This document shows positions 1-64,000 of a stretch of 64,000 bases of DNA, in pieces (the first letter of the stretch is position 1; each line of letters opens with the position of its first letter). Both the position numbers and the translations under genes were made by a program. Source of the stretch: Sunxiuqinia indica (lineage in GTDB: Bacteria > Bacteroidota > Bacteroidia > Bacteroidales > Prolixibacteraceae); NCBI RefSeq assembly GCF_009847015.1, contig NZ_WVEM01000002.1:241943-305942 (forward strand), read 5' to 3'. The notes under the pieces were generated by a model that saw only the letters and a program-made list of their open reading frames with translations, had not been told where the DNA came from and searched no databases.

Positions 1-462
1 ATTGATTACTTTGTTAATGTCGTTGTTCCAATCGAAACCTTCATCATCAAGAAATGCAAGGCAGGTAATGTCATCAACATCGTTTAGGTCGAGCTTGCTG
101 ATGGGCATTGTTTTCAATCCGGCCGACTCAATGTAGTGAGCCGACTGCTCGGTACCCAGGTAGGCAACGCGGCCTGATTTTATTTTGAGTTTCAACCAGT
201 CGTGTGCCAGCATGCCCGAAGAAATAACCTTGTCGGTTGTAATCGCGGGGATTCCATTGTTTTGATACATCCGTGCCAGCTGTTCCGGACTTCGGGACGC
301 ATCATTGGTTAATACGTAATAGTCAATTCCCTTTTCATCCAGAAAATCGAACGTATTTTCAACACCTGGAATAATTCCTTTGTGATTTTTTAATACCCCG
401 AAAGCATCAAAAAAAACCGCTTTGTAGTTGGTTACTACACTTCTGAAATCTTGCGTCTTCAT
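1..462 (-). CDS. HAD-IIA-like hydrolase, C-terminus outside window
   Basis: The minus strand is open from an ATG at 462 to the window edge (154 codons, truncated), so the stop is not seen. The N-terminus shows HAD motif I (FFDAFGVLKN, presumed nucleophile Asp19) and motif II (VLTNDAS), as in the NagD/4-nitrophenylphosphatase-type HAD-IIA group. The usual second Asp of motif I (DxD) is replaced by Phe (DAF). Phosphatases normally use that residue as general acid, and dehalogenases replace it with Tyr, so the reaction may not be a plain phosphatase. It lies 5 nt downstream of the kinase gene and is probably co-transcribed with it and the glutamine synthetase homologue. The substrate is unknown. 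Confidence 0.8.
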   Translation of the reverse strand, partial: MKTQDFRSVVTNYKAVFFDAFGVLKNHKGIIPGVENTFDFLDEKGIDYYVLTNDASRSPEQLARMYQNNGIPAITTDKVISSGMLAHDWLKLKIKSGRVAYLGTEQSAHYIESAGLKTMPISKLDLNDVDDITCLAFLDDEGFDWNNDINKVIN

Positions 463-467
463 ACTGT

Positions 468-1511
468 TTATATTTTTAATGCTCTCAATATTTTATCGAC
501 ATCGTAATTTGTGTCAATGGCCGGAATGTATAAATTATAGGCTTCTTTTTGCAACTTACGGGCATATGATGGTAAAAAGAAGTGTGTTCCATCCTTTACC
601 ACGTAGTTTAAAATGAAAAAGCGATAGGCCTCTTTTATTAATCGTACTTCTGGTTCTGTCAGCGGAAAGATCCGGTGATATTCTTTTAGAAACATGATGA
701 ATCGATCTTCCATTAACGGGTCGATCATATAGCTGAAAACCGTTCGGTCGCCTACATCGGAAACCACTCGGCTAAAAAAGTAAAAATCCATGACACGTGA
801 CGACTCCCGAAACCAGTCATAATCCCATCTGGAATAGAGCTTCCCATCCCGAGTTACCGAAAAATTACCAATGTTCCAGTCTACAAATACCGGAATTGTT
901 TCAATTTCAGTGGAGTAGTTCGCCTTGTCGGCATAAACGACAAATTTTTCGCATTGGCTCTTTAAAAGATCGCGTTGAGGCGCTGTTGCGCAAAATTTAC
1001 CGGAGTCCAGATTTTTCATTAGCCGATGGATGTCGGTTGCCACTGTTTTCGACGCTTTCGGGAGCTGATTGCTTACGTTTGAGCAAGCTTTATGGAAGCG
1101 AGCTAGTTCGCGGCCAAGCTTTCGGATGTGCTTGTCCTCAAGTCTGCGAGGCATTTTGTGCTTCATCCTGATTGGGTTATAAAAAACAACCCAGGCGTTG
1201 CGTTTTTGATCGTAGTAGCGAAAGATGAACAGATCGTTTCGTTTAACCAGCGATTTGGCGAGGAAGTTGTCGTAGGGTGCTTCCAGGTTGTTGGCCAGAT
1301 TGTTTATAATGATATGATCTTCCTTAAAGTGTTCAAAATTACCGTAATCCGATAATTTTGCAAAAACCGGTTGCCGGTCGTAAAAGGATATTTTGTAAAC
1401 ATGGTTGGTTGAAACATGGGCACTGACATCAAAAATTCCTTTAATTTCATGTCGTTCGTCAAATTCTTCCCAAGCTTGTCGGATTATCTGAAAATAATCA
1501 AGCGTTTGCAT
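468..1511 (-). CDS. APH/choline-kinase-fold phosphotransferase
   Basis: This 347-aa protein has a recognisable but divergent aminoglycoside-phosphotransferase fold. The catalytic loop reads VDWNIGNFSV (Asp and Asn kept, the usual His before Asp replaced by Val) and is followed by a DYDWF segment in the place of the metal-binding DFD motif. The family phosphorylates hydroxyls of small molecules such as amino alcohols, sugars and antibiotics; the substrate here is unknown. It sits between the glutamine synthetase homologue (59-nt gap) and the HAD protein (5-nt gap), which suggests a small metabolic pathway and not drug resistance. The ATG at 1511 follows directly on the upstream intergenic gap. 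Confidence 0.75.
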   Translation of the reverse strand: MQTLDYFQIIRQAWEEFDERHEIKGIFDVSAHVSTNHVYKISFYDRQPVFAKLSDYGNFEHFKEDHIIINNLANNLEAPYDNFLAKSLVKRNDLFIFRYYDQKRNAWVVFYNPIRMKHKMPRRLEDKHIRKLGRELARFHKACSNVSNQLPKASKTVATDIHRLMKNLDSGKFCATAPQRDLLKSQCEKFVVYADKANYSTEIETIPVFVDWNIGNFSVTRDGKLYSRWDYDWFRESSRVMDFYFFSRVVSDVGDRTVFSYMIDPLMEDRFIMFLKEYHRIFPLTEPEVRLIKEAYRFFILNYVVKDGTHFFLPSYARKLQKEAYNLYIPAIDTNYDVDKILRALKI

Positions 1512-1570
1512 AGTTCTTCTTCTTTTTAGCTGTCGTCTGTAGTTCCCAAAAGTAATCAGAAATTGGTATT

Positions 1571-2932
1571 TCAGATAATTTCAAAATACCTTTTTGTTTC
1601 CCAGTCGGTTACTGCTTTGGCGAATTCGCGCCATTCCCATTCGCGTGTAGCTGCAAAATGGTTGACAAAGTCTTCTCCAAACAGGGTGTTGGGAATCTCC
1701 GAATCTTTCATCTTTCGGGTGGCATCCAGCAGGTTGAGCGGTAGTCGTTCGTGGTCTTTTTGGGCATATTCGTTGCCGGTTGTTTTTGGAATCGTTAGTT
1801 CTAACTCATTTTCGATTCCATATAAACCAGATGCCAAGGCAGCAGCCATTGCCAGATATGGATTGGAGTCGGAGCCGGGGACGCGCATTTCCAGTCGGGC
1901 CGATTTCTCCTGTCCGTTGATAACCCGAACCGCTGTTGTGCGATTATCGAGTCCCCAACTTGCAGTAACCGGAGCCCAAGCGCCTTCGCGCAGCCGTTTG
2001 TAACTGTTAATTGTGGGCGCGTACATAGGTAAAATGTGAGGTAAGCAATAAAGCTGTCCGGCCAGGTAGCTTTCCATTAGCTTGCTCATTGGTGATTGTT
2101 TGTCGCCCGAGAAAAAGAGGTTTCTTTTTTGACCGATATCCCACAAACTTTGATGAATGTGTCCGCTGCAGCCGGGAAGATTCTCATTCCATTTAGCCAT
2201 AAAACTGGCAATTATTCCATGTCGATAGGCAATTTCTTTTACACTGTTTTTGAAAAGTGCTGCTTTGTCAGCAGCTTGCAGAATTTCATCGTAACGAATT
2301 GCTGCTTCATAAACACCGGGGCCGGTTTCGGTATGCAAGCCTTCGAGGCTTACCTGAAACTTTTCCAGCAAATCGAACAGGTCATTGAAATAGGTTTGGT
2401 ATTGTGTTGGCCGAAGCATGGAGTAGCCAAACATTCCCGGCGAAATTGGTTTCAAATCAGAATAATTTTTCTCGGCTAGTTCGTTCGATGTTCCAATAAA
2501 ATTGAACCACTCAAATTCTTGTGAGAATACTGCTTCGAAGCCCTTCTCGGTTGCACGTTGCCTGATTCGTTTCAGTAAACTACGCGGACAAGCAGGCAGA
2601 TCTTTGCCCTGTTCAGAACTGAAGTCAGCCAGAAAGAACGGACGTTCGTTGTCCCACGGAATATTGCGGTAGGTCGAAAGGTCAATTCGGGCACGGGCAT
2701 CCGGATAGGCTGTATGCCAGCCCGTAACTTTTACATTGTCGTAGCATTTGTCATTGGCATCCCATCCAAAAATTACATCACAAAAACCAATGTCGCCATC
2801 AACTACTTCCAGAAACTTATCTTTGTGAATCGTTTTGCCCCTCAATATGCCATCAATGTCAACTACAGCGAATTTAATTTTCGATTGAGCGCTTTCTTTT
2901 ATTGTTTTTATCAGGTCCTTCTTATTTATCAT
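1571..2932 (-). CDS. Glutamine synthetase family protein (PuuA/FluG-like)
   Basis: At 453 aa this matches the length of bacterial GS-I-type and gamma-glutamylpolyamine synthetase-like enzymes. Catalytic-domain landmarks are visible: ETGPGVYEAA in the glutamate/metal site, CSGHIHQSL in the ATP-site region, and RLEMRVPGSDSNPYLA near the C-terminus. No adenylylation-loop Tyr signature is obvious. Since a full type III glutamine synthetase lies next door on the other strand, this one is more likely to gamma-glutamylate an amine than to assimilate ammonia. It is the first gene of a minus-strand unit followed by a kinase and a HAD hydrolase. Family assignment is secure; the substrate is not. Confidence 0.88.
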   Translation of the reverse strand: MINKKDLIKTIKESAQSKIKFAVVDIDGILRGKTIHKDKFLEVVDGDIGFCDVIFGWDANDKCYDNVKVTGWHTAYPDARARIDLSTYRNIPWDNERPFFLADFSSEQGKDLPACPRSLLKRIRQRATEKGFEAVFSQEFEWFNFIGTSNELAEKNYSDLKPISPGMFGYSMLRPTQYQTYFNDLFDLLEKFQVSLEGLHTETGPGVYEAAIRYDEILQAADKAALFKNSVKEIAYRHGIIASFMAKWNENLPGCSGHIHQSLWDIGQKRNLFFSGDKQSPMSKLMESYLAGQLYCLPHILPMYAPTINSYKRLREGAWAPVTASWGLDNRTTAVRVINGQEKSARLEMRVPGSDSNPYLAMAAALASGLYGIENELELTIPKTTGNEYAQKDHERLPLNLLDATRKMKDSEIPNTLFGEDFVNHFAATREWEWREFAKAVTDWETKRYFEII

Positions 2933-3289
2933 GTCTTTGCTTTGCTCTTTTTTTAATGGTCAACAAATACCAAAATAATGATATTGCTTGAGTTTACACA
3001 AGGTATTCGAAAAATTAACAACTTAAAACACAACTCGCTGATTTTTCGCTTCAAAATTTACATCATAATAAAATGATGCTATTTGTACTTGTCAGTGAAA
3101 TTATATCACTTCACCCCTTGTTTTTTACCCCATTTAGTTCTAAAATGACTGATTATTTTGAATGAACCTGCCGAGAAACAGGATAAACATTGATGAAAAA
3201 TAAAAAGTTAGCTTCAAAATTCATTATTTTTGAGGTCTGTATTTGGCTGAAGAAATTTCAATGTTTTATAAATTTAATTGATTAAGATA
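2933..3289. other. Divergent intergenic region between GS homologue and glnN
   Basis: These 357 AT-rich bases separate two divergently transcribed glutamine-synthetase-type genes and must hold both promoters. On the plus strand TATTTTTG at 3225-3232 fits the Bacteroidota -7 element TAnnTTTG. No clear operator palindrome was recognised. Confidence 0.6.
3225..3232 (+). promoter_or_regulatory. Candidate -7 element of glnN
   Basis: TATTTTTG matches the Bacteroidota sigma consensus TAnnTTTG exactly and lies 58 nt upstream of the chosen glnN ATG. No good TTTG -33 element is seen at the usual distance, so this is a weak call. Confidence 0.3.
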
Positions 3290-5479
3290 ATGGCAGACTT
3301 TAGATTTAAAGCTTTACAGGTGGTTATGGAAAGAGAACCGGTTGTAATTGAGCGGGAGCATAATCTAACCTCCGACTATTTTGGGATTAAGGTTTTTGAC
3401 CGTCCTAAAATGAAAAAATACCTTTCCAAAGAGGCCTATAAAGCCGTTTGTGATGCCGTCGATAATTCGAGGGCCATAGATCGAAAAATGGCCGATCAGG
3501 TGGCGCAGGGAATGAAAGCCTGGGCTACCGAAAATGGTGCTACACACTATACGCACTGGTTTCATCCGTTGACCGATGGAACAGCCGAAAAGCATGATGC
3601 ATTTATCGTTCATGGCGAAGATGGTGGTGTTGTGGAGGCATTCAGCGGGAAATTACTTTCGCAGCAGGAGCCCGATGCTTCTTCATTTCCGAGTGGTGGT
3701 ATCCGCCAAACCTTTGAAGCACGTGGCTATACCGCTTGGGATGCTTCATCTCCGGCGTTTATTGTTGATGGAACACTGTGTATTCCAACGGTATTTATTT
3801 CATACACCGGCGAAGCATTGGATTACAAAACTCCGTTGTTGCGGTCACTGCAAGCTGTGGATAAAGCGGCAACCGCTGTTTGCCAGTTTTTCGATAAAAA
3901 TGTAACAAAAGTAAATGCCAATCTGGGGTGGGAGCAAGAGTATTTTCTGATTGACGAAGCACTGTTTATGGCTCGCCCGGATCTGGTTTTGACGGGGCGG
4001 ACTTTGATGGGGCATTCATCATCAAAAGATCAACAGCTGGATGATCATTACTTCAGCTCTATTCCAACTCGTGTTTATCGCTACATGGAGGATTTGGAAA
4101 ATGAAGCTTATAAACTAGGAATTCCGTTGAAAACCCGTCACAATGAGGTTGCTCCAAATCAATTTGAAGTTGCTCCTATATACGAAGAGGCCAACCTGGG
4201 GAACGATCATAACCAATTGCTAATGGACATTATGAAAAAGATTGCTCGTCGTCATCATTTTAGGGTGCTTTTTCATGAAAAGCCATTTGCCGGAATTAAT
4301 GGATCAGGCAAGCACAACAACTGGTCATTATCCACGAACACAGGCGTTAACCTCTATTCACCGGGTAAAAACCCAAAATCAAATTTGCAGTTTCTAACGT
4401 TTGTGGTGAATGCCATGAAAGCGGTGTATGATAATCAAGACTTAATGAGAGCTTGTATTCTAACTGCTTCAAACGCTCATCGCTTGGGAGCCAATGAAGC
4501 TCCGCCTTCAATCTTGTCTGTCTTTTTGGGAACCGAAGTCAGTAAAATGCTCGATATGATGGAAGAGGCAGTGGTTGACCGTAAAATGACACCGGACGAA
4601 AAAACAGCTTTGAAATTGAATATTGGTCGGATTCCGGAGATTATTCTGGATAGTACCGATCGTAATCGAACATCGCCATTTGCGTTTACCGGTAACCGTT
4701 TTGAGTTCCGCGCTGTCGGGTCATCGGCCAATTGTGCCCCTGCACTTATTGCCTTAAACACGGCTGTTGCTGCTCAGTTGTCACAATTCAGGAAAGAAGT
4801 TGATAGCCTGATTGATACCGGAGTGAAAAAAGACGAAGCTATTTTCCAGATATTGAAAAAGCTGATTATTGATTGCAAACCGATTCGATTTGATGGTGAC
4901 GGATATAGTGATGATTGGATTGTTGAGGCTGAAAAGCGTGGCCTGACCAACATCAACAGTGTGCCTGATGCCTTACAGGGATATCTGTCGGAGAAGACAA
5001 AAAAGCTTTTTGCGGTACAAGAAGTGTTATCGGAAAAGGAGTTGGTTGGACGAACTGCTGTAGAGTATGAGAAATACATCATGAAGGTGCAAATTGAAGC
5101 ACGTGTCTTGGGCGATTTGGCAATTAACCATATCGTTCCTACGGCTATTCAATATCAGACTACTTTATTAGAAAATGTTAAAAACCTGAAGGAAGTTTTT
5201 TCTGAGAAGGAATTTGAGGAGCTGGCTTTTGCCCGTAAGGAATTGATTAAGGAAATCAGCGGCCATATTTCAGCCATTAAGGCGAAGGTGAAAAAGATGG
5301 TTGAAGCCCGCAAAGTCGCCAATGTAATAGAAGACTCAATTGAAAAATCAAGAGTATACGAAAAAACGGTTTATCCTTACCTGGATGATATTCGCTATCA
5401 TATTGATAAGTTAGAACTGACTGTTGATAATGAACTTTGGCCCCTGCCAAAATATAGAGAACTACTATTTGTAAGATAA
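3290..5479 (+). CDS. glnN: Type III glutamine synthetase GlnN
   Basis: Makes glutamine from glutamate, ammonia and ATP; it is the main ammonia-assimilating enzyme in many Bacteroidota. The 729-aa length fits GS-III (about 700-730 aa), much longer than GS-I. The GS-III core is clear: EVAPNQFEVAPIYEEANLG, then GINGSGKHNNWSL, and the Arg-rich active-site segment FAFTGNRFEFRAVGS. The reading frame extends upstream to a TTG at 3278, but the ATG at 3290 (MADFRFKAL) is the natural start. The gene stands alone, divergent from the PuuA-like homologue, and ends at a strong hairpin. Confidence 0.97.
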   Translation: MADFRFKALQVVMEREPVVIEREHNLTSDYFGIKVFDRPKMKKYLSKEAYKAVCDAVDNSRAIDRKMADQVAQGMKAWATENGATHYTHWFHPLTDGTAEKHDAFIVHGEDGGVVEAFSGKLLSQQEPDASSFPSGGIRQTFEARGYTAWDASSPAFIVDGTLCIPTVFISYTGEALDYKTPLLRSLQAVDKAATAVCQFFDKNVTKVNANLGWEQEYFLIDEALFMARPDLVLTGRTLMGHSSSKDQQLDDHYFSSIPTRVYRYMEDLENEAYKLGIPLKTRHNEVAPNQFEVAPIYEEANLGNDHNQLLMDIMKKIARRHHFRVLFHEKPFAGINGSGKHNNWSLSTNTGVNLYSPGKNPKSNLQFLTFVVNAMKAVYDNQDLMRACILTASNAHRLGANEAPPSILSVFLGTEVSKMLDMMEEAVVDRKMTPDEKTALKLNIGRIPEIILDSTDRNRTSPFAFTGNRFEFRAVGSSANCAPALIALNTAVAAQLSQFRKEVDSLIDTGVKKDEAIFQILKKLIIDCKPIRFDGDGYSDDWIVEAEKRGLTNINSVPDALQGYLSEKTKKLFAVQEVLSEKELVGRTAVEYEKYIMKVQIEARVLGDLAINHIVPTAIQYQTTLLENVKNLKEVFSEKEFEELAFARKELIKEISGHISAIKAKVKKMVEARKVANVIEDSIEKSRVYEKTVYPYLDDIRYHIDKLELTVDNELWPLPKYRELLFVR

Positions 5480-5496
5480 TGTATGATCGGTGATTG

Positions 5497-5536
5497 AAAA
5501 TAGAAGGCCGCTCCAATTGGAGCGGCCTTCTATTTT
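5497..5536. terminator. Perfect bidirectional terminator, glnN / GH97
   Basis: An 18-bp perfect inverted repeat (5497-5514 and 5519-5536, loop AATT) begins with AAAA and ends with TTTT. It can therefore terminate glnN on the plus strand and the convergent GH97 gene on the minus strand. Confidence 0.92.
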
Positions 5537-5577
5537 TTATCGAATGTTTATGATGCGAATCTCTGAAAAAGTCGGAT

Positions 5578-7542
5578 CTATTTCTTTTTACAAATTGCTG
5601 CCCAGCCCCCTCCTGATGCCATCGGAAGTGTAATTTTGGTGTTTTTGTTAGCCGTTTTCGTGATATAAGTATAGTCAATTGCCGCTTTATCTGCATTGAT
5701 GCCATCCTGCATGATTTCGAGTTCGTAGTCTCCTTCATCCAAAAATGACAAATCAATTTCGAGTGTTCGGGAGTCTGCATCTGTCATGGCGCCAATATAC
5801 CAGTCATTGCCACTTTTTCGGGCGGTAACAATGTAGTCGCCAACTTTGGCGTCCAGTATTTTAGTGTCGTCCCAAACGGTTTTCATTTTACTTAAAAAAC
5901 GAATAGTCTCTTCTTCCCTGTAATAATTCGATGGATTATCTGAAAGCATTTGAAGGGGAGCATCATACACAACATACATCGCTAGTTGGTGGCATCTTGT
6001 TCCAATACTCATCGGGTTGCTGTGACTGATTTTAAAATCTTTATGGTGAGCATTGCGCATGGCACCCGGAGTGTAGTCCATTGGCCCGGCCAGCATTCGC
6101 GTAAAAGGTAGGGTTACATTATGCTCTGGTGTAATTACATCAGACCATTTGCAATTTTCCAGCCCTTTTACACCTTCGTAATTGATTACATTCGGATATG
6201 CCCTGCGCAAACCCGCGGGTTTGTATGCCCCATGGAAATCCACAAGTAGTTCCCGGTCGGCACAGGCTTGGGCTGTACGCTCGTAAAAGTTGACCATTTC
6301 CTGACCCGCCTGAGCCATAAAATCAACCTTGAGCCCTTTTACACCCCACTTAGCAAACTGATCCAGAATGTTGTCCATGTGTTTATCCAAAGGCCCCCAA
6401 AGCGACCATAAAATAAGCTCGACATTTTTCTCTTTACCATATTGAACCAGTTTATCAATATCGATGTTCGGATTTGGTTCCAACACGTTGGTTGTCGCTT
6501 TCGACCAGCCTTCATCTAAAATGATGTAAGGAATTCCGTATTCAGAGGCAAAATCAATGTAATACTTATAGGTTTGGTTATCGAGTCCTGATTTAAAATC
6601 AACACCGTAAATATTGTTGTCATTCCACCAATCCCAGGCGACCAATCCCGGTTTGATCCAGGACGTGTTCTCGATTTTGCAGTCTCTTGAAAGTAAATAC
6701 ACGAGTTGGTTTTCAACCAGGTGTTTGTCTTCCTCACTAATCATGAATACTCGCCAGGGAAAAGTTCTGGAGCCGTCGGTTTCGGCGATATAGTCAGCTT
6801 GTTTAATAATCTCAATGTTACGATCTCCTTTAGGTTTTGATTCGAGAATTACGTTCGGAAATTTGCTTTTCAAGCTTGCACTGCCAGTTGCCTCAAGAAA
6901 TAAGCCCGGATAATCGAACAGGTCGGCTTCGGTTATCCCAATTTTGATATTGTTGGTTGCTTTTACTAAGGTTGGAAGTGAGCAAAATTGACCGGCATCC
7001 AGAGCGGATAGTTTTTCATCGATGTATAGTCGCTCGTAGTGCGAAAGCAGCGATTGTTCTTCGGGAAATAAAAGTGGATAGTTCTCAGAAAAGTTTAAAT
7101 CGACCGTTTCGTTATTGACAATAACGTCGCCCTTTTTTGAAGTTTCAAATCGATAGGCAATTCCGTTATCAAAAACACGAAATACCACTGAAAAATCATT
7201 TTTAAAATGAATGCTCAGTTGGTTGTATTCGTCTTTTATTGTTGTTGATTTAACCGGGACAATGACTTCAACGTGCTCAGAAGTAGAACTTTTTTTCGTT
7301 TTTCTGACTTTAGCTGATTTACCCAAAACCTCTCCATCAATTGTGAGACTCATTTTGCTATTCTCGAAAATTGGCTGCCCGTTAACACTCGCCGACCAAT
7401 GAATTCCGTCGTCCGTATTTACGGTGGTTAAAATTTTTCCGTTTGGCGAGCTAACGGAGTAATCTTTTGCCGCTAAATTGATGGTAAGCAACGAAAAAAG
7501 TACGAAAAGTAGTAACGATGAAGTGTACTTTTTGATCAACAT
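5578..7542 (-). CDS. Glycoside hydrolase family 97 (alpha-galactosidase-like subgroup)
   Basis: This 654-aa secreted glycosidase has a signal peptide (hydrophobic residues 9-23, likely cleavage after LAA at 23-25). GH97 architecture follows: an N-terminal super-sandwich (about 28-300), a central barrel with GLVAWDWWND, IPYIILDEGWS and GVKGLKVDFM, and a small C-terminal beta domain. Asp407 in KVDFM sits where retaining GH97 enzymes (the alpha-galactosidase branch typified by BtGH97b) carry the nucleophile. Inverting SusB-type alpha-glucosidases lack that Asp, so a retaining alpha-galactosidase or similar is more likely than SusB. The gene is monocistronic, with the mobile element inserted roughly 250 bases upstream of its ATG. 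Confidence 0.92.
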   Translation of the reverse strand: MLIKKYTSSLLLFVLFSLLTINLAAKDYSVSSPNGKILTTVNTDDGIHWSASVNGQPIFENSKMSLTIDGEVLGKSAKVRKTKKSSTSEHVEVIVPVKSTTIKDEYNQLSIHFKNDFSVVFRVFDNGIAYRFETSKKGDVIVNNETVDLNFSENYPLLFPEEQSLLSHYERLYIDEKLSALDAGQFCSLPTLVKATNNIKIGITEADLFDYPGLFLEATGSASLKSKFPNVILESKPKGDRNIEIIKQADYIAETDGSRTFPWRVFMISEEDKHLVENQLVYLLSRDCKIENTSWIKPGLVAWDWWNDNNIYGVDFKSGLDNQTYKYYIDFASEYGIPYIILDEGWSKATTNVLEPNPNIDIDKLVQYGKEKNVELILWSLWGPLDKHMDNILDQFAKWGVKGLKVDFMAQAGQEMVNFYERTAQACADRELLVDFHGAYKPAGLRRAYPNVINYEGVKGLENCKWSDVITPEHNVTLPFTRMLAGPMDYTPGAMRNAHHKDFKISHSNPMSIGTRCHQLAMYVVYDAPLQMLSDNPSNYYREEETIRFLSKMKTVWDDTKILDAKVGDYIVTARKSGNDWYIGAMTDADSRTLEIDLSFLDEGDYELEIMQDGINADKAAIDYTYITKTANKNTKITLPMASGGGWAAICKKK

Positions 7543-7867
7543 AGATTTGAATTTTGTTAGGTTTATTGAAGTAGTAGAATGAAATTTACTTGCTTGCGTG
7601 TTTTATCAGAAACAGACTACATGATCTGAAAAATTAGGAATACCCGCTTCTCTGTTTTGTTTAAGTTATTCTGTAAATATATCAAAAATTGCAGTTGGGA
7701 AATACTTTATCTTTTCGTTTTTCGTTTTTCCATAACGTTTTTAAAATCTTGTATTGGGCTGAAAAAGTGATAGATACATGATAAAAATAACTCTCGGTAG
7801 AAAACAGGTAGATTTTTTAATTTTTTTTCACCCCTCCCGATTTGTTGCAATTTATTGCCGTACTGTA
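7543..7867. other. GH97 upstream region and left end of the mobile element
   Basis: AT-rich non-coding sequence. It should contain the GH97 promoter (minus strand). At 7796-7809 it carries the left copy of the 14-bp repeat also found beyond the integrase, and from 7868 it passes into a 111-bp tandem repeat array. No gene is seen. Confidence 0.5.
7796..7809. repeat. Left attachment-site candidate (14-bp direct repeat)
   Basis: GGTAGAAAACAGGT is identical to 20941-20954. The flanks differ on both sides, so the shared core is exactly 14 bp. The position at the outer edge of the element, opposite the integrase, fits attL/attR. Confidence 0.5.
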
Positions 7868-8338
7868 GCGGATCGCCTCACTGTTATCTGGTGAAATGCT
7901 CGACCAGGCAAAGGCTGCATTGTGTAAATTGATTGTGTCTGATCCTGCGGGATAGCCTGATCCGGGATGCACCTTGCAGCGGATCGCCTCACTGGTATCT
8001 GGTGAAATGCTCGACGAGGCAACGGCTGCATTGTGTAAATTGATTGTGCCTGATCCTGCGGGATAGCCTGATCCGGGATGCGCCTTGCAGCGGATCGCCT
8101 CACTGTTATCTGGTGAAATGCTCGACGAGGCAACGGCTGCATTGTGTAAATTGATTGTGCCTGATCCTGCGGGATAGCCTGATCCGGGATGCGCCTTGCA
8201 GCGGATCGCCTCACTGTTATCTGGTGGAATGCTCAACCATGTAAAGGCTGCATTGTGTAAATTGATTGTGTCTGATCCTGCGGGATAGCCTGATCCGGGA
8301 TGCACCTTGCAGCGGATCGCCTCACTGGTATCTGGTGT
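7868..8338. repeat. 111-bp tandem repeat array, about 4.2 copies
   Basis: The sequence starting GCGGATCGCCTCACT recurs at 7868, 7979, 8090, 8201 and 8312, giving an exact period of 111 bp. The fifth copy breaks off near 8338. Units 1 and 4 share variants (TGTGTC, GCACC) while units 2 and 3 share others (TGTGCC, GCGCC), suggesting amplification or conversion within the array. It is visibly richer in G and C than its flanks. Because 111 is divisible by three, long reading frames exist on the minus strand in at least two frames (37-aa repeats), but neither has a convincing start context, so it is treated as non-coding. Confidence 0.9.
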
Positions 8339-8393
8339 AAAGGAATAGCGAAAACAAAAAGAGACGAATAATTACTTTAGATGATTAAATGTA

Positions 8394-8410
8394 ACTGACT
8401 GTCAGTCAGT
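8394..8410. repeat. Perfect inverted repeat
   Basis: ACTGACTG-T-CAGTCAGT: 8-bp arms around a single base. Such a tight palindrome is better as a protein-binding site or replication/nicking site than as an RNA hairpin. It lies between the tandem array and the terminator at 8422-8442. Confidence 0.5.
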
Positions 8411-8415
8411 GACAA

Positions 8416-8540
8416 ATAAAAAGAGCCGATTAAATCGGCTCTAGTACGGGTTAATAAAACGCTTTCGCTGGTGATCCAGCCTCCTTTGTCCCCATCGCCC
8501 GCGAGGTGTTGACCCAGAATTAGCCCGAAAGCGTTCAACT
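8416..8540 (-). ncRNA. Candidate structured RNA ending in an intrinsic terminator
   Basis: On the minus strand a 10-bp perfect closing stem (8526-8535 with 8458-8467, AACGCTTTCG/CGAAAGCGTT) encloses about 58 nt. The enclosed part has an inner CTGG/CCAG hairpin at 8468-8479 and G/C-rich single-stranded stretches. It is followed 15 nt later by a terminator hairpin (8422-8442) with a U-tract on the minus strand. This looks like a compact RNA of about 120 nt. It lies about 240 nt downstream of the HNH-like gene, so it could also be a structured 3' UTR. It is not a tRNA by fold and matches no RNA family I recognise. Confidence 0.4.
8422..8442 (-). terminator. Intrinsic terminator
   Basis: AGAGCCGAT-TAA-ATCGGCTCT with a T-run (TTTTTATTT) when read on the minus strand. 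It ends either the HNH-like gene's transcript or the candidate structured RNA. Confidence 0.75.
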
Positions 8541-8782
8541 TCAATGTAAAGTTATAAAACTATTTTTTTAAGAAACAACAGATGATACTGCCGTTAAAAA
8601 AGTAGGTCAGAAATTTCGACCTGTTGATTTTTCGCTAATATAGTGCCGGCTCCTGTATGTTTAAATTATCTAAATCTGATCTTAAAAAGCGCGCTTTCTA
8701 TCCGTTTTTGATACTCATTTTCTACCCGATCACCTAACATGTTGAATATCACATGCCTTTGTTAGTTTACGATGAACTAAAA
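8536..8782. other. Non-coding stretch inside the element
   Basis: No gene is seen. A bulged hairpin (AGGTC A GAAA / TTTC GACCT) occupies 8604-8622. Together with the palindrome at 8394 and the structured segment at 8416-8540 this is the longest non-coding part of the element and a reasonable place for a replication origin, although no nick-site motif was recognised. Confidence 0.4.
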
Positions 8783-9508
8783 CTAATTATTTTCGTGTTT
8801 CAATTTGTCCCGGTCTGCTTTAAATTCTTTAATTCGTTGAGTGTTGGTTTTTGGTGTTGGTTTGTAGCCTTGCAAGGTTAAAACCCCGTTTTTCAAATCT
8901 GCCAGTACATCTTCAATCAGGATGTTTAAGAATCCGTTTATTATTTCCTGCCCGTCTCTGGTTCCAATCCCGTAATTTTTGGCGGCCTTTGCCTTGCTGC
9001 ATGTAGTTTCCTCAATGTAGCCTTTGAATAGTGCAATATGTTTGGCTTTTTGGTGTAGTACATAAAACCCCCTTGCTATAATGATCCCCTGCAAATAGAA
9101 CTTTGTTTTAAATATATCCTTTATCTTAAAACGCTTAGGAACTTCAAAATAGCATCTGATTGCGGTCATTAAGTCGGCATTGTTCACATTGTTTGAAACA
9201 TCCGGGGCTAAAATCCGCTTGTATTTTAGGTTGTCGAGGGTTAAATTCTTGTTGTTACCGTCAATGTATTGTATTTGTCTGCGGTTGTACGGTTCGCCCT
9301 TAAACGCCTCTAAAATGAGCTTGGGGACGTTTAGCCGCTTTCCATCTATCAAAACTCTATTCTTAGTGTCATTTTTCAGCGTTTTTCCGGCGGTGAGGCT
9401 GTAAACCGTTCCTTTTTCAGTTATGTACAAGTTCTGGCGATTTTTCACCATTCTAAAGCCTGCTTGCTTTAGTTGGTTGATTGTTGATGTTCTTAGGTTC
9501 CGATCCAT
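8783..9508 (-). CDS. Degenerate HNH/NUMOD-like element protein
   Basis: A 241-aa protein. Residues about 85-120 (QIQYIDGNNKNLTLDNLKY) align with the core of HNH homing-type nucleases, but the first catalytic His is Tyr and the usual NN pair is altered, so nuclease activity is doubtful. It may be a DNA-binding derivative. The C-terminal half (about 130-220) is basic, helical and unrecognised. It starts 27 nt downstream of the tandem-HTH gene and is probably co-transcribed with it. It is the last protein-coding gene at the left end of the element. Confidence 0.6.
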   Translation of the reverse strand: MDRNLRTSTINQLKQAGFRMVKNRQNLYITEKGTVYSLTAGKTLKNDTKNRVLIDGKRLNVPKLILEAFKGEPYNRRQIQYIDGNNKNLTLDNLKYKRILAPDVSNNVNNADLMTAIRCYFEVPKRFKIKDIFKTKFYLQGIIIARGFYVLHQKAKHIALFKGYIEETTCSKAKAAKNYGIGTRDGQEIINGFLNILIEDVLADLKNGVLTLQGYKPTPKTNTQRIKEFKADRDKLKHENN

Positions 9509-9535
9509 GATTATTGTTTTGATTGTTTTTATTCC

Positions 9536-9865
9536 TTATTCAATGCTTTCTCTGGCCTCTTTTAAGTATCTCCAAACAGTTGCGCGGCTTATCTTAAGCA
9601 TGTCGGCAATGTCATTGTAACTTTTTCCCGCCTCGTGTAGCTCCAAAGCTTTTACCTTGTTAGCTTCGCCGTGATTTATTTTCGTCCATTCGTCAGCCTT
9701 TTGCCACTTCTCTAGAGTTCTTACAGGGCACTGCATTAAAATGCTTATTTCGGATAAACTCAGCCCCATTAGGTAATATTTCCGGGCTTTCTCATGATGT
9801 TCAAGAGTGTATTTGTTTCGGGTTGAAGCCTTTTTTTTGGGTTTTGGGTTAACTGCTTTTTTCAT
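9536..9865 (-). CDS. Small protein with two helix-turn-helix motifs
   Basis: 109 aa with a basic N-terminus followed by two HTH units. The first is about residues 25-60 (ARKYYLMGLSLSEISILMQC), resembling the N-terminal HTH of phage small terminases. The second is about 70-105 (ALELHEAGKSYNDIADMLKI), resembling resolvase/HTH_23-type domains. No large terminase gene is present, so a packaging role cannot be inferred; a replication or transcription role is as likely. Its ATG is directly preceded by TACCCTTAAA, one of a family of related boxes in the region just upstream. Confidence 0.7.
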   Translation of the reverse strand: MKKAVNPKPKKKASTRNKYTLEHHEKARKYYLMGLSLSEISILMQCPVRTLEKWQKADEWTKINHGEANKVKALELHEAGKSYNDIADMLKISRATVWRYLKEARESIE

Positions 9866-10244
9866 TTTAAGGGTATGTTTGAAGTTGTAGTGTAAAATAT
9901 TGAACTTGGATTAAATCAAAATGAAACTTTTCAAGGGTATTTTCCCCGGTGTTAAAAGGGTATTTTTTGAAACTATTTTAAACCATGACCCCCGAAGAAG
10001 AAATATAACCTTATAGAGCCTCTGGGTCTTCATTATTAAAGTATTTCTCGTTGGTTTCTTCATGTTCTTGGTTTTTTTTAATCTTCAAATACCCTTAGCT
10101 CCTTGAAAATCCGTGTTTAAGGGTATTTTTTGAAACTCTAGGTTTAAAAAGATCAATTTCAATGCAAAAACCCACTTTCCCCCTGCTCTTGTTTTTCATC
10201 TTCAGTGCTATCTTGTTATTGATAAATTGCAGTTTCAAAAAGTT
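9866..10244. promoter_or_regulatory. Non-coding region with repeated AAGGGTATTTT boxes
   Basis: No gene is seen in 379 bases. The box AAGGGTATTT occurs at 9933-9942 and, within an identical 19-bp repeat AAGGGTATTTTTTGAAACT, at 9956-9974 and 10119-10137. An inverted copy (AAATACCCTT) is at about 10087-10096. A related TACCCTTAAA abuts the start codon of the tandem-HTH gene. The arrangement suggests an operator cluster or iterons bound by an element protein. Confidence 0.5.
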
Positions 10245-10460
10245 TCAACTTTTACCCTTAGTATCATTTTCCAGCTCCCGAAGCTCTCTTTTTGCATTTC
10301 GAGCCAGATAATTGTTGTATGTTGGCAAACTAATATAGAACTGATCCCGGATCAAATTTTCATAAATCCACTTTTGACTTACCCCACGTTGCTTTTCCCG
10401 GATCGTTATTTCTTGAACTTTAACAATTCTTTTCAATAGATATACTGATTTCTGTTTCAT
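10245..10460 (-). CDS. Small element protein, unknown
   Basis: 71 aa, basic and helical: MKQKSVYLLKRIVKVQEIT at the start and SLPTYNNYLARNAKREL near the end. Similar short proteins are familiar from Bacteroidota mobile elements, but no function is known to me. It lies 9 nt after the preceding small gene, on the downstream side of the Rep gene, in the same direction, so co-transcription is likely. Confidence 0.55.
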   Translation of the reverse strand: MKQKSVYLLKRIVKVQEITIREKQRGVSQKWIYENLIRDQFYISLPTYNNYLARNAKRELRELENDTKGKS

Positions 10461-10469
10461 ATTGAGTTA

Positions 10470-10769
10470 TTAAAAATGAACTCCACAGATTGGCCACAAA
10501 TCATAAATTGAACAGATACACTTTTTCCTATTCTTCCAGAAATTCGGGTCTTTCCAGTGTTCATAAACGCATACTACTTTTTGATTTTCTATTTTGATTA
10601 TACGCATAGTGTCCATGTAACTGAATCCATATCCATCGATAAATGTTTTCCCTATTTGTGCCAGTCCACCAATTTCCGGCACCCACTCAGGAAATATAAA
10701 AGACCAGGGGTATTCAATGTTTTCCCTTTTCTTTTTCTCGAAGTCAAATGTTAGTTGAATCTCTGTCAT
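10470..10769 (-). CDS. Small element protein, unknown
   Basis: From the ATG at 10769 (MTEIQLTFDFEKKK) this is 99 aa. The open frame extends to 10844, but the extra N-terminus is arginine-rich and unlike a real start. The protein is rich in aromatic residues and ends in a Cys-containing tail (KCICSIYDLWPICGVHF). No family is recognised. It lies between the Rep gene and the 71-aa gene. Confidence 0.5.
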   Translation of the reverse strand: MTEIQLTFDFEKKKRENIEYPWSFIFPEWVPEIGGLAQIGKTFIDGYGFSYMDTMRIIKIENQKVVCVYEHWKDPNFWKNRKKCICSIYDLWPICGVHF

Positions 10770-10996
10770 TGTTTTATTTTTGTCGTCTCTGTGGCCTCGC
10801 TTCGCTCGGCCTTCCCTCCGGGATGTATAGAACAAGTATCCCAAATGTCAGGGAGCGTTAATAGGTCTCCCAAAAAGCGACTTTAATTTTATCACTGTTT
10901 ATCATTTTATATCAATAAATTACTAATGAACTGATATTCAGATGTTTGTGTTTTGAGAAAAACATGCCCTTTTTGTCTTGCTTAAAGAGCAGATAA

Positions 10997-11959
10997 TCAA
11001 TCCCTTACTATTTTTATAGCTTCGTTTATCTTTTCTCTGAACTCCATTTCCTCCGGGGCTTTCTCTACTTGTATAGTATTTTTAAATATATCCCACTCAT
11101 TCCCAATAAATTCGCGCATGTTTCTAAATCGCTTTTCTGTCAGTTTACCTGCTGCAAAGTCTTCTTTTGCCATTTTCAAGACTTCCTCTTTTCCGTATAA
11201 AATTATTTTTTGACACAGACTTATTTTTCTCTGATGCGTGCCTTTTTTGGCCTCAATTACCGGGTCAAATTGAACCGTTCGCCAATCCTTTAGAAATTGG
11301 TCTGTCAATTTTTTTATCGTCTTGGGGTTCATTAGGTCAGCGACTGTCAACTTCTCAACCCTGCGTTGGGTGGTTTCAATCCTCAATATGTTTGGGGTGG
11401 CCTCCGGGATATCGTCTCGCTGTTTGTCTTTCATTTCGTGCACCTTGTCGTAAACCTTGTATACTTTTTTAATATGCCTGTGAAAAACGGTCGTTTTCAC
11501 CCGCTCGCCTTTGTATCTCGGATTAACGAAAAACCGCCGCTTGTTGTCCAGAACTCCAATTGTCTGCATTTGGTCAATGTAGGTGCGGCAGTCCTTCCCC
11601 ATGTAGAGATTAAGCCCTATTTCGTAATAGTTCACATTGAGGTTTTCCGGCTCTATTCCGGTCTTTTCTTTCAATAGTTCGAGGCTCTGCCTTGCATTGG
11701 TGATACTGAACAGGTCGAAATTTGCTTGTTTTCCCGTTCGGATATAGTTGAAAAATTTATGCAGGCTGCATTCTAGTTTCAGCCTCTTAGCATTGCTTGT
11801 TTCAATTCGTAAATAAAAGCCTTGAATAAACTTTTGATTCTGATTGTCAAAAAAGAATACTCCGGCCTTACTGTTGGTTTGCAGGTTGTTACCATCTGCA
11901 ATGCTAAAAATATCGTTATCTGTAAGCCCGGTTTTACTCATTTTTATTAGATCGATCAT
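10997..11959 (-). CDS. Phage gene II/X-like replication initiation protein
   Basis: From the ATG at 11959 (MIDLIKMSKTG; an in-frame TTG lies at 11965) this is 320 aa. It resembles the gpII/gpX rolling-circle replication proteins of filamentous phages and small plasmids: a central YEIGLNLYMGKDCRTYIDQ segment, the VYDKVHEMK motif around residue 170 and LRIETTQRR around residue 193. Such proteins nick the double-stranded origin and bind covalently through Tyr. This implies that the element can replicate after excision. Assignment is from motif layout alone and is fairly but not fully secure. Confidence 0.7.
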   Translation of the reverse strand: MIDLIKMSKTGLTDNDIFSIADGNNLQTNSKAGVFFFDNQNQKFIQGFYLRIETSNAKRLKLECSLHKFFNYIRTGKQANFDLFSITNARQSLELLKEKTGIEPENLNVNYYEIGLNLYMGKDCRTYIDQMQTIGVLDNKRRFFVNPRYKGERVKTTVFHRHIKKVYKVYDKVHEMKDKQRDDIPEATPNILRIETTQRRVEKLTVADLMNPKTIKKLTDQFLKDWRTVQFDPVIEAKKGTHQRKISLCQKIILYGKEEVLKMAKEDFAAGKLTEKRFRNMREFIGNEWDIFKNTIQVEKAPEEMEFREKINEAIKIVRD

Positions 11960-11973
11960 TCCCAAAATTCATG

Positions 11974-12195
11974 TTAGTAATTCGTATCTCCTAAATATTT
12001 GGCGTTGCCGAAACAAAGCTTTACGATTTTGTATTTGTCCCGATCTTTCGGGTTAATTCTTCTTAGAACTCTGTTTCTTAAATAGCGGTCTTGTAGGTTG
12101 TTGTGTTCCTTGAATACAATCCGGTTTACTATTGCCTTTTCATGGGTAACCGTGTTTTTTATTTCCGCATCGCCAAAGAATATTTTTTGTGTCAT
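11974..12195 (-). CDS. Small element protein upstream of Rep, unknown
   Basis: 73 aa, charged and basic (VLRRINPKDRDKYKIVKL), with no recognised domain. It ends 14 nt before the Rep start and so is likely the first gene of the Rep transcript. Its 5' part overlaps, in another frame, a 42-codon frame that begins in a leader duplicated elsewhere in the element. Confidence 0.5.
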   Translation of the reverse strand: MTQKIFFGDAEIKNTVTHEKAIVNRIVFKEHNNLQDRYLRNRVLRRINPKDRDKYKIVKLCFGNAKYLGDTNY

Positions 12196-12268
12196 ATTGT
12201 TCTACTTTTCGGTTAAATGGAAAACTTTCGGTACTTTTACACCCGAAGATTTTTAGAACTTGTACCAT
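12140..12268 (-). CDS. Possible 42-aa leader peptide overlapping the 73-aa gene
   Basis: Starts ATGGTACAAGT within a 32-bp leader that also precedes the 122-aa gene (13027-13058, 30 of 32 bases the same). The frame runs 42 codons (MVQVLKIFGCKSTESFPF...) and stops inside the 73-aa gene. It may be a translated leader coupling translation, or just a relic of duplicating the leader. Low confidence as a gene. Confidence 0.25.
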   Translation of the reverse strand: MVQVLKIFGCKSTESFPFNRKVEQYDTKNILWRCGNKKHGYP

Positions 12269-12289
12269 GAGTTCTTGAATTTTTAAGGT
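12258..12289 (-). repeat. Duplicated gene leader, copy 1
   Basis: The 32 bases differ at only two positions from 13027-13058. On the minus strand they read ACCTTAAAAATT, six bases, then CTCATGGTACAAGT, placing the ATG about 20 nt after the ACCTT box. Related ACCTT boxes precede the integrase and the 255-aa gene. Confidence 0.7.
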
Positions 12290-12292
12290 CAA

Positions 12293-12320
12293 AGGAAAGC
12301 CCCAGCAATGGGGCTTTCCT
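12293..12320. terminator. Hairpin after the HTH_17-like gene
   Basis: AGGAAAGCCCC-AGCAAT-GGGGCTTTCCT has 11-bp perfect arms and lies 4 nt past the stop of the minus-strand excisionase-like gene. The T-tract on the minus strand is short, so efficiency is uncertain. Confidence 0.7.
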
Positions 12321-12324
12321 GATT

Positions 12325-12615
12325 TTATACCACTCCATTTTTAAGAAGCTCGTCCAGATGCGAACGTTTCACATAGCGATTAGCCCCTTTTTTTTGGCTT
12401 ATTTTAATCACTTCAATAAGCCCATCGTTTACATACCTGTTAAAAGTCGCAAACCCAATTTTTAGACGTTCGCAGACTTCCTTCGGGGTTAATAACTCTT
12501 TTTGTTCCTGATCTGACAAAACGTTGACTTTCTCTCGAATGTCCTTTAACATCGCCTTGTGTTCGTTCCACTCGTCAAGAGAAACTGTAATCACTGCTAT
12601 TTGTTGGGATTCCAT
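12325..12615 (-). CDS. Excisionase-like helix-turn-helix protein
   Basis: 96 aa. Residues about 42-90 form a MerR/excisionase-type winged helix (HTH_17): LLTPKEVCERLKIGFATFNR, then YVNDGLIEVIKI and a wing with KRSHLDELL. Proteins like this are the usual directionality factor or plasmid-type regulator of Bacteroidota integrative elements. The N-terminal 40 residues are a charged helix. It is followed by a terminator, so it is probably the end of its transcript. Confidence 0.8.
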   Translation of the reverse strand: MESQQIAVITVSLDEWNEHKAMLKDIREKVNVLSDQEQKELLTPKEVCERLKIGFATFNRYVNDGLIEVIKISQKKGANRYVKRSHLDELLKNGVV

Positions 12616-12668
12616 ACTTTCAGGTGTTTAAACGTTATTTAAATGATGTTTAAATTCAGGGGATGGGG

Positions 12669-13037
12669 TCAATATTTAATCAATCTCTCAATCAATTCAA
12701 CCGCTAAGAATTTTGTATCTCTTTCGAGTCTGCCACTGTTTTTTAGGAGGTCAAAAAGTGCCTCTCTTATTTCCACTAAATTCTCATGAGATTTGATTCC
12801 AGAACCATGCGGGTCAACTTCAAGAAATAGTGTTTTTTCCTTGCTCTCTGGGTCGTCTTTTATCAGTTTGAGCAAATTACCAGCCCAGTACATTATGCTT
12901 TTTGCACCGTGCCCCAAATTTTCGTAGTCATAGTTTTGGATTAAATCAACAATAGCCGCCTCGATTTGTGGCAACCAAGAGTTATCAAGACCTAAATCAA
13001 TTCTTTCAACTTTCATTTCGTTTTTTACTTGTACCAT
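12669..13037 (-). CDS. Element protein, unknown
   Basis: 122 aa from the ATG at 13037 (MVQVKNEMKVERI); an internal ATG at 13016 is an alternative start. Acidic and helical, with no recognised domain. The first codons come from the duplicated 32-bp leader, which supports either a genuine start there or a leader that was copied with its start codon. It lies between the terminator of the tape-measure gene and the excisionase-like gene (53-nt gap). Confidence 0.5.
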   Translation of the reverse strand: MVQVKNEMKVERIDLGLDNSWLPQIEAAIVDLIQNYDYENLGHGAKSIMYWAGNLLKLIKDDPESKEKTLFLEVDPHGSGIKSHENLVEIREALFDLLKNSGRLERDTKFLAVELIERLIKY

Positions 13038-13058
13038 GAGTTCTAAAATTTTTAAGGT
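13027..13058 (-). repeat. Duplicated gene leader, copy 2
   Basis: Near-identical to 12258-12289 (two differences in 32). On the minus strand ACCTTAAAAATTTT leads into the ATG of the 122-aa gene. Confidence 0.7.
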
Positions 13059-13096
13059 TTATGAATTATTTTGCTTGTTGTACCTCTGCCAAACAA

Positions 13097-13116
13097 GGGG
13101 CTTAAGGTCAAGCCCC
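13097..13116. terminator. Hairpin after the tape-measure gene
   Basis: GGGGCTT-AAGGTC-AAGCCCC, inside a longer weak outer pairing (CCTCT/AGAGG). It lies 22 nt past the stop of the minus-strand tape-measure gene. No long U-tract follows, so it may be only partly efficient. Confidence 0.55.
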
Positions 13117-13137
13117 TGCCCGGATAGAGGCGGTTTT

Positions 13138-16100
13138 TTATAGTCCGTCTTTTAGTGTTTTATGCATTCCTATCATTTCGTCTTTTATTTCCACTAAGTG
13201 TTTATTGTACTTGGTATTATCAGCAATCTGCTTGAGGTAGCTAATGCGCTGCACGGTGTCCTCCTGTCCGGCGGCTATTTGCGCCACAATGGCTCGTACA
13301 TCAAACCGCAAGCCCGTTAAGTGCCCGGCAATCAGTCCGGCGGTTTCTTCGGTAATACCTTTTATTGCCCCGGTTAATCCCTTGCTATTTGTAGCACTTC
13401 CAAAATCGAAACCATATTCTGAAAAAGAATCAATCATTGCCTGAAAGGCGGGCTGCGCAGAGTCGTAAATCTCTTGAACTGACTCTCTGAAATTAGCAGC
13501 CTCTTCAGGTGTTAATCCAATATTTATTTCTTCAGACGAACCTCCTCTTCCTGTTCTTTCGCCGTCAGTACTATCTTTTATGAGTTGTTTAACAGCGTCT
13601 TGTATTGGCAAGGTGAGCAGGTCGGCAGTGAGCTGCTTCACTATTACATTTTTAATCACCTCATCAACCTTTTCGCCCCAGGCAACAGCCGCATCTTCGC
13701 CTGACAGAAAAACGTCGGCCAGCGAGTCAGCCAAGTTCTGCACGGTTGTTCCGGTTACCTCTTGTGTTATGGTATCTATTTGAGCCATTAACGCATTGTA
13801 GCTCGATAAAACAGCTTCAATCGCTTCACGCTGGTCGTTTGATACATTCCCGCCAATCAGTCGTTCGCTTAAGGCTTGTATTTCATCGGTAAGCGAGGTT
13901 GCCTCGTTCACCAAATCGCCGTAAAAACTAACATAGCTGGGAGAACGTCGGCGACTGTATGACGCTCCACCAAGTTCATCGTTTAGCCGTTTGGCTTCAT
14001 CGGCTAAATCGGACATGCGGCGTTGGATGGAAAACAACGATTGAGACACCGCACTGCTACCCATATTAGAAAGCGACTGGGTGGCAATGTCAATAGAGGA
14101 AAGCATGTCGTCGATTTGTTCCTGTATTGCCTTGAAATGATCGCTTAACTTTTCAGGAGCTTGTACAAATAGGCTTAAGGCTGATTCTATTATCTTAGCA
14201 GCTCCCTGAACAATGTTGCCGCTTGCAATGTCTGCGACACCATTGGATAGCTTAAAAATATCATCCAAAAGCTTTACCTGATCTTTTGACAACCCGAGCT
14301 GCTCGGCGTATTTATGAGTTAGATTTTCAACGGCATCTGATATCTCGATGACTGTAGTTAATGTATCTCCCTTTAATTTATTGTTTATATCAGAAATACT
14401 TTTGTCTGCCACACTTATTGCCGCGCTTAGTCTGCTTATTTCATCTTTATTTTCTTTCCCTCCGAGTGCCGACAGTACTTTTATGCGAGCTGCCGCGTAT
14501 TTTTTTAATAATTCAAGCTTCTGTATAAACAATCGCTGCTCATTGCGATAACCTCTCTGCCCGATTTCTAGCTTTTTGGTTTCTATCTCCTCTTCGAGGT
14601 CTATTTTTTTAATCGCTTCATTTGCATTGGCCTGATCAATTTCCTTACCTCTTTGTTTTTCCAGAAAAGGCACGGATTCGACTTTACCAAGTTCTTTTGC
14701 TTTTTTGATAAGTTCATCGTACTTGTTATTAATTGATCGAACATCGCGCTCGTTTTGACTTATAAATGCCTCAGTTGCTTGCTCCCATATTTTCTCTACC
14801 TCCCTAGCTGTATCTCTACTTATTTTTTCTATCTCTGTATTCTTTTCTTTCTCTGCATTCAGGCGAAGCTTGTCAAACTGCTCCTGCACGTCCTGCGGCA
14901 ACTCGGTTATATAATCCTTGTCAGTGAGCTTTAAACCTTTTGACTCGTTCAGCTTGCCGAGGTAGTCCTGTTCTTGTCTCTGAATCTTGGTTAGTTCTGC
15001 CTGATAGGCAACCTCAGCTTCTCGTTTCCTCTTTTCAGCCCCTTCTTTCATGTAAGCTACCTTCGAAGCTTCTACATTTTGCGTCAATTCAAGATCTTCC
15101 TTGGCTAGTGCTTTCATGGCTTTTAAGCGTTGCTCCTCTGCCTTGATTTGCTTATCGGCTTCCTTTTGCTTCACCCCGGTAAGCGTAGCCAGCCTATCGG
15201 TCAGAGCTTTAATGAGCTTTTCCTGATCTTCAATTTCCGTGGATGTGGCCTGCGAGCTGTCGGCACGTAGCTCAACCAACTTGGCCTGCGCTTCTGCCAA
15301 TGCGGTTGTAGTTTCGGCTATTTGTTTTTTAACAGTAGGTAGTCCGAGCTGTGTGTCAATCGCCTGTATCTGATCTTTAATGCGCTGGTCGGCATTAATG
15401 CCAAGCCCGGCATCCAGCAAGTCCACCAAATCGGCTTTAACCTGCAAGGCTTGTTCGCGGCTGTAGTCGCTGGCCTGTTGAAATAGATTTTTATAAGGGC
15501 TTAGAATTTCGTCTGCATCGGCGGCATTCAACGCTATTAATTTTGTGCGACCTTTCTGCACTGTCCCCTGTAGATCTTTTATGCTAACATCAAGCTTTTT
15601 TACTTCGTTTCGTTTCTTTTTGATTTCTTCGGGGCTCAATCCGATAACTTCATTTTCAATATAGCCCGGAGAACCTCCCTTCGTAGTTACAAAGGTTCTT
15701 TTTGTTGTTTGACCTGCATTGGCTTCGCCGAGTAGTGTTTTTTGTTGCTCTTGTAATATTCTTATTTTGCGCTCATTATCTTCTATTTCGGCGGTCGTTG
15801 TTATAATTAGATTGTCGCGGAACTCTTTATTTAAATCACGAAGCTTTTCGGCGACCAGGTCGACCGCTTTACCATACTCGTCGGTTTTCCCTATCGCATC
15901 CGGGAAAATAGTTCCAAGCTCCTGAATGGTGCTGTTTAATGTTTTTTGTTCATCGGCTGTTCGGTTAGCCTTGCCGCTCAGTGTTTCATATTGCTTGATC
16001 AGCTGATCTACTTCCTCCTGCTTGCCAATCTGGTCAATACTGTTGTTCAGTTCCGAAACATAATCCTCTACCTTTTTGGTTTCTTTTCCAAACACGGTAA

Positions 16101-17193
16101 GCAGGGTAACAAGCCCGGCGATAGCGGTTGCGGCTAAAATATAAGGGTTTGCAAGCATTGAGGCCTTTAGTGCAGCTGAGGATTTAGCGGCAAGCCACTG
16201 CGCTGCTGTGAGCTGCCTGGTTACCTGTACCATTTTAATACCATTGCTCACCATTTGGGTTACCGTTGACGTGGCTCTGAAATTTTCGGCCACTGCAACC
16301 GCAATAGTTGCGGCTTTGTAAGCGCCGTAAGTGGTTACCAGCACCTTTAGAACATCAAGGATTTCCTCGTAATGATTCACAAGAGTTGTAGCCCCGCTGA
16401 TGGCTGCCGCAATGGTTTCTTCGTTGTTTTTGCCAATGCCATTCAATGCGCGGGTAACCGCATCTTGGTAGTTTGCCGCAAGGGTTGGTATCTTTTCACT
16501 AATTGCATCAACAAGCCCCTCGAATTTTCCTCCTTCTCCTGTCATCGATTTAAACGCCGTTTCAACGTCTTTAAACCCAACCTTCCCCGCTTCAACCATT
16601 CCCTGTATTTCAGACTTGGCAACTCCGAACTGGCTTGCTAATTCTTCTATAATAGGAATACCACGGCTTGTAAACTGAAGAATGTCTCGGGTGTAGGCGC
16701 GACCTTGTGTATTTAGAGTTCCATACAAATAAATAAGATCGCCAATGGGCACGGAAAGCCCGGCAGACACATCGCCTAGTGTTTTAAAGGTGTTGATTAC
16801 GTCGCCAGCTGCAAACCCATAAGCTAAAAGCTGCTTTGTTCCCTTCGCTACATCTTGCAATTCAAAAGGAGTTGTAGCGGCATAGTTAACAACTTGCTGC
16901 ATAAGCCTGTCGGCTGCAGATTTGTCCCGCAAAATCGTTTGAAGTGAAACCTCCAATTGTTGGAACTCGCCCCGAACCTGTGCAATGGAGGTAATAAAGT
17001 CTTTTAAAAAACGGGCTGAAAAGTACACACCAATGCCCGCAGCCATTTGTTTATAGATGCCCTGAATCTTATCGGCTTCCTGCTGGGCGGTAGTGGTAAC
17101 ACCCTGAATACCTTTTTTCATCTTTCCGGCCTCTTCCTGAAAATTCATGTTTTTCAGGACAAATTCTATATCTACTGGTATTGTGTTTGACAT
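13138..17193 (-). CDS. Tail tape-measure protein, orphan
   Basis: 1351 aa. Residues about 75-270 match the conserved N-terminal domain of phage tape-measure proteins (QLLAYGFAAGDVINTFKTLG, then LYGTLNTQGRAYTRDILQFT and GIPIIEELASQFGV). Hydrophobic stretches follow at about 290-375, then a long coiled coil (about 380-960) and an Ala/Ser-rich C-terminal part. In siphophages the protein sets tail length and is threaded through the tail tube. Here no tail-tube, chaperone, baseplate or capsid gene is adjacent. Terminators lie on both sides (17229-17253 and 13097-13116), so it forms its own transcript. The frame is intact over 4 kb, which argues for maintained function. Confidence 0.9.
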   Translation of the reverse strand: MSNTIPVDIEFVLKNMNFQEEAGKMKKGIQGVTTTAQQEADKIQGIYKQMAAGIGVYFSARFLKDFITSIAQVRGEFQQLEVSLQTILRDKSAADRLMQQVVNYAATTPFELQDVAKGTKQLLAYGFAAGDVINTFKTLGDVSAGLSVPIGDLIYLYGTLNTQGRAYTRDILQFTSRGIPIIEELASQFGVAKSEIQGMVEAGKVGFKDVETAFKSMTGEGGKFEGLVDAISEKIPTLAANYQDAVTRALNGIGKNNEETIAAAISGATTLVNHYEEILDVLKVLVTTYGAYKAATIAVAVAENFRATSTVTQMVSNGIKMVQVTRQLTAAQWLAAKSSAALKASMLANPYILAATAIAGLVTLLTVFGKETKKVEDYVSELNNSIDQIGKQEEVDQLIKQYETLSGKANRTADEQKTLNSTIQELGTIFPDAIGKTDEYGKAVDLVAEKLRDLNKEFRDNLIITTTAEIEDNERKIRILQEQQKTLLGEANAGQTTKRTFVTTKGGSPGYIENEVIGLSPEEIKKKRNEVKKLDVSIKDLQGTVQKGRTKLIALNAADADEILSPYKNLFQQASDYSREQALQVKADLVDLLDAGLGINADQRIKDQIQAIDTQLGLPTVKKQIAETTTALAEAQAKLVELRADSSQATSTEIEDQEKLIKALTDRLATLTGVKQKEADKQIKAEEQRLKAMKALAKEDLELTQNVEASKVAYMKEGAEKRKREAEVAYQAELTKIQRQEQDYLGKLNESKGLKLTDKDYITELPQDVQEQFDKLRLNAEKEKNTEIEKISRDTAREVEKIWEQATEAFISQNERDVRSINNKYDELIKKAKELGKVESVPFLEKQRGKEIDQANANEAIKKIDLEEEIETKKLEIGQRGYRNEQRLFIQKLELLKKYAAARIKVLSALGGKENKDEISRLSAAISVADKSISDINNKLKGDTLTTVIEISDAVENLTHKYAEQLGLSKDQVKLLDDIFKLSNGVADIASGNIVQGAAKIIESALSLFVQAPEKLSDHFKAIQEQIDDMLSSIDIATQSLSNMGSSAVSQSLFSIQRRMSDLADEAKRLNDELGGASYSRRRSPSYVSFYGDLVNEATSLTDEIQALSERLIGGNVSNDQREAIEAVLSSYNALMAQIDTITQEVTGTTVQNLADSLADVFLSGEDAAVAWGEKVDEVIKNVIVKQLTADLLTLPIQDAVKQLIKDSTDGERTGRGGSSEEINIGLTPEEAANFRESVQEIYDSAQPAFQAMIDSFSEYGFDFGSATNSKGLTGAIKGITEETAGLIAGHLTGLRFDVRAIVAQIAAGQEDTVQRISYLKQIADNTKYNKHLVEIKDEMIGMHKTLKDGL

Positions 17194-17228
17194 TTTGGTA
17201 ATGTTTATGAATGAAGATTTTTAAAAAT

Positions 17229-17253
17229 AACGGGGGAGGCAGTCAACCCCGTT
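17229..17253. terminator. Hairpin between the 210-aa gene and the tape-measure gene
   Basis: AACGGGG (17229-17235) pairs with CCCCGTT (17247-17253), with A/T runs on both outer sides, so it can act in either direction. It separates the XRE-led operon from the tape-measure gene. Confidence 0.7.
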
Positions 17254-17318
17254 TTTGTGATAAACCCCATAATCAACGGATGTTATTTCCTCTGCCTATT
17301 ACTTCTCAATTCAAAACC

Positions 17319-17951
17319 TTAAAAACGTTTTATGAAATTGGGTTCTATTTCCCATCTTCTATTTCTGAATATTAGACCGCGTACATCGCCGTAAGCCCCA
17401 GCCGATGAACATACCAATTGATAGTTGTTTAGTCGTTCGCAAAGATCAATCATGGTTTTTGCCACTTCAAGCTGCTTTTCTCCTTCTGCGTAAACTGTAT
17501 GCCAGTCAGCAATGATCTTTGGTGCTTCTTTTGATAGTTCAACTTTATTGGTTTCCTTATTCAGGTCAATCAATTCCATAAAACGGATCGCATGTCTTTC
17601 TATCATTGTAAATGCCTCAGCAATGCGTTCTAATTCCTCTGGATTAACCTCGATCATGTCTTTTAGCTTGTCTTTATTCAAGTTGAATCCTAAGACTTTC
17701 GCACTATCCTTGCTGTTTGCTACGAGTAAGTTTTTCAGAAACTCCTCTGCTTTTTGATACTCGTCAAATTCGTCCCGGTAATGGCTGCCAAGTACTTTTC
17801 TTGTAATATCTTCAACATGTTGGTAGGTTGGGTTGTGGCCTCCTTCATCAAGAATCGAGTATAGTTTTTGTAAACTTTCTCTTGTTTGCTCCGCGTGCTC
17901 CAAATCTGCTTGGATAGCGTTTTTGTCTTCGTTAATCTTTAGTTTTTCCAT
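17319..17951 (-). CDS. Element protein, unknown (210 aa)
   Basis: A soluble, charged, mostly helical protein (DKNAIQADLEHAEQTRESLQ near the start, VNPEELERIAEAFTMIERH in the middle) with no signal peptide or membrane segment. No family is recognised. It is the last gene of the XRE-led unit (26-nt gap to the 84-aa gene) and is followed by the terminator at 17229-17253. Its position just before the tape-measure gene is where phages keep tail chaperones, but it shows no resemblance to them. Confidence 0.6.
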   Translation of the reverse strand: MEKLKINEDKNAIQADLEHAEQTRESLQKLYSILDEGGHNPTYQHVEDITRKVLGSHYRDEFDEYQKAEEFLKNLLVANSKDSAKVLGFNLNKDKLKDMIEVNPEELERIAEAFTMIERHAIRFMELIDLNKETNKVELSKEAPKIIADWHTVYAEGEKQLEVAKTMIDLCERLNNYQLVCSSAGAYGDVRGLIFRNRRWEIEPNFIKRF

Positions 17952-17977
17952 GATTTAATTGATTGATAAGTAGTTTA

Positions 17978-18232
17978 TTAAGATTTGATCATTTCGTCCA
18001 CATCCTTTAGCAATGAATCTCTTGCTTCGCCAAAATTCCAAGAATTTTTCTCTAAGTATGATTTTAGCTTTTCCTCTATTTGCTCCGGGCTTAAACTTGG
18101 CATTTGAATTGATGCCATTTTCAAGAATAGCTCTTTGTAAAGGCCTTTTATTTTTTCTTTCCGTTCATGGGTTAACCTGTCTTTATCTGAAAGATTAAAA
18201 GGTCGGGGTATTGAATCCCAGTATAATTTCAT
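17978..18232 (-). CDS. Element protein, unknown (84 aa)
   Basis: A small, basic-acidic helical protein (WDSIPRPFNLSDKDRLTHER at the start). No domain is recognised. It is spaced 13 nt from the 69-aa gene and 26 nt from the 210-aa gene in the same direction, suggesting an operon. Confidence 0.5.
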   Translation of the reverse strand: MKLYWDSIPRPFNLSDKDRLTHERKEKIKGLYKELFLKMASIQMPSLSPEQIEEKLKSYLEKNSWNFGEARDSLLKDVDEMIKS

Positions 18233-18245
18233 AGTAGGTTCTTGT

Positions 18246-18455
18246 TTAGTTCATGTAAAAAACATCCCATATCCGGGCAGTACCAAATCTTAAATAGGGC
18301 TTATTTTCTTGCAGGATTAGCCAAAGCTTATATTTTGCCATATCAACATTTGAAGCCAAGACAATACCAATTCGAATTGAAAAGCCGTATTGATACATGA
18401 TTGCGTATTTGTTACACAGTCCGGTACTAGAGTAGTGGGCTTGATCCTTCGCCAT
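18246..18455 (-). CDS. Element protein, unknown (69 aa)
   Basis: Overlaps the 3' end of the XRE-type gene by 29 bases in another frame. It has one weakly hydrophobic stretch (YGFSIRIGIVLASNVDMAKY). No homologue is recalled. The overlap and short distance to the next gene favour a real translationally coupled gene, but a chance frame cannot be excluded. Confidence 0.35.
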   Translation of the reverse strand: MAKDQAHYSSTGLCNKYAIMYQYGFSIRIGIVLASNVDMAKYKLWLILQENKPYLRFGTARIWDVFYMN

Positions 18456-18738
18456 ATTTTTCTTGTTGATGGTTAAGCCGGGCGGTTAATTCGTCCTGAG
18501 TTTCTTCGTTCAATACCTGATTCAATTCGTCAAAGGCTTCGCGCTCTTTGTGCTTGAACTCTTTTAATACTTCGGCAGTGGCCTTTATTATCTCCGGGAG
18601 TTTGGGGCTTCGTGTGTCGCCCATTAATGCACGGCTTACCGTTGGTGCAAGCACGCCTGCCCGCTCTGCAATCTGAACAATTGCCCCGTGTGGTAATTGT
18701 TTGCGAATAGCTTTTAAGTCTCGAACATTCTCTAGCAT
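18427..18738 (-). CDS. XRE/LacI-type helix-turn-helix repressor
   Basis: 103 aa. Residues about 17-50 form an HTH (AIVQIAERAGVLAPTVSRAL) of the phage-repressor type, followed by a charged helical tail. It probably controls its own operon and perhaps element excision or replication. Just upstream lie three GCACGGT half-sites (18791-18797, inverted 18815-18821, and 18836-18842), which are candidate operators. Confidence 0.75.
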   Translation of the reverse strand: MLENVRDLKAIRKQLPHGAIVQIAERAGVLAPTVSRALMGDTRSPKLPEIIKATAEVLKEFKHKEREAFDELNQVLNEETQDELTARLNHQQEKYGEGSSPLL

Positions 18739-18789
18739 ATCAAATAAATTAAAAGTTATCTTATTTCAATCGCGCATATTTTAATTCTA

Positions 18790-18821
18790 TGCACGGTCAA
18801 ATATAATAAAAAAACCGTGCA
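18790..18821. promoter_or_regulatory. Candidate operator, inverted TGCACGGT half-sites
   Basis: TGCACGGT at 18790-18797 faces ACCGTGCA at 18814-18821, centred about 67 bases upstream of the repressor ATG. A third copy lies within the adjacent terminator. The spacing of the two arms (24 bases centre to centre, a little over two helix turns) is compatible with two dimers on one DNA face. Confidence 0.4.
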
Positions 18822-18847
18822 GTAGATATATTTATGCACGGTTTTTT
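18809..18847. terminator. Terminator of the 255-aa gene
   Basis: AAAAAACCGTGCA (18809-18821) pairs with TGCACGGTTTTTT (18835-18847) around a 13-nt loop. It lies 23 nt past the stop of the minus-strand 255-aa gene. A-runs and T-runs at both ends make it bidirectional. The right arm also carries the half-site seen in the candidate operator. Confidence 0.8.
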
Positions 18848-18870
18848 AAAAATAATTTATTTTGATATTT

Positions 18871-19638
18871 TTAATTCTCTAAAATTGAGCTAATTAAATT
18901 ATTCATATAAGCTTTCAAATCCCCTATATTTCCACTCAGATAGCGATCATATTCCATTCCAAAACCACCATTTTTAATTAAATTGTCGATCAAAAAATCT
19001 GTAGTATCATACTCAACTAACTCATATTCTATTTTTACTACGTCTCCAATCTTCAAGTCTGATTTATTGTTTCTTTTTATTTCAAATATCTCAATTTTGC
19101 ACTTTTCACCTAATTTCTTTTTAAGTGATTCTTTTACAACTGTATCGCCTAGCTGACCAAAAAACAATTCATTAGTTATTGAATGTTCAGATACGTCTAC
19201 AAACTTTTTCAATTCAATTAAAACTTTTTCGAACTCATCTAAATTTGACTGTTCATAAATGCTTGGGTCACCAAGATATTTACTTTCATACTTCCATTTG
19301 ATAAATTTTTGAAATTTTTCAATGATCGGATAAGACGCCAAACTTAAAAAGTCATTAAACGTTTTGATATCAAACTGTAGGCTCGCTCTTTCTATTGATT
19401 TTACAATATTTTCAACAAACCTAATTTCATTATCTATCCTCTTTTTAATGCTGCTGTTTGCATCAGAAATTACCTTCAAATATTCTTTTTCTGTCAATTC
19501 CTCGTTTAAAAGACTTTTAATCTTAGTATTCCTGTTTTGGTATCTAAACAGATAATAAATCCTGTAATACTTTTCATTGTCAATGATGTAAGGTTTAAGG
19601 TTTTTATTTAAATAGTGTTTTACTGTAATTTTGCCCAT
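18871..19638 (-). CDS. Integrase-arm-like element protein, unknown function
   Basis: 255 aa from the ATG at 19638 (MGKITVKHYLNKNLKPYI; an in-frame TTG lies at 19644). The first 60 residues resemble the N-terminal arm-DNA-binding region of Bacteroidota tyrosine recombinases (YYRIYYLFRYQNRNTKIKS), but no recombinase catalytic domain follows. The rest is charged and helical. The gene is noticeably richer in A and T than its neighbours. It sits directly downstream of the integrase (65-nt gap) and shares the ACCTTAAAA leader, so a role in recombination control is plausible but unproven. Confidence 0.55.
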   Translation of the reverse strand: MGKITVKHYLNKNLKPYIIDNEKYYRIYYLFRYQNRNTKIKSLLNEELTEKEYLKVISDANSSIKKRIDNEIRFVENIVKSIERASLQFDIKTFNDFLSLASYPIIEKFQKFIKWKYESKYLGDPSIYEQSNLDEFEKVLIELKKFVDVSEHSITNELFFGQLGDTVVKESLKKKLGEKCKIEIFEIKRNNKSDLKIGDVVKIEYELVEYDTTDFLIDNLIKNGGFGMEYDRYLSGNIGDLKAYMNNLISSILEN

Positions 19639-19703
19639 GGTCAAACTTTTAAGGTCAGAAAATCAGTTCTTTTATTTTCCCGGATCGTTCAAATATACGT
19701 CGA

Positions 19704-20867
19704 TTAGCGGGAATATGAAACGTTTTTCAAATCGTTGACAAGGGTCATGTCCATTACTTTGCCGTAAATCTGGGTAGTTTCAATCCGGCGGTGGCCTAGC
19801 AACTTTTGTACAGTGGTAATGTTCACCCCCTTGTAAAGTAAAAATGTGGCGGTTGTGTGCCTGGCAGTGTGAAAAGTGATTTTCTTTTTAATCCCGGCGT
19901 GTTCAATTACCTTTTTCAAGTCTGCGTTCAACAAGTGGTTGTGCTGAAATGGAAATACAGTAATTCCAGAACCAACATAGTTGTAAAAAATATCCAGCGC
20001 TCGCCCCTCAAAAAGTAGATGAATGGGAATTCGAACAGGTTCAGCGGTCTTCTTTGTGCTTAGTACTAACCATTCTTTCCCGTCTTCCAAAACTAGGCTT
20101 TGTGGTTTCAGCTCTGAAATGTCGCTAAACCGTAATCCGGTGTAAAGTGAAAACAGGTATTTGTCCAGAGCCAGTTGATAAGCTGCCATTTCCTTTGGTA
20201 GTCGCAACTTTTCCAAAATCTCAATTTCCTCCGGGGTCAAATAGTGCCGCTCCGTTTTTACTTTTTTGAGTTTGAATGTTCTAAAAGGATTCTTGTTCAG
20301 GTCTATCAAATCTCTGTTGATTGCCTGATTGACGTACTTTTTAACAATCCCTAAATTTTTGGCGACTGTGTTTGTGTGCAGTTTCTTTTCCCGTAGAAAT
20401 TGTTCAAAGCCAACCAAGTACTTGTAATCTATTTCCTCAATCAGTGCGCCCGCCCTGAACTTTTTAAGATAGTTGAACAGGGTTTCGTGATCCCTTTGTG
20501 TTGTCGGCTTTAGATTGCTGTTTTTAAGTTCCTGTCGGCAGAAGTCCAGAAAAACACTAGTCAAAGAACCTTTAACAAATTCCCCCAAATACGCGAGGGG
20601 AACTTGTTTCCCCTTTTGCCGTTGTTGCATTTCTGCATCTTCCAGCCTCGAAACAAAATCCCGGATTTCTTTATTCAGCCTAATCTGGTTGGGGTGGTCT
20701 TTAATAGTCCGGTGTCGTTTGTCCCATTGCTCCGGGCTAATGTAAATTTTTGTCGAGAAGTACTTTTTTTTACCATTCAAATAAGCCTCGACTTGGAGTA
20801 AAGCTTTCCCATTGGGTAAAAGCTTTTTCTTACGGTTAAAAACCGTTCTGTACAAAACTTTTTCCAT
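19704..20867 (-). CDS. int: Tyrosine recombinase / integrase
   Basis: 387 aa, the standard length for Bacteroidota element integrases. N-terminal arm domain about 1-90, core-binding SAM-like domain about 100-195, catalytic domain about 205-385. The catalytic set is complete: Arg246 (TGLRFSD), His333 and Arg336 (HTARHTTA), His359 (LLGHRR) and nucleophile Tyr368 (TTQIYGKV). It should catalyse integration and excision between the 14-bp repeats at 7796 and 20941. Its start is preceded by the ACCTT leader box. The gene lies next to one end of the element, as expected. Confidence 0.95.
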   Translation of the reverse strand: MEKVLYRTVFNRKKKLLPNGKALLQVEAYLNGKKKYFSTKIYISPEQWDKRHRTIKDHPNQIRLNKEIRDFVSRLEDAEMQQRQKGKQVPLAYLGEFVKGSLTSVFLDFCRQELKNSNLKPTTQRDHETLFNYLKKFRAGALIEEIDYKYLVGFEQFLREKKLHTNTVAKNLGIVKKYVNQAINRDLIDLNKNPFRTFKLKKVKTERHYLTPEEIEILEKLRLPKEMAAYQLALDKYLFSLYTGLRFSDISELKPQSLVLEDGKEWLVLSTKKTAEPVRIPIHLLFEGRALDIFYNYVGSGITVFPFQHNHLLNADLKKVIEHAGIKKKITFHTARHTTATFLLYKGVNITTVQKLLGHRRIETTQIYGKVMDMTLVNDLKNVSYSR

Positions 20868-20940
20868 GATTCTAAAATTTAAAAGGTCGCTACAAAGCTA
20901 GAACAAAATTGATTATGAAAAAAGCACCGGGTAGAAACTG

Positions 20941-20954
20941 GGTAGAAAACAGGT
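20941..20954. repeat. Right attachment-site candidate (14-bp direct repeat)
   Basis: GGTAGAAAACAGGT, identical to 7796-7809, 74 bases upstream of the integrase ATG. A partial copy GGGTAGAAAC lies just before it (20929-20938), which could be an integrase arm site. Confidence 0.5.
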
Positions 20955-21121
20955 GGTAACAAAATATAATGCCAACTTATGCGTTTAACCTTTTAAATTG
21001 CTGTTTTACTGCGTTTTGGGAGCTATTTCAAAATTTTTTGTTTATCATTGAATATCATGATTTTAGTTTTTCCATAACGAACAAATTTGGTTACTTTTAC
21101 CGCCTTAATCTGCGAGAATAC

Positions 21122-23122
21122 ATGAAGCGTACGTATTTTGCTGTTATTAGCCTTTCGTTAGCCCTGCTTATTTTAGGATCTTGTTCCTCGAAAAAGAATT
21201 TTCGATTGGGTGAATTGTCTTATGAAATAGGTGAATATTATCGGGCAACTGAAAAATACCGGAAAGCCTACCGAAAGGATGATAACATGCAGCACAAAAT
21301 GGAAATGGCTTATAATATGGCTGAAGCCTATCGCGAAATTGGCGATTACGGAAAGGCTGCCATTTGGTACAAAAATGCAATTCGCCGGCAGCACCCCGAT
21401 TTTAAAGCTGTACTTTATTATGCCGATTGTTTACGCGCTACGCAGAAATTCGAAGAGGCAATTGAAGCTTATCAACAATACCTTGATTCAATACCACAAG
21501 ACATTCAGGCAATAAACGGATTGGATGCTTGCCGCTATATTCAGGAGTGGGTTGATAATCCGACCCGTTATGTGGTGAGTACTGTTCGTGAGCTAAACTC
21601 CAAATATGCCGATTACACCCCTGTTTTTGTGGGGGGACGCGATAATGAAATTCTATTGACTTCAACACGTGAAAATACAGTTGGCAATAAAGAAAACAGT
21701 ATAACAGGCGAGCAGTTTGCCGACATCTTTCGTTCAGAATACCAGGTTCAGCGGCAAAAATGGGGCCCTCCCAAACTGATTGATGAATCTGGAATGATCA
21801 ATTCTCCGGACGAAGAAGGAGCGATTACCTTGTCGGAAAATGGCGATGAAATGATTTTTACGCGTGCCCGTTACGATAAAAAAGAGGATCTTGGCACCGA
21901 ACTATACCGGGTCAAAATGTCACGAGGCGACTGGTCGGAGCCTATTAAAATGGAATTGCTCGGTGATAGCCTCGTTGCTGCTCATCCTTCGTTGTCGATT
22001 AATGGTGACACTTTATACTTTGTTTCTGACAAACCCGGAGGTTATGGCGGGAAAGATATTTGGATGGTAACCGATAATGGTGGTACTTTTTCGAATCCAC
22101 AAAATATGGGACCAAAAATTAATACGGCGGGCGATGAAGTTTTCCCAACGATCCGATCAAATGGCGAGTTGTATTTTTCATCGGATTACCACATGGGAAT
22201 GGGTGGACTGGATATTTTTAAGGCTACCCGCACTGAAAAAGGGGAGTGGCGCATTCAGAATATGAAAGCACCAATCAACTCTTCGGGTGATGATTTTGGG
22301 ATGTCGTTTGTTGAAGGCGAAGAAACACGCGGAATGTTTGCCTCGAACCGAAAAGGATCACGTAGCGATGATATTTATTCCTTTTATTTACCTCCTAAAA
22401 TCTATCGTGTTTCGGGCGAAATTTACGATAAAGAAACCAGCCAACGGCTGGATGGTGCCCGTATTCGGATCATTGGAACTGATGGTACAAACCTGAAAAT
22501 GCGTGCCGACGATGGTAAGTTCCAGCTGAAATTGAACCCCGAAACAGAGTATGTTTTTGCTGCGTTTAAAGATGGCTATCTAAATGATAAAGGGCGCGAA
22601 TCCACTATCGGACTAGATGATAGCGAGGATTTTAGGGTTGACTTGTACCTCACACCAACCGATGCGCCAATCAAAGTAGATAATATTAATTACGAGTTTG
22701 GAAGTTGGGAATTATTACCCGAGTCGGTTCATGCCTTAGATAGTTTGGTGGGTATTTTAGAACTAAATCCAACCATTACCATTGAGCTGATGGCACACAC
22801 CGACTTTGTGGGCTCGGAACAGTACAACTTCGAACTTTCACAGAAACGGGCACAGGCGGTTGTCGATTACCTGATTCAACAAGGCATTAACCCTGGCCGA
22901 TTAGTCGCCAAAGGGTATGGAGAAACCTGGCCAAAAGCCGTTACACGTAAGTTGGCTAAGCAGTACGACTTCCTGAAACGGAATGATGAACTGACCGAAG
23001 AGTTTATCCTTGGACTTACTCCTGAACAGCAAGAAATAGCCAAGGCTATTAATCGTCGTACCGAATTCCGGGTGCTTTCTACCGATTTTCATGAGCGTTT
23101 TGCTCCCGAAGTTGAGGAATAA
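21122..23122 (+). CDS. PorE-like TPR-PD40-OmpA outer membrane lipoprotein
   Basis: 666 aa from the ATG at 21122 (MKRTYFAVISLSL). The frame opens upstream at 20969, but only this start gives a lipoprotein signal (LILGSC, Cys21). Domains in order: TPR repeats (about 30-140), PD40/WD40-like beta-propeller (about 180-420), carboxypeptidase-regulatory-like beta domain (about 430-510) and a C-terminal OmpA peptidoglycan-binding domain (ELMAHTDFVGSEQYNFELS). This order is that of PorE of the type IX secretion system, which tethers the machine to peptidoglycan. Paralogues with the same layout exist in Bacteroidota, so the T9SS role is inferred. Monocistronic. Confidence 0.85.
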   Translation: MKRTYFAVISLSLALLILGSCSSKKNFRLGELSYEIGEYYRATEKYRKAYRKDDNMQHKMEMAYNMAEAYREIGDYGKAAIWYKNAIRRQHPDFKAVLYYADCLRATQKFEEAIEAYQQYLDSIPQDIQAINGLDACRYIQEWVDNPTRYVVSTVRELNSKYADYTPVFVGGRDNEILLTSTRENTVGNKENSITGEQFADIFRSEYQVQRQKWGPPKLIDESGMINSPDEEGAITLSENGDEMIFTRARYDKKEDLGTELYRVKMSRGDWSEPIKMELLGDSLVAAHPSLSINGDTLYFVSDKPGGYGGKDIWMVTDNGGTFSNPQNMGPKINTAGDEVFPTIRSNGELYFSSDYHMGMGGLDIFKATRTEKGEWRIQNMKAPINSSGDDFGMSFVEGEETRGMFASNRKGSRSDDIYSFYLPPKIYRVSGEIYDKETSQRLDGARIRIIGTDGTNLKMRADDGKFQLKLNPETEYVFAAFKDGYLNDKGRESTIGLDDSEDFRVDLYLTPTDAPIKVDNINYEFGSWELLPESVHALDSLVGILELNPTITIELMAHTDFVGSEQYNFELSQKRAQAVVDYLIQQGINPGRLVAKGYGETWPKAVTRKLAKQYDFLKRNDELTEEFILGLTPEQQEIAKAINRRTEFRVLSTDFHERFAPEVEE

Positions 23123-23190
23123 GGTCTTGTTATTTCTTCCTAATCGTCTTAATAGCTAAGCATAATCATTTCTCAATGCTAAAAACACCT

Positions 23191-23198
23191 TATTTTTG
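23191..23198 (+). promoter_or_regulatory. Candidate -7 element of ilvA
   Basis: TATTTTTG, an exact TAnnTTTG match, 69 nt upstream of the threonine ammonia-lyase ATG and downstream of the preceding stop. No clear -33 element. Confidence 0.3.
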
Positions 23199-23266
23199 CG
23201 CTCTTGTTCGTAGATGGTGAACCGAATGATAGGCGAAATGTTGCTCTCTAATAATAAAAGACAAAA

Positions 23267-24523
23267 ATGACAAAATCATACTTTCCAAGTTTGCAGGATA
23301 TTAACCGGGCAAAATTGACTCTGAACGAAATCTTAACTTCTACTCCGCTGACTGAAAATTTAAACCTTTCGGAGCAGTTTGGCGCTAATATTTTTTTAAA
23401 GCGGGAAGACCTGCAAATTGTACGGTCCTATAAAATACGCGGTGCTTACAATAAAATAAAGAGCCTGAGCAAAGAGCAGCTGAAGAATGGCGTCGTTTGT
23501 GCCAGTGCGGGTAATCATGCCCAGGGAGTGGCCTATTCGTGTCAGAAGTTGGGAATTAATGGAAAAATTTACATGCCCACAACAACTCCCAAACAAAAGA
23601 TCAAACAGGTAAAAATGTTTGGGAAAGAGTTTGTCGAAATCGTATTGATTGGAGATACTTATGATGATGCCAGTAGCGAGGCCTGGAAAGATTGCCACGA
23701 AAATCAGAAGGCCTATATTCATCCGTTTGACGATCCGTTGATTATTGAAGGACAGGCAACAACGGCTATGGAGATTTTACAGGATTCAACCCTCCAGATT
23801 GATTATGTGTTTGTTCCCATTGGCGGTGGCGGATTAATTGCCGGAGTGGGAAGCTACTTTAAACAAATGCATCCGAGCACCAAAATTATTGGCGTTGAAC
23901 CGGCTGGTGCTCCTTCTATGAAAGAATCATTGAAAAAGGGAGAAGTGGTCACTCTGGAGAAAATTGACAAGTTTGTTGACGGTGCGGCTGTTCAGCGTGT
24001 TGGAGATCTGCCATTCGAAATTTGCAAACAGGTGGTTGATGATATTGTGTTGGTTCCGGAAGGATGTATTTGCACTAAAATATTGGAATTGTATAACCGC
24101 GATGCCATTGTGGTTGAGCCGGCCGGAGCACTTTCTATTGCCGCGTTGGATGATTATGCTGATCAGATCAAAGGGAAAAATGTGGTTTGCATTGTTTCAG
24201 GAAGTAATAACGACATCACGCGGACCGAAGAAATTAAGGAGCGTTCGCTGTTATTTGAAGGGCTGAAGCATTATTTTATCATCCGTTTTCCGCAGCGTTC
24301 AGGTGCATTGCGCGACTTTGTTGAATATGTTATTGGTCCAAATGACGACATCACTCATTTCGAATACACCAAAAAGAATAGCCGCGAGCGCGGACCTGCT
24401 TTTGTTGGAATTGAACTAAGCAACAAAAATGATTTTGATGGTCTGGTGCAACGAATGGCGGAAAATGGGTTTGTCTACGAATACGTAAATGAAAAACCTG
24501 ATCTGTTCCAATATCTAATTTGA
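23267..24523 (+). CDS. ilvA: Threonine ammonia-lyase (threonine dehydratase)
   Basis: Deaminates threonine to 2-oxobutanoate, the first step to isoleucine. 418 aa: a fold-type II PLP domain with Schiff-base Lys56 (VRSYKIRGAY), an ASAGNHAQG substrate loop and a PIGGGGLIAGVG phosphate loop, then a single ACT-like regulatory domain from about residue 335 (FIIRFPQRSGALRDF). That length and domain set fit the shorter one-ACT-domain IlvA form (about 400-420 aa) instead of the 510-aa two-ACT-domain enzyme. No other isoleucine gene is adjacent. A second dehydratase-like gene without an ACT domain lies at 49457-50407. Confidence 0.93.
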   Translation: MTKSYFPSLQDINRAKLTLNEILTSTPLTENLNLSEQFGANIFLKREDLQIVRSYKIRGAYNKIKSLSKEQLKNGVVCASAGNHAQGVAYSCQKLGINGKIYMPTTTPKQKIKQVKMFGKEFVEIVLIGDTYDDASSEAWKDCHENQKAYIHPFDDPLIIEGQATTAMEILQDSTLQIDYVFVPIGGGGLIAGVGSYFKQMHPSTKIIGVEPAGAPSMKESLKKGEVVTLEKIDKFVDGAAVQRVGDLPFEICKQVVDDIVLVPEGCICTKILELYNRDAIVVEPAGALSIAALDDYADQIKGKNVVCIVSGSNNDITRTEEIKERSLLFEGLKHYFIIRFPQRSGALRDFVEYVIGPNDDITHFEYTKKNSRERGPAFVGIELSNKNDFDGLVQRMAENGFVYEYVNEKPDLFQYLI

Positions 24524-24547
24524 AACTGATTTTCAACCTTACCGACT

Positions 24548-25315
24548 ATGAATAATAAGTTACCCAATACTGTTGATGAAGTTATTGACACACTGGAGCA
24601 TATTATTCAGGAATGCATACAAAATAATGACCCTTCCGGATATTTTGCAGCACTCTACCAAAAAGTAACGATTAAGGTAAAAGAAGGAATTGAGAACAAT
24701 TATTTTGATGATGGCGAACGCATGGAGCAACTCGATGTGCTGTTTGCCAATCGGTATATTGAAGCGTGGATGGCTTATAAAAGCAAGAGCCCAATGACAC
24801 TTTCCTGGCAAAAGGCGTTCGACTTGTCAACGAATTACTGGCCTATTGTGTTGCAACATTTATTGATGGGGATGAATGCACATATCAATCTTGATTTGGG
24901 GATTGCCGCTGCGGAGGTTTCAAGAGAAAAAAAGATCGCAGATCTTCAAGATGATTTTAACCGGATTAATGAGATTCTATCATCCTTAGTTCATGATGTG
25001 CAGGATGATTTGTCGGCAGTTTGGCCGGCTTTGAAATTTATACTGAAATGGACCGGAAAGGTGGATGACTACCTGGTTGATTTTAGCATGAAATTGGCTC
25101 GCGATGGAGCCTGGAAGTTTGGCAACAAATTTTTCAGTACCACTAATTCTGATGTTGCTGCCTGCCTGAAAGATCGTGATCTGCGGGTAGCCGAAAAAAC
25201 AAGTGTAATCCTTCAGCCCGGATTGATTGCCAGTGCCGTTTTAGCCATTGTTCGGTTAACTGAGCGAGGAACCGTTTCGGAAAAAATAGGGAAACTCAAA
25301 AGAACGAGTGAATAA
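24548..25315 (+). CDS. DUF5995 family protein
   Basis: 255-aa soluble protein. The conserved core includes RYIEAWMAYKSKSPMTLSWQ and HLLMGMNAHINLDLGIAAAE, which I recognise as the DUF5995 family; its function is unknown. The conserved Asn/His/Asp residues in the helical core would suit metal or small-molecule binding. It follows ilvA by 24 nt in the same direction and may share its transcript, although no metabolic link is known. Confidence 0.75.
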   Translation: MNNKLPNTVDEVIDTLEHIIQECIQNNDPSGYFAALYQKVTIKVKEGIENNYFDDGERMEQLDVLFANRYIEAWMAYKSKSPMTLSWQKAFDLSTNYWPIVLQHLLMGMNAHINLDLGIAAAEVSREKKIADLQDDFNRINEILSSLVHDVQDDLSAVWPALKFILKWTGKVDDYLVDFSMKLARDGAWKFGNKFFSTTNSDVAACLKDRDLRVAEKTSVILQPGLIASAVLAIVRLTERGTVSEKIGKLKRTSE

Positions 25316-25452
25316 TCTCAGCCGATATTCAGTTCAATTATAGTTTTCTCGAAACTTAACAGTTCGCGACACAGTCGTTTAAAAACTTTTGTATCTTCAA
25401 TCCCTTCAAAATACGAATAGAATTATCCAACTCATTCAATTCATCACAGAAC

Positions 25453-26553
25453 ATGGGCAATCTAAAAAATCTCTTTTATCTGATCTCTTTTTTGTTTTTT
25501 GCAGTCAACACTAGTTGTACGACCCAACAGGCTGATCTGAAACTAAACTATTCGAACCCGCAAATTTGGTATGAAGGGCGAATAGATACAAGCAATGCGG
25601 AGGGAGCTAAATTATATTGGTCGGGCACCTCGGTTAAAATCAATTTTGAGGGGGAATCGATCTCGGCCCTGATGAGTGATGAAAATGGCACCAACGATTT
25701 CAATATTCAACTGGATCAGGATAGCACGGTTTTGCTGCGAATGGATACCGTGAAAAGATATTACACGCTGGCTTCGGGGCTGGCTCCGGGGGAACATACC
25801 CTGGAATTGTTCAAACGGACAGAATGGGACCGTGGTACAACCACTTTTTATGGTTTCAAAATAGAAGGCAATGCTCAAGTGCTGCCCAAGTCGCCAGCTA
25901 AAAAACGAAAAATCGAATTTTATGGCAACTCCATCACAGCCGGGTATGCCGTGGAAGATACCACGGGGAAAGACCGTCCAAGCGGAACCTTTACAAACAA
26001 CTATCTGAGTTATGCGGCAATCACGGCCCGACATTTCGATGCCCGATACCACTGTATTTGTAAGAGCGGAATAGGTATCATGATTAGCTGGTTTCCCTTA
26101 ATCATGTCCGATATTTATGATCGTCTTAATCCAGCTGATTCTACCAGTCAATGGGATTTCTCCAGTTATACGCCCGACTTGGTCGTGATTAATCTTTTTC
26201 AGAATGATTCCTGGTTGGTCAACCGTCCGGAGCGTGATGAATTTAAAGCCAATTTTGGGAACAAAGCACCGGACGATGAATACATCATTCAGGCGTATCA
26301 GAGCTTTGTGGCCGGCATTCGTGATCAGTATCCGCAAGCCAGTATTATTTGCATGCTGGGTAATATGGATGCCACAAAAGAAGACTCGCAATGGCCGGGT
26401 TACATTGAGCAGGCAGTTTCCAGGTTAGACGATCCCGAAATTTACTCGTTTTTTATGCCGTTTAAGGAAACGTCCGGGCATCCCAGCATCCAGGAACAGC
26501 AGACCATGGGCAATAGTCTTATTCGCTTTATCGATGAACATATTGAATGGTAG
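25453..26553 (+). CDS. Secreted SGNH esterase, CE2-like
   Basis: 366 aa with a lipoprotein-type signal peptide (hydrophobic 7-19, TSC with Cys22). A beta-sandwich N-terminal domain (about 30-145) is followed by an SGNH hydrolase domain. The catalytic Ser160 is in FYGNSITAG, and His343 in the C-terminal GHPS motif is the likely base. This layout matches carbohydrate esterase family 2 deacetylases, which often use a Ser-His dyad. It probably removes acetyl groups from a polysaccharide. It stands alone. Confidence 0.85.
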   Translation: MGNLKNLFYLISFLFFAVNTSCTTQQADLKLNYSNPQIWYEGRIDTSNAEGAKLYWSGTSVKINFEGESISALMSDENGTNDFNIQLDQDSTVLLRMDTVKRYYTLASGLAPGEHTLELFKRTEWDRGTTTFYGFKIEGNAQVLPKSPAKKRKIEFYGNSITAGYAVEDTTGKDRPSGTFTNNYLSYAAITARHFDARYHCICKSGIGIMISWFPLIMSDIYDRLNPADSTSQWDFSSYTPDLVVINLFQNDSWLVNRPERDEFKANFGNKAPDDEYIIQAYQSFVAGIRDQYPQASIICMLGNMDATKEDSQWPGYIEQAVSRLDDPEIYSFFMPFKETSGHPSIQEQQTMGNSLIRFIDEHIEW

Positions 26554-26690
26554 TTTGTCGGGTTACATTACCAAATCGCTAATCTTTTCAGAGAACGTAA
26601 TCCTTTGTCGTGTAGGTTAACGGTCGATTCAATTTATTGACTAGTTTTGCGCCAAAATCAAAAAAAAATAACAACTAAATTCACTTGGCA

Positions 26691-27260
26691 ATGAACAACA
26701 TTAAATTAGGAAATCCTGCGGTGGTAGGATTAGCGGGGTTTGGCATGACGACTCTTTTACTTCAATTCCACAACCTCGGATGGAGTGGATTAGGTCCTAT
26801 TATTTCCATGGGATTTATTTTTGGTGGGTTAGCCCAACTGATTGCCGGAATTATGGAGCAAAAAACAGGTAACAACTTTGGATTTGCTGCCTTTACCAGC
26901 TACGGATCATTCTGGATCGGGCTTGGACTCATCTGGCTTTTAAACCACTTTGAAGTGTACCAATCGTCGCATTCCGACGTTGGGTTTTTTCTTGTTGGCT
27001 GGACCCTGTTGACAGCCATTTTTTGGGTGGGTTCCATGTTTATTCATCGGGCCATGTTCATCACATTCAGCACGCTACTGGCCGGCTTTATCCTGCTGGA
27101 TCTGGGACACTTTGGTTTCCCGGTCATGAACATCGTTGCTGCCGTTGTGCTCATTGCCTGTGCGTTCTCGGCCTGGTACATGATGGCTGCTATTATTTTA
27201 AATGATCTTGCAGGAAGAGAAATTCTACGAGTGGGCAATCCGCTGATTAAAGCAAAATAA
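26691..27260 (+). CDS. GPR1/FUN34/YaaH family acetate transporter
   Basis: 189 aa from the ATG at 26691 (MNNIKLGNPAVVGLAGFG); a TTG lies six bases earlier. Six transmembrane helices are evident and the family signature NPAxxGLxGFG is at residues 7-17, as in SatP (YaaH). The family moves acetate and succinate across the inner membrane. It is monocistronic and followed by a good terminator. Confidence 0.9.
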   Translation: MNNIKLGNPAVVGLAGFGMTTLLLQFHNLGWSGLGPIISMGFIFGGLAQLIAGIMEQKTGNNFGFAAFTSYGSFWIGLGLIWLLNHFEVYQSSHSDVGFFLVGWTLLTAIFWVGSMFIHRAMFITFSTLLAGFILLDLGHFGFPVMNIVAAVVLIACAFSAWYMMAAIILNDLAGREILRVGNPLIKAK

Positions 27261-27283
27261 AACGCATTGAAAACATTCTGTAA

Positions 27284-27315
27284 AAGCACCGGGAGATAGC
27301 CTCGGTGCTTTTTTT
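27284..27315 (+). terminator. Terminator of the YaaH-family gene
   Basis: AAGCACCG (27284-27291) and CGGTGCTT (27303-27310) form an 8-bp stem followed by a T-run. Confidence 0.85.
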
Positions 27316-27676
27316 ATATCCGAGAACAGCGTTCAATTCTTTTCTGAAGACATACAAAAGGCTCATTGTGGGCGGGTCGGATTTGCAAATCCTGACCAGC
27401 CAAGTTTGACAAGTCAGATCTCATTCCATCACCGTTGAACGCACTGCTGAAAGAGACAACCCTATTTCATTCTAAATTTCAAATTCAACAATCGATTCAA
27501 TTTACTGTTTATAATACATCCATTTTAAACAAGGGCCAAGCGACGCAAACAATGATTGAAAACCTGGACAGGAAAAGGAACTGAATTAGTGAATAAAAAA
27601 CATACCGGAATAGAAGCATACACTCATTAAAACAAGAATGGATCAATTTTAAATAGAAACCTAAAACTAATTACAT
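27316..27676. other. Intergenic region, no gene seen
   Basis: 361 bases without a gene. It contains one copy of a 21-bp repeat (27384-27404, beginning TGCAAATCC) that recurs exactly at 28677-28697. The segment before the next ATG is A-rich. Confidence 0.5.
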
Positions 27677-28258
27677 ATGAATGCTTTATCGACTTTTGAT
27701 TTATACCTATGGAATTTGTACGTGCCAATATTAAACGAAAAGAGTTTTAAAAATCGGCTTCTTTGCATTATTGCATTGTGTTACATTTCTATTTATAGAT
27801 TACCACGAAAATTTCTTATCAATTACTTCAGAGGCAATGGTAAAGAAATGGTCATTGATTCAGACAAGTTGATTATGCGTAATAATGTCGTTTTAAATAA
27901 ACTAACTGAAGCGATAACCATTTTCAAAAATAATGGATTGACAGAAGGAGAATTTAATATTTGTCAGACCGATGTACATGACCCCAATTATAAATATTCC
28001 GTTGGTTCGTTTAGAGTTAACTATTCGATACACAATGAATCTATCGATATAAGGATTGACTCAGATTATCATTTTCAGCATAATCCTGACAGGCTAACGA
28101 AGCACCTGCATAATTGGCTATATTCAAAGACTTTAAAAGGATGCGCCAGAAGCTTTACTGTTCAAAGTTCACCTTTAACAAAGACTTTTTCGGAGTTGAT
28201 TTATGCCAAAACAAATAATAAACAAAGGAAACTTCCAAAGCATGTCTATTTAGTTTGA
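27677..28258 (+). CDS. Hypothetical protein with N-terminal membrane segment
   Basis: 193 aa. A hydrophobic stretch (LLCIIALCYISIYRL, about residues 28-42) suggests one membrane anchor. The rest is soluble, with alternating beta-type segments (GSFRVNYSIHNESIDIRIDS). No family is recognised. It is AT-rich compared with the neighbouring genes and lies between two copies of a 21-bp repeat, so it may be a late arrival. The next gene is 93 nt downstream. Confidence 0.6.
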   Translation: MNALSTFDLYLWNLYVPILNEKSFKNRLLCIIALCYISIYRLPRKFLINYFRGNGKEMVIDSDKLIMRNNVVLNKLTEAITIFKNNGLTEGEFNICQTDVHDPNYKYSVGSFRVNYSIHNESIDIRIDSDYHFQHNPDRLTKHLHNWLYSKTLKGCARSFTVQSSPLTKTFSELIYAKTNNKQRKLPKHVYLV

Positions 28259-28351
28259 TCGACTGAGACCACGCTCCCTCAACTGAGCGCTATGGAATTG
28301 CAACATGATCCACCCCTTAAACTTTTTTGTCCCTGCAGTCCTTCTACAGGT

Positions 28352-28546
28352 ATGGAATCTATCGAAACGCATACCATTCAATGTCCGTATTGCTGGCAAA
28401 ATATTCCTGTAACTATTGACCGTTCGCAGGGGGAGTCGGAGCTCACCGAAGATTGCCCGGTTTGCTGCAACCCCGTTTTAATAAAAATTCAGATCGGTCC
28501 GGGAGGTGAGATTGATGTTCAGGCGCAGCCTGAAAACCCCGGATAG
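28352..28546 (+). CDS. CPXCG-motif cysteine-rich protein
   Basis: 64 aa from the ATG at 28352 (MESIETHTIQCPYC). The frame is open from 28292, but the family starts here. Two Cys pairs (CPYC and CPVC, the second continuing as CNPV) form a likely zinc ribbon typical of the short CPXCG family found in many bacteria; function unknown. Confidence 0.75.
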   Translation: MESIETHTIQCPYCWQNIPVTIDRSQGESELTEDCPVCCNPVLIKIQIGPGGEIDVQAQPENPG

Positions 28547-29084
28547 GGCGATGGAACAAAACACTTGAGCCGCTACGGCTTGAACCCGCTTGCTTGGTGT
28601 GCCACAATACAATCGCACGGCAGCACGGGGGAAACAACATCTGCATTATTTCGCCCGACATTTTTCCCTGCTCGTCTGCAAATCCTGACCAGCCAAGACT
28701 TTTTTTATACCCATCGCTTCCTGTTACTTCCCATACGCGTTTTCCAAATTCAAAATCGTTGGCTTATCCCGAACAGTTCAACTCCCTGTTATCGACAAAA
28801 TAATTATTTAAACCGGATCTAAATTAGCTCCTTTTCAACCGCGCCAAAAAAATTTCATGAGCTGCACGTTTTTCTGGATGAACCCCCTCAATAATTTTAC
28901 GAAGGGCACTTTTTGCCATTTACGGGCACTGCTGTTTAACAAAAATTAACGGTCACCTTTCCATGTTTAGTAGGATAACTCAATGCCTATTCTATAGTTT
29001 TGGTCAAAAGAAAACCCGGCTAACTATTTTCAACAGCAAGCCGACTTGAACTAATTAAACGACATTCATTAAAACAACAGCGAA
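28547..29084. other. Intergenic region, no gene seen
   Basis: 538 bases. It carries the second copy of the 21-bp repeat (28677-28697). Short open frames here have no family features and unusual composition and were not accepted. The promoter of the TonB-receptor/DUF4249 operon should lie near the right end. Confidence 0.5.
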
Positions 29085-29990
29085 ATGTTAACACAACTGG
29101 TTCGAATTAACCTTCTTTTTTTTAGTGTAATGATCATGCTCTCCTGCGAACAAGTGGTGGATTTTGATTACCAGGCGGAAAGGAAAATTTGCCTGAATTG
29201 TATTCTCAATCCCGATTCGACTGTTCGTGTGGATTTGTATTACACCCGCACGCTGGACGAAACCGGCGAGTTTGAACCGGTGACCAATGCCACCCTTGAG
29301 TTTTTTGAAAATGGCGAGCCCTGGGGAACGGCCAATCCTGTTTCGGAAGGGAATTACCAACTCGATAAAAAACCGCTGGAGGGAAAAACCTATGCAGTAA
29401 AATGTACGGCACCCGGCAACCTGCCATTAACTGCCGAGACCACCGTACAAGAAAAACCTGATGTAACGTATGTTGTCAGGTCAAAAGAGAAATCAAAAGG
29501 TTGGCAAGCAGGCCAGACGGGCGAGAGTACTCATTTTTACAACCTACTTGTCGATTACCGGCTAAACGACCAGCCCGGGAATGATTTTTACTGGAATTAT
29601 GAGATTTTTTGGTACACGCCCTATCAGAAATACAATTTCGTACACCATGTGAGTTACATTTCCCCCTACATTGACGATTTTAACCGGGTGGTGGAGCCCG
29701 AATCTAAGAATGGATTTTATTATTACTACTATGCCCGGTTAACCGATGTCGGCGTAAATGAATCGCAACTTGAATTTTCAAAAGACACGGACACAAGAGT
29801 TATTGATATCTTCTTTAATGCCGATGAACATTACGACCGATATATGAAATCATCGGTTCAATCGTGGCTGATTGAGGAATGGGACGACCTGCCGTTTAAA
29901 GAACCGGTGCAAATTTATTCGAACATTGAAAACGGGACGGGCATTTTTGGTTCGGCCTCATTTAATTACCTGAGTTTTAGAAATGAATAA
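29085..29990 (+). CDS. DUF4249 lipoprotein, copy 1
   Basis: 301 aa. Lipoprotein signal with the lipobox ending at LSC (about residue 21). DUF4249 landmarks are an N-terminal Ig-like beta domain (about 25-125) and a C-terminal IYSNIENGTGIFGS signature. DUF4249 proteins are cell-surface or periplasm-facing partners of TonB-dependent receptors in Bacteroidota, analogous to SusD; the ligand is unknown. The gene is followed by a near duplicate; the two share almost identical DNA at both ends but differ in the middle. Confidence 0.88.
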   Translation: MLTQLVRINLLFFSVMIMLSCEQVVDFDYQAERKICLNCILNPDSTVRVDLYYTRTLDETGEFEPVTNATLEFFENGEPWGTANPVSEGNYQLDKKPLEGKTYAVKCTAPGNLPLTAETTVQEKPDVTYVVRSKEKSKGWQAGQTGESTHFYNLLVDYRLNDQPGNDFYWNYEIFWYTPYQKYNFVHHVSYISPYIDDFNRVVEPESKNGFYYYYYARLTDVGVNESQLEFSKDTDTRVIDIFFNADEHYDRYMKSSVQSWLIEEWDDLPFKEPVQIYSNIENGTGIFGSASFNYLSFRNE

Positions 29991-30021
29991 ACAATTGATT
30001 ACCATCTATACATTGATTAAA

Positions 30022-30906
30022 ATGAAAGTTTGCTTTACAGTACTTTGCAGTGTTGTTCTGCTCTCCTGCGAACAAGTGGTGGGTTTTGATTACCAGGCGG
30101 AAAGGAAAATTTGCCTAAACTGTATTCTCAATCCCGATTCGATTGTTCGTGTGGATTTGTATTACACCCGCACACTGGACGAAACCGGCGAGTTTGAACC
30201 GGTGACCAATGCCACCCTTGAGTTCTTTGAAAATGGCGAGCCCTGGGGAACGGCCAATCCTGTTTCGGAAGGGAATTATCAACTCAATAAAAAACCGCTG
30301 GAGGGAAAAACCTACGCAGTAAAATGTACGGCACCCGGCAACCTGCCATTAACTGCCGAGACCACCGTACAAGAAAAGCCTGACGTAGCGTATGTCGTTC
30401 AATCCAGGAAAAAATATGAAAGGTGGCAAGAGGGTAGTGAAAGTTCTCATTTTTATTGGTTGCTTGTTGATTATCAACTAAAAGACCAAAATGGGAAAGA
30501 CTTCTATTGGAATTATACACTCGGTTGGTATTCACCTTATAAAAAATATAACTACGGAGAGCGTGTTAGTTACATTTCCCCTTATATTGATGATTTTAAC
30601 CGGGTGGTGGACCCCGAATCGAAGAATGGGTTTTATTACAAACTCTATGCCCGGTTAACCGATGCGGGAGTTGATGGAGAGCAACTTACTTTTACCAAAG
30701 ATATGACAACAAAAAAAATTGATGTCTTTTTCAATGCCGATGAGCATTACGACAGGTATATGAAATCATCGGTTCAATTGTGGCTGATTGAGGAATGGGA
30801 GGAATTGCCGTTTAAAGAGCCGGTACAAATTTATTCGAACATTGAAAACGGGACGGGCATTTTTGGTTCGGCCTCATTTATTTACCTGAGTTTTAGAAAT
30901 GAATAA
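30022..30906 (+). CDS. DUF4249 lipoprotein, copy 2 (tandem duplicate)
   Basis: 294 aa from the ATG at 30022 (MKVCFTVLCSVVLLSCEQ), which gives a proper lipoprotein signal. The frame also opens at an ATG at 29983, but that ATG lies in a duplicated copy of the junction AGAAATGAATAA, which really starts the downstream receptor gene. DNA is nearly identical to copy 1 over the 5' third (offset 922 bp) and the last about 170 bases (offset about 916), while residues about 125-245 differ considerably. It overlaps the receptor start by 8 bases, implying translational coupling. Confidence 0.88.
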   Translation: MKVCFTVLCSVVLLSCEQVVGFDYQAERKICLNCILNPDSIVRVDLYYTRTLDETGEFEPVTNATLEFFENGEPWGTANPVSEGNYQLNKKPLEGKTYAVKCTAPGNLPLTAETTVQEKPDVAYVVQSRKKYERWQEGSESSHFYWLLVDYQLKDQNGKDFYWNYTLGWYSPYKKYNYGERVSYISPYIDDFNRVVDPESKNGFYYKLYARLTDAGVDGEQLTFTKDMTTKKIDVFFNADEHYDRYMKSSVQLWLIEEWEELPFKEPVQIYSNIENGTGIFGSASFIYLSFRNE

Positions 30907-33217
30907 GCTTTTATATTTACTAATTGTCTTCCCGCTTTTGGGCTATGGCCAGTCGACCAAGCGGCTTACAGGCTATGTACAGGATGCCCAAACCGGTGAA
31001 CGCCTGATTGGCGCCACCCTGTTTCATCCGGAAAGTGGAAAAGGAACCACCTCCAATGCTTACGGCTTTTTTAGCTTGTCGTTACCCAGGGGCAAACAAC
31101 TGGTTGAAGCACGATTCGTGGGTTATCAACGAACAACCCTCGAACTTAACCTTCAGCAGGACACGCTAATTGTTGTCCGGTTAACCCCGGGACTTGACCT
31201 GGAGGAGGTCACCGTAAAAGGGAGACACAATACCAGCTCCCACCCGGAGCTATCCAATTTAAGTTTTAACCGGATCAATATGGAAACCATCGACCGCATA
31301 CCGGTAATCCTTGGTGAGCGCGATCTGTTGAAGTCGCTTCAGTATTTGCCCGGCGTAAAGGGCGGGCGCGAAAACACCACTACCTACAATGTGCGTGGCG
31401 GAAGCGATGACCAAAACCTGATCCTGCTCGATGGCGTACCGGTTTACAACGTATCGCATGTTTTTGGCTTTTTCTCCACCTTTAACAACGACGCCATTAA
31501 AAGTGCTTCGTTTTACAAAGGAGGGATTCCGGCCCGCTTTGGCGGTCGATTGTCATCGGTGTTGGATATCAGCATGAAAGAAGGAAACATGAGGAAAGCC
31601 AGCGGCACATTTTCCATCAGCCCCATATCCGGGCGTTTTACTTACGAGGCGCCAATCAAACGAGATACGGCATCGTACCTCATTTCCTTTCGCCGTTCGT
31701 TTATTGATCTGCCCATGGTATTGATGCAAAAAATCTACGACTCCGCTCAAACCTATGGGTTTAAGTTTTACGATTTCAATGGGAAAACCAATTGGATGGT
31801 GAATGAGAAAAACCGGCTCTATCTCAGTATCTATGCTGGCCGCGACAAGCAGTTTCACCGGTCGGAGTATGCAGGGGTTAGTACCAGGAACCACTACCAA
31901 TGGGGCAACTTAACCGGTGTTTTGCGTTGGAACAAGCTCTTTTCGCCGAAGTTGTTCGCCAACTTTTCAGCTTACTTTAGCCAGTATCAATATGAGCAGG
32001 AAGCGAAAAGTAACTCGGACGAAACATTCACGGAGTTTTACACTTCTTCCAAACTTTGGGACCATAGCGCTAAGTTTGATTTTGAATATTACCCGGCCAC
32101 CAACTATACTTTACGGTTTGGCGGTAAATACAGTCATTTGGTTTTCAAACCCAATATCCTCCAGGTAAAAGGAAACGAATACAATCAGAAGTTCAACGAT
32201 CAATACACCAACCAGTCGGACCTAGCGGAGCTTTATTTCGAAAATGATGTCCAATGGGGTGATTTCAACATCAATGGAGGAGGCCGCTTATCGAACTACT
32301 TTGCCGATGGCGAGTACTACCTGCATATTCAACCGCGATTGGCCGCGGGAGTTAAGCTTGGACAGGGTTATTCGCTTACAGCGTCGTATATGTTGATGAC
32401 CCAACACCTGCATTTACTGACCAATTCGTCATTGGGGCTGCCCACAGACCTTTGGGTGGCATCGACCGGTAAAGTAAAGCCCGAAACGGGCTACCAGTTT
32501 GCGTTGGGTATGGAAAAGGACTTTAACCAAACTTACCGGGCAGGCGTTGAAGCCTACTACAAGCAGATGGACCATGTGATTCGTTTTGAGGAAGGGGAAA
32601 CCTTTGTTAATGCCAATGAGAACAACTGGGAGGAGAGTGTTCTTGTGGGGCAGGGAAGGGCTTACGGCAGTGAGCTTTTTGTTGAAAAGCGAAAGGGGCG
32701 CTTGACCGGTATGTTATCCTACACCCTGGCCTGGTCCGAACGGCAGTTTGACGAGGTAAACAACAGAAACTGGTTCCCGTTTAAATACGATCGCCGCCAC
32801 GACATTTCGCTAATGGCGGAATATGAACTACAAACCAATTCGAGTTACAAGAAAAGCCTGTCTTTCGGCTTTACCCTCCAATCCGGAAACCACCTGAGTG
32901 TATCCGATGCCGAAATGCCGGGTATCATGCCGCCAGGAATGCAGGAATCTGTCTGGTCAGACCTACCGGAGTGGTTCTCCACCAGGAAGACCTTTTACGA
33001 GCCCAATAATTTCAGGATGCCTTCTTTCCATCATCTGGATATCGGGTATTCCTCCAAACGGAAACGATCTAACGGGAAAATCTACACGTGGACTTTCTCC
33101 ATTTACAATGTTTATAACCGCATGAATCCGTGGTATTATTATAAAAAAGATAATGAGGTCAGATCGGTTAGCGTTTTCCCAATTATACCATCAGTTTCAT
33201 TTACCTATAAGTGGTAG
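30899..33217 (+). CDS. TonB-dependent receptor, DUF4249-associated
   Basis: 772 aa. Signal peptide (about 1-16), carboxypeptidase-regulatory-like domain (about 20-105: GYVQDAQTGERLIGATLF), plug domain (about 110-230: YNVRGGSDDQNLILLDGVPV) and a 22-stranded type barrel ending in aromatic Trp (FTYKW). Takes up an unknown substrate across the outer membrane with TonB energy. It is the third gene of the module with two DUF4249 partners. It lacks an STN domain, so it is not expected to signal to a FecR. Confidence 0.92.
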   Translation: MNKLLYLLIVFPLLGYGQSTKRLTGYVQDAQTGERLIGATLFHPESGKGTTSNAYGFFSLSLPRGKQLVEARFVGYQRTTLELNLQQDTLIVVRLTPGLDLEEVTVKGRHNTSSHPELSNLSFNRINMETIDRIPVILGERDLLKSLQYLPGVKGGRENTTTYNVRGGSDDQNLILLDGVPVYNVSHVFGFFSTFNNDAIKSASFYKGGIPARFGGRLSSVLDISMKEGNMRKASGTFSISPISGRFTYEAPIKRDTASYLISFRRSFIDLPMVLMQKIYDSAQTYGFKFYDFNGKTNWMVNEKNRLYLSIYAGRDKQFHRSEYAGVSTRNHYQWGNLTGVLRWNKLFSPKLFANFSAYFSQYQYEQEAKSNSDETFTEFYTSSKLWDHSAKFDFEYYPATNYTLRFGGKYSHLVFKPNILQVKGNEYNQKFNDQYTNQSDLAELYFENDVQWGDFNINGGGRLSNYFADGEYYLHIQPRLAAGVKLGQGYSLTASYMLMTQHLHLLTNSSLGLPTDLWVASTGKVKPETGYQFALGMEKDFNQTYRAGVEAYYKQMDHVIRFEEGETFVNANENNWEESVLVGQGRAYGSELFVEKRKGRLTGMLSYTLAWSERQFDEVNNRNWFPFKYDRRHDISLMAEYELQTNSSYKKSLSFGFTLQSGNHLSVSDAEMPGIMPPGMQESVWSDLPEWFSTRKTFYEPNNFRMPSFHHLDIGYSSKRKRSNGKIYTWTFSIYNVYNRMNPWYYYKKDNEVRSVSVFPIIPSVSFTYKW

Positions 33218-33550
33218 TCATTCTTGCGAAGCGCATCCTTGTAATTCTATCATAGATTAATCGCGTTTTCTATAGTTGTTTTATTATTACAAATAGAAAA
33301 AATGGAAGACACAGAGAAGAAAGGATGGGAGAATAGTCTCAATTTTAAGTTTGTGGAGACTTTCAGGGATGAAACCTATGACTTAGCTGACAACATCAGA
33401 ACGTAAGGAGGAAAAGATAGTTATTATTAATAAGTATAGTGATTTCTTTAGAATGAGTGAGGGGATGGATATTCGTTGTAAATTTTATGCAATCTTTTGG
33501 TCTAGTGGGATCGGCGATTCAAATAAAGTGACAATTTCAATTAATTATAC
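33218..33550. pseudogene. Intergenic region with a possible broken small gene
   Basis: An ATG at 33302 opens a 34-codon frame (MEDTEKKGWENSLNFKFVE...) ending in TAA at 33403. The next frame then runs from about 33400 to 33585 (EEKIVIINKYSDFF, then MDIRCKFYAIFW) up to the terminator. One frameshift would join them into a protein of about 95 aa. This could be a decayed gene or chance; no family is recognised. Confidence 0.25.
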
Positions 33551-33597
33551 AAAACAATGCTGGTTATGTACAATAAAACTATAACCAGTATTGTTTT
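33551..33597. terminator. Strong hairpin before the second receptor gene
   Basis: Arms 33551-33567 and 33581-33597 pair over 17 positions with a single G-T wobble, flanked by A-run and T-run. It probably ends transcription from the first module before the next one. Confidence 0.85.
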
Positions 33598-33656
33598 CTT
33601 TATCACAGCAGATACGTTATAAAAAAACTTATGCGTACTAATCTTAACGACACTAG

Positions 33657-36113
33657 ATGAGGGAAGTATTGAGTATTCTAGCCTTAGTGATGGTATGTAT
33701 TTACTCGCATGGACAAAATGTTCAGGTTGGTGGTACTGTCGTAGACATAGAGACTGGAGAAACATTAATTCATGCACATGTTTACAACCTGCACACAGGT
33801 ACAGGTGTAATTAGCAATGACTATGGTTTTTTTAGTCTTCCTGTTGTTAAAAATGATTCCATTGCGCTGGAAGTATCTTATGTCGGTTACGAAAAGAAGA
33901 TTGTCCGCAAAAAAGCTGAATCGGACTTAAGGATCACGATAGCTCTCAAAACCAATAATGAATTGCACTCAATTGTTGTCAGGAGTAGATTGGACAACAG
34001 CAATAGTCAGAACAGATTGGATCGAATTATGCTTACAGGCAATCAGTTAGAGAAAATTCCGGGATTGTTGGGTGAACGAGATCTTGTAAAAAGTTTACAA
34101 CTTTTGCCCGGAATTCAGATGGGCAAGGAGGGGAGTTCTGGTTTATACGTTCGGGGAGGAGATGCCAGCCAAAACCTAATCCTGCTTGATGGAGTTCCTG
34201 TTTACAATATCAATCACTTGTTCGGTTTTTTTTCTGTTTTCACTCCCGAAGCTGTAAAAAGTGTCGATGTTTATAAAGGTGGTTTCCCTGCTCGTTACGA
34301 AGGGCGGCTGTCTTCGGTCATCGATGTACGCTTGAAAGAAGGTAATTTATACAAAAAGAACTTGGACATTTCTGTGGGAACAATTTCTTCTAAAGTAGTT
34401 TTTGAAAGTCCGATAAAAAAGGGGAGATCTTCGTTTTTGGTTGCTGCGAGAAGAACTTATGCCGATTTGTTTTACACGCCTCTCACATCGTTTAAGCAGG
34501 AAAGAGTAGGGGGTGGATCTCTGAGGACGAATTTAGGATATGGTTTTTATGATCTGAATGTAAAATCTAATTTCATACTTAATGAAAATAACCGTTTGTA
34601 TTTAAGCTTGTACACGGGCAGGGATCGACTTCATATCAACGAACGCGAAAAGAGTAGCAGCCAAATGTTCGATACTTCAGAGTTGGCCGGCAATATGGAA
34701 AAAAAGACCACCATGGAAAATTTATGGGGCAACATTACGGCAACTGCAAGATGGAACAAGATATTTGGCCCAAAGTTATTTGCAAATACAACATTGATTT
34801 TTTCCCGGTATCAATATCAAACAACATTTAAAAATCATTCCATCGAAGAACTCTTAAGTGATACGCTGAATGAGTCAATTAACTATTTGAATGCCTCGAG
34901 TATTCGTGATTTAGGACTAAAGATCGACTTTGATTATGCCATGTCTGCTGCTTGGAACACGAAGTTTGGAGGGAAAGTGGTTACCCATCATTTTGTACCC
35001 GGTAACTTAATTATGCAGTATCGATCAGTATCAGATCCGGATGATAATTTTCAATATGAAACGGAAAAGTCGGATGATCATGTTGTTGAGTTAGATGGGT
35101 ATTTCGAAAATCACATCAACCCAACCGAGTGGCTTCATTTAAATGCTGGCATGAATGTCTTGTTATTTTCAAGAAAGAACAATCCCTACTACTCGTTTCA
35201 GCCCCGCTTTTCATGTGATTTCAGAATTAACACTAAATCTTCTGTAAAAGCATCGGTTTCATGGATGGCTCAACCCATTCATCTTTTGATCAATAATGGG
35301 ACTTCATTTCCTGTTGATATTTGGGTGCCGGCATTAAGGGAAATTGAACCTGCTTCTGCTTTAACCTTCGATATCGGAGCTCATTATCGTTTAAGTCCAT
35401 CGGTTTTACTGTCAATGGCCTTGTACTATAAGAAAATGGAGGGGGTCATAAATTATAAAAACGGGGAGTCGTTTTTCACATTGGATAACGATTGGACAAG
35501 CAAAGTAATTACTGGCGATGGCGAAAGTTATGGCGCGGAATGGCTACTACGAAAAAACGAAGGTAAAACCACGGGGTGGGTTGGGTACACGCTCTCGTGG
35601 GCAAATCGTAGGTTTCCCGAGTTGAATAATGGGCACACATTTCCTTTTCGGTATGATAGCAGGAACAGAATCAATGTTGTAGCAGTGCATAAATTGAACA
35701 AACACATTGAGCTATCATTGACCTGGACTTATAGCACCGGTGTTCCTGTGACGATCTCCTCAACATTATACAAAGGGCAGGAGATTTATGAACGCTCTCC
35801 TGTTTCCGGAGCTTTGGAAGAGTTCGGTTTTTCCAGCAATCAAGTTTATTCACCACAATCGATTACTTACTACAGTGGAATTAATCAGGCAAGGCTTCCC
35901 GATTATCATCGGCTGGATTTGGGGATCAATTTAATTAAGCAGAAAAAAAGAGGAGAGAGAATCTGGAATTTTTCCATTTATAATGCCTACGGTAGAAATA
36001 ACCCGTTTGTAATTTATACCAAAAAAGAAGAAGGAAAATTAAAGTTTAAAAATTTTTCCATATTCCGTTTTATGCCCTCCGTAAGTTACCGGTTCAAATT
36101 TAAAAGCTTTTAA
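33657..36113 (+). CDS. TonB-dependent receptor, second module
   Basis: 818 aa. Signal peptide ends near SHGQ (about residue 20). Carboxypeptidase-regulatory-like domain (GGTVVDIETGETLIHAHVYN) at about 23-110, plug (GLYVRGGDASQNLILLDGVP) at about 115-235, then the barrel ending in YRFKFKSF. Same subfamily as the 772-aa receptor, but divergent at DNA level and with lower GC. It is followed 1 nt later by its DUF4249 partner, so the gene order here is receptor first, opposite to the other modules. Confidence 0.92.
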   Translation: MREVLSILALVMVCIYSHGQNVQVGGTVVDIETGETLIHAHVYNLHTGTGVISNDYGFFSLPVVKNDSIALEVSYVGYEKKIVRKKAESDLRITIALKTNNELHSIVVRSRLDNSNSQNRLDRIMLTGNQLEKIPGLLGERDLVKSLQLLPGIQMGKEGSSGLYVRGGDASQNLILLDGVPVYNINHLFGFFSVFTPEAVKSVDVYKGGFPARYEGRLSSVIDVRLKEGNLYKKNLDISVGTISSKVVFESPIKKGRSSFLVAARRTYADLFYTPLTSFKQERVGGGSLRTNLGYGFYDLNVKSNFILNENNRLYLSLYTGRDRLHINEREKSSSQMFDTSELAGNMEKKTTMENLWGNITATARWNKIFGPKLFANTTLIFSRYQYQTTFKNHSIEELLSDTLNESINYLNASSIRDLGLKIDFDYAMSAAWNTKFGGKVVTHHFVPGNLIMQYRSVSDPDDNFQYETEKSDDHVVELDGYFENHINPTEWLHLNAGMNVLLFSRKNNPYYSFQPRFSCDFRINTKSSVKASVSWMAQPIHLLINNGTSFPVDIWVPALREIEPASALTFDIGAHYRLSPSVLLSMALYYKKMEGVINYKNGESFFTLDNDWTSKVITGDGESYGAEWLLRKNEGKTTGWVGYTLSWANRRFPELNNGHTFPFRYDSRNRINVVAVHKLNKHIELSLTWTYSTGVPVTISSTLYKGQEIYERSPVSGALEEFGFSSNQVYSPQSITYYSGINQARLPDYHRLDLGINLIKQKKRGERIWNFSIYNAYGRNNPFVIYTKKEEGKLKFKNFSIFRFMPSVSYRFKFKSF

Positions 36114-36114
36114 C

Positions 36115-37182
36115 ATGAAAAAACGAGTCCCATTTTTTGTCTTGTTCATAGTTGTGCTGTCGGCCTGCGTTCAGGATATTGACTTGAGTTTTCCGTCGAA
36201 TGAAAATAAAGTTGCCATAACTTGTTTCTTCAACCCCGATTCTATTTGGAGGGTTAATGTTTATAATACATTTTCAATTAATGAAAAAGATAACCAGACT
36301 GGAATTGATAATGCTCAGGTAGAAATTAGAGGGGAAGATGGCACAAGTACATCCCTGATAAATAACGGGAACGGAAGGTATTGGTCACAAGTAAAACCTA
36401 AAGCCAAGGTTGTTTATCACTTGAATGTTTCTTTGCCAGGGCATGATACAATACGTGCCACCAGCAGTATCCCCGCTCAGTCACAATTAAACGGAATTGT
36501 ATCAGGAACGCTCCCCGAGGATGTTGTTCTGCAAAACAACATTTGGAGCGAAATGTACCCCACAAGTTTTACCATTGTTCCATCGTCTGCACAGGAACAG
36601 TACTGCAGGATACGGGTTATGGTATTCGATACGGTGAAAGGATACAATACCTACTATTTTGATGAGAACTCATTTCAACGGATGCAACAGCTGGGTGTTG
36701 ATCAAACGGCTATTGATAAATTAACACCGTTGTCTGGTCAAACCCTTTATGGGGATATTTGCCCCACATTGGGGAATTTCCTGAGCCCAAAGGAGCAATC
36801 CAATTATTGTTATGAGATTGGCCAGGCCACTTTTCATGAAAGAACAAATCAGCGATATTCCAGCGGCTACAGTTTAATTGATTGCATTTCGAATATTGGA
36901 TTGTTTTATCAAACTACTTATGAAACATACACCCTGTTGGGGGAATTTTCGAAGGAAGTGCCTGTGAAAGTATACACGAATAATTTTTATCGGGGAGAAT
37001 ATTGGTTGGAGTACTTGGATCTAAGTAAAGAGTATTATCGGTTTCAGAAAGATTATTTGCTACAGCTTTCAAACCGGGGCAACTTGAATGCAGCGCCCGT
37101 TATTGTTTATTCCAACATCGGGAATGGAACAGGGATATTCGCAGGATACCAAAAACAAATGATTCAAATTAGGAGGGAATAA
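36115..37182 (+). CDS. DUF4249 lipoprotein, second module
   Basis: 355 aa with a lipoprotein signal (VLSAC, Cys about 18), an Ig-like N-terminal domain and the DUF4249 C-terminal signature (VYSNIGNGTGIFAGYQ). It is longer than the copies in module one. Probably the surface partner of the receptor immediately upstream (1-nt gap). The broken third-module gene begins 1 nt after its stop. Confidence 0.88.
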   Translation: MKKRVPFFVLFIVVLSACVQDIDLSFPSNENKVAITCFFNPDSIWRVNVYNTFSINEKDNQTGIDNAQVEIRGEDGTSTSLINNGNGRYWSQVKPKAKVVYHLNVSLPGHDTIRATSSIPAQSQLNGIVSGTLPEDVVLQNNIWSEMYPTSFTIVPSSAQEQYCRIRVMVFDTVKGYNTYYFDENSFQRMQQLGVDQTAIDKLTPLSGQTLYGDICPTLGNFLSPKEQSNYCYEIGQATFHERTNQRYSSGYSLIDCISNIGLFYQTTYETYTLLGEFSKEVPVKVYTNNFYRGEYWLEYLDLSKEYYRFQKDYLLQLSNRGNLNAAPVIVYSNIGNGTGIFAGYQKQMIQIRRE

Positions 37183-37183
37183 T

Positions 37184-38046
37184 ATGAAAAGGGGCATATT
37201 TTTTCTTCTCGTATACCTAATATTGTTTTTAGCTTGCCAAAAGATCGTTGAAATTGACTTGACGCAACAAGAGCAAAAGCCGGTTGTCAATTGTCTTTTT
37301 ACTCCCGGTGAACCAATTGAATTGTCTGTTAGTCAAACAACAAACATCCAACTTGACACAATGGAATACATCAATGGGCTGAATGTCGCCTTGTATGAAA
37401 ATGATTCCTTGAAGTGGACAGGAAACAACTCAACGAATGGCAACTACAAAATTTCCTGTTGCCCGAAATCAGGCGTGTTTATCGTGTCGTTGTGCAGAAA
37501 TAGGATGGGCAAACATTGTCGGCTATTGATACTGTACCAGCCAATATAAAAATTGAGCAAGCGACGAATAAATATCCGGTTTATACTGATCAATACCACG
37601 TCCAATTTGGGAAAATCACGGTTTCGTTTAATGATGATCCTGACAGAAAAAATTACCATGAACTCGTCATCTTGGATGAAAACAATCGTCTCGTAAATAC
37701 CTTTCATATCAGCAGCCCGGTCATCACGGTTGATAATGAAAATGATCCCAACCCGCCAGGTTCACTGCTTTTTACCGATGAATTATTTAGCGGACAAACA
37801 TTGACTCTTGATATCTTTTCTGAGTCATCAAATCCAACCATCGTTTTGAAAAACGTGAGTCGTAATTACTACGAATACCGGAAAAGCATCATCAGTCATT
37901 TATATAATCAAAACGTCGAACGGGATGATGTTTACAACCTCTTCAAAGGCGATCCGGTTGAACTGTATTCGAATGTACAAAACGGGTTGGGAATTTATGC
38001 AGCATATACACAGGACATCAAGGTTTGCACCAATATAGCTCAATAA
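37184..38046 (+). pseudogene. DUF4249 lipoprotein, frameshifted with a nonsense codon
   Basis: The N-terminal part (MKRGIFFLLVYLILFLACQK, lipoprotein signal) reads to about 37455, where one base appears to be missing. The other frame continues the family sequence (LPEIRRVYRVVVQK), hits an in-frame TAG at 37501-37503, then continues DGQTLSAIDTV to the normal C-terminal signature (LYSNVQNGLGIYAAY). Two independent lesions within 50 bases make a sequencing error unlikely. It was the partner of the decayed receptor that follows. Confidence 0.85.
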
Positions 38047-38047
38047 C

Positions 38048-39280
38048 ATGAAAGCAAACCGCATCATTATAACCTTTCTGTTAGTGCTACCAATTGTATT
38101 CCCTACTCATTTGTTTGCTCAAAACCATACCCTCCAAGGTTTTGTCAGGGACGCAACAACCGATGAGCCATTGATCGGGGCAACCGTCTTTCAACCTGCA
38201 AGCCAAAAAGGAACCTCGACTGGCAACAATGGCTATTTCAGATTAACCACTTCTGCAAAAGCAACTCTCTAAATTTCATTCATTGGCTACCAGAAATTGT
38301 TATTTGCCAACCCTGCACAAAATGACTCGTTGGTCAATCTTTATCTGGCTCCGGGTCTTTCAATTGGAGAAGTCAAAATAGAAGCGAAAGGTACAGAAGA
38401 ACGGGTTACCGGATTAGTGGAGATTCCAATCGACCTTTAAAAAAGCTACCGACCATGACCGGTGAACCCGATCTAATGAAAAGTTTTCAATTAATACCCG
38501 GCGTGAAAATGGGAGACGAGGGAACATCAGTTTTTTATGTTCGTGGTGGAACGCCTGATCAAAATCTCATTTTAATGGACGATGTTCCACTTTATTACGT
38601 CAATCATATCGTTGCCAAACGAAACTGCAATTAAAGTATCATACTCCAAAAATCACCAGTACATCCACCTTTTGGCGAACAATTCTGCCGGATTGCCTAA
38701 CGACTTGTGGGTTCCATCTACCTCTTCAATTCAACCAGAAAAGTCCGATCAAATTGCCCTCGCCTTTAGCCGGAATATTAAAGGAGTCGATTTTTCGATT
38801 GAGACCTACTACAAAAAATGCGTAACCTGATCGATTACAAACCTGGCTTTACCGTTTTTAATACGCTAAACTGGCAAGATGCAATCGAAAAAGCGGGAAA
38901 AGGAACATCAAAAGGTTTCTTTTTCTGTCAACTGGATTTTTGCCTCAGGCAACTACATTACGCTCGCCACTCAGGCTTTCCCGGCAATCGATTTCGACTA
39001 TTTTCGTGACAACTATTTTGATAAGATGTTTTTGGGCGCACACAATTATGGTAGTATCAATAACTATAAAACCGCCAGCTATCATCGGTTGGATATTGGG
39101 CTAAACTTCAAAAAGCAATTGAAAAAGGGTGAACGAAATTTCTACTTCGGGATTTACAACCTTTATAACCGGATGAACCCTTATTACTATTATTTCAAAT
39201 CAAGTGGGGACAGTCGGAAACTCTACCAATTTTCATTATTCCCAATTATGCCATCGGTTTCATATACTTATCAATGGTAG
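38048..39280 (+). pseudogene. TonB-dependent receptor remnant with large internal deletion
   Basis: Begins like an intact receptor (signal peptide, LQGFVRDATTDEPLIGATVF) but stops at 38270-38272. Family sequence continues in the shifted frame (LAPGLSIGEVKIEAKG), meets another stop, and goes on through the plug (FYVRGGTPDQNLILMDDVP) to 38610. It then jumps to the late barrel (HQYIHLLANNSAGLPNDLWV) and ends in the normal terminal strand (SVSYTYQW). Only about 410 codons of the expected 770 remain, with several frame changes. Confidence 0.9.
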
Positions 39281-39305
39281 TCATTCGTAATAAATATTAA
39301 TCACC

Positions 39306-39392
39306 TTAACACGACACATTCTCCAAATGCCACATTGCCACCACCGAAGATGATGCCCACTTTTTTTATTCGTAATATCCACTTTGGTTTTT
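39306..39392 (-). pseudogene. Fragment of PLP dehydratase 3' end
   Basis: About 87 bases match the last 29 codons of the gene at 49457-50407, including the stop (TTAA at 39306), with an estimated 75-80 percent identity and a frame disturbance at a run of A. Translated pieces give KVDITNKK and VGIIFGGGN against KVDVTNKK and VGIILSGGN in the intact gene. It lies in the same orientation as the intact gene, with the whole sigma/FecR/SusCD block between the two. Confidence 0.8.
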
Positions 39393-39907
39393 GTGATTTT
39401 TGTTGCCTGTAACGTTTTGACAGAAAACGGTATTAAATTTTGATCTTGTTGGCTGTTTCGATCATTAGTGCTTTTAAGTCTGCTATTGTCTCATAACGGG
39501 AGGTTAGTCCGCATCACGACTTTTCTGTTTTCGAATAGGTGTAACAACCTGCCGAATCACAGTTTTTGTTATTAGACTTTTTCACTCGTTTGCCGAGAAA
39601 GTATTTATATTATATTAATTTTGGGAGTTCAATATGTTGTCATTCGGTAAGGATAGAAAGTCTGTTCAATTAATGAATTCGTGTTCTGAACAGGAAGAGA
39701 TTGCGAAATAGCCAGCTTCTTATGTCTTTTTGTAGTTGTGTTGAGTGGGGGCGAAAAACAACTAGTTATCAGCCGTTAATCACACAATATGAACTGTTGT
39801 TTTGCCAGCCTCTATTGTGGATTTTACGATAAATGACCGCTATATGTGCCTGTTTTTGTGTGCATTAGATAATTCCATAAGTGTAGTACTTATAAATGAT
39901 AAGCTGA
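39393..39907. other. Intergenic region before the ECF sigma factor
   Basis: 515 bases without a convincing gene. A short minus-strand frame at about 39440-39510 reads GLTSRYETIADLKALM and ends ANKIKI followed by TAA, which looks like the C-terminus of a lost gene; its family was not identified. The promoter of the sigma factor should be near the right end. Confidence 0.4.
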
Positions 39908-40462
39908 ATGAATAGGCTGTCTCAGATATTAAATGACCGAAAAAAGAGTATAAATGATGAGGAGTTCGAAGCCTTCTATGTGGAATATTATGACTCTCTC
40001 GTACTATTTGGTCAAAAATTTATTCATGATCAAACGGTAGTTGAAGATATTGTACAGGAGACATTTATCAAATTTTGGTTGAGGAAAAATAATTTTGACA
40101 ATGAGTATGCGATACGAGCATTTTTATATAAAGCTGTTCGAAACTCTTGCGTCAATTATTTGGATCATCTTCGGGTGCGTCAAAAATTTAGTCAGGAAGT
40201 AGCACCTTTTGTCTATAGTGAGGAGTATTTCTCGCAACATGTTATCGAAGAAGAAGTGCACCGTATTATTAATGAAGCGGTACAGCAACTTCCGGAATCA
40301 GCTCGGGAGATTTATTTAATGAGTTTGAATGGCGTTAAGAACAATGAAATAGCGGAAGACTTGAATATTTCAATCAATACCGTAAAAACTCAGAAGATGA
40401 GAGCCAAAAAAATTCTACGAGAGAAATTGAAAAAAATAAATCTCATTTTGCTTTGTTTATGA
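39908..40462 (+). CDS. ECF RNA polymerase sigma factor (FecI-like)
   Basis: 184 aa with sigma-70 region 2 (about 22-90: VEDIVQETFIKFWLRK) and region 4 (about 125-178: LPESAREIYLMSLNGVKNNE, then EIAEDLNISINTVKTQKMRA). It belongs to the large Bacteroidota ECF family paired with FecR-type anti-sigma factors. It is followed at once by such a FecR and an STN-bearing SusC, so it most likely drives the SusC-SusD-lipoprotein operon when the ligand is bound at the outer membrane. Confidence 0.93.
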   Translation: MNRLSQILNDRKKSINDEEFEAFYVEYYDSLVLFGQKFIHDQTVVEDIVQETFIKFWLRKNNFDNEYAIRAFLYKAVRNSCVNYLDHLRVRQKFSQEVAPFVYSEEYFSQHVIEEEVHRIINEAVQQLPESAREIYLMSLNGVKNNEIAEDLNISINTVKTQKMRAKKILREKLKKINLILLCL

Positions 40463-40569
40463 ATGGATTAGAGCTTTGTCGAGTGAAGGCAAATAAAAAA
40501 TAATTGAATTCTTTGTCACCCACTTTTAAGGGTTGCCTGTTTCTGACTTATATACATGATAAGTTGACA

Positions 40570-41742
40570 ATGGATGACAAAATGAATCTAGAGTTCTATA
40601 TTTCTGATCTAATTGCAAAAAAAATAAAGGGCGGTTTATCAGATGAGGAAGAGCGGTTTTTAGCAGAGTGGGAATCTGATAAAAAGGAAAACTCTGATTT
40701 GCTGAGAAGATTACTTCAGTCGCCTCGCGAAGAATACTTGCGTAAGGAGGAGATCCGACAAACCATCAATAAGGATAAAGGCTGGCAGCATATAAAAGCT
40801 GAAATTAGGGGAAGAAGCCGACGTAGAACGATTATAAAATATCTACAATCTGCCGCAGCTGTTTTCGCAGTGTTTGTGGTAAGCGTGTACCTGATTTCTA
40901 CTTATAAGAATTCCACTCATACATTAGAACATGGTGTTGCTAATTACAAACAAGCCATGCTTGTTACCGGAGATGGCGAAGTATATCCATTGGACATCAC
41001 TAAAGAAACCTTCGTAGATCCATCAAATCTTAAAAATAATATCAGCCATCTGGTTCACAATAAAAAACAACGGTTTAGTTCGTTTTTTCGATCAGCCGTT
41101 TCCGATACAATCATTGTTCCCCGGGGCGCGAAATATAAGTTTACCCTGATGGATGGAACAAAAGTTTGGTTGAATTCCAATTCCAAACTAGTGTTTCCTA
41201 CCCGATTTGAAAAAAATATTAGACAGATTTCACTTAAAGGAGAAGGTTTTTTTGAGGTTGCTCCCGACAAGGCAGTTCCCTTTGTTATTGATGTTAATGA
41301 CGTAGAAGTAAAAGTAGTTGGCACGGCATTCAATATAAATGCTTATGATGAAAAATATGAAATGGTGACAACTGTTGTTGAGGGGAAGGTTATTGTAGAT
41401 GATGACCATTGGGGAAAGAAGGAGCTACTGATGGCCAACGAGCAGTTGTGTGTGAACACATTAACGGGAGTCGTGCAAAGGAAAGAGATAGATGCCGGTG
41501 TGTTTACAGCCTGGACGCGTGGGCGTTTGGTTTTTGAAAATGAAAGTTTGGACAGTTTAATGAAAAGGCTTGAACGATTGTACGACGTAAATATTACAAT
41601 CTCCGATGGTGTTGATAGGTCACTTAAATTCACGGGTGATATTAAACGATATGACGATTTGAGTACGGTTTTGGATATGTTGGCAACAACGCAAAATGTC
41701 AAATTTAGCGTGGACGGACATGATGTAGTCGTTAGTAAGTAA
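40570..41742 (+). CDS. FecR family anti-sigma factor
   Basis: 390 aa from the ATG at 40570 (MDDKMNLEFYISDLIAKK); the open frame extends to a TTG at 40504. A cytoplasmic anti-sigma part (about 1-90), one transmembrane helix (AAAVFAVFVVSVYLISTY), a FecR periplasmic domain (about 170-290: VPRGAKYKFTLMDGTKVWLN, then VEVKVVGTAFNINAY) and a C-terminal STN-like domain (about 320-388: SLDSLMKRLERLYDVNITIS). It holds the ECF sigma factor until the SusC STN domain signals. Confidence 0.93.
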   Translation: MDDKMNLEFYISDLIAKKIKGGLSDEEERFLAEWESDKKENSDLLRRLLQSPREEYLRKEEIRQTINKDKGWQHIKAEIRGRSRRRTIIKYLQSAAAVFAVFVVSVYLISTYKNSTHTLEHGVANYKQAMLVTGDGEVYPLDITKETFVDPSNLKNNISHLVHNKKQRFSSFFRSAVSDTIIVPRGAKYKFTLMDGTKVWLNSNSKLVFPTRFEKNIRQISLKGEGFFEVAPDKAVPFVIDVNDVEVKVVGTAFNINAYDEKYEMVTTVVEGKVIVDDDHWGKKELLMANEQLCVNTLTGVVQRKEIDAGVFTAWTRGRLVFENESLDSLMKRLERLYDVNITISDGVDRSLKFTGDIKRYDDLSTVLDMLATTQNVKFSVDGHDVVVSK

Positions 41743-41876
41743 TCAATCATTAAGAAGCATAATAGAATAACAGAACGAGATGTTTGGAGGCAGGGATTAG
41801 TGTTTTTAATTCTCTAATAGCTGGTACTTATAACATCGTTCACAAAACGAGGTATTAACTTAATCACATTCAAAGT

Positions 41877-44800
41877 ATGAAGAAAAAATGTGAAGATTTT
41901 TCTTTACAATGGGCAAGACGCCTTCGTATAAGAAAACTTGCGCTTTTGGTCTTGATCGTAAGCTTTACCTGTTTGCAGGTTTCAGCAAGATCAGGAGAGA
42001 GACTCATTGAGCTAAAAATGAATAAATGCTCTTTGGTCGATGTTTTAAATGAACTTAAAAAGAAAACCGATTACACCTTTCTTTTTAATGTTGATGAAGT
42101 CGAAAAGCTAGAGGAGGTTGAGCTTAGCTCTAGTCCCAAGACAGTAGAGAACATATTGGATGAATGCCTGTCTGGTTCCGGACTCTCATACGAGATAAAG
42201 GATCAAGTGGTCATCATTAAATCGAATCCCGACTCCGAGCAGCAGAGCACACCGAATGTACAACCTCAGAAGGTTGAAGAGGTTAGCGGTGTTGTTACTG
42301 ACGAAACCGGAGCTCCAATGCCCGGAGTTTCCGTAGTTGTTAAAGGAACAACACTTGGAGCAGCAACCGACTTCGATGGTCGTTACCGGTTAAAAATTCC
42401 TGACAAAGCAGATCAAACACTTGTTTTTTCGTTTATCGGTATGAAACCGAAGGAAGTAAAAATCGATGGACAGTCTCAGTTGGATGTGACTTTAGAGTCG
42501 TTTTCAGAGAATCTAAACGAAGTTGTGGTCACTGGTATGGTAACAACCGATAAACGATTGTTTACCGGAGCAAGCCAGCGATTAGATGCGGAAGATGTTA
42601 AGCTTGCTGGTATTGCAGATGTTAGTCGTGGTCTGGAAGGACGTGCCGCCGGGGTTTCTGTGCAAAACGTTTCAGGTACTTTTGGTACTGCACCAAAAAT
42701 ACGTGTGAGGGGGGCAACTTCAATTTATGGAAGTTCGAAACCTCTTTGGGTTGTTGATGGAGTGATTATGGAAGATGTGGTTGAAATGAGCTCTGATGAT
42801 CTTTCATCAGGAGATGCAATAACGCTGATTAGCTCAGCTATTGCAGGTTTAAATGCTGATGATATTGCAAGTTTTGAGATTTTAAAAGACGGTTCGGCAA
42901 CATCAATTTATGGTGCACGGGCAATGGCTGGTGTAATTGTAATTACTACAAAAAGAGGTAAAGCCGGCGTAAGCCGAATTAATTATACCGGCGAATATAC
43001 ATACCGCTTAACTCCATCTTACAGCGATTTTAACATCATGAACTCTCAGGAACAAATGTCGGTTTATGAAGAAATGCGCGAAGGAGGATGGTTGAATTAT
43101 GCCGATATTGCGAATGCCCGTGAAAGCGGCGTGTACGGACGCATGTATAGTCAACTGAATCAGCTTGACGGATCAGGTAATTATGTATTACCCAATACGC
43201 CGGAGGCCATGGCCGGATTTTTACGTCAGGCTGAATACCGGAACACCGACTGGTTTGATGAGCTATTCAATACCAATATCATGCAGAATCATTCCGTAAG
43301 CATGTCTTCAGGAACTGAAAAATCAAGCTACTACGCGTCAATTAGTGCTTTGGTTGATCCGGGCTGGACGCTCGACAGTAAGGTGAATCGCTATACCGCG
43401 AATTTTAATACGAATTATAAGATTCGTGATAATCTATCGTTAAATACAATTAGTAGTGCCTCATACCGGAAGCAAAAAGCTCCCGGAACTTTAGCTCAGG
43501 ATGTAGATGTGGTTACCGGAAAGGTTAAACGCGATTTTGATATTAACCCATATTCTTTTGCACTAAACTCTTCAAGAGCTTTAGATCCGGATAACTACTA
43601 CACGCGTAATTACGCCCCCTTCAATATCAAAAAGGAATTGAGTGAAAATAATATTGATTTGAATGTGGTTAATGTTAAGTTCCAATCGCAGCTGAAATGG
43701 AAAGTGGTGCCAAAAGTAGAGTTGAGTGCTTTGGGAGCATTGAAATATCAAGCAACTTCGCAAGAGCATAATATTACTGAGTTTTCGAACCAGGCTCAAG
43801 CCTATCGGGCAATGGGCAATGTAACCATTCGAGATGACAACCCATTTTTGTATACTGATCCTGACGATCCTTATGCTTTACCTGTTAGTGTATTGCCTCA
43901 AGGAGGTATTTATACACGAACGAATTATTCCATGCTTGGATATGACTTGCGGACAACGGCATCGTACAAAGATGTCTTCAACGAAACCCACATTGTGAAT
44001 TTTTATGGTGGCATGGAGATTAACTCATCCGACCGGAAGCAAACAAGCAATACCGGATGGGGAATGCAATACTCCATGGGGGAAATACCATTCTACACCT
44101 ATGAGTTATTCAAAAAGGGAATAGAGGAGAATAATTTATATTATAGTATTCAGAATACCCGCTACCGGAATGTTGCCTTTTTTGGTAATGCGACCTATTC
44201 ATATAAAGCGAAGTATACTTTAAATGGTACATTGCGTTATGAAGGATCGAACAAGTTAGGTCGTTCTCAAAGTGCCCGTTGGCTTCCTACCTGGAATATT
44301 TCAGGTGCATGGAACGCACACGAAGAAGGCTTTTTTAAGGACTTAGAGCCAGCAATTTCACATCTTTCGCTAAAGGCATCTTATAGTTTAACGGCCGACA
44401 GAGGCCCGTACAATGTGACAAACTCGTTAGTTGATATTCGAAGTGAAACACCATGGCGCCCAAGTGCCGGAGTAAAGGAAAGTGCGCTTTATATCAACTC
44501 GCTTGAAAATAGCGACCTGACCTACGAGAAAAAACATGAATTCAACTTTGGAGCTGAAATTGGGTTTCTTAACAACAGACTTAATACCACTTTTGATGTG
44601 TATCGACGAGACAACTTCGATCTGATTGGCATTGTTAATACACAGGGGTTAGGAGGAGAGGTTTCTAAATTCGGTAACGTTGCATCTATGAAATCTGATG
44701 GTTATGAATTTTCATTGTCGTCAACCAATATTAGAACGAATAATTTCTCTTGGGTTACCACCTTCGTGTATTCAAAAGTAAAGAATGAAGTGACCGACTT

Positions 44801-45536
44801 GGAGACAAGATCTCAGGTAATTGATTTGGTTAGGGGAACTGGATTTGCCCGCGAAGGCTATCCTGTACGTTCCATTTTTTCAATCCCGTTTGAGGGACTG
44901 AATAGTGAAGGTCTGCCAACATTCCTAAACGACAAAAATGAAACAACGGTGTTCGATGTTTATTTTCAGGAACGTGAAAACCTTGATTTCCTGGAGTATT
45001 CAGGCTCGGCCGACCCGACAGACATGGGTAGTTTAAACAATACTTTTTCGTATAAAGGATTTCGATTTAATGTCTTCATTACCTATTCATTTGGAAATGT
45101 GGTACGTCTCGATCCTGTATTCGATAGTTCCTATTCGGACCTGACCGCCTTACCCCGCGAATTTAAAAATCGTTGGGTAAATCCCGGTGACGAAGCGCAT
45201 ACCGATGTTCCTGTTATTGCCACAACAAGACAAGAAGATAATATTGGGAGTGCTGATTTAGCAACCGCGTATAACGCTTATAATTATTCTACTGCAAGAA
45301 TTGCAAAAGGTGATTTTATTAGAATGAAGGATGTTTCTTTATCCTATGATTTTAATAAGCAAGTAACAAAAGCACTTGGGGTGAATAATTTATCTCTTAA
45401 AGTTCAGGCAACAAACCTCTTTTTAATTTACTCTGATGATAAATTGAATGGACAGGATCCTGAATTCTTTAATACAGGAGGGGTTGCCGCTCCGGTTCCT
45501 AAGCAGTTTACATTTACCTTAAAGCTTGGTTTATAA
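41877..45536 (+). CDS. SusC-family TonB-linked receptor with STN signalling domain
   Basis: 1219 aa, full length for SusC. N-terminal membrane/signal segment (about 15-38), STN domain (about 45-118: NKCSLVDVLNELKKKTDYTF), carboxypeptidase-like domain (about 133-215: VSGVVTDETGAPMPGVSVVV), plug (about 222-350) and barrel to the C-terminal strand (FTFTLKLGL). The STN domain passes a substrate signal to the FecR upstream. It imports the substrate captured by the SusD lipoprotein encoded just downstream. Confidence 0.95.
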   Translation: MKKKCEDFSLQWARRLRIRKLALLVLIVSFTCLQVSARSGERLIELKMNKCSLVDVLNELKKKTDYTFLFNVDEVEKLEEVELSSSPKTVENILDECLSGSGLSYEIKDQVVIIKSNPDSEQQSTPNVQPQKVEEVSGVVTDETGAPMPGVSVVVKGTTLGAATDFDGRYRLKIPDKADQTLVFSFIGMKPKEVKIDGQSQLDVTLESFSENLNEVVVTGMVTTDKRLFTGASQRLDAEDVKLAGIADVSRGLEGRAAGVSVQNVSGTFGTAPKIRVRGATSIYGSSKPLWVVDGVIMEDVVEMSSDDLSSGDAITLISSAIAGLNADDIASFEILKDGSATSIYGARAMAGVIVITTKRGKAGVSRINYTGEYTYRLTPSYSDFNIMNSQEQMSVYEEMREGGWLNYADIANARESGVYGRMYSQLNQLDGSGNYVLPNTPEAMAGFLRQAEYRNTDWFDELFNTNIMQNHSVSMSSGTEKSSYYASISALVDPGWTLDSKVNRYTANFNTNYKIRDNLSLNTISSASYRKQKAPGTLAQDVDVVTGKVKRDFDINPYSFALNSSRALDPDNYYTRNYAPFNIKKELSENNIDLNVVNVKFQSQLKWKVVPKVELSALGALKYQATSQEHNITEFSNQAQAYRAMGNVTIRDDNPFLYTDPDDPYALPVSVLPQGGIYTRTNYSMLGYDLRTTASYKDVFNETHIVNFYGGMEINSSDRKQTSNTGWGMQYSMGEIPFYTYELFKKGIEENNLYYSIQNTRYRNVAFFGNATYSYKAKYTLNGTLRYEGSNKLGRSQSARWLPTWNISGAWNAHEEGFFKDLEPAISHLSLKASYSLTADRGPYNVTNSLVDIRSETPWRPSAGVKESALYINSLENSDLTYEKKHEFNFGAEIGFLNNRLNTTFDVYRRDNFDLIGIVNTQGLGGEVSKFGNVASMKSDGYEFSLSSTNIRTNNFSWVTTFVYSKVKNEVTDLETRSQVIDLVRGTGFAREGYPVRSIFSIPFEGLNSEGLPTFLNDKNETTVFDVYFQERENLDFLEYSGSADPTDMGSLNNTFSYKGFRFNVFITYSFGNVVRLDPVFDSSYSDLTALPREFKNRWVNPGDEAHTDVPVIATTRQEDNIGSADLATAYNAYNYSTARIAKGDFIRMKDVSLSYDFNKQVTKALGVNNLSLKVQATNLFLIYSDDKLNGQDPEFFNTGGVAAPVPKQFTFTLKLGL

Positions 45537-45549
45537 AAAAGATATAGAT

Positions 45550-47106
45550 ATGAAAAGAATGAAAATACTATATTTCATCATGATGGCCTTATTGGCCTTC
45601 TCATGTGATGATTTTCTTGATGAAGCTCCGGATAACAGAGCCGAAGTCGATAGTCAGGTTAAGATCAGGAAACTTCTCGTTTCTGCATATTCTGACGGGA
45701 ACTATGCTTTGGCTTGCGAACTCTCATCCGACAATATTGATGATACAGGTGAATTAAATCCAAATTCAACCAGGATATATGAGCAAATGGCAAACTGGGA
45801 GGAGATTACCGAAGTTGATAATGATGATTTGAAAAATGTTTGGGAAGGAGCTTATCTTGCTATTGCTAACTCCAACCAGGCACTGGCTGCTATTGAAGAA
45901 ATCGGTGAAGAAAACCTACTGGCCGAAAAAGGCGAAGCACTAATAACACGTGCCTATTCACACTTTATTTTAGTGAATGTTTTTTGTAAACATTATAACT
46001 CGGCAACAAGTGATACTGATTTAGGGATTCCTTATATGGAAGCACCCGAGACCACGTTGAATCCGAAGTATGAGCGAGGCACAGTTAAAGAAGTGTATGA
46101 GAAAATTGATGCAGATATTGAAGCTGCACTACCTTTAATTAGCGATGATATGTACGAAGTAGCTGCGTACCACTTTAACCAAAAGGCTGCTTATGCATTT
46201 GCTGCCCGTTTTAACTTGTTTTATGAGAATTGGGAAAAGGCAATTAGTTATGCTACCGAAGTATTAACAACGAATCCATCATCGCGATTGCGCGACTGGA
46301 CGGCCATGGGGGAGCTTCCCAGATCCCGCGAGGCTGTAACCAATGCTTACATAAACGATCCTGCCGATTTGTTGGCTGTGCCAACTGGATCTAGTCTGGG
46401 GCTTTACTTTGGGGCGTTTTATGTTGGTTCACGGTTTAATCATACTGAGAAAGTTGCTGAAGAGCAAACGCTTAATGCGCCCATGCCTTGGGCTCCAGAC
46501 GGTGTTCTCCTTGGGTATTTTAATTATCGTCCATTTGTATACGCAGGAAACAACTTGGATAAAACCTTGTTTTATAAAATTCCATACTTGTTTGAATATA
46601 CAGATCCTGTTGCAGGCATTGGTTATACAAAAACAGTTATGATCCCATTTACGACAGATGAAACCCTTTTGGTAAGGGCTGAAGCCGAAATCATGTTGAA
46701 TAGGAATGATGAAGCACTAGCCGATTTGAATGCCTGGACTCGTGCCTTTTATATTCCAGGGGCGGAAACAACGCTTGATGACATCAACACTTTCTACAAT
46801 GGGCTTGATTATTCATCTGAGGATACACCAAGTCAGAAAAAGAAACTTAGCCCGGGATTTACGGTAGTGGCAGGTTTGCAGGAGAATTTAATTCACTATG
46901 TATTGCAATGCCGCAGAGTACTTACCTTGCACGAAGGTTTGCGCTGGTTCGATATTAAGCGCTACGGAATTGAAGTGCCACGCTATCAAATTCAATCGAA
47001 TGGAACTGTAAAAGTTTTGGATGTGTTGGAAAAAGATGACCTACGCAAAGCATTGCAGCTTCCACAAGATGTCATTTCAGCAGGAGTAGAGGCAAATCCT
47101 CGTTAA
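45550..47106 (+). CDS. SusD/RagB family nutrient-binding lipoprotein
   Basis: 518 aa from the ATG at 45550 (MKRMKILYFIMMALLAFSC); the frame opens at a TTG at 45526 inside the SusC gene. Lipobox Cys at about 19 (AFSCDDFLDEAP is the typical SusD start). TPR-type helices and the RagB/SusD C-terminal region (RRVLTLHEGLRWFDIKRYG) are clear. It forms the lid over the SusC barrel on the cell surface. It starts 13 nt after the SusC stop. Confidence 0.94.
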   Translation: MKRMKILYFIMMALLAFSCDDFLDEAPDNRAEVDSQVKIRKLLVSAYSDGNYALACELSSDNIDDTGELNPNSTRIYEQMANWEEITEVDNDDLKNVWEGAYLAIANSNQALAAIEEIGEENLLAEKGEALITRAYSHFILVNVFCKHYNSATSDTDLGIPYMEAPETTLNPKYERGTVKEVYEKIDADIEAALPLISDDMYEVAAYHFNQKAAYAFAARFNLFYENWEKAISYATEVLTTNPSSRLRDWTAMGELPRSREAVTNAYINDPADLLAVPTGSSLGLYFGAFYVGSRFNHTEKVAEEQTLNAPMPWAPDGVLLGYFNYRPFVYAGNNLDKTLFYKIPYLFEYTDPVAGIGYTKTVMIPFTTDETLLVRAEAEIMLNRNDEALADLNAWTRAFYIPGAETTLDDINTFYNGLDYSSEDTPSQKKKLSPGFTVVAGLQENLIHYVLQCRRVLTLHEGLRWFDIKRYGIEVPRYQIQSNGTVKVLDVLEKDDLRKALQLPQDVISAGVEANPR

Positions 47107-47130
47107 TAATTAACTGTAAAAAGAAAAATC

Positions 47131-48024
47131 ATGAACAAAAACAGAATAACCTACTGGCTGATGATCGCTATAATCATGGTTACTGTTGGGGCATGTACTG
47201 AAGAGGAAGGTCCCAACCCCAATGTTAGCGTAATTACAGTAGAAAGCAAAACCCAGAATGCTTTTGATAAGTATTTGGACGAAATTTATAGGAAACCCTA
47301 TAATATTCGATTCATGTATAAAATGGAAGATATCGAGTCTGACATGGATTACCAACTGGTGCCGGCACTTTATGAGAATTCAATAAAAATGGCGAATCTG
47401 GTCAAGTATTTATGTTTAGATGCCTATGAAGATGTTGCTCCGGATGGATTTTTGGAAAAATATTTTCCTAAAATGATTATGATGGTTGGCTCTCCGGCTT
47501 ACCTGAATAATGGTACAATGGTATTGGGAACTGCCGAAGGTGGATTGAAGATTACTCTTTACAATATCAATAACCTGGATGTAACAAATGCAGCTGCATT
47601 GTATCGGTATTATTTCAGAACCATTTTTCACGAATTCTCGCATATTTTGCATCAAACCAAAGACTATTCGACCGATTTTGATAAAATATCGGCAACCGAC
47701 TATGTCGGTGGTTCATGGGATGATGCATGGGATTCGGGGTCTTCGTTGGAGGCCGGCTTTATTAGCGACTATTCCAGTAAAGAAACCGATGAGGATTTTG
47801 TTGAGCTGATTGCCCATTATATCACCAACTCAGAGGAAGCCTGGGCTGAAAAAATGGAAGCAGCCGGTGAAAATGGAAGTGCTATCATTGGCGAGAAAAT
47901 GGCCATTGTAAAAGCCTACCTAAAACAAGTGTGGGATATTGATATTGACAAATTGCGTGCCTCTATTCAAATGCGTGCAAGTAAGTTGGGAGAACAAGAC
48001 CTTGATAAAATAACAATAGAATAG
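47131..48024 (+). CDS. Putative zinc-binding metallopeptidase lipoprotein (Peptidase_Mx1-like)
   Basis: 297 aa with a lipoprotein signal (TVGAC, Cys about 21). The metallopeptidase motif HEFSH is at residues 167-171 (TIFHEFSHILHQ), with downstream acidic residues (DFVELIAHYI) as the likely third ligand. Surface lipoproteins of this type often accompany SusC/SusD and a DUF4302 protein, so the locus may process and import peptides or glycopeptides. It is 24 nt after SusD and 5 nt before the DUF4302 gene. Confidence 0.88.
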   Translation: MNKNRITYWLMIAIIMVTVGACTEEEGPNPNVSVITVESKTQNAFDKYLDEIYRKPYNIRFMYKMEDIESDMDYQLVPALYENSIKMANLVKYLCLDAYEDVAPDGFLEKYFPKMIMMVGSPAYLNNGTMVLGTAEGGLKITLYNINNLDVTNAAALYRYYFRTIFHEFSHILHQTKDYSTDFDKISATDYVGGSWDDAWDSGSSLEAGFISDYSSKETDEDFVELIAHYITNSEEAWAEKMEAAGENGSAIIGEKMAIVKAYLKQVWDIDIDKLRASIQMRASKLGEQDLDKITIE

Positions 48025-48029
48025 TAACT

Positions 48030-49280
48030 ATGAAGAATATTATTTATATCATGCTGTTTTCTTGTGTATTAAGCATTTTTACCACTTCGTGTGATAATGA
48101 AACAGAGATGCTTTTTGATGAAACAGCATCACAACGAAAAACAGCAGCAGTTGAGCACTACCAAGAGACTCTGAAGAATTCTGATGAGGGATGGTTATTT
48201 CAGTATTTCCCCGATAAAGAAATGCAATACGGCGGTTACAGCTATGTGGTTAAGTTTGATGAGAACGATAGCGTAGCAGTTTGGTACGAAGGAATGAATG
48301 ACCTTACCGCCCCTGCCGTGTCATTTTACGATGTTATTTCCTATGGTGGCCCTGTACTGACCTTTAATACCTATAATCCGTTCATGCATTATTTTGCAAC
48401 ACCTTCGGGTGCCGAATACAATGCAAAGGGAGGCGATTATGAGTTTTTGCTGATGTCGTCCGAAAATGATGTGATTACAGTACAAGGAACGAAAACCGGG
48501 AATAAAATGCGCCTTACAAAAATGACTGAACCTGCTGAGGATTATATCGCTAAGGTTAAAGAGATCGCAGGTTTTTTGGGGGGTGCATCTTTTAATGTTA
48601 CGGTAAATGGCGAAGACGTGTCGGCACAGGAGATGAATCGTAACTTTACTTTTGAGTACACCGATAATGGCAATGACACATCAATTGTTGTTCCATATAT
48701 TGTTACCGATACAGGGATTTCATTTTACGAGCCTGTTGAAATACAGGGACAAAGTTATCAAGACCTTGTTTTTAATGAGCAAGAGCTTAGTTTTAGCTCA
48801 ATCCAGGGCAATCTCTCTATTCAACTCGTTGTTGCCCCCGTTAATTTGACATCTGCTCCCTGGAGTCTTGATATTGTGGGAGACAATACATGCTCCGACA
48901 CAGTTTTCAATACCTTTGTGGAAATATACAATGCAAACGCTCAAGTATGGGGTGAGCAATTGGCTCCAACTGTAAAAATGGGCGGTGTTCGTGTCGATCT
49001 GGGCGATATTGGTATTTCGTTTTACAGTTATCCCGGGCCATACCGTTCACACTATAATCTAAGTTTTAGTGGAGTGCCCAATCAACCAGATTATCTCGAC
49101 ATTGCTAAAGTATCAGAAGGATTTAATTGGAGTTATTACACCCACCTAGGGGTGTTTGTCGATGTAATAACCGACAATGCGCCTTATCAGGTCGAAATGG
49201 ATGATGAGCAAAATCCAAGTACTGTAAAACTTACCAGCGTTGGCAATGCTGATGTATGGTTCGTACTGACCTTAGATTAA
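48030..49280 (+). CDS. DUF4302 lipoprotein
   Basis: 416 aa with a lipoprotein signal (FTTSC, Cys about 21). The protein is all-beta (DEGWLFQYFPDKEMQYGGYS near the start) and matches the DUF4302 family usually found beside SusC/SusD and Mx1 metallopeptidase genes; probably a surface glycan- or peptide-binding accessory protein, function unproven. It is the last gene of the operon and is followed by a strong terminator. Confidence 0.85.
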   Translation: MKNIIYIMLFSCVLSIFTTSCDNETEMLFDETASQRKTAAVEHYQETLKNSDEGWLFQYFPDKEMQYGGYSYVVKFDENDSVAVWYEGMNDLTAPAVSFYDVISYGGPVLTFNTYNPFMHYFATPSGAEYNAKGGDYEFLLMSSENDVITVQGTKTGNKMRLTKMTEPAEDYIAKVKEIAGFLGGASFNVTVNGEDVSAQEMNRNFTFEYTDNGNDTSIVVPYIVTDTGISFYEPVEIQGQSYQDLVFNEQELSFSSIQGNLSIQLVVAPVNLTSAPWSLDIVGDNTCSDTVFNTFVEIYNANAQVWGEQLAPTVKMGGVRVDLGDIGISFYSYPGPYRSHYNLSFSGVPNQPDYLDIAKVSEGFNWSYYTHLGVFVDVITDNAPYQVEMDDEQNPSTVKLTSVGNADVWFVLTLD

Positions 49281-49313
49281 GCGAAAGATCTTTTTTACCT
49301 TCCCATAGTTTCT

Positions 49314-49347
49314 GTTGGCTCCGGATTTTCCGGAGCCAACTTTTTTT
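49314..49347 (+). terminator. Terminator of the SusCD operon
   Basis: GTTGGCTCCGG (49314-49324) pairs with CCGGAGCCAAC (49330-49340) around ATTTT, followed by seven T. Confidence 0.95.
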
Positions 49348-49456
49348 ACTTGATAAATTAAGTGTGGTTCTTGATATGTAGCTACAGTGTTATCCCTGAT
49401 TCTGTCTTTTGGAAAAAAAACTTAAAAAATACAGATTGAGGGTTTAATGATTTTTG

Positions 49457-50407
49457 TTAAAACGGCAAGTTCTCCAAATCTACATTGCCACCACTTAGTA
49501 TGATGCCGACTTTCTTATTGGTAACATCCACTTTGTTTTCGAGAATGGCAGCCAGTGGTACTGCAGCTGAAGGCTCTATAATGATTTTCATGCGCTCCCA
49601 AATCAGGCGCATGGCGCGAATGATACCTCGTTCGGAGACGGTGACAATCTCATCGGTTTTGCGCTGGATGATCCGGAAGTTCATTTCGCCAACCGAGGTC
49701 AGCAATCCATCGGCAATGGTATTTGGGTTGATTGACGGAACCAGCATATTGCTATGAAACGACCGATAAGCATCGTCTGCTCCTTCAGGTTCAACACCAA
49801 TGATCAGGCCTTTTGGATTCAGTGCTCTGCTGACAATGGAGCTTCCACTCAGAAGACCTCCACCTCCAACCGGGCATAGAATGACATCAAACTCACCGTA
49901 GTCTTCAATCAGCTCTTTGGTGGCTGTTCCCTGCCCGCAAATTACCTGAAAGTTATTGTAGGGGTGAACTTCCTTTGCTCCCGTGCGATCCTGAATTTCA
50001 AGCAGTGTTTGTTCGCGGCTTTCAAGGGTTGGCCGGCAGTAGGTAATTCGCGCACCGTACGATTCAACGGCTTTCTTTTTAATGGCCGGCGCATTTTCAG
50101 GCATTACAATGTAAGCCGGGATGTTTTTCACGCGAGCTGCCAGCGCCAGTGCAGCTGCGTGGTTTCCCGATGAATGGGTGCAGACTCCTTTCAATAACTG
50201 GTTTTTGGGCAGCGAAAACACCGCATTGCAGGCTCCTCTATACTTAAAAGCTCCCACTTTTTGCAGGTTTTCACATTTAAAGAATAACTTGCCTCCCGTA
50301 ATTTCATTGATGGACTGAGAAGTTAAAACCGGAGTACGATGCGCCAAACTTTTGATTCGTTCGTGGGCTTCTATAATATCCTCAAACTCGGGAATTTTAA
50401 AAATCAT
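49457..50407 (-). CDS. PLP-dependent threonine/serine dehydratase-like enzyme
   Basis: 316 aa, fold-type II PLP enzyme without an ACT domain. Schiff-base Lys55 (VGAFKYRGAC), SSGNHAAALA loop, and a CPVGGGGLLSG phosphate loop. The length and motifs fit catabolic threonine dehydratase, serine racemase or a related hydroxyamino-acid dehydratase; sequence alone does not separate these. It precedes purine nucleoside phosphorylase in reverse order (15-nt gap), so these may share a transcript with lpxK. A broken copy of its 3' end lies at 39306-39392. Confidence 0.85.
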   Translation of the reverse strand: MIFKIPEFEDIIEAHERIKSLAHRTPVLTSQSINEITGGKLFFKCENLQKVGAFKYRGACNAVFSLPKNQLLKGVCTHSSGNHAAALALAARVKNIPAYIVMPENAPAIKKKAVESYGARITYCRPTLESREQTLLEIQDRTGAKEVHPYNNFQVICGQGTATKELIEDYGEFDVILCPVGGGGLLSGSSIVSRALNPKGLIIGVEPEGADDAYRSFHSNMLVPSINPNTIADGLLTSVGEMNFRIIQRKTDEIVTVSERGIIRAMRLIWERMKIIIEPSAAVPLAAILENKVDVTNKKVGIILSGGNVDLENLPF

Positions 50408-50422
50408 GTTTGCTCCTTTTGC

Positions 50423-51235
50423 TTAGATTTTTGCAATCAGGTTTTTAAGAATTAGTGTCATCGAAGGCTCTGAGCGCATGGCGACTTCCTGCACCTCTTC
50501 GTGCGAGATCTCTACAATTTCTCCGGGTACGCCACTGTCGGTAACAATCGAAATACCAAATACTTTCATGCCCATATGCCGGGCAACAATCACTTCGGGC
50601 ACGGTAGACATGCCCACTACGTCGCCACCCAAAATGCGAAACATTTTGTATTCGGCAGGGGTTTCAAATGTAGGACCTTGCACGCCCACATAAACGCCTT
50701 CTTTCACATCAATTTTATTTTTGAGGGCAATAAACTTGGCTTGGTCGCGTAACTCTTTGGAGTACACCTGGCTCATGTCGGGGAATCTTGGTCCAAGTTC
50801 ATCAATATTTTCTCCGTGCAGCGGATGCTCCGGAAACATATTGATGTGGTCGCTGATGATCATCAGGTCGCCAACTTTAAAATCGGGATTCAAACCCCCG
50901 GTGGCATTCGAAACCATCAGATGATTAATCCCCAGTTTTTTCATTACCCGAACCGGAAAGGTGACCTCTTTCATGTTGTACCCTTCGTAGTAATGAAACC
51001 GCCCTTGCATGGCCAGTATTTTTTTGCCACCGAGTTCTCCGTAAATCAATGTTCCATTGTGTCCTTCAACTGTTGAAACCGGAAAGTTTGGTATTTCTTT
51101 ATAGCTAATTTTTTTCTCGATCGTAATTTCGTTGACCAATCCCCCTAGTCCTGAGCCCAAAATAATTCCTACATCAACGTTGCCTTGAATATGTTCGCCT
51201 ATATAACTCGCGGTTGCTTCTATTGTCTTTAACAT
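50423..51235 (-). CDS. punA: Purine-nucleoside phosphorylase, trimeric type
   Basis: 270 aa. Phosphorolysis of purine nucleosides for salvage. Typical trimeric (PNP-I/MTAP) family segments: GIILGSGLGGLVNEI, HNGTLIYGELGGKKILAMQG, GRFHYYEGY, SNATGGLNPDFKVGDLMII and the purine-site EVIVARHMGM. The chosen ATG at 51235 overlaps the lpxK 3' end by 62 bases; the next internal Met would remove the conserved N-terminus, so the overlap appears real. Confidence 0.93.
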   Translation of the reverse strand: MLKTIEATASYIGEHIQGNVDVGIILGSGLGGLVNEITIEKKISYKEIPNFPVSTVEGHNGTLIYGELGGKKILAMQGRFHYYEGYNMKEVTFPVRVMKKLGINHLMVSNATGGLNPDFKVGDLMIISDHINMFPEHPLHGENIDELGPRFPDMSQVYSKELRDQAKFIALKNKIDVKEGVYVGVQGPTFETPAEYKMFRILGGDVVGMSTVPEVIVARHMGMKVFGISIVTDSGVPGEIVEISHEEVQEVAMRSEPSMTLILKNLIAKI

Positions 51236-52280
51236 AGCCTACAATTGTTTTATTAAAACTTTTTCCCTCATGATCCAGAAATTTAATCACGACAGGAATA
51301 TAATATAATTGAGATTGAATAAAATCCGGAATTGATGCTTCATCCCGAAGACGCATGGCGTCTTTCTCCGTTGTGATGATCATCGGATTTTGGCTTTGAT
51401 ATTTCAGATATCGTTCTTCTATTTCTTTAAAATCTTTAGCCCCAAAATGATGATGATCTTTAAAAATCAGCTCATCGATGACAGCATAGTGCGATGCCAC
51501 GTATGTTTGCAAGAGAGCCGGGTTTGCTATTCCGGCCAGCAGAATAACAGGACGCTTTTTTTTACCATCCATTTCCTCCGAAAGTTCTTGCCGTTCGCCA
51601 AAAACAGCAATCGGATTTCCATATTCCATCGTCGTAAAATACAAGGATTGATAAGGCCGAAGATTGACATCCTTCATAATGATCCGCCGGGTTATCGGAG
51701 TGATTTCGTCAGGACATTTGGTGTAAATAATAATGTTTGCTCTCCGGCGCTGGTATTTGCGTTCGCGCAATCGGCCAACCGGGAGGAGTTCGTCTTTATC
51801 AATCGGGCGGTTGTAATCAATCAGTAAAATGTTGATTCCCGGGCTTACCTGGCGGTGCTGAAAAGCGTCGTCTAATAAAATTGCATCGGGCGAATTCGCT
51901 TCATCTTTCAACAGATGATTTATTCCGCGAACCCTTTTTTCGTCAACTGCCACCGTGACCTCCGGAAATTTTTGTTTGATTTGAAGTGGCTCGTCACCAA
52001 CTTCATACGCTTTTGAAGTTGTTTCGACTAAACGAAAGCCTTTTGTTTTGCGCTTGTAACCTCTGCTCAGCGTTGCTACATTGACATGTTTTTTTAAAAG
52101 CTGAACCAGATATTCCGTGTGTGGTGTTTTGCCGGTTCCTCCTACCGTAATATTTCCAATTGAGATGATTGGAATCTCAAATTCAGTAGACTTGAAAATT
52201 TTAGAGTCGTAAAGGGTGTTTCGGATGTAAACAACCACTCCATAAATCCATGAAAACGGGTATAAAAGGACTTTCAGCAT
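51174..52280 (-). CDS. lpxK: Tetraacyldisaccharide 4'-kinase LpxK
   Basis: 368 aa from the ATG at 52280 (MLKVLLYPFSWIYG); the frame is open to 52322 but the family begins here. Phosphorylates the lipid A disaccharide at the 4' position on the inner membrane. An N-terminal membrane helix is followed by the P-loop GNITVGGTGKTPHTEYL (Lys51). The C-terminus overlaps the phosphorylase gene by 62 bases, suggesting translational coupling. Confidence 0.93.
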   Translation of the reverse strand: MLKVLLYPFSWIYGVVVYIRNTLYDSKIFKSTEFEIPIISIGNITVGGTGKTPHTEYLVQLLKKHVNVATLSRGYKRKTKGFRLVETTSKAYEVGDEPLQIKQKFPEVTVAVDEKRVRGINHLLKDEANSPDAILLDDAFQHRQVSPGINILLIDYNRPIDKDELLPVGRLRERKYQRRRANIIIYTKCPDEITPITRRIIMKDVNLRPYQSLYFTTMEYGNPIAVFGERQELSEEMDGKKKRPVILLAGIANPALLQTYVASHYAVIDELIFKDHHHFGAKDFKEIEERYLKYQSQNPMIITTEKDAMRLRDEASIPDFIQSQLYYIPVVIKFLDHEGKSFNKTIVGYVKDNRSNRELYRRTYSRQR

Positions 52281-52320
52281 AAACGAATTTTGTACTACGA
52301 AGTTATGAAAATTCGGGCAC

Positions 52321-52351
52321 AAAAAAAGAAGCTGCCAGTGCTGGCAACTTC
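52321..52351 (-). terminator. Terminator of sppA
   Basis: On the minus strand a stem of TGCCAG/CTGGCA extended by GAAG/CTTC with one mismatch, tiny loop, followed by seven T (the A-run at 52321-52327 on the plus strand). Confidence 0.8.
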
Positions 52352-52373
52352 TTTAATTATTTTTTCTTATTCA

Positions 52374-54146
52374 TTAATCCACCCCAATATCGTAAGGCAT
52401 GCGTGCCAGTACTCCGCGGGTGTGTTTAATTTCCTGTAGTCGTTGGTAAATTGGGTAAGCTTCGCCGATTTCCTGTTTCAACACCCACATGCGAGCCGAG
52501 CCTGAAATTTCTTTGATCCACTCCTCCCAAGGGTCTTTTAGTTCAGGCAATGCTTTAATTCGGTAGCGATCCAGTCCCGCCATTTGTTTGGCCAGTTCAA
52601 TGGCATCTTTTATTCCTCCATATTGATCAACCAGTCCAATTTCGATCGCATCGGGAGCAGCCCAAACGCGGCCTTGTCCAATTTCGTCAACAGCATCTTG
52701 AGTCATGTTGCGACCTTCGGCAACCCGGCTGGTAAAGATGCCATAACCTTTTTCGATATAGTTCTGCATCAACCCTTTTTCAAACTCAGTGAGCGGTCGG
52801 GTCAGCGATAAAATATCGGAATGAGCATTGGTGTTGACAACATCTTGCGTAATTCCAAGTTTGTCAGTCATTAACTCGTTAATATTTGGGATCACTCCAA
52901 AAATTCCAATGGAGCCGGTAATGGTTGTCCGGTCGGCCAGAATGGTATCAGCAGCGGCTGCGATGTAGTAACCGCCGGACGCAGCGACATCGCCCATTGA
53001 GGCAATAACCGGTTTGCTTTCAGCGGCCAGTTTCACTTCGCGCCAAATAACTTCCGAACCATAGGCGCTTCCGCCGGGGGAGTTGATGCGAAGGACAATC
53101 GCCTTGATAGAGCTGTCGCGCCTGGCCTGACGAATGGTTCGTGACAATTTCTCAGAATCGATACCGTCAGTTCCGGAGCCGGGCATGTCGATGCCACCAC
53201 TGGCATAAATTACGGCGATTTTATCGCGTGCCAATCCTTTTCCATCGGTTTGCGCCGGGACTTTTGAATAGGCTTTTATTTCAATTGAGCGGACATCTTT
53301 GCTTTGGCGTGTTGCCGTCAATTGTTTTAAATCGTCAATCACCTGGTCTTTGTATTTTAGCGTATCCACCAAACCTTCATTGAGGAGGTATTCAGCACCA
53401 CGGAAGGTCGTCACTCCATCAGCCAGTTCGTTCAGTTTTTCAATTGAAATTCCACGAGATTCTGAAATATCCATCAACATCTGGTTCCACAAGCTGTTTG
53501 TGTATTTTTCCGTTTGCAGACGGTTTTCAGGACTCATTTTTTCCAGCAAATACGGTTCAACAGCGGCTTTAAATTTACCGTGTCGTATGACTTGCATTTC
53601 AACGCCTATTTTTTCCAGCGCATTTTTATAAAACATCCGATGCGCACTTAACCCTTTCAGTTCTAGAATTCCTTTGGGGTTTAAAACAACCTGATCGGCA
53701 GCAGACGCCAAATAGTAAGCTTTTTGCGAGAAGGTTTCGCCATAAGCATAAATGAATTTCCCTGTTTCTTTGAAGTCGATCAGCGCATTGCGTATTTCTT
53801 CAACGGTTGCAAGCCCCGCCGTAATTGTTGACGGGTTGAGGTAGATCCCTTCTATATTGTCGTCTGTTTTTGCTTTTTCAATACAACTAAGAATATCGTC
53901 GAGACCTGTTTGTTTGGTTGCTGCAAACCCGGGCAAGTCTAAATCGCTAAATGGACTGTTATTGGCCCGTTCGATAATCTCGTTTTCCAGACGAATAATC
54001 AATACCGTTTTATCTTTTACGGTTGTCGTTTTTTCGCCCATCGAAACCAGTGATGATACAATGCCAATGGATAGGATGGTCATGATAATACCCGCAATCA
54101 TCACTCCAACAATGGTTGCCAGTGTATATTTTAAAAAACTTTTCAT
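52374..54146 (-). CDS. sppA: Signal peptide peptidase SppA, 67K type
   Basis: 590 aa, the length of the double-domain SppA. N-terminal transmembrane anchor (about 8-32), then two ClpP-like S49 domains. The catalytic dyad is visible: Lys142 in the first domain (SQKAYYLASAAD) and Ser390 in the second (DVAASGGYYIAAAAD). Cleaves remnant signal peptides in the membrane. It is divergent from folK and ends in a strong terminator. Confidence 0.94.
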   Translation of the reverse strand: MKSFLKYTLATIVGVMIAGIIMTILSIGIVSSLVSMGEKTTTVKDKTVLIIRLENEIIERANNSPFSDLDLPGFAATKQTGLDDILSCIEKAKTDDNIEGIYLNPSTITAGLATVEEIRNALIDFKETGKFIYAYGETFSQKAYYLASAADQVVLNPKGILELKGLSAHRMFYKNALEKIGVEMQVIRHGKFKAAVEPYLLEKMSPENRLQTEKYTNSLWNQMLMDISESRGISIEKLNELADGVTTFRGAEYLLNEGLVDTLKYKDQVIDDLKQLTATRQSKDVRSIEIKAYSKVPAQTDGKGLARDKIAVIYASGGIDMPGSGTDGIDSEKLSRTIRQARRDSSIKAIVLRINSPGGSAYGSEVIWREVKLAAESKPVIASMGDVAASGGYYIAAAADTILADRTTITGSIGIFGVIPNINELMTDKLGITQDVVNTNAHSDILSLTRPLTEFEKGLMQNYIEKGYGIFTSRVAEGRNMTQDAVDEIGQGRVWAAPDAIEIGLVDQYGGIKDAIELAKQMAGLDRYRIKALPELKDPWEEWIKEISGSARMWVLKQEIGEAYPIYQRLQEIKHTRGVLARMPYDIGVD

Positions 54147-54172
54147 AGTGGTGATTTATAAGATGTCGTTTA

Positions 54173-54180
54173 TAACTTTG
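54173..54180 (+). promoter_or_regulatory. Candidate -7 element of folK
   Basis: TAACTTTG fits TAnnTTTG exactly and lies 57 nt before the folK ATG. A 7-bp inverted repeat (ACGAATT-tacac-AATTCGT, 54199-54217) lies just downstream. No -33 TTTG at the normal distance. Confidence 0.3.
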
Positions 54181-54236
54181 TAGTTTTTAAGAATAGGTAC
54201 GAATTTACACAATTCGTTACATTTTATGTACAAAAG

Positions 54237-54722
54237 ATGGCAAAGCTTTTTTTGCTTTTAGGAGGTAATCAGGGTAATAGGAAACAAGTATTTGCGAAGA
54301 CCCTTGAATTGATCGCATCAACTGTTGGTTCAATTGTCAAATACTCATCAGTTTACGAAACTGAGCCTTGGGGTTTTGAATCTGAAGATTTGTTCTGGAA
54401 CCAGGCAGTGATTGTTGAGACAGATCTAGATCCGCAAGCTGTACTTTTGCAAACTCAGCTAATTGAGAAAAAGCTCGGGCGTGTTCGTCACTCCGAGCAA
54501 TACTGCTCTCGGTTGATTGATTTGGATTTGTTGTTTTACGACGACCAGATCATTAAAAATGATGAGCTTGAAATCCCTCATCCTCGAATCGCTGAACGGC
54601 GATTTGTTTTGCAGCCACTGGTCGAGATTTCACCGGAGTTTATTCATCCCACATTCAATAAAACAATAGCTCAATTACTTGATGTATGCCCGGATCGGTT
54701 GATCGTTAACAAGTTATCCTGA
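54237..54722 (+). CDS. folK: HPPK, folate pathway pyrophosphokinase
   Basis: 161 aa. Transfers pyrophosphate from ATP to 6-hydroxymethyl-dihydropterin. Family motifs: LLLGGNQGNR at the start, the WGFESEDLFWNQAV segment, ATP-site RLIDLDLLFYDD and the EIPHPRIAERRFVLQPL signature. Divergent from sppA with a 90-base gap. Single-domain enzyme. Confidence 0.95.
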   Translation: MAKLFLLLGGNQGNRKQVFAKTLELIASTVGSIVKYSSVYETEPWGFESEDLFWNQAVIVETDLDPQAVLLQTQLIEKKLGRVRHSEQYCSRLIDLDLLFYDDQIIKNDELEIPHPRIAERRFVLQPLVEISPEFIHPTFNKTIAQLLDVCPDRLIVNKLS

Positions 54723-54853
54723 ACTGATTGATTGATTTAGACGAGTGAAACCTGAAAAAAATCATCTTTGAAGGGAGAAGATACGTTTCAAATTTAATTA
54801 ACTTGGGAAGCGAAATTTTTAAAGCGGTAATTAAATCTTCAAAAAAATCAATA

Positions 54854-56137
54854 ATGGGTAATCGTACAAAATTTCCAAAGGTTTTTTGGGTGGCCAACTC
54901 GATCGAAGTGCTTGAGCGTTTTGCGTATTATGGTATTTATATGAGTTTCGGTATTTATTTGGGTGAACTTGGTTTTTCGAAAGGAGACCTGGGCGTCATT
55001 CAAAGTATTTTTCTGGCACTTTCGTATCTGATACCCTTATTTTCTGGCACATTTGCTGATCGGTATGGATTTAAGAAGATGTTGATTATTTCGTACATGG
55101 CGTATCTTCCTGCCATTTTATTACTGATTTTAACGCAGACGTTCAGCGGAATTGCTCTGACCATGCTGACCATTGGATTTGCTGCCGGTATTTTTAAACC
55201 ACTGATTTCATCAACTATTCGAGCAACGACAGATTCGACAAATAAAACACTGGGATTTGGCATCTTTTATCAGATGGTGAATCTTGGCGCATCAGTTGGA
55301 CCAATAGTTATGGGGAAACTGAGGGGCTGGTCGTGGGACTATGTTTTTTATACTGCTGCAGCTACGGTGGGGCTGATGTTTATTATTACGCTGCTTTTTT
55401 ACAATGAACCAGAGCGCGAGCTTGAAGGTGTCACTTTAAAAAAGAAGTTCAGAGACATGGGAGAAGCCTTATCCGACATTAAGTTTCTGAGTTTTCTGGT
55501 GTTGTTGGGGGTCTTCTTTTGGTTGCCGTTTTGGGCGTTTTTCAATGTATTGGCTGTTTATATTAACGATTATCTGGATACCGCTTCGTTATATGAATCT
55601 GTCCGAATGGTGCTGGGAACAGGCATTACTCGATTTATTTCGAGTCAGGATAGTGGAGTTTGGCGGATTAACGCTGAAGCTATTTCGCATACCGGTTATA
55701 TTATCATTGTATTTCAGTTGGCTATTTCCCGTATTTTTGAGAAACGCGGTGCTATATCTTCATTTTTATTTGGTTTGGTAGTGGCTGCTTCAGGTTTTGT
55801 TGTGCTTGGCTTATCGGTTACTATGGCCAGTGGCTTGGTCTTTCTGGGCGTCTTTCTGTTTGCTGTTGGCGAAATGATTTCAGCACCACGAATTCAGGAA
55901 TATATTATGTGGATTGCTCCCAAAGAAAAAGCTGGCTTGTATATGGGAACCAATTTTCTGGCTACTTTTATTGGTGCTGTCTTAAGTGGACTTTATACCT
56001 GGTTAATGGGAATCTATGAGGCATCCGGTCATCCAGAATACATCATGTATACGTTGACTGTTCATATATTGATAGGACTTCTTGCGATCTATCTTTTTAT
56101 TCGAAGAGTTGGTGAGTTCCAGGAGAGAACGGAGTAG
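54854..56137 (+). CDS. MFS/POT-like transporter
   Basis: 427 aa from the ATG at 54854 (MGNRTKFPKVFWVANSIEVL); the frame is open from 54803. About 12 transmembrane helices. The ERFAYYGIYMSFG segment in helix 1 and the GTFADRYGFKKMLI loop resemble the proton-dependent oligopeptide transporter branch of the MFS, but the protein is shorter than classic peptide transporters and substrate residues were not assessed. Function: inner-membrane uptake of an unknown solute, perhaps peptides. Confidence 0.8.
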   Translation: MGNRTKFPKVFWVANSIEVLERFAYYGIYMSFGIYLGELGFSKGDLGVIQSIFLALSYLIPLFSGTFADRYGFKKMLIISYMAYLPAILLLILTQTFSGIALTMLTIGFAAGIFKPLISSTIRATTDSTNKTLGFGIFYQMVNLGASVGPIVMGKLRGWSWDYVFYTAAATVGLMFIITLLFYNEPERELEGVTLKKKFRDMGEALSDIKFLSFLVLLGVFFWLPFWAFFNVLAVYINDYLDTASLYESVRMVLGTGITRFISSQDSGVWRINAEAISHTGYIIIVFQLAISRIFEKRGAISSFLFGLVVAASGFVVLGLSVTMASGLVFLGVFLFAVGEMISAPRIQEYIMWIAPKEKAGLYMGTNFLATFIGAVLSGLYTWLMGIYEASGHPEYIMYTLTVHILIGLLAIYLFIRRVGEFQERTE

Positions 56138-56376
56138 TTAGTGAGTTTCAGGCTTGTTTTTGTTTTTAGTCCCTTTCCAAATAAACAAGATTATTCGATG
56201 CAAATGAGGTTAAGATTGAGCGCTTTTCTAAAAGGGTGAAGGTCGGTTTTTTTTGTGAGTGGGCTAATGAGTTTATTATTCGGTTTTAAGTTCCTTTGCT
56301 TACCCTTCGAAAACCGCCAAAGGAGGAATTTTGACAATGCTATTTTTTTAATTCAAACATGTGTATATTTGCATGT

Positions 56377-56634
56377 ATGGATAAAATGGAATTTAAAAAA
56401 TTGGAGATTCAGCCTGAAGGTAGTTGGGTAAAACGGACACTATTATCGCAACATGGAAAAAAAACCTTGCTTTATATTGGACTGGGAGCCGTAGCAGGAC
56501 TAATGCTCTATTTATTGAGCAAAGAAAATCCTATTTCTAACATCAGTATTGCTGAATTAGCTCAAAATATGTTTTTCGGTGGTTTCTTTGGCTTTTTTAT
56601 AACCAATAGCCCTTGTGCAAGAGGTAAATGCTAA
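56377..56634 (+). CDS. Small membrane protein, unknown
   Basis: 85 aa from the ATG at 56377 (MDKMEFKKLEIQPEG). Two hydrophobic helices (LLYIGLGAVAGLMLYLL and NMFFGGFFGFFITN) and a C-terminal CARGKC. No family is recalled. It is isolated, with more than 200 bases on both sides. Confidence 0.6.
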   Translation: MDKMEFKKLEIQPEGSWVKRTLLSQHGKKTLLYIGLGAVAGLMLYLLSKENPISNISIAELAQNMFFGGFFGFFITNSPCARGKC

Positions 56635-56839
56635 ATTGGTTTTTGTATGCAGTTTCGGGTCTTGAATTGATGGATTATTAAATAGTATTCGGACTCAACT
56701 TGTTTTTAAAGGCTCTATGGTTGTGCTTTATTGTTATAAAAAACTGAGTAGGCATTATTCGTTTTTTTTTCTTTCGCCTGAAAACCAGTTAATGGAAAAA
56801 CTCAGCAATGACGATTTATAATTATTTAAGCGTCGGTCA

Positions 56840-57574
56840 TTATTGGCCTAGATGTGCTTTTATTTTTTGCTCAATCTCCAGGGTTAACTCTTTAATATCA
56901 CGCCCTGCAGGATCAATCGGGGGAAGAACAGTGAATGTTAGCTTATTTCCAAAATTGAGCGGGAAATAACCTTTTTCCATCAGCTTGCTGTTTCCGTCAA
57001 TGACATAGGGGACAATCCAGGCCGAAGGTGCGGCACGTAACAAAGATGCAATGCCGGCTGGCTGAAAACTCTTTACCTTACCGGTTTTACTTCGCGTTCC
57101 CTCTGGGAAAATGCTGGCACAATAGTTTTCCTTTTCAATGTGTTTTCCCAGCTTCATAATTTCAACAATGGATTGTCGCCCATTCGAACGATCAATCAAG
57201 GCAGATCCTCCATGCTTCAGATTATATGAAATGCTCGGAATTCCTTTTCCTAACTCCTTTTTAGACACAAACTTGGGATGATGCTTGCGAAAGCCCCATA
57301 CAATGGATGGAATATCAATCGTGCACTGGTGGTTTGACACGATAATGAATGGACGTCCCTGGGGCAGCAGGTGAAATCCCCGATACCGAATTCTGGAACC
57401 CATAATCACCAAGCTGTAAACCAAAATAAAATTAAGGACATCTACTGATTTTTTTCTTAAATGATAACCTCCAATCCAGCGACAAACAACCTGAATAGGA
57501 TGAAATACTAAAAGCGATAGTCCGAATATCAATAAATAAACCGGAGATAGTAAATAGCCGAGTATAGTCTTCAT
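56840..57574 (-). CDS. plsC: 1-acylglycerol-3-phosphate acyltransferase (PlsC-like)
   Basis: 244 aa from the ATG at 57574 (MKTILGYLLSPVYLLIFG); the frame opens upstream to 57649. Two N-terminal hydrophobic segments, then the acyltransferase motifs NHQCTID (residues 81-87, catalytic His82/Asp87) and FPEGTRS (about 154-160). Transfers an acyl chain to lysophosphatidate in membrane lipid synthesis. It is monocistronic and divergent from the sulfur-related gene. Confidence 0.9.
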   Translation of the reverse strand: MKTILGYLLSPVYLLIFGLSLLVFHPIQVVCRWIGGYHLRKKSVDVLNFILVYSLVIMGSRIRYRGFHLLPQGRPFIIVSNHQCTIDIPSIVWGFRKHHPKFVSKKELGKGIPSISYNLKHGGSALIDRSNGRQSIVEIMKLGKHIEKENYCASIFPEGTRSKTGKVKSFQPAGIASLLRAAPSAWIVPYVIDGNSKLMEKGYFPLNFGNKLTFTVLPPIDPAGRDIKELTLEIEQKIKAHLGQ

Positions 57575-57902
57575 GATTACATCGAATTTGATTGCACAAA
57601 AGAACAAAAAATACATGAATTGACCTTGGAATTTATTTTCGCACTCCAATTAATTAGAGTCAAATCAATTTGGAGTATTTATCATATTCAATCCGAATCA
57701 TGATTTTACCCCATGAAAAAAACAGGATAGAAGCCAATTTCAAAAACAGCACATATGTTCTTTTGGCTTAAGATTAAGATAATGTTATTTCAAGCTTTAA
57801 TTTTGGAAGAAGAAGACAGGTGAACTTTAAATATGTAGACATTTGCATATCTATTTATTAAGATGTTTTTAGTAGAAGAATTGAATTAATTCATATCAAA
57901 AA

Positions 57903-60407
57903 ATGGCAAAATATATTATAGTTGGAGGAGTTGCCGGAGGTGCAACCACTGCTGCCCGTTTACGAAGACTGGACGAACATGCAGAGATTATCATGTTCGA
58001 ACGAGGGCAAAATATTTCCTACGCCAATTGTGGTCTGCCTTATTACATCGGAGGAACAATTGCCGAACGGGACAAACTGTTGGTTCAAACTCCCGAAAGC
58101 TTCAAGGCTCGTTTAAATGTTGACGTTCGGGTGCTGCAGGAAGTCACCAAAATCAATCGTCAACAAAAGACGGTTGAAGTAGTCAATCACCAAACAAAAG
58201 AGAGCTACACCGAAGCTTACGACAAGTTAGTTGTGTCGCCCGGAGCCGAGCCTGTAAAACCACCAATCTCGGGAATCAACGATCCATCGATTTTCACTCT
58301 TCGCAATGTTGCTGACACCGACAAAATCAAATCATTTTGCGACGAGCAAAAGCCACAGCGGGCAGTCGTTATTGGTGCCGGTTTTATTGGGTTAGAAATG
58401 GCCGAGAACCTTCACAAACTGGGGATGAACGTTACAATTGTTGAAATGGCCAGCCAGGTGATGGCGCCACTCGACTATGAAATGGCAGCAGAAGTTCACC
58501 AGCACTTGAAAACCAAGGAAGTCGAATTTTACCTGAAAGATGGTGTAAACTCGTTTACGCGTTCGGCCAATCACATCGCAGTACAGCTTCAATCCGGAAG
58601 ACAAATTGAAACCGACATGGTTATTTTGTCAATTGGAGTGCGCCCCGAAACACAATTAATCGAGGAAGCAGGCCTGGAGTTGGCTGAAAACGGTGGTATA
58701 AAAGTCAATGAGTACCTTCAAACTGAAGATGAATCAATTTACGCTTTAGGCGATGCCATTGCTTTTCCACACCCGATAACCGGTAAATATGTAAATACCT
58801 ACCTCGCCGGACCTGCCAACAAACAAGGACGCATTGTGGCCGATAACCTGGTTATGGGCAACACCCGGAAATACAGAGGTGCTATTGCCACCGCCATTGC
58901 CAAGGTTTTCGATATTACCGCTGCATCAACCGGATTATCGGCCAAGGCACTGAAGCGTGAAGGCATTGAATACACGTCGAATATTATCCACGGCTCATCG
59001 CACGCCGGATACTATCCCGGAGCTTTGCCATACACCTTGAAAATTCTATTCCACCCAACAACAGGTAAGCTTTATGGAGCACAAATGATTGGCTACAAAG
59101 GCATCGACAAGCGCATTGATCTGATTGCAACCGTTTTGTTGAACAACGGCACAATTTACGATCTGCAGGATATTGAACATGCCTATGCACCGCCTTATTC
59201 CTCGGCAAAAGACCCGGTAAACCAGGCAGGCTACGTGGCCGAAAATATCATTACCGGCCGCATGAAAAACATCAACTGGGTTGAAGTGAGCAAACTGCAT
59301 GGGCCACAAATCTGCCTGCTCGATGTTCGTACGCCTGCCGAACACGCCTTGGGGCATATTGAAGGTTCGATCAATATTGAAGTTGATAAAATACGCGAAC
59401 GCCTCAGCGAAGTCCCACGCGATAAGAAAATCATTGTCTACTGCGGGGTTGGAATTCGCGGCTATTTTGCCTGTCGTATCTTGATGCAAAACGGAATCAA
59501 CGAAGTGTATAACCTGAGTGGTGGTTACAAAACCTACGAACATACCACCTGCAAACAAAGCAATGAAGACATTTTCGAGTCGAGTTACATTGCGAAAGAC
59601 GATCATATTTACCGCGGAAAACCGGAGACGAATCCACCAATCGCCGCGCCACTGGCCAGCCATGTAAAAACGATTGAAGTAGATGCTTGCGGATTGCAAT
59701 GTCCGGGGCCGGTACTCAAGCTAAAAACAGAAATGGCCGCCTTGAAACCGGGCGAACGCCTGATTCAGAAAGCCAGTGATCCGGGATTTTTCAAAGACGT
59801 CAAATCGTGGTGCAACATGACGGGCAATAAGCTGGTTACGCTGGATTCGAACGAAGGAATTATTACGGCAGTCATTGAAAAAGGTGGCGAAGCACAACCG
59901 CAACAAACCAATGGAACACCTGTTTCGGTACAACTGCCTAAAAACAAAACCATGGTGGTTTTCAGCGATGATATGGACCGTGCGTTAGCTTCTTTGGTTA
60001 TTGCCAATGGTGCCGCGTCAATGGGAAAACAGGTTACCCTGTTCTTCACCTTTTGGGGACTCAACATCATCAAAAAAACCGACAAGCCTAAAACCGAAAA
60101 AGACTTGATGGGTAAAATGTTTGGCAAGATGATGCCTGAAAACGCGGGCAAACTAAAGCTTTCTAAAATGAATATGATGGGCATGGGGGCCCTGATGATG
60201 AAAAAGCGCATGCTATCCAAACGGGTGGACTCCATTGAAGATATGATTAAAACAGCTTTGGATAACGATGTTAGAATGATCGCCTGCCAAATGTCGATGG
60301 ACGTGATGGGTGTGAATGCCGAAGAGTTGATCGATGGCGTTGAGATTGGTGGAGTAGCCACGTATCTGGAAGAAGCCGAACAATCCAATTTAAACTTGTT
60401 TATTTAA
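57903..60407 (+). CDS. CoA-disulfide-reductase-like flavoprotein fused to rhodanese, TusA and DsrE domains
   Basis: 834 aa multidomain enzyme. FAD/NAD(P)H disulfide reductase part (about 1-330: YIIVGGVAGGATTAARL; active Cys43 in SYANCGLPYYIGG as in CoA-disulfide reductase), dimerisation domain (about 335-445), rhodanese domain (about 455-545, active Cys in VYCGVGIRGYF), TusA-like domain (about 595-665, DACGLQCPGPVLKLK) and a C-terminal DsrE-like domain (about 680-834). It likely reduces persulfides or polysulfide and passes sulfane sulfur along its own chain of cysteines. The LysR and YeiH-type genes downstream support a sulfur role. Confidence 0.92.
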   Translation: MAKYIIVGGVAGGATTAARLRRLDEHAEIIMFERGQNISYANCGLPYYIGGTIAERDKLLVQTPESFKARLNVDVRVLQEVTKINRQQKTVEVVNHQTKESYTEAYDKLVVSPGAEPVKPPISGINDPSIFTLRNVADTDKIKSFCDEQKPQRAVVIGAGFIGLEMAENLHKLGMNVTIVEMASQVMAPLDYEMAAEVHQHLKTKEVEFYLKDGVNSFTRSANHIAVQLQSGRQIETDMVILSIGVRPETQLIEEAGLELAENGGIKVNEYLQTEDESIYALGDAIAFPHPITGKYVNTYLAGPANKQGRIVADNLVMGNTRKYRGAIATAIAKVFDITAASTGLSAKALKREGIEYTSNIIHGSSHAGYYPGALPYTLKILFHPTTGKLYGAQMIGYKGIDKRIDLIATVLLNNGTIYDLQDIEHAYAPPYSSAKDPVNQAGYVAENIITGRMKNINWVEVSKLHGPQICLLDVRTPAEHALGHIEGSINIEVDKIRERLSEVPRDKKIIVYCGVGIRGYFACRILMQNGINEVYNLSGGYKTYEHTTCKQSNEDIFESSYIAKDDHIYRGKPETNPPIAAPLASHVKTIEVDACGLQCPGPVLKLKTEMAALKPGERLIQKASDPGFFKDVKSWCNMTGNKLVTLDSNEGIITAVIEKGGEAQPQQTNGTPVSVQLPKNKTMVVFSDDMDRALASLVIANGAASMGKQVTLFFTFWGLNIIKKTDKPKTEKDLMGKMFGKMMPENAGKLKLSKMNMMGMGALMMKKRMLSKRVDSIEDMIKTALDNDVRMIACQMSMDVMGVNAEELIDGVEIGGVATYLEEAEQSNLNLFI

Positions 60408-60427
60408 TTGCTCGATAATCGTTTTAT

Positions 60428-60462
60428 AACGCCACTCTTTATTTGGAGAGTGGCGTTTTTTT
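60428..60462 (+). terminator. Terminator of the CoADR-fusion gene
   Basis: AACGCCACTCT (60428-60438) pairs with AGAGTGGCGTT (60447-60457), followed by a T-run. Confidence 0.92.
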
Positions 60463-60531
60463 GTTGTGAACAACAAGTGCCCTTCCTGAAAAATCCATAC
60501 CTTTCGGCATCCAATAAAAAGGGTACAAAAA

Positions 60532-61419
60532 ATGGATTATCGGGATGAAGTTTTTTTAGCTGTTGCTGAAAACCTTAGTTTTTCGAAAGCTGCCGAGGCC
60601 TTGTTTATCAGCCAGCCGGCCGTAACCAAGCATATCAAAGAGCTGGAAAGCAAGCTGAACAGTGCCTTGTTCGAGCGCAAGGGAAACAAAGTTTACCTCA
60701 CCAAAGCCGGCAAGCTGGCCTATCTTCATCTCAAACAAATTAAGCAACGCTACCACGAGCTGGAGTTTGAACTGAGTCGGTTGAACGACGATTACAAAGG
60801 CTCACTCCGCATTGGAGCCAGCTCCACCATTTCGCAATACCTGATCCCGGGTGTGTTGGCTGCGTTCCACCAACGCTTTCCGCAAATCAAGCTCGACTTG
60901 TTCAACGGCAACTCGTTCAGCATGGAGCAAAAGTTGCTGAACCAGGAAATTGACTTGGCCTTGGTTGAAAACGATTCCTCACAAAGCAATATTCGCTATC
61001 TTGATTTTCTGGAAGATGAAATTGTGGTCGTTAGCGGCATCAACAGCGTTTACGGGAAACGGAAAAATTTGTCGCTGGCCGATTTACAACAGATCCCCAT
61101 TGTACTGCGCGAACGAGGTTCGGGAACGCTGGAGGTGATTCAGCATGCTCTGAAAAAGCATAAAATTGAACTGGACAAACTCAACATTCTGATTCACCTG
61201 GGAAGCACGGAAGCGATTAAAAACTTCCTGGTCAATTTCGAAGGGATTGCCTTTGTATCGGAAAAAGCCATCGATAAAGAACGACAGCTGAAAACCATTG
61301 TCCGCCTCAACATCAAAGAGCTAACCATTTCCAGGAAGCTGCGCATTGCCGTTCGCCAGGGACCGGAAAACAGCACACAGCAGCTGTTTCGGAATTTTCT
61401 GATGCAGTACCAATTTTAG
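60532..61419 (+). CDS. LysR family transcriptional regulator
   Basis: 295 aa. N-terminal winged HTH (about 1-60: SFSKAAEALFISQPAVTKHI) and a C-terminal substrate-binding domain (about 90-290: LRIGASSTISQYLIPGVLAA). Of the CysB/CbbR-like group frequently encoded beside YeiH-family transporters. It probably controls the transporter gene 171 bases downstream and perhaps the flavoprotein upstream; the effector is unknown. Confidence 0.92.
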   Translation: MDYRDEVFLAVAENLSFSKAAEALFISQPAVTKHIKELESKLNSALFERKGNKVYLTKAGKLAYLHLKQIKQRYHELEFELSRLNDDYKGSLRIGASSTISQYLIPGVLAAFHQRFPQIKLDLFNGNSFSMEQKLLNQEIDLALVENDSSQSNIRYLDFLEDEIVVVSGINSVYGKRKNLSLADLQQIPIVLRERGSGTLEVIQHALKKHKIELDKLNILIHLGSTEAIKNFLVNFEGIAFVSEKAIDKERQLKTIVRLNIKELTISRKLRIAVRQGPENSTQQLFRNFLMQYQF

Positions 61420-61530
61420 AATCTGCCACACGACTGCAAGTCTGTCCACCACCTTCTTTCGACGATCTTAAAGGATTATAAAAACAACCAATTGTTATAA
61501 TCTTTGGTTATCGAATATAAGTTTTTAGTA

Positions 61531-61562
61531 TTTGATTTAACTATGTCAAAACGCCACCTTTG
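61531..61562 (+). promoter_or_regulatory. Candidate promoter of the YeiH-family gene
   Basis: TTTG at 61531-61534, 20-base spacer, then CACCTTTG at 61555-61562: a good match to the Bacteroidota TTTG / TAnnTTTG promoter, with one mismatch in the -7 element. It lies 28 bases before the ATG. Confidence 0.45.
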
Positions 61563-61590
61563 TAACCGTTAAAACAAGCCAGCTACGGTT

Positions 61591-62526
61591 ATGAAACAAA
61601 CAAAATACATTCAACTGATATACGGAATAGCGATTGCAACCTGCTTTTTGCCATTTATAACTCCAGCGGTAGCCTTGCTTGGCGGTATCGGATTATCCTT
61701 AGTCGGCATACGACATCCAAACATTCATAAGCATACTGCGCGGGTATTGCAAGCTTCCATCGTACTAATGGGCTTTGGCATGAACCTCACGCTGGCCGTA
61801 CAAGCCAGTAAAACCGGACTTCTGCTAACAGCCGGTTCGGTTGTCCTTACAATTGGCATGGGGCTGTTGTTGGGGAAACTACTTCGGGTTGAGTCAAAGA
61901 TAAGCTGGTTGATCGCCTCGGGAACGGCTATTTGCGGAGGAAGTGCCATTGCAGCAGTTGCTCCTGTTCTTCATGCCAAAAACTACCAGATCTCCTTTTC
62001 GTTGGTAGTCATTTTTATTTTAAATGCCATTGCGCTGATGATCTTCCCCCTGATTGGTCACTACTTTCACCTTAGCCAGGAAAGCTTCGGCTTTTGGTCA
62101 GCCATTGCCATTCACGATACCAGTTCGGTGGTTGGAGCAGGTGCATCGTACGGTGCAAAAGCCCTGGAAGTGGCCACAGCTGTAAAGCTCACCCGGGCGT
62201 TGTGGATCATTCCACTATCGATCGTCATCGCCCTGTTTAATAAAGACGAGAAAAGAAGGAAACTCAGCATCCCCTGGTTTATTGGCTTGTTTGTTATCGC
62301 CATTCTTGTTGCGCATTTCATTCCGGCCTGGCAACCCACTTACACTCACCTGAGTTGGTTGGGTAAGCGAGGAATGGTTATCGCCTTGCTGCTCATTGGT
62401 TCCAATATTTCTATGGCCGAAGCTAAAAAAGCAGGTTCCCGGAGTTTTATACTGGGTATTTTATTGTGGCTGTTTATTGGTGGTCTGTCACTGTTCGTAC
62501 TTCGCATGCACCTGCTTGGTATTTAA
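61591..62526 (+). CDS. YeiH/UPF0324 family putative sulfate (sulfite) exporter
   Basis: 311 aa with about 10 transmembrane helices. Family segments include VLMGFGMNLTLAVQAS, ASGTAICGGSAIAAVAPVL and IHDTSSVVGAGASYGAKAL. The family is annotated as sulfate/sulfonate-related exporters on the basis of regulation and context; transport is not firmly shown. Paired with a LysR regulator, as in many bacteria, and near a sulfur-transfer flavoprotein. Confidence 0.88.
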   Translation: MKQTKYIQLIYGIAIATCFLPFITPAVALLGGIGLSLVGIRHPNIHKHTARVLQASIVLMGFGMNLTLAVQASKTGLLLTAGSVVLTIGMGLLLGKLLRVESKISWLIASGTAICGGSAIAAVAPVLHAKNYQISFSLVVIFILNAIALMIFPLIGHYFHLSQESFGFWSAIAIHDTSSVVGAGASYGAKALEVATAVKLTRALWIIPLSIVIALFNKDEKRRKLSIPWFIGLFVIAILVAHFIPAWQPTYTHLSWLGKRGMVIALLLIGSNISMAEAKKAGSRSFILGILLWLFIGGLSLFVLRMHLLGI

Positions 62527-62716
62527 CCTTGGTGAATCCAGATCGAATACAAGTGTAAATTGCTTAGCCTGTTATTTCAACAACAAAAACATTGTCTAAA
62601 TTTGCCTGTCTGAAAATAGAAGCGCATGAAACGAGCATGTAAAGGCCATCATACACAGGAGAATCATTATAAGCGAGTTCTATCGAATACCGTTGAAAAT
62701 TTTAATTTATAATGAG

Positions 62717-63157
62717 ATGAAAATAATTTACACACTTATCGTATTAATTATCGGCTGTTTACTGGCGATTCAGGGAAGTATAAACACACAACTAACCACT
62801 TTTTTAAAGCATCCACTACAAGGTGCCTTGGTTAATTTTGTGGTTGGATCGATTTGTTTGATCGGCCTCAACCTGCTATTTCGCACCCAGACACCAGACT
62901 GGGGAACACTGAAAACCGCTCCGTGGCACTTGTTTGTTGGAGGGGTGCTGGGGGCTATTTTCGTGTCGTCGGTCATTTTCTTTATTCCGAAAATCGGGGT
63001 CACCACTGTGCTTGCCGCCTCAATCGGGGGGCAGCTTATTGCCTCATCAATCATTGATCATTTTGGCTTTTTTGGTCTCACGGCTCAGCCAATCTCTCCG
63101 GGAAGGATTGCCGGCATCTTATTGCTGATGGCAGGTGTTTTTCTCATACAGCGCTAG
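62717..63157 (+). CDS. YdcZ-like (DUF606) DMT family protein
   Basis: 146 aa from the ATG at 62717 (MKIIYTLIVLIIGCLLAIQG). Four to five transmembrane helices, a half-size drug/metabolite-transporter-like protein with the family features IQGSINTQLTTFLKHPLQGA and FIPKIGVTTVLAASIGGQL. Members often work as dimers or pairs; only one copy is present here. Substrate unknown. Confidence 0.85.
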   Translation: MKIIYTLIVLIIGCLLAIQGSINTQLTTFLKHPLQGALVNFVVGSICLIGLNLLFRTQTPDWGTLKTAPWHLFVGGVLGAIFVSSVIFFIPKIGVTTVLAASIGGQLIASSIIDHFGFFGLTAQPISPGRIAGILLLMAGVFLIQR

Positions 63158-63205
63158 CAAACCCGGTAATGCCCGGAATGGGATGCTCGTCATCCTGCTT
63201 GCCAG

Positions 63206-63477
63206 CTACAAAACAGGCATGGAATACACACGCTGCGCAAGAGCTTCATCGCTCTGCCACACAGAATAGACATGTTGCCCTTTGGGATAATAGAGATTCT
63301 CGAACGCAGAATGATTATTCCATAGGAAATATCGATGATTCCGAAGGAAATAATCTTGCTGACCTTTGGAATAGCTTTGCTGCCATACGGAATTATCTTT
63401 CTGCGCCGTGTCAGAAGGCCTCTGCGCTATGGAATGAGAGCAATTCCCAACATCAAAAAACAACAGAGGTCCTGTAG
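63206..63477. repeat. Degenerate 21-bp periodic segment
   Basis: A loose 21-base period is visible. On the minus strand it reads as seven-residue units (DNSVWQQ, SYSKGQQ, DYFLRNH, RYFLWNN, HSAFENL, YYPKGQH, VYSVWQS), about nine in a row in an 85-codon frame (63206-63463). The plus strand is also open with the same period (IGNIDDS, EGNNLAD, LWNSFAA). It may be a small repeat protein on the minus strand or a non-coding degenerate repeat; no promoter or family supports either. Confidence 0.45.
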
Positions 63478-63510
63478 ATAAGGGGTTTCAGAGAAATTGA
63501 CTCCTGCGCT

Positions 63511-63664
63511 CCCGCGCGATTGTATCGCGTGGTTATTCTTAAACACCACACGAAAGGATTCGTGCGGTAGCCGGGGGTTATCGGTAAGCTTCGGTGTTAA
63601 CTTTTTCATAATTACTCGACTTTTTACGTCATGCTATTCTAGTCTGAGACAAATCCGGGTTTTG
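63511..63664. repeat. 154-bp direct repeat, copy 1
   Basis: Matches 63847-64000 at an offset of 336 bases; the last 123 bases (63542-63664) are identical. It contains two small hairpins: CGCGAT/ATCGCG near 63514-63528 and CACACGAA/TTCGTGCG near 63547-63566. Minus-strand frames starting MKKLTPKLTDNPRLPHESF occur in both copies but soon diverge, so it is treated as a dispersed, possibly structured repeat. Confidence 0.88.
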
Positions 63665-63846
63665 CCCTGCTTATTCCTTATTTTGAATGAAATTAAATTA
63701 TAGCTACTGGCATAACTTACATTCCTAATTTGCTACCTTGGAACGGTTAAACGCTAAATACACAACCGATGAACCAAAACGCCCGACTTCCAGCTTGTGA
63801 GATCCAAAAATCTACTGGACTTAATATCCGAATTCGAAATCTTGTT

Positions 63847-64000
63847 CCCGCACGATTGGATCGCGTGATTATTCTTTAACACCACACGAAAGGATTCGTG
63901 CGGTAGCCGGGGGTTATCGGTAAGCTTCGGTGTTAACTTTTTCATAATTACTCGACTTTTTACGTCATGCTATTCTAGTCTGAGACAAATCCGGGTTTTG
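63847..64000. repeat. 154-bp direct repeat, copy 2 (cut by window edge)
   Basis: Second copy of the repeat at 63511-63664, with a few differences only in the first 31 bases. It runs into the window end, so its true right boundary is not known. The 182 bases between the copies hold no gene. Confidence 0.85.

Follow-up and report, generated by a model that had tools for sequence, protein, structure and literature searches.

The locus described here raises the question of why a 13-kb integrated chromosomal element should carry a full-length tape measure protein (TMP) as the only virion gene recognised in it by Pfam and PHROGs searches, next to integration and replication genes of its own. The element occupies positions 7796-20954 of the window, i.e., of the whole analysed stretch of 64,000 nucleotides of Sunxiuqinia indica DNA, and is flanked by 14-bp repeats. 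We consider it probable that it is a phage satellite, predicted to travel in the particles of a helper siphophage, which would build its own TMP into the tails of this helper, thereby forming chimeric tails. The 14 open reading frames accepted as genes, from the integrase gene (19704-20867) to the HNH-like gene (8783-9508), are all on the minus strand. They are given below with the repeats, a hairpin, and their counterparts in a sister genome (G004) and in related loci (L numbers).

20941..20954, no strand: right end repeat GGTAGAAAACAGGT, attR-like; identical in G004 (L005:3298)
19704..20867, minus: tyrosine integrase, 387 aa; PF00589 74 bits, PF17293 80 bits, PF13102 62 bits
18871..19644, minus: 257-aa protein, function unassigned; divergent between copies, recurs beside the regulator in relatives
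18427..18738, minus: 103-aa HTH regulator, repressor-like; weak LacI-type HTH match, homologues in L226, L230, and L247
17978..18232, minus: 84-aa protein (g84); conserved in G004
17319..17951, minus: 210-aa protein (g210) of the p192 family; profile E 1.3e-6, hhalign 92.8%, dN/dS 0.093
13138..17193, minus: TMP, 1351 aa; PF20155, phrog_9959 510 bits, dN/dS 0.115
12669..13037, minus: 122-aa protein (g122); present in G004, dN/dS about 1
12325..12615, minus: excisionase-like HTH protein, 96 aa; HTH_17 34.2 bits, phrog_66 (excisionase and transcriptional regulator)
12293..12320, no strand: hairpin (stem of 12 bp) that separates the excisionase-like gene from the Rep genes; putative terminator or origin
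11974..12195, minus: 73-aa protein; precedes Rep in L177 and L230 too
10997..11965, minus: Rep, 322 aa, probable rolling-circle-type initiator of Rep_trans-like fold; 125 homologues, Foldseek match to RepDE
10470..10844, minus: 124-aa ORF; no G004 counterpart found
10245..10460, minus: 71-aa protein; homologues in L226 and L230
9536..9865, minus: 109-aa double-HTH protein; homologues in L230, L231, L232, and L247
8783..9508, minus: 241-aa HNH-like protein; phrog_959, homologues in L230 and L247
7796..7809, no strand: left end repeat GGTAGAAAACAGGT, attL-like; the left repeat of G004 differs by one mismatch

One of these putative end repeats is located just outside the integrase gene and the other beyond the HNH-like gene. 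The hairpin is kept in G004, and hairpins are present at the same position in L226, L230, and L247.

Searches of Pfam with all 14 proteins and of PHROGs with ten of them confirmed the integrase, the excisionase-like HTH protein, and the full-length TMP that an earlier note on this DNA had named; the TMP matched TMP_3 (PF20155) with 74.8 bits, against a cut-off of 41 bits. In agreement with the same note, no match to capsid, portal, tail-tube, lysis, or transfer families was obtained in these searches, the transfer families (relaxase, coupling, and mating-pair) giving no Pfam match among the 14 proteins. The 109-aa protein does match PF06056 (terminase gpP-like, 35.8 bits), as well as several PHROGs of small and large terminases, although via short HTH stretches only and among many other HTH families; its small-terminase likeness is that of a generic HTH, and the excisionase-like protein, used as a control, scores nearly as high. 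Two other assignments were retained in part. The putative repressor is an HTH regulator, but its only match, a weak one, is to LacI-type HTH and not to the XRE type, while the HNH-like protein resembles phrog_959 but appears to lack the usual HNH histidines in the aligned stretch.

The Rep protein matched no Pfam or PHROG family, and Rep_trans was weakly matched by one of 30 members of the Rep family. The best Foldseek match of its AlphaFold2 model (mean pLDDT 90) is the rolling-circle initiator RepDE (E 3.9e-8, TM 0.47-0.53), which points to a Rep_trans-like rolling-circle initiator as the likely fold, the sequence support being weak. Kinship with the gene II/X-like (gpII) Rep of filamentous phages, assumed previously, found no support: the model matches RepDE, and no filamentous coat or assembly family was matched in Pfam. 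Members of this Rep family, together with the excisionase-like neighbour, adjoin terminase, portal, and protease or capsid-type genes of ordinary tailed prophages (L177 and L186), and in L177 the Rep and excisionase-like genes are grouped with the 73-aa gene. The joint presence of Rep and TMP therefore does not make the element a filamentous-tailed phage chimera, and the premise on which it had seemed to be one is not supported.

The occurrence of homologues of these three genes in tailed prophages, as well as the relatedness of the TMP to phage TMPs, could also be explained if the element were a deleted prophage whose tail operon had been lost except for the TMP. The split of the G004 integrase into two ORFs, which may leave that copy inert, agrees with such decay. 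We nevertheless disfavour this explanation as very unlikely. The sister genome G004 contains a diverged copy of the element at the same site, and the TMP is intact in both copies despite a synonymous distance of 1.32, with a dN/dS of 0.115 that gives no sign of relaxed selection; since the diverged copy keeps the TMP under purifying selection, the element looks unlike a decaying prophage. Moreover, the TMP gene is placed between the regulator and the excisionase-like gene; the structural genes of L177 and L186, by contrast, come after Rep. No tail remnant was recognised adjoining the TMP gene. Between the window copy and that of G004, residues 1101-1300 of the TMP are the most constrained (dN/dS 0.012-0.018), while the lengths of the two proteins differ by 149 aa. 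The TMP is a mosaic between phage TMPs, 33% of it being alignable at 38% identity with those of Bacteroides phages, and the satellite-labelled TMPs are scattered among phage TMPs. A conserved C-terminus combined with an exchangeable middle would fit a constant contact with the tail-tip proteins of a helper. According to a study of Vibrio satellites (PMC12987554), 10-15 nm of tail length are expected per 95 aa of TMP; with this scaling, the tails built on the two TMPs are predicted to differ by about 16-24 nm.

The TMP of this element is one of many that lack tail neighbours. Among 108 usable TMP loci, 16 are without neighbouring tube- and chaperone-position genes, as judged by profiles that were built for this analysis and that distant genes might escape; the chaperone-position family is named from gene order only. 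The median length of these orphan TMPs is not reduced (1369 vs. 1396 in the other loci), and the number of full-length orphans is another argument against a deleted prophage. Proteins of the p192 family, to which g210 belongs, were found in 10 of the 16 orphan-TMP loci, six being without a detected member, and in none of the 92 others. Of 25 loci in a sample drawn separately, all three orphans and none of the remaining 22 have a member of the family. The p192 family, including g210, is thus a new marker family tied to orphan-TMP loci. The orphan elements, which include those of the gut genera Bacteroides (B. luti) and Parabacteroides, also carry integrase and replication genes, and six of them (L017, L121, L046, L091, L286, and L097) encode a small terminase.

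The exact backbone of the element is rare, and six other members were found: the G004 copy, L226, L230, L231, L232, and L247. None of them has, between these genes, the complete operon for tail and capsid that the earlier note had named as the mark of a deleted prophage. In place of the TMP, L226 encodes a baseplate hub (phrog_4930, 155 bits) and L247 a DUF6046/hub-like protein (PF19512 83.6 bits, phrog_5233). That one backbone can carry varying single tail genes is a new observation, and the different tail genes of the relatives also speak against a leftover of a lost operon. In the three members without p192 (L230, L231, and L232), no tail gene was recognised. These three lend some support to the second suggestion of the note, an integrative plasmid-like family, taken here as an integrative mobilizable or plasmid-like element in which the Rep_trans-type protein replicates the DNA or acts as a relaxase and the TMP is passenger DNA; some integrative elements have relaxases with a Rep_trans-type fold, and a protein of this type could act as one. 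We regard this explanation as improbable. Rep relatives occur in only one of 72,556 plasmid records, while the Rep, excisionase-like, and 73-aa genes are found together in the tailed prophage L177. A passenger TMP would not be expected to be under such constraint in diverged copies, nor would a passenger be repeatedly a tail part accompanied by p192.

It is unlikely, too, that the orphan TMP serves for interference with infecting phages, jamming their tail assembly and protecting the cell, with no role in the transfer of the element. Tail assembly and TMPs are known targets of defence: Tab recognises the TMP (PMC10884400), Tai, which occurs in satellites, blocks tail assembly (PMC11364771), and Rta of PLE11 acts on the TMP (PMC12987554). 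However, none of these defences is itself a TMP, and the full length and strongest C-terminal constraint of the protein are more in keeping with a functional tail component than with a poison. Orphan elements also carry integrase and replication genes, and six of them a small terminase, which argues against this role.

The satellite reading, including the earlier proposal that the element supplies its own TMP to helper tails, gains indirect support from the recurrence of orphan TMPs, the shared p192 family, the six small terminases, the purifying selection on the TMP, and the precedent of Vibrio PLE satellites, for which replacement of the helper TMP by the PLE TMP in chimeric tails was proven in 2026 (PMC12987554). 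The earlier note had also advised a look for co-resident siphophages with a related TMP; neither of the two resident prophage regions matched the TMP profile. The integrase, excisionase-like protein, repressor-like HTH regulator, and Rep would allow autonomous excision and replication. A helper phage might relieve the repressor of the element, upon which the integrase and excisionase-like protein would excise it and Rep would drive its rolling-circle copying. Satellite DNA would then enter helper heads; those relatives that encode a small terminase probably use it for this step. Finally, the satellite TMP would displace that of the helper, so that the tube, tip, and terminator proteins of the helper assemble on it; g210 may aid this chimeric assembly or handicap the helper's version.

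More tentatively, there may be in Bacteroidota a wide and as yet unnamed group of satellites, 'tail-part pirates', each with one or a few exchangeable parts of the tail (tape measure, baseplate hub, DUF6046 protein) that were repeatedly taken from helper phages, and with a p192-family protein that makes the assembling tails accept the satellite's part over the helper's. In a literature search, no such satellites were found described in Bacteroidota, gut genera included. If the satellite reading is true, takeover of tails by satellites is widespread in this phylum too. The p192 family provides a sequence marker for finding such elements. Backbones with different single tail genes would be a natural experiment on which part gives the satellite an advantage, for which tail length, DNA ejection, and escape from TMP-targeting defences are candidate reasons.

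In comparison with known systems, Inoviridae have a rolling-circle type Rep and, in some cases, an integrated state, but the element has no match to filamentous coat or assembly families and the modelled fold of its Rep matches RepDE. It shares the excisionase-like-Rep module (L177 and L186) and the TMP family (L228 and Bacteroides phages) with temperate siphophages of Bacteroidota, which, unlike the element, possess terminase, portal, head, and tail operons. Capsid-forming satellites (cf-PICIs) encode head genes, whereas none was recognised here; the likeness is that some of them have putative tmp genes (Extended Data Fig. 10 legend, PMC12987554). As regards the PLE of Vibrio cholerae, the available part of PMC12987554 describes a TAC, while g84, g210, and g122 showed no similarity to the chaperone-position family, and p192 is not among the PLE genes described there. 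The element also belongs to another phylum and has a different Rep and integrase context. Like PLE, it is integrated and encodes a TMP of its own in the absence of a full tail operon, and PLE11 (PMC12987554) also has a hub, as does the relative L226.

The window is part of contig C22 of the source genome (G000), and the element is bounded by the terminal repeat GGTAGAAAACAGGT, present at 7796 and 20941 of the window. Between the two copies, 14 minus-strand ORFs were taken as genes, which in order from the integrase end are:

minus strand, integrase
minus strand, 257-aa protein
minus strand, XRE/LacI-like HTH regulator
minus strand, 84-aa protein (g84)
minus strand, 210-aa protein (g210)
minus strand, tape measure protein (TMP), 1351 aa
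minus strand, 122-aa protein (g122)
minus strand, excisionase-like HTH protein
minus strand, 73-aa protein
minus strand, Rep
minus strand, 124-aa protein
minus strand, 71-aa protein
minus strand, double-HTH protein, 109 aa (HTH109)
minus strand, HNH-like protein, 241 aa

The absence of capsid, portal, tail-tube, lysis and transfer genes, claimed in the earlier note, is upheld by searches with Pfam (all 14 proteins), PHROGs (10) and PADLOC (10), which gave no match to head, portal, tail-tube, lysis or transfer families; as to terminase, HTH109 does match terminase families, through its HTH stretches alone. A hairpin with a 12-bp stem lies between the excisionase-like and Rep genes. It is conserved in the sister genome G004, and hairpins occur at the same position in three related loci (L230, L247, and L226). 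At its left end, the element contains a tandem array of 111-bp units (window 7753-8418; five overlapping two-unit copies reported); in the G004 copy, the HNH-like gene is instead separated from the left end by ORFs of 102 and 176 aa.

The description of Rep as a gene II/X-like rolling-circle protein is supported in its second half: Rep matches no Pfam or PHROG family, and its predicted structure (mean pLDDT 90) matches the rolling-circle initiator RepDE (E 3.9e-8, TM 0.47-0.53). It has 125 homologues at E 0.001. In L177, the excisionase-like, 73-aa and Rep genes are followed by genes of terminase, portal and protease type; L186 has an excisionase-like gene and Rep ahead of genes of terminase, portal and capsid type, the type names being our own reading. 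A portal profile seeded from these two loci also finds a protein of the source genome identified as portal by PF04860. In another locus (L233, genome G259), small membrane proteins and a putative lytic enzyme are encoded next to a related Rep and an integrase, a gene neighbourhood that may resemble that of lipid-containing Flavobacterium phages.

To classify TMP loci, we built profiles from proteins of phage contig L228: those in the tube and chaperone positions, encoded upstream of its TMP, the distal-tail proteins, the capsid, and the portal. The seeds for capsid and portal are named by PHROGs; the tube-position seed belongs to a PHROGs family without assigned function and the chaperone-position seed to no family, so the latter two labels rest on gene order. 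Out of 197 TMP loci, 89 were dropped; the 108 kept are non-redundant, encode a complete TMP of 900 aa or more, and extend for 5 kb or more upstream and 3 kb or more downstream. A tube- or chaperone-position match occurs in 92 of the 108, and 16 orphans have neither. TMP length is alike in orphan and other loci (medians 1369 and 1396, P 0.45). Two orphans with distal-tail matches (L041 and L072) may be phages; a third (L024) combines a distal-tail protein with a member of family p192. At least 11 of the 16 orphan loci contain a matched integrase-like ORF, and replication initiators, helicases or loaders have PHROGs support in L017, L121, L083, and L286. Among the candidates chosen for scanning, PHROGs likewise supports small terminases in L017, L046, L091, L097, L286, and L121, L121 and L030 being one element, as well as a head-morphogenesis-type protein in L017. 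A phrog_5377 protein, from a family that occupies the neck position in L228, is also encoded in L046, L091, and L094. In L017 and L097, a protein of some 340 aa is similar to the longer (490 aa) minor head/head-morphogenesis protein of L228. In orphan locus L112 (11821-13437), a 538-aa protein looks terminase-like by eye, and its only PHROGs family is one without assigned function.

The p192 family, reached from a protein in L017, was confined to orphan-TMP loci or loci sharing the core genes of the element (backbone members) among the approximately 12,400 ORFs of the loci collected at that stage. Protein g210 is a member (profile E 1.3e-6; hhalign probability 92.8%), with an hhalign score of 47.8 vs. 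maxima of 18.5 for 30 shuffles, 22.9 for 80 random ORFs and 22.6 for other window proteins. The family occurs in 10/16 orphan vs. 0/92 other TMP loci (Fisher 2e-10, a post hoc value, since the family was discovered in orphan-TMP loci). In a second sample, less dependent on that discovery, 393 evenly drawn genomes of the order were searched for TMP (cut-off E 1e-30). Matches in 24 of them besides the source genome gave 25 loci: 16 with tail-position genes, six of a type that bears a hub and has TMP frames of 594-726 aa, and three orphans. All three orphans and none of the 22 others carry p192, one of the three (L294) being the same locus as L096, a partial source of the profile. A search of 395 genomes of the phylum, with p192 as sole query, returned the source genome and four more, two of which were weak and dropped. 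One of the others, L247, has the backbone of the window; in L248, an integrase and a replication initiator are present with no recognised tail gene.

Seven backbone members are known to us: the window, G004, L226, L247, L230, L231, and L232. The first four each have one tail gene and a p192-family protein, and the other three have neither. L230 (genome G447) encodes homologues of the integrase, regulator, excisionase-like, 73-aa, Rep, 71-aa, HTH109, and HNH-like proteins, with no tail gene recognised by our profiles. L231 and L232, both truncated by contig ends, share integrase, Rep, and HTH109, likewise with no tail gene recognised. L226 (IMG/VR 2524023241) shares the 257-aa protein, regulator, excisionase-like protein, Rep, and 71-aa protein; no integrase was seen adjoining, and the contig ends nearby. 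Its tail gene, between Rep and the 71-aa gene, is a baseplate hub (phrog_4930, 155 bits). L247 (genome G763) shares the integrase, 257-aa protein, regulator, excisionase-like protein, Rep, HTH109, and HNH-like protein, with no match for the 73-aa or 71-aa protein, and encodes a DUF6046 protein (PF19512, 83.6 bits; phrog_5233, "baseplate hub") between the regulator and the excisionase-like gene. At its end lies a 329-aa protein with no Pfam match (14289-15278), whose position suggests cargo, perhaps defence. The 23.9-kb contig of L226 holds two elements side by side: L225, which combines integrase-like and replication-type genes with p192 and an orphan TMP of 1446 aa, and L226, with the window-type backbone, the hub, and its own p192.

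The G004 copy occupies the same site, with an identical right repeat and one mismatch in the left. Synonymous distances to the window copy (Nei-Gojobori estimates, like the dN/dS values, and rough near saturation) are 1.32 for TMP, 1.29 for HNH-like, 0.88 for the regulator, 0.61 for HTH109, 0.57 for Rep, 0.54 for g84, 0.38 for the 73-aa and 0.31 for the 71-aa protein, and 0.41 and 0.67 for the pieces of the integrase, which in G004 is broken into two ORFs. Those of the excisionase-like gene (0.26), g210 (0.25), and g122 (0.109) do not exceed that of the flanking GH97 gene (0.27). This suggests that the two copies reached the site independently, or exchanged genes with other elements, instead of simply descending from one ancestral copy. 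TMP has a dN/dS of 0.115; its residues 1101-1300 are 97-98% identical (dN/dS 0.012 and 0.018), its middle (701-1000) is poorly alignable, and the G004 protein is 149 aa shorter. The 124-aa ORF has no counterpart in the G004 copy. Beside TMP, g122 (window 12669-13037) differs from its neighbours: its dN/dS is about 1.03, and no other gene of the element has so low a synonymous distance.

The window TMP is a mosaic with respect to phage contigs: residues 1-300 are nearer to L102 (204/300 identical) than to L228 (123/297), and residues 1051-1350 are nearer to L228 (214/300) than to L102 (67/263). In a tree of 148 N-terminal regions, it pairs with that of G004, and the pair is nearest to phage contigs L102 and L103. 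The satellite label, given by hand to 17 rows, needs 14 changes on this tree, at least 13 of them forced by starred branches (shuffled mean 16.3). TMPs have thus been transferred on many occasions between phages and elements of this kind.

For this element, we infer excision, replication, packaging and tail incorporation. The search for a co-resident siphophage with a related tape measure, proposed earlier, did not bear one out: neither of the two portal-bearing prophage-like regions (PF04860) of the source genome, on contigs C3 (~1-20,000) and C7 (~69,000-110,000), has a TMP-profile match.

The literature searched (open-licence PMC papers and a few preprints) yielded no account of satellites in Bacteroidota that carry tape measures, and the string "bacteroid" is absent from the text of PMC12987554. 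Passages of PMC10448857 refer to TMPs and a baseplate component in new, putative satellites. According to passages of PMC12987554, Vibrio PLE satellites encode TMP and TAC, and PLE11 additionally a hub; in PLE11 virions, TMP and hub are those of the satellite and the helper's are missing, deletion of the PLE tmp lowers transduction by 96 to 99.9%, and putative tmp genes are present in other PLE-like elements and in cf-PICIs.
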